Source of the DNA: Dysgonamonadaceae bacterium
GTDB lineage: Bacteria > Bacteroidota > Bacteroidia > Bacteroidales > Azobacteroidaceae
Assembly: GCA_031263685.1 (NCBI GenBank)
Contig: JAISFI010000350.1
Coordinates: forward strand, 1-32,873
Length of the DNA stretch: 32,873 nt
Reading direction: 5' to 3'
The stretch's first letter is position 1. Each line of letters opens with the position of its first letter. Below the pieces are notes generated by a model. It made no database searches. It saw nothing but the letters and a program-made list of their open reading frames with translations, and was not told the origin of the DNA. The translations under genes and the position numbers were made by a program. This document shows, piece by piece, positions 1-32,873 of the stretch.

Positions 1-45
1 ATGAAGTGGAAAGAAAATGACTGTCCCGTAGTGGACTTTATATGA
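1..45 (+). CDS. 3' end of an upstream gene (partial, unknown)
   Basis: The frame is open from the first base and reads MKWKENDCPVVDFI followed by TGA. The window opens on an ATG, but there is no upstream sequence to show whether this is the true start or an internal methionine. The holin gene begins 7 bp downstream, so this is probably the end of another prophage late gene. Fourteen residues are too few to name a family. Confidence 0.35.
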   Translation: MKWKENDCPVVDFI

Positions 46-52
46 ATGTATT

Positions 53-514
53 ATGAATGTCGTATTGAAATATGCCGTTTTTTTGGGAGGCTGTATAGCT
101 GCCTATTTTGAGCCTGTTCGGGCGTTACTGATGCTTGTGTGCGGGCTGTTTGTCGTGGATTTCATTACGGGTGTTTTGAAGTCGCACAAAGTCAACCGTA
201 CATGGGCGCTGAAGTCGAAGAAACTGCGCTGGTCGTTTGTCAAGATGTTTGTTTATCTGGCTATTATGGCGCTTACCTTTGCCGTGTGCGAGATGATGGC
301 GCTGAGTGTGGATACGGGCTTGACGGTGGTGAAGATGGAGGTGTGGTGCATTGTTTATATTGAGGGGCTTTCGATTATCGAGAATCTGTTAATTCTCTTT
401 CCGGGCGACAGGTTCCTGAAGTTTCTGCATTATCTGCTGAGTGTTGAGTTCCTGAAGTATGTGCCGGTGTTGAGTAACTTTTTAAAGGAGAGGGAAGATG
501 AAAACCGGGATTAA
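53..514 (+). CDS. Phage holin family protein
   Basis: This 153-residue protein is mostly hydrophobic, with likely membrane segments near residues 5-18, 22-40, 65-85 and 95-115, and a charged C-terminal tail (KEREDENRD). The pattern matches the phage holin / toxin-secretion holin family common in Bacteroidales prophages. Such proteins form pores in the inner membrane that time lysis and release the endolysin. The segment VVDFITGVLKS, with an acidic residue just after the first membrane pair, is typical of the family. The gene overlaps the next small ORF by 17 bp and sits with tail and lysis genes, which supports the phage role. No Shine-Dalgarno is visible before the chosen ATG. An overlapping ATG at 43 is in another frame. 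I see the family resemblance by eye only. Confidence 0.8.
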   Translation: MNVVLKYAVFLGGCIAAYFEPVRALLMLVCGLFVVDFITGVLKSHKVNRTWALKSKKLRWSFVKMFVYLAIMALTFAVCEMMALSVDTGLTVVKMEVWCIVYIEGLSIIENLLILFPGDRFLKFLHYLLSVEFLKYVPVLSNFLKEREDENRD

Positions 515-599
515 CTGGGCAAGTGTGCTGGTGTATGCGGCGCTGGCGGTTATCAGTGTGGCAATGTATGGCTTCCTGTTTTATATGATTTTGAAATGA
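498..599 (+). CDS. 33-residue single-pass membrane peptide (phage)
   Basis: This small ORF has an ATG preceded by a strong Shine-Dalgarno sequence (AAAGGAGAGG, spaced for initiation). It encodes 33 residues: a short N-terminus (MKTGINWAS), about 20 hydrophobic residues, and a terminal lysine. It overlaps the holin end by 17 bp and ends 9 bp before the tail gene, so it fills the gap exactly. The ribosome-binding site and tight packing argue that it is translated. Single-pass peptides beside holins can be antiholins or second holins, but the sequence alone does not show that. It could also be a structural membrane peptide of unknown role. Confidence 0.55.
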   Translation: MKTGINWASVLVYAALAVISVAMYGFLFYMILK

Positions 600-608
600 T
601 AAAACTGT

Positions 609-3320
609 ATGATTATATATTTTAACAATGCAGATGCAATTGATATACCGGTAAACGATAACAGTTACCGTTACCGGGCGATAAAGGGCGAACACAGTTT
701 GACGCTTTATTACTCATTGCCGGAACATGTAGAAATTCCCGTCGGCGCTCACTGCGAGTTTGAGGGTGAGGTCTATACGCTCGAAAGCCCGGAGAATTTC
801 AAAAAGCACAATACACGGAATTTTGAATATACGTTGATTATGGAATCGGCACAGGCAAATCTTGGCAAATACAAGTTCCGGGATACAACTACGCGCCGGT
901 TGAAATTCTCTCTGACAGCGAAACCGGAAGGACATTTGCAGATGCTCGTGGATAACCTTAATTCGCGTGACAGCGGTTGGAGTATCGGAAAATGCATTGA
1001 CGCCGTCGAAAAGGTTATATCCTATAACCACGCGTTTTGCACTGATGCGCTTTCGCAGATAGCCGAAGCGTTTGAAACAGAATGGGAGGTAGCGGGGAAG
1101 ACAATAAATATTTGTAAAGTCGAATACAACAAAGACAATCCGTTATCGCTGTCATACGGGCGCGGTAACGGGTTTAAGTCCGGCATAGGGCGCAGTTCGG
1201 CCAACAGTACAAAACCGGTTGAAGTGCTTTTTGTGCAGGGCGGAGAACGGAATATAGATGCGAGCAAGTATCCGGAAGATTCCGATATAAAGAGTACGGA
1301 GTTATTGCTCCCTAAAGAGCAACGAATCGGTTACGACGGAGAGTTTTTTTCCAATCAGGGTGCTTTTGATGAAACAAAAGCCCGCTGGTACGAAACGGAT
1401 GAAGACGGTTTTTCAATACAGCGCTCCGATAAGTTACTATTCTCTCATGCGGAGGACAGTTTGGATTGCTCGCATATCTATCCCTCCCGTGTTGGAGAGA
1501 TAAGCGCGGTAAACGTGGTCGATGCCGAAAAGCATTTTTACGATTTTATAGACAGTTACATACCCCAAGACCTTAACTATGAAGAATGCCTTATTCAGGG
1601 TGAAACAATGACGGTTATATTTCAAGATGGAATGCTCGCGGGCAAGGAATTTGAGGTCAAGTACATTCACGCCGACCGTCGTTTTGAAATTGTCCCGCAG
1701 GAAATAGACGGACGAACAATGCCGGATGATATTTTCAAACCCGTTGTTGACGGGAAATATGCCGTGTTTGGAATTGAGATGCCGCAGTCCTATATTTGCA
1801 ACAATACGGATAAAAGCGGCGCAAGCTGGGACATGTTCCGCGAAGCCGTCAAGTACATGTACGAAAACGAGGAACAGAAATTTACCTTTACCGGCGAACT
1901 GGACGGTATCTGGGCAAAGAAAAACTGGCTAAACATTGGCAGTAAAATCAGGCCTGGCGGCTATGTCCTGTTTTCGGACAACCAGTTTCAGCCGGACGGG
2001 GTTTTGATACGGATTGTCGGTGTAAAGGATTTTATCAATAATCCGTTCAGCCCGCAGATAGAGTTGTCGAACGATGTCGTGGGCACTTCTATTACGAGCG
2101 ATTTGCGGAAGATAGAAACAAATGAGGTGATTGCCGATGATTTGCATAATAACGCGCTGCAATTCACAAAGAGGCGTTTTCGGGATGCGCAGGAAACAGT
2201 CGGTATGCTTGAAAAGGCATTGCTTGGCAAATTCACCGATTCGATAACTCCGATAACCGTTCAAACAATGGCTATGCTTGTGGGTGATGCCGACTTGCAA
2301 TTCCGTTTCGTGAACAGCGCGGAGAATCCGGAAACAGTTTCGAGCGGTATTGAATTTGACGCCGATACAAAAATGCTCACGTCTCCGGAAGGGATTATTC
2401 AGCGCATGAAGCCCGGAATAAAAACATTATCTTCCCAACATGATGTAAATGAATATGATTTTTGGGATATTTCCGAATATAACAGCGCGCCGCTTACAGA
2501 GCCGGAAAAGACGTATTATGTCTATGCCAGGGTAAGCAAAACGGGCAGTTCCGGTATACTGTTTCTGAGCGAAACCGGTATAAAATTAGAGCAGGAGGCG
2601 GGGTATTACACGCTTTTGGTTGGCATCCTGAACAGTGAGTTTGAGGGAAAGCGGAGCTATGTTGATGTGTACGGTTTTACGGAGATATTGCCGGGACGCA
2701 TCACTACCGAGCGCATAGTGTCTGCGGATGGCAATAATTTTATTGATTTGCTCAACAATGCCTTTAAAATAGGAAATTCCGACAGTTCCCTGGACTGGAA
2801 TGTAACAGCCCAAAATGTGCTTAGCTTGCTGAATGTCGCAATTAAACTTGGGATATCGCAGGATTCGACAGGCATACAGTTGAATCCGGACGGTAGCGGT
2901 TCGCTGGGGAATGGAAACTTATCATGGAATACTAAGGGAGATATGAATATTACGGGGGCTTTTAACAGTAATGGGGACGGAAACAGAATAATCATAAATC
3001 CCATTGGAAGATATATTGAATTTATTAATTCGAACGATGAGGTATTGGGGTACATGTCATTTTGGGGTAATGATAACTGGAGTGAACCTAACGTCTTTTT
3101 TCAAAATTATCGGGATGGAGCAATTCAGGGTTCATTTGCAATACATGGCAGCACTATTAGAATGAAAGACAGAAATGCGGAAACAGTTTGGGAGAAGAGT
3201 GTATACGGCGACGGCTCGCTGCATTTTTACATTAAACCGGATTCGCTGCCTGCTTCCGGGTCAGGATTGCTTCCCGGAACAGTCTGGAGAGATGGAACGA
3301 CTTTGAAAATTGCACCTTAA
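609..3320 (+). CDS. Prophage tail protein (tail hub/tail-tip or endopeptidase-tail type)
   Basis: This 903-residue protein has no signal peptide. Its first 400 or so residues resemble the phage tail proteins found in Bacteroidales prophages, with an early segment KKHNTRNFEYTL and a region around residues 110-180 (GWSIGKCIDAVEKVISYNH, then FETEWEV) of the sort seen in baseplate hub or prophage endopeptidase-tail proteins. Residues from about 480 to 560 contain helix-forming sequence (EVIADDLHNNALQFTKRR). The C-terminal third is glycine-, asparagine- and serine-rich with short beta-like stretches, as expected of a receptor-binding or fibre-like end. It lies between the holin and the endolysin-like gene. 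Its role would be at the tail tip, in contact with the host surface. The exact class (hub, spike or fibre) is uncertain. Confidence 0.7.
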   Translation: MIIYFNNADAIDIPVNDNSYRYRAIKGEHSLTLYYSLPEHVEIPVGAHCEFEGEVYTLESPENFKKHNTRNFEYTLIMESAQANLGKYKFRDTTTRRLKFSLTAKPEGHLQMLVDNLNSRDSGWSIGKCIDAVEKVISYNHAFCTDALSQIAEAFETEWEVAGKTINICKVEYNKDNPLSLSYGRGNGFKSGIGRSSANSTKPVEVLFVQGGERNIDASKYPEDSDIKSTELLLPKEQRIGYDGEFFSNQGAFDETKARWYETDEDGFSIQRSDKLLFSHAEDSLDCSHIYPSRVGEISAVNVVDAEKHFYDFIDSYIPQDLNYEECLIQGETMTVIFQDGMLAGKEFEVKYIHADRRFEIVPQEIDGRTMPDDIFKPVVDGKYAVFGIEMPQSYICNNTDKSGASWDMFREAVKYMYENEEQKFTFTGELDGIWAKKNWLNIGSKIRPGGYVLFSDNQFQPDGVLIRIVGVKDFINNPFSPQIELSNDVVGTSITSDLRKIETNEVIADDLHNNALQFTKRRFRDAQETVGMLEKALLGKFTDSITPITVQTMAMLVGDADLQFRFVNSAENPETVSSGIEFDADTKMLTSPEGIIQRMKPGIKTLSSQHDVNEYDFWDISEYNSAPLTEPEKTYYVYARVSKTGSSGILFLSETGIKLEQEAGYYTLLVGILNSEFEGKRSYVDVYGFTEILPGRITTERIVSADGNNFIDLLNNAFKIGNSDSSLDWNVTAQNVLSLLNVAIKLGISQDSTGIQLNPDGSGSLGNGNLSWNTKGDMNITGAFNSNGDGNRIIINPIGRYIEFINSNDEVLGYMSFWGNDNWSEPNVFFQNYRDGAIQGSFAIHGSTIRMKDRNAETVWEKSVYGDGSLHFYIKPDSLPASGSGLLPGTVWRDGTTLKIAP

Positions 3321-3384
3321 AATTATTCAGGCTATTATAAACCGATAGAGATAATCGAAATTAAAGACAGGGAGGAAAAAGAAG

Positions 3385-3804
3385 ATGAAACTGAATCTTA
3401 AACGCATTGCCCGCAAGCCGGGCTACACTATTGGAAAGCTGTATGTAGATGATGTATATTTCTGCGATACAGTTGAGGATACTGACCGGGGATTGAGGCA
3501 GGATATGCCATTGTCGGAAATCAAGCGCATCAAAGTGCAGGACAGGACGGCTATTCCGGTCGGAGAGTACCGGATGATTGTTAATATGTCGCCGTCCAAG
3601 AAACGTTTGTTGCCCCGTCTGCTGGATGTTCCCGGATTTGAGGGGATACTCGTTCACAGGGGAAATACTGCGGAAGACAGTTCGGGGTGTATCATTGTGG
3701 GAGAAAACAAGGCAGTCGGCAAGGTGATAAACTCGACCGGCTATGAGTTGAAACTGGTTGAATTGCTGAAAACAGCAAAGGACTTGATGATTGAGATTGT
3801 ATGA
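3385..3804 (+). CDS. DUF5675 family protein, endolysin-like candidate
   Basis: This 139-residue protein has no signal peptide. It contains the conserved layout of the DUF5675 family: TAIPVGEYR (residues 55-63), a central LLDVPGFEGI (79-88), then HRGN (91-94) followed by SSGC (99-102). The His...Ser-Gly-Cys spacing resembles the active-site signature of YkuD-type L,D-transpeptidases (HG...S-x-G-C), so a role on peptidoglycan is plausible, but this is inference. The start has a good Shine-Dalgarno (GGGAGG about 12 nt upstream). The stop overlaps the next gene's start as ATGA, showing translational coupling with the spanin-like lipoprotein. Position in the holin/tail/lipoprotein block fits a cell-wall lysis function. 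Confidence 0.75.
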   Translation: MKLNLKRIARKPGYTIGKLYVDDVYFCDTVEDTDRGLRQDMPLSEIKRIKVQDRTAIPVGEYRMIVNMSPSKKRLLPRLLDVPGFEGILVHRGNTAEDSSGCIIVGENKAVGKVINSTGYELKLVELLKTAKDLMIEIV

Positions 3805-4193
3805 AAAAGATTTTGCTTTTCTTTTTGCTTTGTGCCGGTTTTGCGGCCTGCAATAAAAGCGTGTATGTTCCGGTAGAATCTGTCCGGACGGAGTACCGGG
3901 ATAGATACCTGCGCGATTCGATTACCCTGCGCGATTCGGTTTTCATCCGGGAGAAGGGCGATACGGTTTGGATTGAGAAATACAAATGCCTGTACGTGGA
4001 TAAACTGAAAAGGGATTCTATTTATCTTAACGATACGATACGGGTTCCCTATCCGGTAGAAATACCGGTGGAGGTCAATTATGTTTCCGGCTGGCAGAAT
4101 TTTCAAATCTGGCTGGGACGGATATTGATAGCGATTGTGGCAGGGTATTGCGGAATAAGATTTTTGAGGAAAAGATTTGGATTAGGGAAATAG
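3801..4193 (+). CDS. Lipoprotein with C-terminal membrane helix, candidate unimolecular spanin
   Basis: This 130-residue protein begins with a lipoprotein signal (MKKILLFFLLCAGFAAC, lipid-bearing Cys17 most likely). It continues with a charged, probably extended periplasmic stretch (residues 20-95, rich in Arg, Asp and Tyr, with short valine/proline runs), then a hydrophobic helix at about 103-122, and ends with a basic tail (RKRFGLGK). A lipid anchor at one end and a membrane helix at the other is the architecture of phage T1-type u-spanins, which join outer and inner membranes and fuse them in the last step of lysis. It overlaps the DUF5675 gene by 4 bp (ATGA). It could instead be an unrelated small phage lipoprotein. 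The architecture is seen in the sequence; the function is inferred. Confidence 0.6.
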   Translation: MKKILLFFLLCAGFAACNKSVYVPVESVRTEYRDRYLRDSITLRDSVFIREKGDTVWIEKYKCLYVDKLKRDSIYLNDTIRVPYPVEIPVEVNYVSGWQNFQIWLGRILIAIVAGYCGIRFLRKRFGLGK

Positions 4194-4298
4194 ATTTTCT
4201 TGTATTTTTCATGGTAAATTTACAGACGCTCTGCCTGGGAAGGTGGGGCGTTTGGTTTATGGGGACTGGGGTAGTGGCTTAAAATATGTGCGGGTAAA

Positions 4299-4334
4299 AA
4301 AATAGGGACTAAAATTAGGGGTAGTCCCTATTTT
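4299..4334. repeat. Perfect 12-bp inverted repeat beside the prophage end
   Basis: AAAATAGGGACT (4299-4310) is the exact reverse complement of AGTCCCTATTTT (4323-4334), with a 12-nt spacer. A further TAGTCCC follows at 4334-4340, and GGGACTA is repeated within the left arm and spacer. On the + strand the structure could act as a terminator for the phage late genes because the right arm ends in a T run. It lies 43 bp from the tRNA-Ser 3' end, so it could also be part of a recombinase core or arm site. Confidence 0.6.
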
Positions 4335-4376
4335 AGTCCCATTTGTTTGTAAGTTGTTGTTTATCGGTATTTACTG

Positions 4377-4463
4377 CGGAAAGCGAGGGATTCGAACCCC
4401 CGGTACAGTCACCCGTACACCGCATTTCGAGTGCGGCCCGATCGACCACTCTGGCAGCTTTCC
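4377..4463 (-). tRNA. tRNA-Ser (anticodon CGA)
   Basis: Read on the - strand, this 87-nt sequence folds as a class II tRNA. The acceptor stem pairs GGAAAGC with GCTTTCC and is followed by a G discriminator base. The anticodon stem CCGCA/TGCGG encloses the loop CTCGAAA, so the anticodon is CGA (bases 4429-4427) and reads UCG. A long variable arm (around TACGGGTGACTGTA) marks it as a serine tRNA, and the T loop GTTCGAATC is present. CCA is not encoded. A near-perfect promoter lies upstream at 4518-4549. The 3' end faces the prophage, the usual orientation for tRNA attachment sites. Confidence 0.96.
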
Positions 4464-4517
4464 CTGCGTGAAAAGATGGAAAAAACGAAACCAATAGTCC
4501 TCCAAAATTTACGGGTG

Positions 4518-4549
4518 CAAAGGTAGATTAATAATTTGATATTTACAAA
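4518..4549 (-). promoter_or_regulatory. Promoter for tRNA-Ser
   Basis: On the - strand TTTG (4549-4546), exactly 20 nt, then TACCTTTG (4525-4518) matches the Bacteroidetes housekeeping promoter (TTTG at -33, TAnnTTTG at -7) in every defined position. Transcription would start near 4511, about 48 nt before the mature tRNA end, leaving a short leader to be processed. Confidence 0.8.
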
Positions 4550-4568
4550 CCTTACCAGTATAGTTTTA

Positions 4569-4619
4569 TCGGAAGCAATCCGGTTTTTTATGGTTTTCTT
4601 TTCCCTGGATTGCTTCCGA
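4569..4619. repeat. 13-bp inverted repeat carrying the GAAGCAATCC motif
   Basis: TCGGAAGCAATCC (4569-4581) is the exact reverse complement of GGATTGCTTCCGA (4607-4619), with a 25-nt T-rich spacer. It lies between the tRNA promoter and the 3' end of maeB. It may stop maeB transcription, but no clear T run follows on the - strand. The core GAAGCAATCC/GGATTGCTTC is also found inside the 181-bp element near 32.5 kb. Confidence 0.65.
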
Positions 4620-4659
4620 CATTGCCATCGTAATGATGAGGAGTATATTCCTGTTTATT

Positions 4660-6936
4660 TCATTTCTTCAGCGCTTGCACAATAGCGTCAATAACCGCCA
4701 CTGTCGTAATGTTGACAATATCGCGAACAGAACTTTCAATATCTGTGAAATGGATCGGCTTGTTCAATCCGATTTGGATCGGACCGATCATTTCTCCTAC
4801 ACCCATCGCTTGCAGTAATTTCTGTGCAGTATTGGCAGAACTTAGATTGGGGAATACCAACGTATTTACATCCTTTCCTTTCAGACGGCTGAACGGGTAT
4901 TTACGATCCCTTAGCGCTTTATCCAGTGCAAAGTTGACTTGCATTTCTCCGTCGATCGGCAGGTCAGGATATTGTTCCTGCATGATTCTGACGACTTCGT
5001 GCACGCTGGCAGGACTTCCCTGCTGATCGGAGCCGAAGTTGGAATATGACAGCATGGCAATGACCGGATCATAGGCGAAAAACTTCACAGCATCTCTTGC
5101 CAGACAAGCGACGTCAATCAGCGTTTCCGCCGTGGGATGCCTGTTTACCAGAGTATCTGCCAAAAAGAGCGTTCCTTTTTTGCCGGTCATGATGTGCATG
5201 GCGCCGAAATGTTTGTGTCCGTCCCGGATTCCGATCACCTCTTTGGCAACGCTCAACGTGTTCGCATATTTGGTATATACACCGGCGATAAATGCATCGG
5301 CATCACCCGTTTCGACCATCATCATTCCAAAATAGTTACGTTCAAACATTTTATCTTTAGCTTCGTCGAAAGTGATACCCTCTCTTCCCCTTTTTTCCGT
5401 CAATATCCGGGCGTAACGCTCGCGACGCTCTTCTTCTCTTTCATGGCGCAGGCTGACGATTTCTACTCCACTCAGGTCTAACCGCAATTCTTGCGCCAAT
5501 TTTTCTATTTTTTCCTTATTGCCCAACAGGATGGGGAAACAGATGCCTTCTTCTTTGGCAGTTACGGCTGCTTTCAACATATTTTCGTGGGTGCCTTCCG
5601 CAAAAACCACGCGCTTGGGATCTCTTTTGGCAATGTCGGTAAATTGGCGGATCAACTTATTACCCTGTCCCATCAAATCCTGCAATTTGTCTTTGTAGGC
5701 GTCCCAATCAGAGATGGGCGCTTTGGCGATGCCGGAATCCATTGCGGCTTTGGCAACAGCAGGAGCAACAACCGTCAGCAGGCGAGGATCCAGGGGTTTG
5801 GGAATCAGATAATCTCGACCGAAACTCAACTGCTTCAGTCCGTAAGCAGCATTGACAACATCCGGCACGTTTTCTTTTGCCAAGCTGGCAATGGCATAAA
5901 CGGATGCAACTTTCATTTCTTCATTGATCTTACTGGCACGAACGTCCAGTGCTCCACGGAAAATATAGGGGAAGCCTAACACATTGTTCACCTGATTCGG
6001 ATAATCGGAACGTCCTGTGGCAAAAATCAGATCCGGACGCGAAGCTTTGGCTTCTTCGTAAGAGATTTCCGGATTCGGATTGGCCAGGGCGAAGACAATC
6101 GGATCACTGTTCATCGTCCGTACCATTTCTTTCGTCAGCACATTCGCAACGGAAAGTCCCAGGAAAACATCGGCGCCAACAATGGCTTCCTCCAATGTTT
6201 TGATATTTCTATCCGTAGCGAAAAATTTCTTCGATTCATTCAAGTCCGTGCGTTGAACGGAAATCACGCCGCGACTGTCGCACATGACAATGTTTTCTTT
6301 TTTGGCTCCCAGTCGGATGTACAATCTCGTACAGGAACTGGCTGACGCGCCGGCGCCGTTGACAACAATCTTGACTTCGTCGATTTTCTTTCCTGCTACT
6401 TCCAGCGCATTTACCAAGGCTGCGGAAGAGATGATTGCCGTACCATGCTGGTCATCGTGCATCACCGGTATATCCAATTCTTCTTTGAGCCGATCTTCGA
6501 TTTCGAAACATTCGGGAGCTTTGATGTCTTCCAAGTTGATTCCTCCGAAAGTAGGAGCAATTCCTTTGACTATCTCTATGAATTTTTTCGGATCTTTTTC
6601 ATCGATTTCAATGTCGAACACATCAATTCCGGCAAAGATTTTAAATAATAATCCTTTTCCCTCCATCACCGGTTTGCCGGATAGTGCGCCAATATCGCCC
6701 AAACCTAATACGGCTGTTCCGTTGGAAATTACCGCAATTAAATTCCCCTTTGCCGTGTAATCGTAGGCCGTTTCCGGATTTTTTTCTATTTCCAGGCAAG
6801 GCTCTGCTACTCCGGGCGAATAGGCCAGCGCTAAATCGGATTGTGTACTGTAAGGCTTCGTTGGTACAACTTCTATCTTTCCCGGTTTACCTTGAGAATG
6901 ATAAAGCAATGCTGCTTCTTTCGTTACTTTTGCCAT
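4660..6936 (-). CDS. maeB: NADP-dependent malic enzyme fused to a phosphotransacetylase-like domain
   Basis: The 758-residue protein is the usual length for MaeB. It converts malate to pyruvate and CO2 with reduction of NAD(P)+ in the cytoplasm, linking the C4 acids to pyruvate. The malic enzyme part covers about residues 1-425: SDLALAYSPGVAEPC with catalytic Tyr39, GKGLLFK with Lys94, the metal-binding HDDQHGTA near 160-167, and the nucleotide-binding GAGAS at 194-198. The C-terminal part (about 430-758) is the phosphotransacetylase-like domain, including RVVFAEGTHENML and GEMQVNFALD. In MaeB this domain is thought to be regulatory, binding acetyl-CoA rather than catalysing. A strong promoter lies just upstream. 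The downstream neighbour is the tRNA; proB lies 139 bp behind the start. Confidence 0.95.
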   Translation of the reverse strand: MAKVTKEAALLYHSQGKPGKIEVVPTKPYSTQSDLALAYSPGVAEPCLEIEKNPETAYDYTAKGNLIAVISNGTAVLGLGDIGALSGKPVMEGKGLLFKIFAGIDVFDIEIDEKDPKKFIEIVKGIAPTFGGINLEDIKAPECFEIEDRLKEELDIPVMHDDQHGTAIISSAALVNALEVAGKKIDEVKIVVNGAGASASSCTRLYIRLGAKKENIVMCDSRGVISVQRTDLNESKKFFATDRNIKTLEEAIVGADVFLGLSVANVLTKEMVRTMNSDPIVFALANPNPEISYEEAKASRPDLIFATGRSDYPNQVNNVLGFPYIFRGALDVRASKINEEMKVASVYAIASLAKENVPDVVNAAYGLKQLSFGRDYLIPKPLDPRLLTVVAPAVAKAAMDSGIAKAPISDWDAYKDKLQDLMGQGNKLIRQFTDIAKRDPKRVVFAEGTHENMLKAAVTAKEEGICFPILLGNKEKIEKLAQELRLDLSGVEIVSLRHEREEERRERYARILTEKRGREGITFDEAKDKMFERNYFGMMMVETGDADAFIAGVYTKYANTLSVAKEVIGIRDGHKHFGAMHIMTGKKGTLFLADTLVNRHPTAETLIDVACLARDAVKFFAYDPVIAMLSYSNFGSDQQGSPASVHEVVRIMQEQYPDLPIDGEMQVNFALDKALRDRKYPFSRLKGKDVNTLVFPNLSSANTAQKLLQAMGVGEMIGPIQIGLNKPIHFTDIESSVRDIVNITTVAVIDAIVQALKK

Positions 6937-6970
6937 AATAAAAATGTGTTGCTTTGTATAAATAATTTGG

Positions 6971-7002
6971 CAAAATTACATGATTTTCTTTAGAAAGACA
7001 AA
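6971..7002 (-). promoter_or_regulatory. Promoter for maeB
   Basis: On the - strand TTTG (7002-6999), exactly 20 nt, then TAATTTTG (6978-6971) is a full match to the Bacteroidetes promoter. The start of transcription would be near 6964, giving a leader of about 28 nt before the maeB ATG. It shows that maeB has its own promoter rather than depending on proB. Confidence 0.8.
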
Positions 7003-7075
7003 TGCACAGATAAAAAGGTTAATTCTTTTTTGAGGTACTGTTAAACTGAGCGCAGTATACAGGCCAACTAAAATT

Positions 7076-8173
7076 TTAGTCGGACAGTAGCAGTTCCAAA
7101 TATAAATGATCGTAGTGTACAACCGGTTTATTTCCTTTTTTTCCCATCAATTCCCGCACTCGCCGGTGATCGTAACTCACCCGTCCTACGCCCATCTGTT
7201 CTCCCGATTCACTTATGATCCTGACGATGTCGTCTTTCTCAAATTCACCTTTCACCTGGGTGATGCCGACGGGTAAGAGCGATGTGGCACTGTTGCCCAG
7301 CAAGGCATTCCTGGCGCCTTCGTTGACCTGTATTTCTCCTTTGGCAAAACCGTCGGAATGGGCAATCCATTTTTTTACATTGGAAGCGGATTTGGGATTG
7401 GCAATGAATCGGGTGCAACATTGCCGGCTGTCTTTTTCCAGGAGTTTCGGCAGAATATCTTCCTGCCTGCCGTTGGCGATCATGACGGTAACGCCTTCTT
7501 CCGCCACTTTTCGGGCAATACGGTATTTGGTCTGCATACCTCCCCGGCCGAAAGATGATTTTCCGGACTGGATGAATATAGAAAGATCTTTCCCTCCGGG
7601 TTCTATCGTTGGGATGACTTTTGCCGACGGATCTTGCGGATTTCCGTCATATATCCCGTCGATATTGCTCAGGATGATGAGCGCTTCGGCGCCCATCATG
7701 GTGGCGATGAGGCCGGACAGTTCATCATTGTCGGTAAACATCAATTCCGTTACGGAAATCGTGTCATTCTCGTTAACAATCGGAATGACGCCCGCTTCCA
7801 GCATGACAGTCATGCAATTTTTTTGGTTGAGATAGTGTCGGCGGGAACTGAAGTTTTCTTTGGTTGTCAGCACCTGTCCACAAATAATTTGGTGTTTGCG
7901 GAACAGTTCGTAATAACGGTTGATAAGCTTCGCCTGTCCGACGGCAGAGAAAAGTTGACGCTGAGAAACAGCATCCAGCTTTTTTTGCCCTTTCAGCTCA
8001 CCACGCCCCGAAGCTACCGCGCCGGAAGAAATCAGGATGATTTCTATTCCCTCCCGATGCAGGCGGGCAACCTGCGCAACAAGAATCGACATCCAATCTA
8101 CATCCAGGGTGCCATCTGCTTTTGTCAGCACATTACTCCCTATTTTTACCGCTATGCGCTTGAATTGAAACAT
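7076..8173 (-). CDS. proB: Glutamate 5-kinase
   Basis: The 365-residue cytoplasmic enzyme phosphorylates glutamate in the first step of proline synthesis. The amino acid kinase domain fills about residues 1-255: the start RIAVKIGSNVL, the ISSGAVASG loop near 48-56, NENDTI near 134-139, and the nucleotide-binding SFGRGGMQTK region near 207-216. A PUA domain follows at about 275-355 (GEIQVNEGARNALL), as in long-form ProB proteins. The usual partner proA is not in the window, so proline genes are split here or proA lies elsewhere. It is on the same strand as the DUF1343 gene, 130 bp downstream of it. A 14-bp palindrome (ACTAAAATTTTAGT, 7067-7080) overlaps its stop codon. Confidence 0.95.
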   Translation of the reverse strand: MFQFKRIAVKIGSNVLTKADGTLDVDWMSILVAQVARLHREGIEIILISSGAVASGRGELKGQKKLDAVSQRQLFSAVGQAKLINRYYELFRKHQIICGQVLTTKENFSSRRHYLNQKNCMTVMLEAGVIPIVNENDTISVTELMFTDNDELSGLIATMMGAEALIILSNIDGIYDGNPQDPSAKVIPTIEPGGKDLSIFIQSGKSSFGRGGMQTKYRIARKVAEEGVTVMIANGRQEDILPKLLEKDSRQCCTRFIANPKSASNVKKWIAHSDGFAKGEIQVNEGARNALLGNSATSLLPVGITQVKGEFEKDDIVRIISESGEQMGVGRVSYDHRRVRELMGKKGNKPVVHYDHLYLELLLSD

Positions 8174-8218
8174 AATCTTATTTCATTAAATTTGTGACTG
8201 CGCAATGCCGATTCAAAC

Positions 8219-8248
8219 TGAAATTGATCTGAGTGAAATTGATCTGAG
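8219..8248. repeat. 15-bp tandem direct repeat in the proB leader
   Basis: TGAAATTGATCTGAG occurs twice back to back (8219-8233, 8234-8248). The pair is flanked by two copies of CCGATTC (8208-8214 and 8254-8260). It sits between the likely -7 element and the start of proB, so it could be an operator or a leader structure, or chance duplication. Confidence 0.6.
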
Positions 8249-8265
8249 CGCAGCCGATTCGAGTG

Positions 8266-8273
8266 CAAAAGTA
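8266..8273 (-). promoter_or_regulatory. Possible -7 element for proB
   Basis: TACTTTTG on the - strand fits TAnnTTTG, but no TTTG is found at the expected upstream distance. If used, the proB leader would be about 85 nt long and would contain the tandem repeat. proB might instead be read through from the DUF1343 gene. Confidence 0.35.
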
Positions 8274-8303
8274 GAGAAATTTATTGAAACGGGTAGAAGT
8301 TTT

Positions 8304-9479
8304 TTAATACAGCACATACCGCGCACGTTTCTTTCGATAGTCCGCCAAATCTTTTTCCCATGTTTTCCGGATGGATTTTTCGTCCATTCCCTGTAGTATT
8401 TGTTTGCGCAACAGCTTGTTGCCTGCCAACAAATCGAACCATGAAGGACGGGTGAAGAATGTTGCCTTTTCGCCGGAAAGGCGGTAAAAATCCAGAACGT
8501 ATTTCAGCCGAAAACCTCCCTGCAGTCCGGATATTTCCCTTAAATCAATGCCGTAACAAGTCTTGTCCCGATGCAGCGGATCCTTATCCCAGCCTTTCAG
8601 CCTTACCGGTTTGAACGTAAATGTTCCGTACCGTTTATCCGGAGCGCCCAATACCTGAAAAGGCATGACAGTTCCCCGGCCAACGCTGATGCCGGTTGCT
8701 TCAAACAAACACAGGGAGGGATAGAGGCGCACAGAGAGGTCATTGGGGAGGTTGGGCGAAGGTTTGACCGGAAGCGAGTAGGCATCGCCGTGATTCCAGC
8801 CCTGCAAGGGCACAACAGTCAGGCGACATTTCAACGGCGTGCCGTCGCTTCCGCGTAGCCAGGCTTCTCCGTTGATCATTCGGGCTAATTCGCCAATGGT
8901 CAAGCCATGTAAAACGGGAATGGGATGCATGCCTACATAAGATTTACATTCCGGTTGCAATACCGGCCCGTCGACCCAATCGTTCGGATTCGGGCGGTCG
9001 CATACAACAAACAACTGGCCGTTTTCGGCGCAAGCCTCCATCACATAGTGCATGGCGCTGATGTAAGTATAAAATCGCGCGCCGACATCCTGGAGGTCGA
9101 AAACTACAGCGTCTATTCCGGAAAGCTGTTGTGCGGAAGGTTTCTTGTCTTTTCCGTAGATAGAAATCAGCGGGATTCCCGTTCGGATGTCCCGATCGTT
9201 TTTCACGCTTTCACCGGCATCGGCATCTCCGCGAAATCCGTGTTCCGGAGCAAATATCCGAACAATGTCGACTCCGGACGATAATAATGTGTCCAGTAAA
9301 TGTACCCGACTGTCGCCTAATACCGATGTCCGGTTGACGACCAGCGCCACTTTTTTCCCTTCCAGCAAGGGTAATAATATCTCCATGCGTTCGGCTCCCA
9401 AACGGACAGCGAACGCCGACGAATGAGAAAATAGCAGCAAAATGGCTAATGACAGTGCGGTTAATGTATAATATTTCAT
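8304..9479 (-). CDS. Secreted DUF1343 protein, NamZ-type exo-beta-N-acetylmuramidase (GH171)
   Basis: This 391-residue protein has an N-terminal signal peptide (residues 1-24, ending SSAFA) with no lipobox, so it is exported to the periplasm. The rest is one DUF1343 domain: KKVALVVNRTSV near 41-52, FAPEHGFRG near 77-85, DAVVFDLQDVGARFYTY near 125-141, and CDRPNPN near 159-165. The founding member, Bacillus subtilis YbbC/NamZ, removes MurNAc from the non-reducing end of peptidoglycan fragments, so a cell-wall recycling or scavenging role is likely. No MurNAc uptake or MurQ genes are adjacent. The start is supported by the signal peptide and by a -7 element 43 bp upstream. Confidence 0.85.
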   Translation of the reverse strand: MKYYTLTALSLAILLLFSHSSAFAVRLGAERMEILLPLLEGKKVALVVNRTSVLGDSRVHLLDTLLSSGVDIVRIFAPEHGFRGDADAGESVKNDRDIRTGIPLISIYGKDKKPSAQQLSGIDAVVFDLQDVGARFYTYISAMHYVMEACAENGQLFVVCDRPNPNDWVDGPVLQPECKSYVGMHPIPVLHGLTIGELARMINGEAWLRGSDGTPLKCRLTVVPLQGWNHGDAYSLPVKPSPNLPNDLSVRLYPSLCLFEATGISVGRGTVMPFQVLGAPDKRYGTFTFKPVRLKGWDKDPLHRDKTCYGIDLREISGLQGGFRLKYVLDFYRLSGEKATFFTRPSWFDLLAGNKLLRKQILQGMDEKSIRKTWEKDLADYRKKRARYVLY

Positions 9480-9521
9480 TGTATAATCATGTTTTTTTCA
9501 ACTTTAAAATCAGGAACGGAG

Positions 9522-9549
9522 CAAAGATAGAATATTATTTTTAATTTTG
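9522..9549. promoter_or_regulatory. Two divergent -7 elements between the DUF1343 and HD genes
   Basis: TATCTTTG on the - strand (9529-9522) faces the DUF1343 gene, and TAATTTTG on the + strand (9542-9549) faces the HD gene. Both fit TAnnTTTG, and their spacing from each start codon (about 42 and 23 nt) is suitable. Neither has a clear TTTG at -33. The two sites are only 12 bp apart, so polymerase at one could block the other. Confidence 0.5.
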
Positions 9550-9572
9550 CCGGAAAATAAGATTCGAGAAAA

Positions 9573-10109
9573 ATGGATCCTTTAGATATTATTCAGAAAT
9601 ACTATGCGACAGATAGCCGGCTTTACAACATACTGCTCTACCACAGCCTGTCTGTTGCGGAAAAGGCGATGACCATCGCTTTGAATCATCCGGAAATGCA
9701 GCCCGACTTGATTTTTATTCGGGATGCTGCCATATTGCATGATATTGGCATTTTTTTAACACATGCTCCGGATATCGATTGCGTTGGCGCATATCCTTAC
9801 ATCTGTCATGGATACTTGGGGCATGACCTGTTGCAGAAAGAAGGTTTGCCGCGTCACGCACTGGTCTGCGAACGGCACACGGGCATGGGACTGAGTTTGC
9901 CGGTTATCCTGGAAAATAATCTGCCGGTACCGCACCGCGATCTGTTGCCCGTCAGCATCGAAGAAGAGATGATTTGTTTTGCAGATAAATTTTTTTCCAA
10001 GACAGCACTGTACGAAGAAAAAAAGATAGGCCGTGTCCGCAAAGGACTTTTCAAATACGGATCGGAAGCCGTGAGCCGATTTGATGATTGCTGTAAACGT
10101 TTCTTATAA
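9573..10109 (+). CDS. HD-domain phosphohydrolase-like protein
   Basis: The 178-residue protein is a single HD domain without signal peptide or membrane segment. The metal ligands are visible in order: His24 (YHSLSV), His56-Asp57 (AAILHDIG), His79 (ICHGYLGH), His102 (CERHTG) and Asp138 (CFADKFFSK). All expected residues are present, so it should be an active metal-dependent phosphohydrolase in the cytoplasm. Small proteins of this type act on nucleotides or related phosphate esters, but the substrate cannot be read from sequence. It is divergent from the DUF1343 gene and 121 bp ahead of the LptD gene. Confidence 0.85.
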   Translation: MDPLDIIQKYYATDSRLYNILLYHSLSVAEKAMTIALNHPEMQPDLIFIRDAAILHDIGIFLTHAPDIDCVGAYPYICHGYLGHDLLQKEGLPRHALVCERHTGMGLSLPVILENNLPVPHRDLLPVSIEEEMICFADKFFSKTALYEEKKIGRVRKGLFKYGSEAVSRFDDCCKRFL

Positions 10110-10164
10110 ACACTTCATTTACGCTTTTTAGGATAAGAGCATATCATTGTTTCCCGAAAATGTA

Positions 10165-10172
10165 TAACTTTG
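10165..10172 (+). promoter_or_regulatory. Likely -7 element for the LptD gene
   Basis: TAACTTTG fits TAnnTTTG and lies 58 bp before the start codon. The nearest upstream TTG is only 15 nt away, closer than the usual 19-21, so the -33 match is poor. Confidence 0.45.
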
Positions 10173-10230
10173 CACTTTCATTTGATTATTGGGATTTTTA
10201 GAGTTTCAGTAAAAGCACAAATCATTTCGG

Positions 10231-13014
10231 ATGTTATTGATCAAAAGAATTATTTTAATTTTCTTTGTTACAGGTGTTTTCGTCTATTACAGCCGGGCAG
10301 ATAAACCTGTTGCATCTTCGTCCGATTTGTGGGTACTGACGATAGATTCCGGTGCCGTTGTTCCTCCTCCCATCGACACGCTGTCCGTCGATTCTGCTGC
10401 ATTTCCTCTTCCCACCGATTCTATTGCCGGCGATTCCATCGCTGTCGATACCCTTTCACAGCGAAGAACACCGTTGCTGGAAGCGAAGGTGGATTATCAG
10501 TCGAACGATTCTATCATTATGACCGGCGATCATAAAATCTTCCTGTACGGAGAAGGGAATGTAAAATATCAGACCATGGAGCTGGATGCCGAATATATTG
10601 AGGTTAACATGGACAGCAGTTTCGTTTACGCTTCCTTCGCGTTGGACTCCATAGGCGATGAGTTCGGATATCCGGTATTCAAAGACGGCGATTCGGAGTA
10701 TGAATCCAAAACGATGCGTTATAATTTCAAAACTAAAAAAGGATTTGCCACGGATGGCATCACCCAGCAGGGAGAAGGTTATGTGACGGCAACGCGCATG
10801 AAAAAGATGTCGGACAACATCATGTATATGGCCGGCGGAAGATATACAACCTGCGATGATCACGATCATCCGCACTTCTATGTGTTTCTCACCAAAGCGA
10901 AAGTAAGAACCGGAAAGAACATTGTTACCGGCCCTGCCTATTTGGTGATTGCCGATGTTCCTCTGCCACTGGCGATTCCTTTCGGCTTTTTCCCGTTCAC
11001 CAGCAGCTACTCTTCCGGTATCCTGATGCCGACTTACGGCGATGAGATGGCGCGCGGATTTTATTTGCGGGACGGCGGATATTATTTTGCTTTTAGCGAT
11101 TATGTAGATTTGGCGCTCACCGGAGAAATCTATACGAAAGGCTCATGGGGACTGAATGCCCGGTCGTCTTACCGCAAAAAATATAAGTATTCCGGCAACG
11201 TCAATCTCGGCTACCTGAAAACTATTACCGGAGATAAAGGGATCGATTACAGTAAATCTACCGACTTCAGAATCAACTGGACTCATTCGCAGGATCCGAA
11301 AGCAAATCCTTACCAGGTATTATCGGCCAGTGTCAACTTCGCATCCAGTTCTTACGACCGGAATCAGATTAACAGCATCTATAATCCCAATGCTTATACT
11401 TCCAATACGAAGGCTTCAAGTATCAGCTATACACGCCGTTTCCCGGACAGTCCGTGGACAATTTCCGCCAATATGCAGGCTTCCCAGAGTAGCAGAGATT
11501 CGACGGTTTCCGTGACCTTGCCTAACTTGACGATCACGATGTCGACCGTATTTCCTTTCAGAAAGAAAAAGGCGATGGGAAATGAGCGATGGTACGAAAA
11601 AATCTCGCTGACCTACAATGGCACCCTGCAAAACAGTATCAATACCAAAGAAGATTTGCTTTTCAAATCCAATATAATCAGGGACTGGAAAAACAATATG
11701 GTACACAATATTCCGGTCAGCGCAACATTCAATGCCCTGAAATACATCAATATTACGCCGTCGATCAGCTACCGGGAACGCTGGTACACCAACCGGATCA
11801 CGAAAGAATATGATACGCAACTCCGGCGGGTTGTTCCCAAAGATACTATTTGGGGATTCAACCGGGTGTACGATTATAGCGCCAGCTTGGGGGTCAATAC
11901 CAAACTATACGGTTTTTTCAAGCCCTGGAAGGTATTTGGAGACAAGGTAGAAATGATTCGTCACGTGTTTACTCCGACCGTCAGCTTCAGCGCACGTCCG
12001 GATTTTGGAGCGGAACAGTATGGCTTTTGGCGTCAAATAACGTATATGGATACACGCGGCAATGTCCGTTCGGAATGGTACACGCCATTTCAGGAAGCGC
12101 CCGGAAGGGGGAAAAGTGGAGCCTTGAATTTCAGTGTGCAAAACAATCTGGAAATGAAAGTCAAATCGAACGCCGATTCGACCGGAGTGAAAAAAATCTC
12201 GCTGATCGACAATTTAACACTGGGCGGTAGCTATAATCTGGTAGCCGATTCGATGAAGTGGAGTGACTTCTCATTATCGCTTCGCCTGAAACTCTCCAAA
12301 TCTTTTACGCTGAATCTGAACGGTGTGTTAGATCCTTATACCTATAATGAACAGGGCAACAAACAGGATGTGATGCGCTGGGAAGACGGCAAAGGCATTG
12401 CCCGCCTGAAGAGTACGGGCACCTCATTTTCTTATACTTTCAACAATGAAACGATAAAAAAAGTCACCAGCCTGTTTACCGGAAAAAAAAGCGCAGAAGA
12501 AGCCTCATCGGAAGCTTCCTCCGAAGCAGATCCGACAAAAACAGAAGAACCCTCAACCGCAGAAAGCGCCCCCAAAAGCGGAGGCTTGAGAAAAGGGAAA
12601 AAAGATACCGGAGAATATGACGACGATGGATACCTGAAGACAAAAATCCCCTGGTCTCTGGCTTTCAATTATGGCTTGCAGTTGAATTATGACATGGCGT
12701 CCGACAAATTCAACGCCGTTAAACGGGAATATCCCTACAAGATTACACAGAATCTGGGATTTTCCGGAACATTAACTCCTACTCCCGGATGGAGTTTTAA
12801 TTTCTCGACCAGTTATGATTTTGATTCCAAGAAACTGGTTTATATGAATTGTAATATTTCGAGAAATCTGCATTGCTGGTCTATGTCGGCTTCTGTAATT
12901 CCGATTGGGCCTTATAAATCGTACAATTTCCATATATCCGTCAATTCTTCTTTGTTGCACGATTTGAAATACGACAAGAGCAGTAATTACAGAGATGCAA
13001 TGACGTGGTATTAG
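10231..13014 (+). CDS. lptD: LptD-like LPS assembly outer-membrane protein
   Basis: The 927-residue protein starts with a signal peptide (about residues 1-23). A low-complexity Ser/Asp/Pro stretch follows (about 40-75), then an OstA/LptA-like beta-jellyroll (about 83-210; IFLYGEGNVKYQTMELDAEY is typical). The segment PLPLAIPFGFFPF (about 248-260) is a hallmark of the LptD family at the entry to the barrel. The remaining 650 residues have the alternating aromatic/polar pattern of a large outer-membrane beta-barrel. It would insert LPS/LOS into the outer leaflet with the lipoprotein LptE, which is not in the window. A charged linker rich in Glu, Ala, Ser and Lys (about 752-795) interrupts the barrel and is probably an exposed loop. 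The gene seems monocistronic. Confidence 0.85.
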   Translation: MLLIKRIILIFFVTGVFVYYSRADKPVASSSDLWVLTIDSGAVVPPPIDTLSVDSAAFPLPTDSIAGDSIAVDTLSQRRTPLLEAKVDYQSNDSIIMTGDHKIFLYGEGNVKYQTMELDAEYIEVNMDSSFVYASFALDSIGDEFGYPVFKDGDSEYESKTMRYNFKTKKGFATDGITQQGEGYVTATRMKKMSDNIMYMAGGRYTTCDDHDHPHFYVFLTKAKVRTGKNIVTGPAYLVIADVPLPLAIPFGFFPFTSSYSSGILMPTYGDEMARGFYLRDGGYYFAFSDYVDLALTGEIYTKGSWGLNARSSYRKKYKYSGNVNLGYLKTITGDKGIDYSKSTDFRINWTHSQDPKANPYQVLSASVNFASSSYDRNQINSIYNPNAYTSNTKASSISYTRRFPDSPWTISANMQASQSSRDSTVSVTLPNLTITMSTVFPFRKKKAMGNERWYEKISLTYNGTLQNSINTKEDLLFKSNIIRDWKNNMVHNIPVSATFNALKYINITPSISYRERWYTNRITKEYDTQLRRVVPKDTIWGFNRVYDYSASLGVNTKLYGFFKPWKVFGDKVEMIRHVFTPTVSFSARPDFGAEQYGFWRQITYMDTRGNVRSEWYTPFQEAPGRGKSGALNFSVQNNLEMKVKSNADSTGVKKISLIDNLTLGGSYNLVADSMKWSDFSLSLRLKLSKSFTLNLNGVLDPYTYNEQGNKQDVMRWEDGKGIARLKSTGTSFSYTFNNETIKKVTSLFTGKKSAEEASSEASSEADPTKTEEPSTAESAPKSGGLRKGKKDTGEYDDDGYLKTKIPWSLAFNYGLQLNYDMASDKFNAVKREYPYKITQNLGFSGTLTPTPGWSFNFSTSYDFDSKKLVYMNCNISRNLHCWSMSASVIPIGPYKSYNFHISVNSSLLHDLKYDKSSNYRDAMTWY

Positions 13015-13034
13015 AATACCATAAACATGGTATT
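13006..13034 (+). repeat. Alternative hairpins at the lptD stop codon
   Basis: AATACCAT (13015-13022) can pair either with the upstream TGGTATT (13006-13012, ending in the stop codon) or with the downstream ATGGTATT (13027-13034). The two hairpins exclude each other. The second overlaps the -33 region of the next promoter. A weak terminator or chance are the simplest explanations. Confidence 0.45.
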
Positions 13035-13063
13035 GTCCAATATCTTAATCGTCCCTACCTTTG
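13032..13063 (+). promoter_or_regulatory. Promoter for the DUF4469 gene
   Basis: ATTG (13032-13035), 20 nt, then TACCTTTG (13056-13063) matches the Bacteroidetes promoter except for the first base of the -33 box. Transcription would start near 13070, about 26 nt before the ATG. Confidence 0.7.
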
Positions 13064-13095
13064 CCGCCACATTTAATTAATAACATAAAGCAAAA

Positions 13096-13833
13096 ATGGC
13101 CTCAGAAGAAAAGAACAATGTTTTCGTAGAACTCTACGATTTAACGCTTTCAGAGAGAACGGACGACCGCTTCGGTCGAGTAGTAACCACCAAGTCGCTG
13201 CACGAAGGCGATTTGATAAACATCGCCGTCAAGCGGCGAACAGATTTGAGTCCAACCACCCTTCGCGCATCGCTCGACATCCTGAAGGAAATCGCGATCG
13301 AGGAAATTGCCAACGGCGCGTCGGTACAGTTCGGGCTGGGCTTTTTCGGCCTCGACGTCAGGGGCGTCTTCATCGGCGACCACGCACAGTGGAATCCCGA
13401 AGTGAACAGCCTGCACGTGAAGACAGCCGCAGGCGTGGAACTTCGCACGGCAATCAAGGATGCGCATGTAAAGGTGCTTGGACTGGCAAACTCGGGAACC
13501 GTCGTCAATACCCTGATAGACAAGTCGTCGGGCGAAGAAAACACGCGCCTCACGCCGGGCGGAGGCGTAAACCTCACCGGCAGCAAAATCCGGATTGCGG
13601 GCGAGAGTGCGGACAACGGCATCCGCCTTATCGACCAGAACAGCGGCGTGGAATACCTTATCCCGATAGAATCGGTACTGGTGAACGACCCGAAAAAGGT
13701 AACGTTCATCGTCCCTGCCAACCTGCCCTTCGGCGACTACAAGCTGAGCCTCACCACGCAGTTTACAAGCGGGAGCGCTTTGCTCAAGGAGCCACGTCCG
13801 TACCTGTTCGATTATGTGCTGGCGGTGCAGTAA
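13096..13833 (+). CDS. HU-like DNA-binding / DUF4469 domain protein
   Basis: The 245-residue protein has no signal peptide. The first 125 or so residues resemble the HU/IHF-like domain found in Bacteroidales proteins (VELYDLTLSERTDD, then SLDILKEIAIEEIANG and VQFGLGFFGLDVRGVF). The C-terminal part (about 135-245) matches DUF4469, an Ig-like fold (VNTLIDKSSGEENTRLTPGG, then LPFGDYKLSLTTQF). Such proteins are widespread in Bacteroidales, and a nucleoid or DNA-associated role is assumed rather than proven. The gene is visibly richer in G and C than the flanking genes. It has a good promoter and a strong terminator of its own, so it is a single-gene unit. Confidence 0.75.
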   Translation: MASEEKNNVFVELYDLTLSERTDDRFGRVVTTKSLHEGDLINIAVKRRTDLSPTTLRASLDILKEIAIEEIANGASVQFGLGFFGLDVRGVFIGDHAQWNPEVNSLHVKTAAGVELRTAIKDAHVKVLGLANSGTVVNTLIDKSSGEENTRLTPGGGVNLTGSKIRIAGESADNGIRLIDQNSGVEYLIPIESVLVNDPKKVTFIVPANLPFGDYKLSLTTQFTSGSALLKEPRPYLFDYVLAVQ

Positions 13834-13854
13834 TTAATCAGTCTCTATTACTTT

Positions 13855-13897
13855 AAAACGGCGAGGCTCATCTGATAAAGACGAGCCTCGCCGTTTT
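13855..13897 (+). terminator. Intrinsic terminator after the DUF4469 gene
   Basis: A perfect 15-bp stem pairs AAAACGGCGAGGCTC (13855-13869) with GAGCCTCGCCGTTTT (13883-13897) around a 13-nt loop. The T run closing the stem suits rho-independent termination, and the A run on the other side would let it work in both directions. It starts 21 bp after the stop codon. Confidence 0.85.
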
Positions 13898-13905
13898 ATC
13901 GTTGT

Positions 13906-14009
13906 GAGCCTCGATGAATTGATCGTTTGAGCCTCGATGAATTGATCGTTCACCGCCGGTGAATTGATCGTTCACCGCCGGTGAATCGATCGTTCACCGC
14001 CGGTGAATT
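13906..14009. repeat. 22-bp tandem repeat array, about 4.7 units
   Basis: Units start at 13906, 13929, 13951, 13973 and 13995 (partial), with a shared core TGAATTGATCGTT. The first two units begin GAGCCTCGA, the same octamer as the right arm of the terminator just upstream. The later ones begin CACCGCCGG and create perfect hairpins TTCACCG-C-CGGTGAA at each junction. The array fills most of the 308-bp gap before GH105. No ORF here is convincing. The rest of the gap holds an A run near 14055 and the GH105 promoter. Confidence 0.85.
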
Positions 14010-14075
14010 AAGATGCGTTTTCATCATCTCCATCCTGTATTTGGCATAATACAACAAAAAAAAAAGCAAATAGAG

Positions 14076-14107
14076 TTGTCCAAATCCCCGTTCACACTGT
14101 AACTTTG
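14076..14107 (+). promoter_or_regulatory. Promoter for the GH105 gene
   Basis: TTG (14076-14078), 21 nt, then TAACTTTG (14100-14107) gives a good -7 and a partial -33 match. The start of transcription would be about 28 nt before the ATG at 14142. This places the start of the uptake locus here. Confidence 0.6.
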
Positions 14108-14141
14108 TACATTTACTCGTAATACATAATTTGTAATTTAC

Positions 14142-15287
14142 ATGAACTTCCCGTATCTATATTTATTCCTGTTTTTCATCGTAGGAGGAAATAACTATTG
14201 CAAGGCAGAAAATCACTTGCTTGAAAAATCATTCATACGGAAAGAATTGAAAAAAGTAGCCGACTGGCAAATCAGTCAATTCCAATATGAAAAAGAAGGA
14301 AGTCCCGGACACCTGCACGATCATGGGATTGATGCATGGACAAACGCCGTTTTATACATGGGTATGGCCGATTGGGCGAAGATTGCGACAAACGATTCTT
14401 CCAACTATTATAACTGGTTGTACAACATTGGAAGAAAAAGCCAATGGAAACTCGCCGAAAATTTCGTCCTCGTTCCTGCCTACAAGCTATATCATGCCGA
14501 TGAATTATGTATCGGACAGTTTTTCCTGGAAATGGGAAAAGTCTTTCGAGATGAGAACCTGATGACGGCCACCCGGGCGCGTGCCGACTGGATCATCGAC
14601 AATCTGCCGCAAGATAGCATCCTTAGCTGCAAAATACACTGGTCGTGGTGCGACGCCTTATTTATGGCGCCGGCTGTTTACTCCCGTCTTTCGGAATGGA
14701 CGCAGGATGATAAGTATCTTGCTTTCATGGATCAATGTTTCAAGCAAACATATCATCAGTTGTACGATAGCGGGGAGTGTCTCTTTTTTCGCGACAAAAG
14801 CTATTTTAACAAAAAGGAGAAAAACGGTCAAAAGATTTTCTGGGGAAGAGGAAACGGTTGGGTCGTAGCCGGGCTGGTCAATATCTTGAAAACCTTGCCG
14901 CCGGAATCTCCTTACCGTCCTTTTTATGAAAATCTTTTCAAAGAAATGCTGGAACGCCTGGTCGCGCTGCAAGACCCTTCGGGATGCTGGCATGCAAGCT
15001 TGCTGGACGCAGCAAGCTATCCGGCGCCCGAAACCAGCGCCTCGGCCTTGATTACCTACGCGCTTGCATTTGGACTCCGGATGCAGTTGTTGCCGGAAGA
15101 AAAATACCGTTCGGCAATGGAAAAAGCGTGGAGCGCTTTGCTCTCTGCCGTCGGCGACCGTGGTAAGTTAGGATGGGTACAGCCTATTGGCGCCGATCCA
15201 AAAAGCGTAACAAAGTATATGACATCTGCTTATGGCGTTGGCGCCTTCTTGATGGCAGGAACTGAAATTTACTTTTTGGTTAATTAG
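14142..15287 (+). CDS. GH105 unsaturated rhamnogalacturonyl/glucuronyl hydrolase
   Basis: The 381-residue protein has a hydrophobic N-terminus (residues 1-18) that should act as a signal peptide. Cys20 could be a lipid site but the lipobox is poor. The body follows the (alpha/alpha)6 barrel of GH105/GH88: HDHGIDAWTNAVLYMG near 59-74, WSWCDALFMAPAVYSRL (167-183) with Asp171 at the position of the catalytic Asp of YteR, and FWGRGNGWVVAGL near 234-246. GH105 enzymes remove the unsaturated uronic acid left at the non-reducing end after a polysaccharide lyase has cut. No lyase is in the window, so this substrate would have to be made elsewhere. The gene stands 83 bp before the M60 peptidase, which has its own possible -7 element. 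Confidence 0.85.
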   Translation: MNFPYLYLFLFFIVGGNNYCKAENHLLEKSFIRKELKKVADWQISQFQYEKEGSPGHLHDHGIDAWTNAVLYMGMADWAKIATNDSSNYYNWLYNIGRKSQWKLAENFVLVPAYKLYHADELCIGQFFLEMGKVFRDENLMTATRARADWIIDNLPQDSILSCKIHWSWCDALFMAPAVYSRLSEWTQDDKYLAFMDQCFKQTYHQLYDSGECLFFRDKSYFNKKEKNGQKIFWGRGNGWVVAGLVNILKTLPPESPYRPFYENLFKEMLERLVALQDPSGCWHASLLDAASYPAPETSASALITYALAFGLRMQLLPEEKYRSAMEKAWSALLSAVGDRGKLGWVQPIGADPKSVTKYMTSAYGVGAFLMAGTEIYFLVN

Positions 15288-15334
15288 GATAAAAGAAAGA
15301 GCAATAATGATAAAATAATATTTTGCGTGCGTTA

Positions 15335-15342
15335 TATCTTTG
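15335..15342 (+). promoter_or_regulatory. Possible -7 element for the M60 peptidase operon
   Basis: TATCTTTG fits TAnnTTTG and lies 28 bp before the start codon. No TTTG is at the expected upstream spacing; the closest is only 9 nt away. It may be the main start of the seven-gene run that follows, or the operon may be read from the GH105 promoter. Confidence 0.45.
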
Positions 15343-15370
15343 TATGAAGTAATTGTAAATATAAATCAAC

Positions 15371-17638
15371 ATGAAAAAAATCCTTATTCTTCTGAGTTTC
15401 TTATTATGCTTGTTTCCATCCTTTGTGCAAGCAGTAATTACCACACCTTACCTGACGTCTATTGACTTGAAACAAATCAACAGTGCAGATAAAGAACGGA
15501 CGCGTCTTTGTCAGGGACACCTGAAATTCGATCGTCAGCCTACCGGTTTCTTTGTCGACAGTGGAATGAAGGTCGTTGTAAATGTCGAACTGTTAACGCC
15601 AGCTTTCGATAACGCAATGCCGGTTATATCCATCGGCACCCTGGGTTTCAATGTTCCCTATTCGGGGAAAACAGAAGGACGCTCCAAAACAGACATTACG
15701 TTGAAAGTCGGAACGAATACCATCTCTGCCTCCCAGCATAAAGGCGGATTGATATACCTCAGCTTCGTCACAAACACCGGCAGATCGCCTCAAGGCTTGG
15801 CACGCATCACGTTCACCGAAGAAAGCGGACACGTTCGGGCGCCGCAATACGTTTATGGTCAAACAACCGACGGCGAATTTAAAGAAATGATGGATACCTA
15901 TCAAACGCCCGATGTTGTTTACTATTCCGATTATGCCGTAGTGGTAGCTACCCGTGAATCGGCCACCCAATATTCACGTAATTATAATAAAAAGAATTGG
16001 ATGGATGACATTCATACTTTGCTGGCCAATGAAGATTCCATCAGCGGGCTGGACGATAACGACCCGAATCCGCTGCATCACCGCATGAAGGCCGGAGAAG
16101 TACGTTATCTGCTGGTCGAAAACACCAGCACAAGCCCACATGCCAACAGTGCAGGTTATACCGGTTATCCGTCGGGCAGTCGCCATCGCTATCTTACGGT
16201 ATTTTCGCCAGGCACTGCGGGCGATAACAATTCCTGGATGTTAGGGCATGAAATAGGGCATCAGCATCAACAGCCGGCCTATATGATTCCGTTGTCAGTC
16301 GAGTCGACTGTTAATATTTATTCCTACGTAGAAGAACGATATATGGTCTCATCCACCGGAGAAACCTACAACCGCACTTCGGCCGCCCGCTGGCAAACGG
16401 CTCAAAATACTTATCTGAAATATCCGATCGAAAAACGCATTTACAATATGGACGACAAAACACTGGAAACGCTCATTGGCTTCAACCGCGATGAACTCCG
16501 CTTTATGCCTTGGGAACAATTATTCCTGCTGTTTGGCGACGATTTCTATAAAAACCTGCACCGGGTTGTAAGAGAAGAAAAGGTATCTACCGGCGGCAAC
16601 GACGACGAAAGGCGTTTTTACCTGATATGGAAAGCTTCGCGGGTATCGGGCTACGATTTGCGCGAATTTTTCAACCAATGGGGTATCCGGATCATGACGG
16701 ATAATACGCTCAAGAATAAACTGCAAACCTATTTCGAGAAAGCCTTGACATCGGGCAAAATCGTTGATTTACCGCGACCCATCGGCGAGATCATCGGCAT
16801 CACCGGACAAAAAATGCCGGCATGGGCGCCGTTGACCTTACGCGGAATAACGACCTCGACGCCGGAAAATGAAATCTTAGACCGCACGAACTGGACGATT
16901 ACTACCTCTATTCAAGGCGCTTCCGATGCTGCCATAGGTGGCGACAAACCGGATTATATCATTGATGGAAGTACTGTTACCGCTTTTTCTTTCGTCAAAC
17001 CGGGACGTAGTTATGGCGGCGTCAACGCACCTTCCAGCTATGTACCTTCTTTTACCATTGATATGCAAACGTCCGCCTCATTCAATTTCTTCAAATATCA
17101 ACACCGGAACAGCGGAAATCAGGAAGAAATGTTACGGGCAAGAAAACTCTCTTTCTATGGCAAAAACAGTGAAGCGGACGAATTTCGACCGATCAGGGAA
17201 AACATTGTTATCAACTATTCGGAAAATAAAGACGTCATACAGGTTGAATTTCCGGAAGTTTCCTGTCGCTATGTCCGCGTGGACATCAACGAGTGGAATG
17301 AATCGGGTGGGAACACGGTGCAAGTGGCCGAGTTCGATTTGGGAATCATTCGCCCGGAAATGAATACGAATGTACAACAGCCCCGGGAAAACGCGGAGAA
17401 ATGTGATGTTTACCCGAATCCGATTGTTTCCGGACATCCCTTTTTTGTCCGTGCCGGCGACGGATGGACAGGCGCGAACCTGAACATTTATACAGCTTCG
17501 GGACAAAACGTATGGAAACAGCGGCTTGTTGATACCATGAATGAAATCAACCTCTCCGTTCCGGAAGGTTTCTACTTCTTGCAGATAGAGAAAGACGTTC
17601 GTCGAACAACAAGCAAGTTGCTGGTGACGAAAAGATAA
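15371..17638 (+). CDS. M60-like zinc metallopeptidase with discoidin-like module and T9SS sorting domain
   Basis: The 755-residue protein has a signal peptide (about 1-21). The catalytic part contains HEIGH (293-297) and Glu311, giving HEXXH-13-E, inside the M60 signature HEXXH-X(8-28)-E. M60-like (enhancin-type) peptidases from gut bacteria, such as B. thetaiotaomicron BT4244, cut mucin-type O-glycoproteins. A discoidin/F5-8C-like module follows (about 505-658; NWTITTS ... FVKPGRSY ... RYVRVDINEW). The last 80 or so residues form a type A sorting domain (YPNP at 681-684, FYFLQIEK, ending LLVTKR), which directs export by the type IX system and surface attachment. The gene lies 26 bp before SusC1, so it is very likely co-transcribed with the uptake genes and acts on their substrate outside the cell. 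Confidence 0.88.
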   Translation: MKKILILLSFLLCLFPSFVQAVITTPYLTSIDLKQINSADKERTRLCQGHLKFDRQPTGFFVDSGMKVVVNVELLTPAFDNAMPVISIGTLGFNVPYSGKTEGRSKTDITLKVGTNTISASQHKGGLIYLSFVTNTGRSPQGLARITFTEESGHVRAPQYVYGQTTDGEFKEMMDTYQTPDVVYYSDYAVVVATRESATQYSRNYNKKNWMDDIHTLLANEDSISGLDDNDPNPLHHRMKAGEVRYLLVENTSTSPHANSAGYTGYPSGSRHRYLTVFSPGTAGDNNSWMLGHEIGHQHQQPAYMIPLSVESTVNIYSYVEERYMVSSTGETYNRTSAARWQTAQNTYLKYPIEKRIYNMDDKTLETLIGFNRDELRFMPWEQLFLLFGDDFYKNLHRVVREEKVSTGGNDDERRFYLIWKASRVSGYDLREFFNQWGIRIMTDNTLKNKLQTYFEKALTSGKIVDLPRPIGEIIGITGQKMPAWAPLTLRGITTSTPENEILDRTNWTITTSIQGASDAAIGGDKPDYIIDGSTVTAFSFVKPGRSYGGVNAPSSYVPSFTIDMQTSASFNFFKYQHRNSGNQEEMLRARKLSFYGKNSEADEFRPIRENIVINYSENKDVIQVEFPEVSCRYVRVDINEWNESGGNTVQVAEFDLGIIRPEMNTNVQQPRENAEKCDVYPNPIVSGHPFFVRAGDGWTGANLNIYTASGQNVWKQRLVDTMNEINLSVPEGFYFLQIEKDVRRTTSKLLVTKR

Positions 17639-17664
17639 TTGAAAAGAATCTTAAGAAAATTCAC

Positions 17665-20559
17665 ATGAAACATTTAATTTACACGAGACATTTAATTTAC
17701 AGGAAATGCAGGGCAATCCATACTGCCGCTTTCTTTCGCTTCTCTGCGATGACAGTGGCGCTGCTTCTTTCGGCATGGAATCTGCCTGCTCAAAAACTGC
17801 CGGTGTTATTGGGGGAACAGGACTCCATTACGCGTATACAATCGATATCTGCCGTTTCGGGCGACCGGTTGTTGCACCGCCCCACCTTCCAGATGGAAGG
17901 ATTTTTAGACGGCACATTGCCGGGTTTGTACGTAAACATGACGCAGGGATACACCACCAATCAAGCCTCTTTGCTTATGCGCAGACGCACCCTTTTGATT
18001 GTTGTAGACGGTATTCCCCGTTCGGACGCCAATATACCGGCCAGCCAGATAGAAACGCTTTCCATCATCAAAGACGGCTTGGGTTTAGCTGCCTGGGGAA
18101 TGTCGAGCGGCGACGGCGTTTTGTATATCAAAACCAAACGGGGTGATGTATCCGGGATGAAAATAGATTTTACCGCTCAGGTATCGAATGCTTCGCAGAT
18201 ATTTCGCCCCAAGTTTCTGGATGCCTACAGTTACGCGTCCCTGTTAAATCAGGCGCTAATCAATGACGGTGGCGTTCCGCTTTATACGGAAGATGATTTG
18301 ACGCTCTATCAAAACGGAAAGAATCCATATACACATCCCAATGTAGACTGGTATGATGTCCTGATGCGCAACAATGCGCCCATTCAGCAATATAACCTGA
18401 ATCTGTCCGGAGGAACTGTGGATGCACAATATTTTATCGACTTGAATGTTTTCGACCAGCAGGGCTTTCTGAAACAGGATAAATCGCTCAATGCCTACGA
18501 TACGCGCGAAAACTTCAAGAAATATTCCCTGCGTACCAACGTCGACATCCGTATCACCGACAGGACGCTTTTCCACGTCAATGTTTTCGGACAGATGTTC
18601 CGCGAAAACACGCCGGGTAAAACCATGATGGGAGATATTTATAAGGCTTTACACACGACCCCAAATAATGCTTATCCCATTAGAAACCTGCCGGCCGACG
18701 TCAACGGCTTCGGCGTCATGGAAGAAACATACGGCGGAAATATCAATTACACGAACAACCTGTACGCACAGTCACTCGAATCGGGATATACCATGTATCC
18801 GAAAACCGATTTCAATTTCGACCTGATATTGGAGCATCAATTCTCCAACTCGCTGAAAGGCTTATACGTAAAAGGCCTGTATTCTTATAATTCTTCCTAT
18901 CGCGAAAACATGAAGCGTACCAAAGGTTACGATATCTGGGAATACAGCAGGCCGGATAATGCCGATCCTGCCATACCGGAGAATGATCCGCGCTATTACA
19001 CCAAAAGACTGTCGGCAGCAACACCGGCCAATGCTACCGAATACAGTCGCGTGAATCGTTTGCAATATTTAGAATTGTCTACCGGCTATCATTTTGCTAT
19101 TGGGAAGAGTCATTCCAATACGAAATTAAGCTATTGGTCGAACGAATATGTGTTAAAAAGCGAAAATTTGCCGATGTATAAGGAAGGCTTCAATATCCAT
19201 TCGGAATACGATTTCGACAAACGCTACCTGGCGGAAGTGAGCCTCTCGACGATGCGCTTGAATTTTCTGAAGCCAGGACAGCAATGGGGTTTCTTTCCGG
19301 CAGCCGGTTTGGGTTGGAATATCGCTGCCGAAGATTTCTTCCCGGCGTCTGCGGTCAATGTCTTGAAACTGCGCACGACTTATGGATTAAACGGTAACGA
19401 TGGTACCGGCTACTTTTTTAGAAGCGGCACTGGAAACATGACCGACTATTATTTTACTTATATCAAGAGATATAAAGATGGCTCTAATGTTACCCTCGGA
19501 CAAACGGCTGCCGGCCTGAAAACCCTGGTCGAATCCGGATTGCCTTTCGTTTCGCAATGGGAAAAAAGCAAGCGCTGGGTTGTTGGCCTGGACATGGAAA
19601 CTGCCGATAAAACGCTAAGCGCCACGCTGGAGTACTTCAACAATCATCATTTTGATATACTGCAAGTCAACAGTTCTAAAAACAACAACGGTTTAATAGG
19701 TATCGATTCACCGAAAGAAAATATCGGCGCTTATCGTCTGCAAGGTGTTGAAGTGGATGTCGCCTACGGCAAACAATTCGGGAATTTCTCGCTGCAAACC
19801 CAGGCACATGCTACTTTTTATTACAGTGAAGTATTGGCAAACGGCGAGCCTGTCTTCCCCGAATCTTATATGCAACGGGTAGGAGCGCGGCACGGCGCTA
19901 CATTCGGTTATGTGGCCGACGGCCTTTTCCAGACGAACGAAGAGATTGCCGATTATCTGCAACACTATACCGTAGACGGATATATTCCGCAACCGGGCGA
20001 TTTGAAATATCAGGACCTAAATGGCGATTACATCATCGACGGCCGTGATATTCGGGAAATCACCACACGGGCGCCACGTATCGAATACGGTCTTTACCTG
20101 TCTGCCGGCTGGAAAGGCTTGGAGTTGTCCATGCAATGGTCTGGCTTGGCAAACAGCGAAAACATCATCAATGATTTGCCTTTCGCCATCAATGCATCGG
20201 ATGCTTACGGACAGGCTTGGGAAGATCACTTGGATTACTGGCGACCCGATAATCCTCAGGCAAGCTATCCGAGGGTATCTGCTTCCGGAAATTCCTATAA
20301 TGAGAGAACCTCTACTTTCTGGCTGAAAAACACTGGATACCTGCGCTTGAAGAACGTCGAATTATCTTATTCCCTGCCTGCCAAATGGGTATCGGCCATA
20401 CATCTGTCCGGTGTTAAGTTCTTTGTTGGCGCATACAACGTATTGACGCTGTCGTCCTTGAAAGATCGCGATCCGGAACTGATTAATTACTCCAATGACA
20501 CCTCCGGCATTGCACCTAATATCAAGGCCTATAATTTCGGTTTGAATGTTCAATTTTAA
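17665..20559 (+). CDS. SusC/RagA-like TonB-linked outer-membrane protein, lacking the N-terminal extension (SusC1)
   Basis: This 964-residue protein has a long N-terminus with a hydrophobic core (about 29-42, ending PAQ). The plug begins almost at once (SAVSGDRLLHRP, about residue 64; DGTLPGLYV; VVDGIPRS; ending VLYIKTKRG near 160). The usual carboxypeptidase-regulatory-like domain and a clear TonB box are missing, and the plug motif normally reading like IRG is LLMRR. The remainder is a 22-strand-type barrel with typical SusC elements (YSLPAKWV, then YNVLTLSSLKDRDPE near the end). The partner SusD1 starts 13 bp later. It may move substrate with a changed TonB link or act as an accessory pore. 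The start is uncertain: the DNA repeat ATTTAATTTACA occurs twice at the first codons, and Met29 is an alternative. Confidence 0.85.
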   Translation: MKHLIYTRHLIYRKCRAIHTAAFFRFSAMTVALLLSAWNLPAQKLPVLLGEQDSITRIQSISAVSGDRLLHRPTFQMEGFLDGTLPGLYVNMTQGYTTNQASLLMRRRTLLIVVDGIPRSDANIPASQIETLSIIKDGLGLAAWGMSSGDGVLYIKTKRGDVSGMKIDFTAQVSNASQIFRPKFLDAYSYASLLNQALINDGGVPLYTEDDLTLYQNGKNPYTHPNVDWYDVLMRNNAPIQQYNLNLSGGTVDAQYFIDLNVFDQQGFLKQDKSLNAYDTRENFKKYSLRTNVDIRITDRTLFHVNVFGQMFRENTPGKTMMGDIYKALHTTPNNAYPIRNLPADVNGFGVMEETYGGNINYTNNLYAQSLESGYTMYPKTDFNFDLILEHQFSNSLKGLYVKGLYSYNSSYRENMKRTKGYDIWEYSRPDNADPAIPENDPRYYTKRLSAATPANATEYSRVNRLQYLELSTGYHFAIGKSHSNTKLSYWSNEYVLKSENLPMYKEGFNIHSEYDFDKRYLAEVSLSTMRLNFLKPGQQWGFFPAAGLGWNIAAEDFFPASAVNVLKLRTTYGLNGNDGTGYFFRSGTGNMTDYYFTYIKRYKDGSNVTLGQTAAGLKTLVESGLPFVSQWEKSKRWVVGLDMETADKTLSATLEYFNNHHFDILQVNSSKNNNGLIGIDSPKENIGAYRLQGVEVDVAYGKQFGNFSLQTQAHATFYYSEVLANGEPVFPESYMQRVGARHGATFGYVADGLFQTNEEIADYLQHYTVDGYIPQPGDLKYQDLNGDYIIDGRDIREITTRAPRIEYGLYLSAGWKGLELSMQWSGLANSENIINDLPFAINASDAYGQAWEDHLDYWRPDNPQASYPRVSASGNSYNERTSTFWLKNTGYLRLKNVELSYSLPAKWVSAIHLSGVKFFVGAYNVLTLSSLKDRDPELINYSNDTSGIAPNIKAYNFGLNVQF

Positions 20560-20572
20560 ATATCAACGCAAC

Positions 20573-22393
20573 ATGAAATATCCGCTTACAAATATAATGT
20601 GCCGTTTGCCGTTCATCCTTGCCTGTAGCCTGCTTTTCTTTTTTCCGGCATGTTACAACTTCGAGACAGAACCTTATGAATGGAATTCGGAAGATAAAGT
20701 GTTGAGTCTGCAAGATTCGACTGAGAATAGCGCTATCAAGAAACTGTTTTACGCAACGTATTTGGATTTGCCTTTGTTGCATATCCGTTTACAATCTTCC
20801 AGCAGTTACCTGGATGCCGCTACCGACGACGGTGTGCCTACCAAAAGCGTTGGTGGCAACGGCAGTCTGGATAATTACCGTAACGGTTTGTTATCGCCGG
20901 GCAACATCGCCGATTTGGATGGCGATGCTTGGGACAGGAATTATAGTGGTATCCGCCGCGTCAATCTTTTTCTGGAAAAGATACAACTCTTTCCAGCCTC
21001 TACTCAGTTGCCTGTCGAGAGAATCGTTCGCATGAAGGCGGAAGCCCGACTGCTACGCGCTTACTACTACTTTGAACTGATGAAACGCTGGGGAGGCGTT
21101 CCAATGCTGGGCGACCAGGTATTGGATGTAAACAGCGATGTGCATATTCCCCGCAGTACGATCGACGAAGTCTCGAATTACATCATCAGCGAAATCAGCC
21201 CCGATGTAACGGCCTGTCCGAATAGCTGTTTCCCCGATTTGCACGCAGCGCAGTCTACGGCTTCGGAAGACCCGACCGAGATCGGACACGTTAACCAGGG
21301 GGTCGCTTTGGCCTTACTTTCCCGCCTGAAGCTCTACCTGGCAAGTCCTCTGTATAATCCATCCAACAATCCCGACAAATGGCGCGATGCGGCAAATGCT
21401 GCCGATACGCTGATTAAATTGGGTGTATATGAGTTGTATACAGGCGCCGACATGACCAAATTATTCGCCATGAATGCCAGTGACTTTCCTCACAAGGAAA
21501 TGATTATGATCAAGGAGATGGGCAGCAACTCTGCCATAGAACAGAAGAATAGTCCCTCCGGATATACTTATGGTACAGCTTCCGGTGCGCAGAGCACTGT
21601 TCGTTCGGAAGGAGCAACCAGTCCCAGTCAAAATCTGGTAGACGCATTTCTCATGATCGACGGCAGATCTATCTTTGTAGATTACGATCCGGAAAAAGGA
21701 ATAGATCCGTCTGTCAATTATAATCCGCAAAATCCCTATACCAATCGGGATCCGCGTTTGGCGCGTACCGTTTTTCACCACAACCAGCGATGGTTGAAAA
21801 GGATGATAGAAGTTTACGATGGCGGACAAGACAGGGGAGCCGTTAAAGGCGCTGTTTACACGCAAACCGGCTATTACTTGAGAAAGTTCCTGGGCGATAA
21901 TACGAGTACCGAATCTTATACAGCGCTTTATCATCATTACCAGATTTTCCGCTACGCCGAAATACTCTTGAATTATGCGGAAGCCGTCAATGAATATGAT
22001 CCGGGCAATGACGCCGAGATCACAAAAGGTTTGATTGCCCTGCGGAAACGGGCAGGTATCCGTGCCGGTGCAGATGCACGTTACGGATTGCCCGCTACTT
22101 ACACGCAAGACTTGATGCGCCGGATTATCCGCAACGAACGCCGGATTGAACTGGCTTTTGAAGACCATCGCTTCTGGGACATCCGCCGCTGGAAAATCTG
22201 CGATGAAGGCGATGCCGTGATGACGAAACCGGTCAGAGGCGTACGCATTACGCGCGATGGCACGAGGTTTACCTACGATTATGTTGATGTACGCAACTCC
22301 CGTTTTGCGTCGCACATGTACTGGTATCCGATTCCCCGTTCGGAAATGCAAGGCAATACCAATCTGGTACAAAATCCGGGTTGGAATTATTAA
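20573..22393 (+). CDS. SusD/RagB-like surface lipoprotein (SusD1)
   Basis: I start at 20573, which gives 606 residues with a proper lipoprotein signal (Cys27 in FFFPAC). An in-frame ATG at 20546 would add nine residues and overlap SusC1. SusD proteins cap the SusC barrel and bind glycans or peptides at the surface. Family hallmarks are clear: KAEARLLRAYYYFELMKRWGGVPM near 160-185, the helical TPR-like body, YAEILLNYAEAVNEYDPG near 460, and RRIIRNERRIELAFEDHRFWDIRRWK near 520-545. The C-terminus QNPGWNY is typical. It forms a pair with SusC1 (13 bp apart) and is followed by SusC2 after 21 bp. Confidence 0.93.
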   Translation: MKYPLTNIMCRLPFILACSLLFFFPACYNFETEPYEWNSEDKVLSLQDSTENSAIKKLFYATYLDLPLLHIRLQSSSSYLDAATDDGVPTKSVGGNGSLDNYRNGLLSPGNIADLDGDAWDRNYSGIRRVNLFLEKIQLFPASTQLPVERIVRMKAEARLLRAYYYFELMKRWGGVPMLGDQVLDVNSDVHIPRSTIDEVSNYIISEISPDVTACPNSCFPDLHAAQSTASEDPTEIGHVNQGVALALLSRLKLYLASPLYNPSNNPDKWRDAANAADTLIKLGVYELYTGADMTKLFAMNASDFPHKEMIMIKEMGSNSAIEQKNSPSGYTYGTASGAQSTVRSEGATSPSQNLVDAFLMIDGRSIFVDYDPEKGIDPSVNYNPQNPYTNRDPRLARTVFHHNQRWLKRMIEVYDGGQDRGAVKGAVYTQTGYYLRKFLGDNTSTESYTALYHHYQIFRYAEILLNYAEAVNEYDPGNDAEITKGLIALRKRAGIRAGADARYGLPATYTQDLMRRIIRNERRIELAFEDHRFWDIRRWKICDEGDAVMTKPVRGVRITRDGTRFTYDYVDVRNSRFASHMYWYPIPRSEMQGNTNLVQNPGWNY

Positions 22394-22414
22394 TCAAACT
22401 AATCTCATCCTAAT

Positions 22415-25400
22415 ATGAAACAGACAGATTATTCATACATATATTATCGTTTACTGTTCATCGTCCTCGTACTGTTCGTTCCTTTTTTCCTGCAAGCGCA
22501 AACGCTGGTGAAAGGTGTTGTGGTTGACGACGAAAATGAACCGCTTATCGGCGCTTCCGTCATCGAAGACGGTTATCCTGCCAATGGGACTGTTACCGGC
22601 CTTGATGGAAATTTCAGCTTGAAACTGAATGCCTCCCAATCGAGCGTCAAGATACAGTACCTGGGTTATAAAACCGTGACAGTGACTCCTCCAGCAAGCG
22701 GAGAGATGCGCGTTGTCTTATTTCCCGACGAGCGGGTGTTGCAGGAAGTAGAAGTTGTGCAGGTTGGTTTCGGATCGAAATCGCGTATTTCGAATGTTGC
22801 CGCTATCAGTCAAATCAATGCCGCGCAAATCCGGCAGATACCCACTACGTCCATTCAAAACGCTTTGGCGGGACGTTTGCCCGGCTTGTTCCATTTGCAG
22901 GGAAGCGGTCGTCCGGGAGAAGATGCGGCAAAAATATTTATCCGGGGTATCGGTACCTTTGCCGACGTGGAACACACGCCGCTGGTACTGATCGACGATG
23001 TGGAATCGGATATAGAAACGCTTTCGCGCCTTTCGGGCAATGAAATAGAAGAAGTTTCTATCCTCAAAGACGCCGGCAGTACCTCCATCTTCGGTATCAA
23101 AGGCGCCGACGGGGTTATCCTGATCACTACCCGCCGCGGAAAGGCTGGAAAACCCAAGCTTACGTTCCACGCAAACTTCGGATTGCAGCGACCGACGTAT
23201 AAAAATGAGTTTCTCAATTCTTACGAAAGTTTATCCCTGCTCAAAGAACTTCACCTGAACAACGGAAATGAAGCAGCCCTGCAGCAGGAACGCTATTTCA
23301 GCGACACAGCCCTGGAACATTACCGCCTGGGCGACGATCCTTACCGTTATCCCGATGTTAACTGGTATGACTTGTTGTATAAAAAGTTTTCGCTTATGCA
23401 GCAATATACTGCCGACATACAGGGCGGATCGGAAAAAGTGAATTATTTCGTTTCCTTTGCTTATCTGGATCAGGGTGGCTTATTCAAAGATTTGGATAAA
23501 CCGGAAGATTTTAATAATGATTATTATCAGCGTCGTTACAACCTTCGTTCCAATATTGATGTCAAGATAACCAAAGATTTCCTGATGAAGTTAAGCGCCA
23601 ATGCTATTCTGGCAGAGATTAACGAGCCGAATTTGCCTGCTACGCGTGGTAGCGATATCAATATCTTCAGACGCATACTGGGCGCCGGTATCGCATCTTA
23701 TCACTATCCGGCCTATAATCCGGATAATTCTTTCGGCGGATACACGGGAACGTATATCAACCCGCTGGCATTGATGACCTATGGCGGTTATAAACGGAAA
23801 TTCGACAATAATCTGAACGGTAATCTTATGTTGGAACATCAGTTGGATTTTATAACCAAAGGATTGAAAGTGCGGGGCGTGCTGGGGCTGACCAATACTT
23901 GGGGTTTTAACCGGAACCTGACGCGGAGCGAAGTGCTGGATTATTATTACGAGCCGGAAAAACAAACTTATACGCCGGTAATTACCAACCAGTATATGCT
24001 GCCGCTACTGGAAGTGGCTTCCACCGGTATTACGCCGGTGATACAAATCAATACCCGTTTCGATTTGTCTTACAGTCGCCGGTTTGGGGCGCACGCTTTC
24101 GATGCCCTGCTCCTGGGCAACTGGTACACCCGCCGTTCGGGTAAAGATAATCAGCGGAACTCGATCAATTATTCGGGACGTATCGGCTATAACTACGACG
24201 CCCGGTACATTGTTGAATTTAGTACGGCCTACAACGGATCGGACGAGTTTACCAAAGATAACCGCTTTGATTATTTCCCGGCGCTAAGCTTGGGTTGGAA
24301 CCTGGCAGAGGAGCCTTATATGGGAGATTTCTTCCGGAGAATTAAAATCGACATGCTCAAGTTGAGAGGATCTTACGGTTTGAGCGGATCCGATAAAATT
24401 GCCGGCAGCAATTACGCTTATCAGGAAGCTTACGGACGGATCATGGACTATTATTTCGGAGAAACACCTGCCAAAATGGTTGCATTGGGATTGTGGCAAT
24501 ATCCGAATCCGGATATGAAATGGGAATCCGATAGAAAGACAGATGCCGGTATCGACCTCCGCATGTTCAACAACCGCCTTTCGGCCACTGTGGACTATTT
24601 TTACAATAAACGGACAGATATTCTGGCGCAGCGGGCAGGAATTGTGTACTATGCAGGTTTCCTGAATGTCTTTGCCGATAAAAACAACACCGGGTCGGCC
24701 ACCAAAATAACCATACTTCCGCCCTCCAACATTGGTCGTACCGAAAACAGTGGCTGGGATGGCGAGGTTTCGTGGCGCGATAAGTTTAGTGATAACTTCT
24801 CGTATTTTGCACGCGGCACCTTTTCCTTTGCGAGAAATAAAATTCTGTATATGGACGAAGCGCCCAGCGAATACAAGCTGAGTATGCAAACCGGACGTCC
24901 TATTGGAACTATCTTCGGATTTGTTGCCGACGGTTTCTATGATTCTTACGAAGAAATAGCGAACAGTCCCTACGATGCCAACGGACGCGATATACAGCCG
25001 GGCGACTTGAAGTACAAAGACATCAGTGGGCCGAACGATGCGCCCGACGGTATCATCAATGAATACGATAAAGTCGCTATCGGAAATAAGCGACCCGATT
25101 TCATCTACGGCTTTTCATTGGGATTTTCGTACGGGGATTTCGATTTCTCCACCCTCTTTCAGGGAGCCACCGGCGCTTCGGTCAGCATAGAGGAAATGTT
25201 GCGGCTGGCCGACGGTTCCAACTCCATTGTAGGTAGCTCCAACGGTAAGCCGATGCCGATTCATCAGGGACGGTGGACGTATTATGACGACCTCGGCAAC
25301 AAAGTCTCCGCCCCGGAACAGTTGATGAGCATGAACAGCGACGCTACTTATCCGCGACTGCTGCCCGGAAACAATAAGAACAACGCTCAATCGACGTTCT

Positions 25401-25642
25401 GGTTACGATCGGCCAACTATGTGCGCTGGAAAAGCATCGAAGTAGGTTATAATCTGCCTCAAAAATGGCTAAATAAAGCTGGCGTAAGCAATATCCGTTT
25501 CTACTTTACCGCCCATAACCTGTTTACCTGGTCGGGATTGAAAGAGTATCAAATAGACCCCGAAAGTTCTCTGGAAGATAATCCACTGGCTACCTATCCG
25601 CAACAGCAGGTGTATAACTTTGGCTGTCATATCTCATTTTAA
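22415..25642 (+). CDS. SusC/RagA TonB-linked outer-membrane transporter (SusC2)
   Basis: The 1075-residue protein has the complete SusC layout. The signal peptide ends near residue 29 (FFLQAQ). A carboxypeptidase-regulatory-like domain follows (about 32-110; VKGVVVDDENEPLIGASV, then QYLGYKTVTV). The TonB-box region (LQEVEVVQVGFGS, about 108-121) and the plug come next (SIQNALAGRLPGL, KIFIRGIGTF, VSILKDAGSTSIFG, GVILITTRRG at about 232-241). A large barrel ends with YNLPQKWLNKAGV and NFGCHISF. It imports bulky nutrients across the outer membrane using TonB energy, with SusD2 (18 bp downstream) as its lid. Compared with SusC1 it keeps all parts needed for normal function, so it is probably the main transporter of the locus. 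Confidence 0.95.
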   Translation: MKQTDYSYIYYRLLFIVLVLFVPFFLQAQTLVKGVVVDDENEPLIGASVIEDGYPANGTVTGLDGNFSLKLNASQSSVKIQYLGYKTVTVTPPASGEMRVVLFPDERVLQEVEVVQVGFGSKSRISNVAAISQINAAQIRQIPTTSIQNALAGRLPGLFHLQGSGRPGEDAAKIFIRGIGTFADVEHTPLVLIDDVESDIETLSRLSGNEIEEVSILKDAGSTSIFGIKGADGVILITTRRGKAGKPKLTFHANFGLQRPTYKNEFLNSYESLSLLKELHLNNGNEAALQQERYFSDTALEHYRLGDDPYRYPDVNWYDLLYKKFSLMQQYTADIQGGSEKVNYFVSFAYLDQGGLFKDLDKPEDFNNDYYQRRYNLRSNIDVKITKDFLMKLSANAILAEINEPNLPATRGSDINIFRRILGAGIASYHYPAYNPDNSFGGYTGTYINPLALMTYGGYKRKFDNNLNGNLMLEHQLDFITKGLKVRGVLGLTNTWGFNRNLTRSEVLDYYYEPEKQTYTPVITNQYMLPLLEVASTGITPVIQINTRFDLSYSRRFGAHAFDALLLGNWYTRRSGKDNQRNSINYSGRIGYNYDARYIVEFSTAYNGSDEFTKDNRFDYFPALSLGWNLAEEPYMGDFFRRIKIDMLKLRGSYGLSGSDKIAGSNYAYQEAYGRIMDYYFGETPAKMVALGLWQYPNPDMKWESDRKTDAGIDLRMFNNRLSATVDYFYNKRTDILAQRAGIVYYAGFLNVFADKNNTGSATKITILPPSNIGRTENSGWDGEVSWRDKFSDNFSYFARGTFSFARNKILYMDEAPSEYKLSMQTGRPIGTIFGFVADGFYDSYEEIANSPYDANGRDIQPGDLKYKDISGPNDAPDGIINEYDKVAIGNKRPDFIYGFSLGFSYGDFDFSTLFQGATGASVSIEEMLRLADGSNSIVGSSNGKPMPIHQGRWTYYDDLGNKVSAPEQLMSMNSDATYPRLLPGNNKNNAQSTFWLRSANYVRWKSIEVGYNLPQKWLNKAGVSNIRFYFTAHNLFTWSGLKEYQIDPESSLEDNPLATYPQQQVYNFGCHISF

Positions 25643-25660
25643 CAATAAAAACTCAATCTT

Positions 25661-27541
25661 ATGAAACACTCATATCATATATACAGACAGATTACTTCTC
25701 TTTTCCTGTTTATTTTTATGCTCTTCGGCGCCGCCTGTACGGAAACGTCCGAAGGTTTTCTGGAAAACAAGCAGGAAACGGAAACGCTGAAAGATATATT
25801 TTCCGACAGTTTGAAAACCATGCAGTTTCAGGCGGCTATCTATTGGAAGATTCCGGCCGTCGTTATGGGGCCGCAAGACCCGCGTTATTATCTTCAGTCG
25901 TTTTATGATTACGATTCGGCAACCGACAACGGACGGGAAAGCAGTACCGACCGCAAAAACTTTGCCGTCGCCTTTTCTAAAGCCGATTTTACGCAAGACG
26001 GTATCAATGCAAACTTCGAGAACTTTTTGCGTCCGTGGGTAGAAATGTACCAAAACATCCGCGTGTGTAACCAGTTTCTTGAAAACGTTTCCATAGCGCC
26101 GCTCTCGTCGACCAAGAAACAGGTACTGGAAGCTGAAACCCGCTTCTTGCGTGCTTTCTACTATTTTCATCTTTTACGCAACTGGGGTGGAATACCGCTG
26201 GTGGGCGACCGGATGCTGGATCCTTTTGTAGATCACGGTATCCCGCGGGCTACCTTTGAAACCACGGTGCAGTATATTGCCGATGAGTTTCATTATGCCA
26301 AAGACAATCTTCCTAAGATACAGGCTGGAAACGATTATGGACGTCCAACGAAAGGCGCTGCACTGGCCATGCTGGCAAAGCTTTATTGCTATGTAGCCAG
26401 TCCTTTATACAATGGGGGAAATGTCGGTACCGGCGAAAACCGCTTGCTGGTGGGGTATGACGACTATCAGCGCAGCCGCTGGGAAACAGCCAAAGCCGCC
26501 CTGGATTCTTTTTTCCTCTATAACCAGTCGGAAGGATTGTACGCCCTGCGCGTGCCCGAAGGAGACGATGATACGAAACCGGGCTATGGCTTTTATCTGG
26601 CCACCACTTCGCGGGTGAGCCGTGAACGCATCTGGATGTGGATTACCTACAACGGACATACCTGGCCGCACGAACAGTTGTTGCCCGCCTCGCGTACCGG
26701 ATTGGCCAAGGTAATGCCCTATCATGACTTGACGGAGGCTTTCCCTACCGATGATGGCGTGGATATTCGCGTGCGCAACGCCAATGGCGAATACAAAACC
26801 GTGCCGAATGAGTATAACGAAAATAACCGCCGTTACGACCGGTCACGCCCGTATGCCAACCGCGACCCGCGTTTTTACTACACTTTCCTCTACAATGATG
26901 CGAAGTGGGCGAAGTCGAAAGGCGAAACGCCCCAGCCGGTTTATACCTATCGCGGGGCTGCTTCGGACGGCATTTTTACCGGATCGACTTCTACCGGTTA
27001 TTATTTCGTAAAATTGTGCGTCGAAAATGTCACAGGAAAAGAAAGCGGAACAAGCGCCAGCGGGCAGGGAGAGGCTTTTATCCGTTACGCAGATATGTTG
27101 CTGATGTATGCCGAAGTATTGACGGAACTGGATGTAAACGCTTACCGCAGTGAGATAGAAGATCAAATCTTTCAAATCCGGCAGCGTGCAGGAATCACTC
27201 CGGGCAGCGATAACCGCTACGGTGTGCCGCAAAACATGAATCGGGAAGAAATGATCGCTTTTATCATCAATGAACGCAGAATAGAATTTGTGCTGGAAGC
27301 CGGCAACCGTTTTTGGGACTTGAAACGGCGCAAACTGTTCGAGAAGTTGAATAACGAATGGATGCACGCCGCCGTCTGGGAAAAAGCCGGTGATGATGAT
27401 GCGGGCAATCCGATTTTTGTTTGGTCTGTTCAAGCGTTGGAACAACATTTCTTCAACGTTCCGCGCATGTATCATTTTCCGATTCCATTGAAAGAGTATG
27501 AATCTTCGCACGGATCGTTGACACAGAATCCGGGATGGTAA
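25661..27541 (+). CDS. SusD/RagB-like surface lipoprotein (SusD2)
   Basis: The 626-residue protein has a lipoprotein signal (FMLFGAAC, lipid Cys26). SusD hallmarks are present: EAETRFLRAFYYFHLLRNWGG near 156-178, KGAALAMLAKLYCYVASPLYN near 230-250, YADMLLMYAEVLTELD near 475, and IINERRIEFVLEAGNRFWDLKRR near 535-557. It ends HGSLTQNPGW. It should cap SusC2 and bind the imported material. The differences from SusD1 in the middle region suggest a different ligand. The next gene starts 15 bp later. Confidence 0.93.
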   Translation: MKHSYHIYRQITSLFLFIFMLFGAACTETSEGFLENKQETETLKDIFSDSLKTMQFQAAIYWKIPAVVMGPQDPRYYLQSFYDYDSATDNGRESSTDRKNFAVAFSKADFTQDGINANFENFLRPWVEMYQNIRVCNQFLENVSIAPLSSTKKQVLEAETRFLRAFYYFHLLRNWGGIPLVGDRMLDPFVDHGIPRATFETTVQYIADEFHYAKDNLPKIQAGNDYGRPTKGAALAMLAKLYCYVASPLYNGGNVGTGENRLLVGYDDYQRSRWETAKAALDSFFLYNQSEGLYALRVPEGDDDTKPGYGFYLATTSRVSRERIWMWITYNGHTWPHEQLLPASRTGLAKVMPYHDLTEAFPTDDGVDIRVRNANGEYKTVPNEYNENNRRYDRSRPYANRDPRFYYTFLYNDAKWAKSKGETPQPVYTYRGAASDGIFTGSTSTGYYFVKLCVENVTGKESGTSASGQGEAFIRYADMLLMYAEVLTELDVNAYRSEIEDQIFQIRQRAGITPGSDNRYGVPQNMNREEMIAFIINERRIEFVLEAGNRFWDLKRRKLFEKLNNEWMHAAVWEKAGDDDAGNPIFVWSVQALEQHFFNVPRMYHFPIPLKEYESSHGSLTQNPGW

Positions 27542-27556
27542 TTAAACAACACAATC

Positions 27557-29032
27557 ATGTATACAATGAAATTAAAGTTAATGAAATTAATGTCAGAGAG
27601 ATTAATATTAAAAATAGCCTGCTGCTGCGGCCTTGCATTGCTTTGGAACGCCTGTCGGGAGGAATACTATACAGTGAATGATTCGTTTTACGACGATAAG
27701 GCGATTGAAGTGAAAAACCCCCTGATAGACGATACCCTGCGCATAGAACTTTACAATACAGACCTGATATCCATACAGGAGGTATCCCGTCCGGATATTG
27801 TATTCGATCCGAGAGCTTTTATTTATCAGGTAGAATACGACAGTATTCTGTCGGTTTCCGACGAAGGAGAAATCCAGCCGCAAAATAGAGGTGTTACGAA
27901 AATTTCGATTATCTTCCGTGCCAACGCCGCTATCGCCACTTCGATGGTAGTGGAAGTACATAAAGACTATCATGCGGTAGAACGCTTGCAAGTGCCTTCT
28001 GCTGTGTCCGGATTATTGGTAGAACAGGATTATACGCTGAATCTGAGTCCGTATATTATTGTATATCCGAGTTATGCCGACAATAAACAACTGCACTTCA
28101 GTCTGGATGCCGCTTCCCAAGCGTTTGCTTCCATTAGCGAAGACGGTGTGATCACCGGTATTGCACCCGGTCCGATTACTGTCCATGTTGTTTCCGACGA
28201 TAATCCGCAGGTGACTGCCGACGCACTGTTGAACGTGATTACTGAAATTGAAATTACCGACATAAAACTTCATGCCCAACTGGATAATATAACTTTAGGC
28301 CTGGACGAACAAATTGACCTGAATGTATTGACTTCGGTCACACCAGCCAATGTGAATGAGGTAAACAGGAGGCTGCACTTTGCCTTGACCGATGGTGCGG
28401 ATGCTGTTAGCCTGACCGACGGATTGCTTACCGCCGTCGGCGCCGGCGTGGCTCATCTGACGGTTTCCAGTAAGAATAATATCACCAAAACATTTACAAT
28501 CCATGTAGATGCGGCTAAAAAGGATTTGACCCGTGCATTCTGGACGGTAACAACTTCGGCTTCTTATTCAACGGGCTTGAATTACGTGGTGGACGGCACT
28601 ACCGGAAAACCGGAAGATATGTTTGATGACAACCCCGCTACCTTCCTTTCATTGGTGAAGTCCGGGAAAACCTATAATAATTCGGCCGGTCCGGCCTCCG
28701 GTGGATACAATCATTTTATTGTAGATATGAGAGTATCCTGCACGTTTAGCGCGATTAGATGGAATCACCGATCGGGCAATTCTTACAACTATTTGAGGAT
28801 TTGGGGGATTGATTTGGAAGGAAGTCCTGACGGCGAGAACTGGAGTATCATTCAACAGTCGGTTGCGATACCAATTAAAGAAGGAGCAGACGCCACCCGT
28901 TATGAAATCCCGTTGAACGCCGAACATACATATCGTTACGTAAAGGTAACGCTGACGCAATGGAGTGACAATTCCGGTGGATCTACCAGCGGAAGTACGA
29001 TGCAAATCGGAGAATTTGGATTGATTCGCTGA
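27557..29032 (+). CDS. Surface lipoprotein with Ig-like repeats and a discoidin-like domain
   Basis: The 491-residue protein carries a lipoprotein signal (LALLWNAC, Cys33). The start is unclear because ATGs at 27557, 27566, 27581 and 27590 are all in frame and keep the signal. Three Ig-like (BIG2-type) segments follow (about 55-135, 140-228, 233-318), each with a hydrophobic strand before a glycine turn (DEGEIQPQNRG, EDGVITGIAPG, TDGLLTAVGAG). A discoidin/F5-8C-like module ends the chain (about 325-491). It is placed as the surface glycan-binding protein normally found after susD. The end module looks homologous to the one in the M60 peptidase of the same locus. The ligand is unknown. Confidence 0.78.
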   Translation: MYTMKLKLMKLMSERLILKIACCCGLALLWNACREEYYTVNDSFYDDKAIEVKNPLIDDTLRIELYNTDLISIQEVSRPDIVFDPRAFIYQVEYDSILSVSDEGEIQPQNRGVTKISIIFRANAAIATSMVVEVHKDYHAVERLQVPSAVSGLLVEQDYTLNLSPYIIVYPSYADNKQLHFSLDAASQAFASISEDGVITGIAPGPITVHVVSDDNPQVTADALLNVITEIEITDIKLHAQLDNITLGLDEQIDLNVLTSVTPANVNEVNRRLHFALTDGADAVSLTDGLLTAVGAGVAHLTVSSKNNITKTFTIHVDAAKKDLTRAFWTVTTSASYSTGLNYVVDGTTGKPEDMFDDNPATFLSLVKSGKTYNNSAGPASGGYNHFIVDMRVSCTFSAIRWNHRSGNSYNYLRIWGIDLEGSPDGENWSIIQQSVAIPIKEGADATRYEIPLNAEHTYRYVKVTLTQWSDNSGGSTSGSTMQIGEFGLIR

Positions 29033-29056
29033 AAAGGATTGATTTGCTTAGCACGA

Positions 29057-29074
29057 CGTAGTCTGGAGACTACG
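29057..29074. repeat. Palindromic repeat, first copy of a dispersed family
   Basis: CGTAGTCT (29057-29064), GG, AGACTACG (29067-29074) is a perfect hairpin, followed by CCGAGCGAA. The same words GTAGTCTGGAGAC and GGAGACTACGCCGA recur near 32447 and 32603 in the 181-bp element. It is 25 bp after the lipoprotein stop and may also slow or stop transcription of the susC-susD operon. Confidence 0.7.
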
Positions 29075-29136
29075 CCGAGCGAAGAGCGAAAGACTGCGCC
29101 AAGCGAGGCGAAGTGAAAGAAATAAATGAAGAGCTT

Positions 29137-29311
29137 ATGTTACGTAAAAAAACATTGATAAACACGATGGTTGTACATGTGCATGTGCCACGGCAGCACA
29201 CGTGCATGTGCCACGGTAGCACACGTGCATGTGCCACGGCAGCACACGTGCATGTGCCGCGACAGCACACGTGCATGTGCCGCGACCGTGCAGGATGCTC
29301 TTGCGTAACAT
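29137..29311. repeat. Inverted repeat bracketing the 23-bp tandem array
   Basis: ATGTTACGTAA (29137-29147) and TTGCGTAACAT (29301-29311) are reverse complements except for one base. Together they enclose 153 bp that consists mainly of the tandem array. ATGAAGAG also occurs outside both arms in direct orientation (29126-29133, 29314-29321). The bracketed segment could be a small non-coding mobile unit, but no transposase gene is nearby. Confidence 0.55.
29176..29290. repeat. 23-bp tandem repeat array, five copies
   Basis: GCATGTGC occurs at 29181, 29204, 29227, 29250 and 29273, a constant 23-bp period. The unit is approximately CACGTGCATGTGCCACGGCAG, and the last two copies change CACGG to CGCGA. 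Each full unit contains a hairpin GCACA-CGTGCA-TGTGC. Since 23 is not a multiple of 3 and both strands are open, the reading frames across it are by-products of the repeat. It occupies most of the 332-bp gap before the beta-helix gene. Confidence 0.9.
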
Positions 29312-29364
29312 GAATGAAGAGTATATATGTTCTATTTTACAAACTATTAATTAATTAATGTCTT

Positions 29365-32313
29365 ATGAAAAAGTTATTCTTATTTTTATTGAGCATTATC
29401 CTTTCATTAGGATATGCCGGTGCACAAACCCGTTATTATGTGAACGGACAGACTGGAAGTAATTATGGACAGGGTGTATCGTGGGGTGATGCCTTTGCAG
29501 AGCTTACAACGGCTTATGATATGGCTGTTGCTGGCGATGAAATTTGGATTGCCGGAGGCGAATATGATGGTATCTACACAATCATAGATGGGGTAAATAT
29601 TTACGGCAGTTTTGCCGGTACGGAAACCTCTATCGATGAACGTGAAAAAGTAACGGACGGCGAAGCTTGGGAATTTGCTCATCCTACGGTGTTGACCAGT
29701 AGCTCCGGTGGATATATTTTTACTACATCCGCAGCAGGAACCAGTATTTTTGACGGTCTTACACTAAAAGGCACCGAAGGTGTTACCTCCGGCAATAAAG
29801 GTTTTAATATTGCGAATGGAGGTAATAATAAAGGATACACCATTCGGAATTGCATCATTCGGGATTTCAATTCAGCGCATGATGGCGGTGGTCTGAATAT
29901 CCGGGCGAAAACCGAAATTGCAAACTGTTTGATCACCAATAATACAGCGAACAAAGGTGGTGGCGCTTATTTGGATTGTACAACGATACACCATTGTAAA
30001 ATTACCAACAACAGCGCAGCTACCACTGCCTCAGAGCCTCTAAACAGTGGCGTCGGTGGTGGCGGTGGTCTGTTGATGGCCAATACAGCGCCCGGTTGTG
30101 TCGCTTATAATTGCTGGATAGAAAGGAATACGGCTTCTTTTGGCGGAGGACTTGTGGTTCGCGCCGGCTCAAAAGCCTACAATTGTATTATTGTCAATAA
30201 CACAGCCAGTCAATCGGGCGGAGGCCTTGCCTTCGACCAGCGAGATAATGGAGGTGCGGTTTTCAATGTAACGATAGCAAATAACACCGCTCAACACATC
30301 GATGGTTCCGGAGGTATCTGTTTTTCTGCCGACGCTGCCAACCGGAAACAGGATGTCTACAATTCCATCCTTTACAAGAACAAGAATGGATCCGGAGAGG
30401 TGATCAATCTCGGTATCTTTTTGTCGAAAGCAGAAGCTTCCACGAATCATTATTTCATGAATAATATCCTTGACGACCCGGAAAATTATTTGTTATTTAT
30501 TGATGAAAGCTGTATTAATGAGTCGAATGGGACGAATTTGTTTGAAGATGAAGTAAGCTACGTTACAAAACCCGGATTCCCCGGCCAAAATAAAGGGCTT
30601 GTTACTACCGACCTGCCGGCCGAAGATATAACTGGAAAAGCTCGTGTAATAAAAAATATAGTGGATATAGGCCCGTATGAAATGGAAGAAAAAGAACAGG
30701 TTATTCTCCCCAATAGTCAAGGCGTTATTTTTGTCGACCTGAACACAACAGTTAGCGATGACCCGTATGTAATCGAAGAAATCGGCTCCACATGGGCTAC
30801 GGCGGTTGCTTCTTTTGCTACAGCCTTGAGCGGTGCGTTGAAATATCAGGCGGAAAACCCGGAAGCAAGCTTGCAATTGTGGTTTAAAGCCGGTACTTAC
30901 GAAAATATCTCCATCGAACTGAAAGATGGCATTTCGCTTTATGGTGGATTCGCCGGCACGGAAACCACTCTTGCCGAACGTACCAAAGGGAATAAACCCT
31001 GGATTTATACCCATGAAACTGTTTTACAAGGCGTTGGCAGAGATCGTACTGCCGGAAGCGACTTGATCTCGTCTACTGCGGTATTGAAACAGGCAGCCGA
31101 ATTTACTTCTCCGGTAGTTATAGACGGATTTACGATTACCAATGGCGAGCATGGTGTAAGTTTCATTAGCGGAGGGAATACAACGCTTTGTAACTCTATT
31201 ATCAGAGAAAACGGTAATGCGGATGCTACAACGACAAGCAGTACGGGTGCTACCGGTATCGATGGCGGCGGTATTGCTATCCGTGGCGGAACATTCGTGG
31301 TTAAAGACTGTTTGATAGAAAATAACCGTGCTAAAAACGGTGGTGGTATCATCATCGCGAATGATGCTCCTTCTCTTGTAGAAAGATGTACGATACGGGA
31401 TAATAAAGCGCTGACAACTATCTCCGGAGATGGTGTAATGTATAACTTTATAGAATCCAGCACCTCTGTTTTCGGTTGGGGTGGCGGCGTCTTCAATCAG
31501 GGCGGCGCTGTTAACAACTGTTTGATTGAGGGTAACGAATCTTTTGCCGGTGGCGGAATCCTCGTTCGTGACGACCTGTCTCAATACAATAACTGTATTA
31601 TTGTCAACAATAAAGCGATCTTTGGCGGTGGCGTCGGATATGATTCTCGCGGCGGGAACGTATCTGCCAATGCCGGTATATACAATGCATTGATAGCTGA
31701 TAATATGGTACTGCCTGCATCGTACTATGCCGACTATCTGACAAATGGCGCTGTTCCGGAAACAACGGCCGGATTGTGCGCAGGCGCTTATTTTACTTCT
31801 CAGGGACAAGTGATCTATAACTCCATCTTTACAGGAAATAAAGATGCAAATCAAACTATTTCCATCACTCATGCTTTGCATGATTATGATGCCTCGTTGA
31901 AGTATGCTATCGTGGATGATGAACAGATCTCCCTGAGTGATGGTACGCTGGATGTATCTCCGTCGTCAATTACTTACGATGCCGACTGGAGAATCACATC
32001 TACCGGTTTCCCCGGACGCAATGCTGGGTATGGCGGAGATGAGATGACAGGCGGAAATCCGACAACAACGGATTATGCCGGTAACGTCAGGGTACATGAA
32101 GGATCCATAGATATAGGTCCTTATGAAATAGACGCTCCTTCGCAGTCTTCTATCAATCGTCCAACCGACGATGTACAGGGAACAGTCATTGACGTTCGCT
32201 ATTATAACTTGCAAGGTATCGAAATTGCTGAACCTGTTCGCGGTGAAATTTATATCGAAAAGAAAATATATGATACGAGAGAGGTTGTGATAGGGAAACG
32301 GTTGAAGAACTGA
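29365..32313 (+). CDS. Large secreted right-handed parallel beta-helix protein, internally duplicated
   Basis: The 982-residue protein has a signal peptide ending near residue 20 (GYAGAQ). It is made of two related halves. Each starts with a YVN/FVD segment and SWGDAF or STWATA, then GSFAGTET (about 81-88) or GGFAGTET (about 527-534), runs through short repeats such as NCLITNNTANKGGG, and closes with DIGPYE (about 434-439 and 916-921). This is the pattern of pectate-lyase-like beta-helix surface proteins with no obvious catalytic residues. The last 40 residues (YYNLQGIEI, then GEIYIEKK) resemble the end of a type A sorting domain without its YPNP strand. It could bind or cut a polysaccharide, or serve as an adhesin. 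It lies after the SusCD operon but behind the repeat array, so it may be transcribed separately. Confidence 0.75.
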   Translation: MKKLFLFLLSIILSLGYAGAQTRYYVNGQTGSNYGQGVSWGDAFAELTTAYDMAVAGDEIWIAGGEYDGIYTIIDGVNIYGSFAGTETSIDEREKVTDGEAWEFAHPTVLTSSSGGYIFTTSAAGTSIFDGLTLKGTEGVTSGNKGFNIANGGNNKGYTIRNCIIRDFNSAHDGGGLNIRAKTEIANCLITNNTANKGGGAYLDCTTIHHCKITNNSAATTASEPLNSGVGGGGGLLMANTAPGCVAYNCWIERNTASFGGGLVVRAGSKAYNCIIVNNTASQSGGGLAFDQRDNGGAVFNVTIANNTAQHIDGSGGICFSADAANRKQDVYNSILYKNKNGSGEVINLGIFLSKAEASTNHYFMNNILDDPENYLLFIDESCINESNGTNLFEDEVSYVTKPGFPGQNKGLVTTDLPAEDITGKARVIKNIVDIGPYEMEEKEQVILPNSQGVIFVDLNTTVSDDPYVIEEIGSTWATAVASFATALSGALKYQAENPEASLQLWFKAGTYENISIELKDGISLYGGFAGTETTLAERTKGNKPWIYTHETVLQGVGRDRTAGSDLISSTAVLKQAAEFTSPVVIDGFTITNGEHGVSFISGGNTTLCNSIIRENGNADATTTSSTGATGIDGGGIAIRGGTFVVKDCLIENNRAKNGGGIIIANDAPSLVERCTIRDNKALTTISGDGVMYNFIESSTSVFGWGGGVFNQGGAVNNCLIEGNESFAGGGILVRDDLSQYNNCIIVNNKAIFGGGVGYDSRGGNVSANAGIYNALIADNMVLPASYYADYLTNGAVPETTAGLCAGAYFTSQGQVIYNSIFTGNKDANQTISITHALHDYDASLKYAIVDDEQISLSDGTLDVSPSSITYDADWRITSTGFPGRNAGYGGDEMTGGNPTTTDYAGNVRVHEGSIDIGPYEIDAPSQSSINRPTDDVQGTVIDVRYYNLQGIEIAEPVRGEIYIEKKIYDTREVVIGKRLKN

Positions 32314-32401
32314 GAACTGATAGTTAAGACCTAAAAGCTAAGGGTTAAAACTTAAGAGTTGGCTGCCGCAGGCATATATAAGAATTATGGATTCCAGCAG
32401 C

Positions 32402-32416
32402 AGGGCTTTCAGCCCT
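32402..32416. repeat. Small hairpin after the beta-helix gene
   Basis: AGGGCT (32402-32407), TTC, AGCCCT (32411-32416) forms a 6-bp hairpin 88 bp after the stop codon. It lacks a T run, so termination is doubtful. The remaining sequence from 32314 to 32437 shows no gene. Confidence 0.4.
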
Positions 32417-32437
32417 TAACTTGATGACACTGGTCTC

Positions 32438-32618
32438 CGTTCGGCGTAGTCTGGAGACCAATGTCGTCAATTTAGAAATCGTCTCCCGTCAGTGCGAGCG
32501 AAGCGAAGCAATCCAGTTAAGACATACACTATGGATTGCTTCAGGCTTCGCTTTCGCAATGACGAACCTGTATTTCACGCTTAAGTTGACGACATTGATC
32601 TGGAGACTACGCCGAACG
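32438..32618. mobile_element. 181-bp MITE-like element with 36-bp terminal inverted repeats and a nested repeat
   Basis: The left end (32438-32473) and the right end (32583-32618) are reverse complements over 36 bp with four mismatches; the outer 15 bp (CGTTCGGCGTAGTCT) are exact. Inside, a second inverted pair runs from CGTCAGTGCGAGCGAAGCG to the reverse of TTCGCTTTCGCAATGACG, with GAAGCAATCC and GGATTGCTTC facing each other. The inner motif is the widespread bacterial repeat of the form GTCATTGCGAGCGAAGCGAA. No transposase is encoded; the short frames across it are by-products. The two layers suggest one repeat inserted in another. Confidence 0.7.
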
Positions 32619-32620
32619 AG

Positions 32621-32695
32621 GTTAGCATCCTGCAGGACGCTATCCGCCTGAATCCGCAGGATACGCATGCACATTATTATCTCGGCAATTTCCTT
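32621..32695 (+). pseudogene. Fragment of a tetratricopeptide-repeat (TPR) gene
   Basis: In one + frame this stretch reads VSILQDAIRLNPQDTHAHYY and then LGNFL, a near-ideal TPR helix pair (A-x-x-LNP-x-D-x-x-A-H-x-x-LG-N). The frame starts at the right edge of the MITE-like element and turns to unrelated sequence at about 32696, so both ends of the gene are missing. DUF5107/TPR proteins carry this wording, but 25 residues do not settle the parent gene. The same DNA is read on the other strand as the last codons of the efflux adaptor. Confidence 0.55.
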
Positions 32696-32873
32696 TCAAC
32701 TCGTTATAGATTAAAAGCTGGTTGCGACTTACGATTTCTTCGCCGGCGTGCAGACCTTCCGAAATGTAGGTCAGTCCGTTGTGATTGTCGAAGGGGATGA
32801 TTTCGCGGATGGCAAAGTCGCGGTCGCCCGTCACTACGTAGTAGCGGTCGTTGTCGAAAATGACGGCATCGTC
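32640..32873 (-). CDS. C-terminal end of an RND efflux periplasmic adaptor (partial)
   Basis: The frame is open to the window edge and ends at a TAG at 32640, giving at least 77 residues. It reads AVIFDNDRYYVVTGDRDFAI, continues through YISEGLHAGEEIVSRNQLL, and reaches IYNELKGN. This is the usual end of the membrane-fusion (HlyD/CusB-like) adaptor of a Bacteroidetes RND efflux pump, which bridges the inner-membrane pump and outer-membrane channel. The last 15 residues (CRDNNVHAYPADSGG) do not resemble an adaptor end and come from DNA that encodes the TPR fragment on the other strand, so the natural stop codon has probably been replaced by a rearrangement. Confidence 0.6.
   Translation of the reverse strand, partial: DDAVIFDNDRYYVVTGDRDFAIREIIPFDNHNGLTYISEGLHAGEEIVSRNQLLIYNELKGNCRDNNVHAYPADSGG

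Follow-up and report, generated by a model that had tools for sequence, protein, structure and literature searches.

An M60 peptidase gene joined to tandem SusCD pairs in a Dysgonamonadaceae bacterium: a probable glycoprotein uptake locus with an extension-less SusC

Introduction

In the locus BT4240-50 of Bacteroides thetaiotaomicron, an M60 peptidase and a lipoprotein share Gal/GalNAc specificity through CBM32 domains, and the uptake of glycopeptides by SusCD has been proposed as a model (PMC11992087). Tandem susC/D pairs form a second described class, which accounts for 1028 of 30,951 loci (about 3%); the proteins at each position form congruent clades, and it was suggested that mixed complexes of tandem SusCD are conceivable (PMC6499787). 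For the SusC protein BT1763, growth was lost on deletion of the N-terminal extension even though the protein was produced, and the TonB box was likewise required (PMC7782687).

In the locus described here, a mucin-type peptidase with an export tail and a tandem of importers belong to a single conserved unit. The window, that is, the whole stretch of 32,873 nucleotides that was analysed, is one complete contig (C172) of a draft genome (4.0 Mb, 446 contigs, 92.9% complete, 6.3% contaminated) from a family that includes genomes of only 1.0-1.2 Mb. This gut-type Bacteroidales cluster probably cuts glycoproteins extracellularly and imports the pieces via two linked outer-membrane pumps.

Organisation of the locus

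According to the original prediction, six genes packed at 13-26 bp occupy positions 15371-29032; all six open reading frames were found there, uninterrupted and on one strand (plus), and the 26 bp spacing between the M60 and SusC1 genes was confirmed. In order, they encode the M60 peptidase (15371-17638, 755 aa), SusC1 (17665-20559, 964 aa), the lipoprotein SusD1 (20546-22393, PF07980 187.9 bits), SusC2 (22415-25642, 1075 aa), the lipoprotein SusD2 (25661-27541, PF07980 153.5 bits) and a surface lipoprotein with Big_2 and F5/8C domains (27557-29032), by its domain matches a probable glycan-binding protein. With SusD1 starting at ATG 20573, the likelier start, the gaps amount to 26, 13, 21, 18 and 15 bp; from the first ATG (20546) SusD1 would overlap SusC1 by 14 bases.

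The six core genes stand, and the boundary had been drawn too narrowly. A GH88/GH105-type unsaturated uronyl hydrolase of 381 aa with an N-terminal signal-like segment (14142-15287, plus strand, PF07470 272.8 bits) is encoded 83 bp upstream of the M60 gene, and a choice-of-anchor-Q right-handed beta-helix protein with a sorting-tail-like C terminus (29365-32313, plus strand, NF041518 25.8 bits at a cut-off of 25) is encoded 332 bp downstream of the lipoprotein gene; both are counted as part of the locus because related genomes keep them 5-15 bp from core genes.

With adjacent susC and susD genes and degradative enzymes on one strand, the arrangement is that of a PUL. No regulator of the hybrid two-component or ECF/anti-sigma kind, common in PULs and not required, was found among the window genes searched; in genome G005, a hybrid two-component protein adjoins the tandem SusCD. 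A correctly spaced Bacteroidales promoter was looked for upstream of the M60 gene and not found; a weak promoter-like box TAnnTTTG (15335-15342, plus strand), without a correctly spaced TTTG, lies 28 bp upstream of the start. Sigma-70-like promoters were discarded as candidates, since their frequency was not above chance.

The spacer that separates the lipoprotein gene from the beta-helix gene contains, at 29175-29281, 4.7 copies of a 23-bp repeat (ACACGTGCATGTGCCACGGCAGC) that is unique within the genome; its interpretation as a folded element was rejected, since it folded more poorly than shuffled sequences. Another array at the locus border, a tandem repeat of about 22 bp (TGAATTGATCGTTCACCGCCGG), is located directly upstream of the GH105 gene (13883-14009). 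At the far end of the window (53-4463), genes for a holin, a large phage-tail-like protein (phrog_15074, 624 bits) and DUF5675, together with a small ORF, end immediately before tRNA-Ser (cga), an arrangement that resembles one end of a prophage integrated at this tRNA gene.

The peptidase and its export

The M60 peptidase consists of an M60-like N domain, a catalytic domain (residues 153-438), an F5/8C domain (523-647) and a T9SS tail (680-752). The catalytic domain was matched by PF13402 with 128.4 bits (cut-off 25.8) and carries the zinc motif HEIGH...E, which has the form expected of M60 (HExxH and a downstream Glu); the motif HEIGHQHQQPAYMIPLSVESTVNIYS is closely kept in this protein and in the eight orthologues inspected. 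The relation to solved structures of the BT4244 type is only a distant one (about 30 bits), and relatives occur in Bacteroidales draft genomes and in Maribellus. The C terminus was matched by TIGR04183 with 33.3 bits (cut-off 23), PF18962 being slightly under its cut-off (26.2, cut-off 27), and the T9SS machinery is encoded in the same genome (SprA 2825 bits, PorU 1023 bits). A C-terminal sorting domain combined with genomic secretion machinery is what defines type A T9SS cargo, and the predicted export of the peptidase by this system is supported accordingly.

At about 30% identity, the F5/8C domain of the peptidase is a relative of the one in the lipoprotein. The F5/8C profile gave no match among solved structures from which ligand residues or a CBM32 identity could be read.

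Six further M60 domains of this genome are found on contigs C331, C194, C30, C434, C247 and C340; those on C331 and C247 are near SusC genes, and the one on C331 is adjoined by a gene for a ricin-type lectin. The M60 protein of genome G013 (L026:11010-13193) ends not in a TIGR04183 tail but in a tail (YYNLQGIEI...) like that of the beta-helix protein in the window (32190-32313), which suggests that sorting tails may be interchangeable between proteins.

Conservation of the gene order

The prediction that the peptidase and the transporters form one unit was borne out by other genomes. G062 has the full order of the window (GH105, M60, SusC1, SusD1, SusC2, SusD2, lipoprotein, beta-helix protein), with 15 bp between the lipoprotein gene and the gene for the beta-helix protein, a 54% orthologue. 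The order is nearly the same in G063, where the beta-helix gene is 5 bp upstream of the M60 gene, and in G050, where the GH105 orthologue is 14 bp upstream of SusC1 and the M60 gene is downstream of the lipoprotein and beta-helix genes. The arrangement goes beyond chance, the gene order being kept in other genomes at about 51-68% protein identity; the core proteins of these three genomes are about 47-68% identical to those of the window.

The SusC1 type is rare: it was found in 5 of 48 genomes within the family, and 393 sampled genomes of the order (two best candidates scored per genome) yielded it only in G303 besides the window's own genome. In G303, which belongs to another family, a non-orthologous M60 gene (25% identical at the protein level) is located 47 bp upstream of the SusC1 orthologue, and its product has a lipoprotein-like signal in place of the T9SS tail. 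Two different M60 genes at the same place provide the best evidence for a working link, and on these comparisons the peptidase-transporter link, which recurs in G062, G063, G050 and G303, is judged to be real.

Orthologues of the M60 peptidase (50-64% identity) also occur elsewhere, namely in G013, G005, G007, G001, G041, G045, G049, a second locus of G050, and Maribellus. Where the neighbours could be read, most are beside unrelated single SusCD pairs, usually together with a related F5/8C lipoprotein, so peptidase and lipoprotein seem to move together, as a module, from one transporter type to another. An alpha-L-fucosidase is encoded in four of these loci and a GH105 enzyme in two (G050 and G045).

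A SusC without the N-terminal extension

Both SusC proteins belong to the family of barrel and plug proteins described by TIGR04056 (cut-off 368): SusC1 scored 536 bits (535.7, from model position 86) and SusC2 843 bits. The N-terminal extension PF13715, which SusC proteins are said to carry, is present in SusC2, a canonical SusC with a TonB-box-like EVEVV, and absent from SusC1 and its orthologues; no Pfam domain was matched in SusC1. The TonB-box segment of SusC1 is degenerate (VLLGEQ where others have EVVVVGYG). A statement that SusC1 has no TonB box was softened, since several relatives retain a VAYG-like segment and the box is short and variable. The structural model of SusC1 (pLDDT 78.8) has the barrel and plug architecture seen in levan SusC and RagA (TM 0.71-0.76), and the protein therefore looks like a working transporter.

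In the window's own genome, all three complete SusCs without the extension are in tight tandems, and among 45 SusCs with the extension only the three partners are (Fisher p 0.001), the SusC count being that of the scored candidates (56 of 94); the remaining matches without an N terminus sit at contig ends, as judged from coordinates or by direct check. The two further tandem SusCD loci of this genome, with one extension-less SusC each, are L065 (C362) and L066 (C217).

Across genomes, 15 of the 17 extension-less SusCs that were compared with their flanks read are in tandem with a complete SusC-SusD pair. The SusC of C217, one of these 15, contains an internal in-frame stop (TAG) and may be decaying. 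In G303, the contig edge is too near to tell whether there is a partner, and in G284 (L089, C225; a 65% complete genome) the order is SusD, extension-less SusC, SusD with no complete SusC, which leaves one exception. In a phylogenetic tree, all 17 are on one side of a single branch (support 99/95; 98% of bootstrap trees). The distances of the two SusCs correlate with r 0.90 over the 15 tandem pairs and 0.84 for ten that are less closely related; 5000 shuffles gave nothing as high, and shared species history contributes to this correlation. Because sampling followed similarity to SusC1, extension-less SusCs of other kinds could be missed; a profile of extension-less SusCs detected further members in other families. 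The count of extension-less SusCs rests on the window's own genome and this profile search, the broad SusC survey covering best matches only. The pairing of an extension-less SusC with a complete partner appears to be a simple regularity, and no report of it was found in the literature searched.

SusC1 is proposed to depend on SusC2, perhaps within a single complex. More tentatively, and with the complete proposal judged somewhat unlikely, the extension-less SusCs would be an old class that has lost the extension and works only with the adjoining complete SusC, for example in a mixed SusC1D1-SusC2D2 complex where the extension of the partner is used by both pairs; in this locus, such an assembly would import glycopeptides released by the surface M60 peptidase.

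Substrate and proposed mechanism

The locus probably serves glycoprotein utilisation in the manner of BT4240-50, with tandem SusCD pairs instead of a single one. The T9SS would place the M60 peptidase, and probably also the beta-helix protein, on the cell surface, where the F5/8C domains of peptidase and lipoprotein would hold the same glycosylated substrate. The catalytic domain would cut the backbone next to short O-glycans, the glycopeptides would enter via SusC1D1 and SusC2D2, acting together as one co-inherited unit, and the GH105 enzyme would remove terminal unsaturated uronic acid in the periplasm. Uptake of glycoprotein or glycopeptide, as originally predicted, remains the best guess because the closest described system is the O-glycoprotein locus of B. 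thetaiotaomicron (PMC11992087). BT4240-50 follows the same logic, and M60 loci elsewhere contain unrelated single SusCD pairs and a related F5/8C lipoprotein, four of them with the fucosidase. Counting against this assignment are the distance of the M60 domain from the BT4244-type structures and genome G005, in which an orthologous tandem (about 40% identical) has no M60 gene beside it in the stretch read; the GH105 enzyme and the lack of O-glycan glycosidases in the locus are easier to reconcile with an acidic glycan of plants or algae than with animal mucin.

This last point leads to a reading as a locus for a uronic-acid polysaccharide or arabinogalactan protein, in which the beta-helix protein would be a lyase, the GH105 enzyme would act on its unsaturated product and the M60 peptidase would only trim attached protein. 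The nearest solved structures to the GH105 enzyme, assigned by similarity, are the ulvan enzyme 4ce7 (E 7e-59) and 5noa (E 1.5e-41), which we take to be the arabinogalactan enzyme BACCELL_00875. The M60 loci of G050 and G045 retain a GH105 gene as well, and the host family looks like a plant-fed insect-gut one, which is indirect evidence. The model of the beta-helix protein loosely resembles PL6 and PL9 folds, but the TM-scores (0.15-0.49) and the model confidence (65) are too low for a proven lyase, no Pfam lyase family was matched in this protein, and the locus contains no other plant-glycan enzyme; this reading is held to be unlikely. The similarity of the GH105 enzyme to enzymes that remove unsaturated uronic acids points to an acidic glycan. 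To our knowledge, such a glycan is absent from animal mucin cores, so that, within the preferred reading of a glycoprotein locus, a plant arabinogalactan protein or similar acidic glycoprotein is a possible substrate.

Two other alternatives concern the genes as a group. In a genome with seven M60 domains in total and dozens of SusC genes, an M60 gene might merely happen to precede an unrelated tandem SusCD; conserved adjacency, including the non-orthologous M60 gene at the same place in another family, makes such chance neighbours very improbable. The two SusCD pairs might also be independent importers of different products, and the original prediction had derived from the small number of enzymes a possible split in which the two transporters serve protein and glycan separately. 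Only about 27% identity between SusC1 and SusC2, and a separate SusD for each, would suit independence. Their lineages are, however, co-inherited with correlated distances in loci with different neighbours, and SusC1 is devoid of the extension without which growth was lost in the case of BT1763; independent import is considered quite unlikely. The proposed split is not supported: tandem SusCDs are a described class with differing gene contents (PMC6499787), and a relative of the window's M60 peptidase was present in none of nine tandem-type loci read from other genera.

Comparison with known systems

With BT4240-50 (PMC11992087), the locus shares the combination of an M60 peptidase, an F5/8C-type lipoprotein (CBM32 in BT4240-50) and SusCD, and the related, putatively glycan-binding domains on peptidase and lipoprotein. 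It differs in that the SusCD of BT4240-50 is single, its M60 peptidase is a lipoprotein rather than T9SS cargo, its GH2, GH109 and sugar kinase are absent from the window locus, and it contains no GH105 enzyme or beta-helix protein. The RagAB system of Porphyromonas gingivalis is similar as a SusC/D-type complex that imports peptides in a T9SS bacterium, and differs as a single pair. RagA, to which the SusC1 model aligned with TM 0.68-0.73, carries the N-terminal extension, unlike SusC1. With the tandem class (PMC6499787), including the xylan system xusABCD (PMC7848910), the locus shares two directly adjacent pairs in the order C1-D1-C2-D2 on one strand and co-inherited clades by position; it differs by its M60 peptidase and by one SusC without the extension, the main text on that class being silent on the N-terminal region.

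Glycoprotein PULs and tandem SusCDs are thus each known in kind, and their combination and the extension-less SusC1 appear to be new. A natural class of SusCs without the extension, nearly always beside a complete SusC, offers a route to learn what the extension does and a way to ask whether tandem SusCD pairs form the mixed complexes that were only suggested for the tandem class (PMC6499787).

Follow-up and report, generated by a model that had tools for sequence, protein, structure and literature searches.

The window, by which we mean the whole analyzed stretch of 32,873 nucleotides from a Dysgonamonadaceae bacterium, contains a locus with two SusC/SusD pairs in tandem. The first gene of these pairs, susC1, is one intact open reading frame of 964 codons on the forward strand (positions 17665-20559). 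The genes and features of the locus are as follows, with their basis in parentheses.

14142-15287, forward strand: GH88 family hydrolase, upstream in the locus (orthologues in loci L084 and L086)
15371-17638, forward strand: M60-family peptidase with an F5/8-C domain and a T9SS tail, encoded by the gene immediately preceding susC1 (orthologues also present in L084 and L085)
17665-20559, forward strand: SusC1, a SusC/RagA homologue of 964 amino acids, without an N-terminal extension (NTE) and without a canonical TonB box (TIGR04056, AlphaFold2, fold match)
17665-17790, forward strand: predicted signal peptide of SusC1, residues 1-42, with likely cleavage after A42 and before Q43
17791-17838, forward strand: segment at the TonB-box position, residues 43-58, QKLPVLLGEQDSITRI, with no canonical box and a proline in mid-segment (alignment to levan SusC, profile score)
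17839-18144, forward strand: plug domain of SusC1, residues 59-160, conserved, with a shortened hairpin
18145-20556, forward strand: beta-barrel of SusC1, residues 161-964 (TIGR04056, AlphaFold2 model, fold match)
20546-22393, forward strand: SusD1 lid lipoprotein, the first 14 bases of its gene lying within the end of susC1 (SusD_RagB)
22415-25642, forward strand: SusC2, the full-length partner of 1075 amino acids, with NTE, TonB-box-like segment and plug (Pfam CarbopepD_reg_2 and Plug; profile score 16.2)
22502-22741, forward strand: NTE of SusC2, CarboxypepD_reg-like, approximately residues 30-109 (Pfam)
22748-22774, forward strand: TonB-box segment of SusC2, VEVVQVGFG (profile; 63% mean identity among six SusC2 orthologues)
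25661-27541, forward strand: SusD2 lid lipoprotein (domain search)
27557-29032, forward strand: probable surface glycan-binding protein with Big_2 and F5/8-C-like domains, in the same operon (domain search)

SusC1 is a member of the SusC/RagA family, with a score of 535.7 bits against TIGR04056 (SusC/RagA, NCBIfam; curated cut-off 368.25) and residues 49-964 aligned to positions 86-981 of a model of length 981. An AlphaFold2 model, computed from a 16-row alignment of the window protein and proteins from public loci, reached a mean pLDDT of 80.5 and a pTM of 0.79. Of the 998 PDB chains aligned to this model, the levan SusC 8a9y_A gave the best match (Z 38.0, rmsd 3.2, 823 residues). Both the model and the fold match place a plug inside a large barrel, as is typical of SusC/RagA proteins, and the SusD lid lipoprotein that is expected to follow is encoded by the next gene (SusD_RagB, 187.9 bits).

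Orthologues of SusC1 with 58-64% identity were identified in a Candidatus Symbiothrix MAG (L084, identical to L068), in Dysgonomonas sp. BGC7 (L069) and in two genomes of the same family (L085 and L086), and an orthologue with 40% identity was identified in a third genome of that family (L087). In all six loci, the window included, the frame is intact, the NTE is absent and the gene order is susC1-susD1-susC2-susD2. A relative of the glycan-binding protein is encoded after the pair in L069, L084, L085 and L086, thus in four of the five loci with orthologues, and GH88 or M60 again adjoins the pair in L084, L085 and L086. Neither of these two enzymes was recognized near the pair in L069, where a gene for a C1-family peptidase precedes the pair. 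Our guess is that the substrate of the locus is perhaps a glycoprotein glycan.

A reading of the sequence alone had described a lead of only about 20 residues between the signal peptide and the plug of SusC1, no carboxypeptidase-regulatory-like domain and no clear TonB box, with all of these parts present in SusC2, and each of these observations held. The cleavage site was placed by an AQ pair behind the hydrophobic stretch in all six members of the orthologue set, and only 16 residues separate this likely site from the plug. If cleavage occurs before Q43, the N-terminus of mature SusC1 coincides with the start of the TonB box in levan SusC, which comprises residues 82-88, DEVVVTG (Gray et al., 2021; PMC7782687); in the structure alignment, residue 44 of the SusC1 model lies on residue 84 of 8a9y_A. 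The CarboxypepD-reg domain (PF13715) that characterizes levan-type SusC proteins was not found in SusC1 by Pfam, which matched no domain in this protein, and the alignment to TIGR04056 begins at model position 86 in SusC1 versus position 3 in SusC2. For the TonB box, we used a 9-column SusC profile (EEVVVVGYG) derived from 43 SusCs that were regarded as solitary at that point, with scores of at least 12 taken as canonical. SusC1 scored -12.3, which is below the median of -4.5 for shuffled sequence, versus +16.2 for SusC2, and the canonical box expected before the plug of a TonB-dependent transporter was thus not found. Because the Pfam and TIGR04056 matches differ from those of SusC2, the absence of the NTE and of a clear TonB box from SusC1 is real.

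We also considered whether the short N-terminus could be an artefact of a wrong start codon, an assembly error or a cropped gene with its NTE upstream, since the genome is in 446 contigs. However, susC1 starts 26 bases after the end of the upstream gene, and the same layout in the five orthologous loci contradicts a wrong start or a hidden upstream NTE, which makes an artefact next to inconceivable.

The most conserved region of SusC1 is the plug. Averaged over the 15 pairs of the six sequences, identity is 0.65 in the plug, 0.53 in the barrel, 0.33 in the TonB-box segment and 0.26 in the signal peptide, so that the plug appears to be strongly selected while the segment varies almost like the signal peptide. 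In SusC2 of the same six loci, the plug averages 0.71, the TonB-box segment 0.63, the barrel 0.585 and the NTE 0.47. The plug of SusC1 had been called degenerate, and this description does not fit the data. The window protein does not reach the Pfam Plug threshold, but five of the six members of the orthologue alignment match this domain (best E 5e-9), the TIGR04056 alignment runs through the plug, and most of its residues have a pLDDT of 70-90. The reported replacement of the usual IRG by LLMRR is a real change, although a mild one: the arginine of the equivalent motif, R106, is present in every one of 16 aligned sequences, and the motif takes the form MRG, MRQ, LRG, MRR and LRG in the five orthologues. 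The real oddity of the plug is a hairpin that is shorter by about eight residues just after M105-R106-R107, and this feature is common to the SusC1-type relatives.

These patterns also bear on the suggestion that SusC1 is losing function, for example as a decaying duplicate of SusC2. The missing domain and motif, the missed Pfam Plug threshold and a relative in the same genome with a stop inside the gene (C217, L090) are what such a process could leave behind. However, the window gene and its five orthologues are intact, the odd layout has been kept at 40-64% identity, the plug is more conserved than the barrel, and SusC1 falls in a deep separate clade rather than being a recent copy. Decay is contradicted by these findings, and we give it very little credence.

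The layout of SusC1 was found to be tied to a tandem arrangement. Every untruncated SusC without an NTE in the fetched loci was taken as a candidate, 39 in total, from which L109 was dropped as an NTE lies in frame upstream of its first methionine. All of the remaining 38 adjoin a second SusC on the same strand at a distance of 1.66-2.16 kb, a count that has to be read with the knowledge that the search for tandem loci was based on similarity to SusC1 and that L084-L103 and most of L151-L160 were chosen with the neighbor already visible. The neighbor was not visible beforehand in L111, L112, L157 and L194, and all four are paired. A recognized SusD separates the two SusCs in 37 of the 38 pairs (none was recognized in L119), and the neighbor carries an NTE in 37 of 38, the remaining one being the neighbor in L111, which is cut by the contig end and was counted as paired. 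Two further SusCs without an NTE (L193 and L194), from a 148-genome sample of the phylum, are also paired, giving 40 of 40; five candidates per genome were scored in this sample and the TIGR04056 matches considered were limited in number for each genome, so that genome-wide SusC counts are lower bounds. Genes that were broken or cut by contig ends were excluded (L104, L105, L107, L110, L113-L117, L121-L123 and the second SusC of L075), as were two broken genes, namely C217 (L090), which has a stop inside its frame, and SusC2 of L072, which is split. The earlier caveat that many ordinary SusC proteins might share the layout of SusC1 was thus right in one respect, as the layout is common, but it was found only in tandem with a second SusC and in no solitary one.

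The short SusC comes first in the group of SusC1 and second in most others, and a SusC without a TonB box is the first member in 17 of 50 pairs. The long-first pairs L096, L097 and L101 were examined as possible xylan Xus loci, an identity that was rejected as the neighboring enzymes that were read are GH30_2-like and not GH10.

The two members of a pair differ in their TonB boxes. Median profile scores were 27 for solitary SusCs, -3.7 for SusCs without an NTE and -4.5 for shuffled sequence (99th percentile 7.4), and scores of at least 12 were obtained for 42 of 43 solitary SusCs, which are the source set of the profile itself, for 57 of 78 NTE-bearing SusCs in the fetched loci and for none of the 38 SusCs without an NTE. 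The low-scoring NTE-bearing proteins are mostly members of pairs in which the other SusC is canonical. The solitary control set includes rows on short contigs; its single low-scoring row (L045) is a member of the L173 pair, and three others (L048, L049 and L052) are pair partners (L189-L191). Among 52 pairs closer than 2.8 kb, one canonical box was found in 47, two in one (L170) and none in four, where the stronger member of a pair was also treated as canonical at a score of 9 to 12 (as in L119) if the other scored below that. The pairs with no canonical box are L069, L085, L086 and L087, in which SusC2 reads VEIVRQGFG, VEIVRMGFG or QVKIVGAYG. Ten more pairs, of which L171, L172 and L173 were judged by reading the segment and the other seven by profile score, comprise eight that are asymmetric (L173, L189, L190, L191, L193, L194, L195 and L196) and two that are symmetric (L171 and L172). 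In total, exactly one canonical TonB box is present in 55 of 62 close tandem pairs, two in three and none in four, and the three pairs with two boxes (L170, L171 and L172) all lie outside the clade of SusCs without a TonB box.

TonB boxes are loosely conserved and binding is largely by the backbone, so a low profile score is not proof that TonB is not bound. One alternative is that SusC1-SusD1 is a separate TonB-dependent transporter with a non-canonical TonB box, perhaps served by a particular TonB paralogue, and that the pair provides two substrate ranges. A relaxed TonB-box pattern was matched by 13 of 54 box-less SusCs versus 85 of 95 canonical ones, and 38 of the 54 keep a [YFH][GEDQ] anchor, many of them as [VI][DN][VI]x[YF]G at the same place. 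The N-terminal end is thus often still constrained, and the persistence of the shared motif makes a variant box possible for many relatives. The solved SusC system contains an aromatic lock, described as residue 89 by the TonB box together with plug residue 191, which relays substrate loading (PMC7618045). An aromatic residue is kept at position 89 in 40 of the 54 box-less SusCs; at the column matched to residue 191 by position, and hence by inference, it is found in 33 of 33 solitary SusCs, 62 of 62 canonical SusCs of pair loci and 5 of 17 SusC1-type proteins. A variant box is least likely in the family of SusC1 itself, where the segment is nearly unconstrained (33% identity), carries a proline in the window protein and has lost its residual LLG-Q motif altogether in L085. 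Moreover, a non-canonical box alone leaves the canonical box in the partner of 55 of 62 pairs unexplained. We regard this alternative as rather unlikely. As far as the sequence goes, the absent or unrecognizable, nearly unconstrained segment agrees with the earlier proposal that SusC1 may act without TonB.

A tree of 149 SusCs was based on 852 columns of the plug and barrel, with the NTE and TonB-box columns left out. All SusCs without a TonB box except L119 form one exact split of 53 rows (SH-aLRT 99), a result that depends on four SusC2 rows with intermediate boxes having been scored, by judgement, as box-bearing. The members belong to Bacteroides, Dysgonomonas, Mucilaginibacter, Pedobacter, Chitinophaga, Prolixibacteraceae and others. 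The state of the TonB box changes twice on the tree and that of the NTE 12 times, which suggests that the loss of the box is old and occurred about once here (L119 being independent), whereas the NTE was lost later and repeatedly. All 50 partners are contained in a 58-member clade (SH-aLRT 90). Of its other eight members, two belong to pairs but are cut or broken (L075 and L090), and the contigs of L025 and L188 end too early. For the four solitary-looking members with readable contigs, the predicted box-less neighbor was found in three (L189, L190 and L191); the fourth, L054 (locus L192), has no such neighbor, its next SusC being canonical and 3.3 kb away. The patristic distances of the two partners correlate over 50 pairs (r 0.838), with none of 2000 permutations as high (maximum 0.17), although the inheritance of a stable operon as one unit would by itself be expected to give mirrored trees as well.

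The alignments and the tree thus show the loss of the NTE and of the canonical box, an intact and conserved plug and barrel, constant pairing, asymmetry within pairs and a single clade. The simplest reading is that SusC1 has become free of the need for signaling to TonB and operates next to a SusC that still has this need. On balance, we slightly favor the explanation that SusC1 stems from an old SusC clade that lost the canonical TonB box and was kept as the box-less tandem partner of a box-bearing SusC, most likely in a mixed dimer in which only SusC2 is powered. SusC1-SusD1 would then be a folded and lidded complex under selection that is probably not pulled open by TonB itself, with the TonB contact carried by SusC2-SusD2. 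A mixed dimer of SusC1D1 and SusC2D2, with only the SusC2 half powered by TonB, would be the likeliest arrangement because SusCD complexes are dimers (White 2023; PMC7618045), and the SusC1 half may bind, hold or present the glycan, or supply specificity. A mixed SusC1-SusC2 complex, already raised in the sequence-only reading, is our leading hypothesis in view of the constant tandem pairing, the asymmetry and the mirrored trees; we infer that SusC1 does not engage TonB, that the dimer is mixed and that labor is divided between its halves. The divergent box of SusC2 in the subfamily of SusC1 itself, with four pairs in which neither box is canonical, counts against this explanation.

Another scenario is that SusC1-SusD1 is a TonB-independent, lidded glycan-binding scaffold that forms its own homodimer and feeds SusC2-SusD2 or surface enzymes, with no mixed dimer. 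It would agree with the conserved plug and barrel, the presence of its own SusD lid and the lack of a canonical TonB box in SusC1, and surface proteins are described to assemble on SusC (PMC7618045). However, it gives no direct reason for the one-to-one tandem pairing, and we consider it improbable. Returning to the mixed dimer, we propose more tentatively, at somewhat less than even probability, that many double SusC/D loci in the Bacteroidota are half-powered mixed dimers of one TonB-driven and one TonB-blind SusCD, with the TonB-blind half derived from a single old clade, and that the same asymmetry had one or more further independent origins (in L119, and probably also in L174, L177 and L178, which are spaced pairs).

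Double SusC/D loci are already known, and their dual pairs have been called puzzling (PMC5127042). No description of the TonB-box asymmetry within tandem pairs was found in the open-licence literature with the wording tried. This asymmetry may be a sign that in many double importers only one of the two sides is powered. If one member lacks the TonB handle, the two SusC/D pairs would not be redundant copies, and the reason for having two would become a simple genetic question of the TonB box on each side and of whether or not a particle is shared.

Among known systems, BtuB and other small TonB-dependent transporters resemble SusC1 in lacking an NTE and in having the plug soon after the signal peptide (BtuB, Z 33). 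In these transporters a TonB box is present and in use, whereas SusC1 shows none. To our knowledge, no second SusC pair is present in the solved complexes of the peptide importer RagA (PDB 6sml, 6sli). RagA is similar to SusC1 in its fold (Z 36.1) and is described as a lidded, SusCD-like importer (PMC10404256). Two SusC/D pairs in one locus, as in the window, are described for the CusCI/DI-CusCII/DII chitin locus of F. johnsoniae (PMC5127042) and for the xylan system XusA-B-C-D (PMC7848910); no mention of an asymmetry in TonB box or NTE was found in these descriptions. Either cusCD pair alone is reported to have partly restored growth in F. johnsoniae (PMC5127042), which would count against an obligate mixed dimer if the asymmetry applies to that pair.

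The levan SusC BT1763 of the B. thetaiotaomicron utilisome (PDB 8a9y, 6zlt) shares with SusC1 the barrel and plug, the SusD lid and the order of parts from the TonB-box position onward (Z 38.0). BT1763 differs in that it possesses an NTE as well as a TonB box (DEVVVTG), and strains mutated in one or the other fail on levan: deletion or mutation of the TonB box is reported to impair growth in the same way as in the delta-SusD strain, and deletion of the NTE stopped growth, with none within 24 h (Gray et al., 2021; PMC7782687). SusC1, in contrast, has neither part and sits in a double pair. If our reading is true, SusC1 would be a naturally occurring SusC that manages without the NTE, the very domain whose deletion stops growth on levan (PMC7782687).

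Asymmetric SusC pairing, in which one SusC of a pair carries a canonical TonB box and the other does not, recurs outside the main clade of 53 TonB-box-less SusC proteins, apparently in a tandem pair (L119) and probably in spaced pairs.

L119:7479-15435, tandem SusC pair from a different family of the same order as the window's organism
L177:2655-14488, L178:1995-13787 and L174:2095-13257, SusC-SusD, intervening genes, SusC'-SusD'

At L119, the SusC without an N-terminal extension also lacks a TonB box, the segment EGVVVTALG being found in the adjoining SusC, and this asymmetry is apparently of independent origin. The spaced arrangement is present in the window's genome (contigs C8 and C150) and in another genome, G110. 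Its distal SusC' retains the N-terminal extension and has no recognisable TonB box at all three loci, which looks like an independent instance of the asymmetry.

In the window itself, susC1 and susD1 overlap by 14 bases (20546-20559), which suggests translational coupling. Farther along lies a protein with a counterpart (54% identity) at the Candidatus Symbiothrix locus.

29365-32313, 982-aa protein, its only match a weak one to choice-of-anchor Q

Broken genes were also observed in related loci.

L090:4511-7405 (contig C217, window's genome), extension-less SusC split by one in-frame TAG, the adjoining full-length SusC being intact
L072:14480-17601 (Bacteroides reticulotermitis), SusC2 partner in two overlapping frames

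SusD1 of L072 likewise reads as two frames; its SusC1-type gene is unbroken and encodes an N-terminal extension.

Finally, long-first SusC pairs adjoin GH30_2-like hydrolases at three loci (L096, L097 and L101), and asymmetric pairing is therefore not bound to a single enzyme type.
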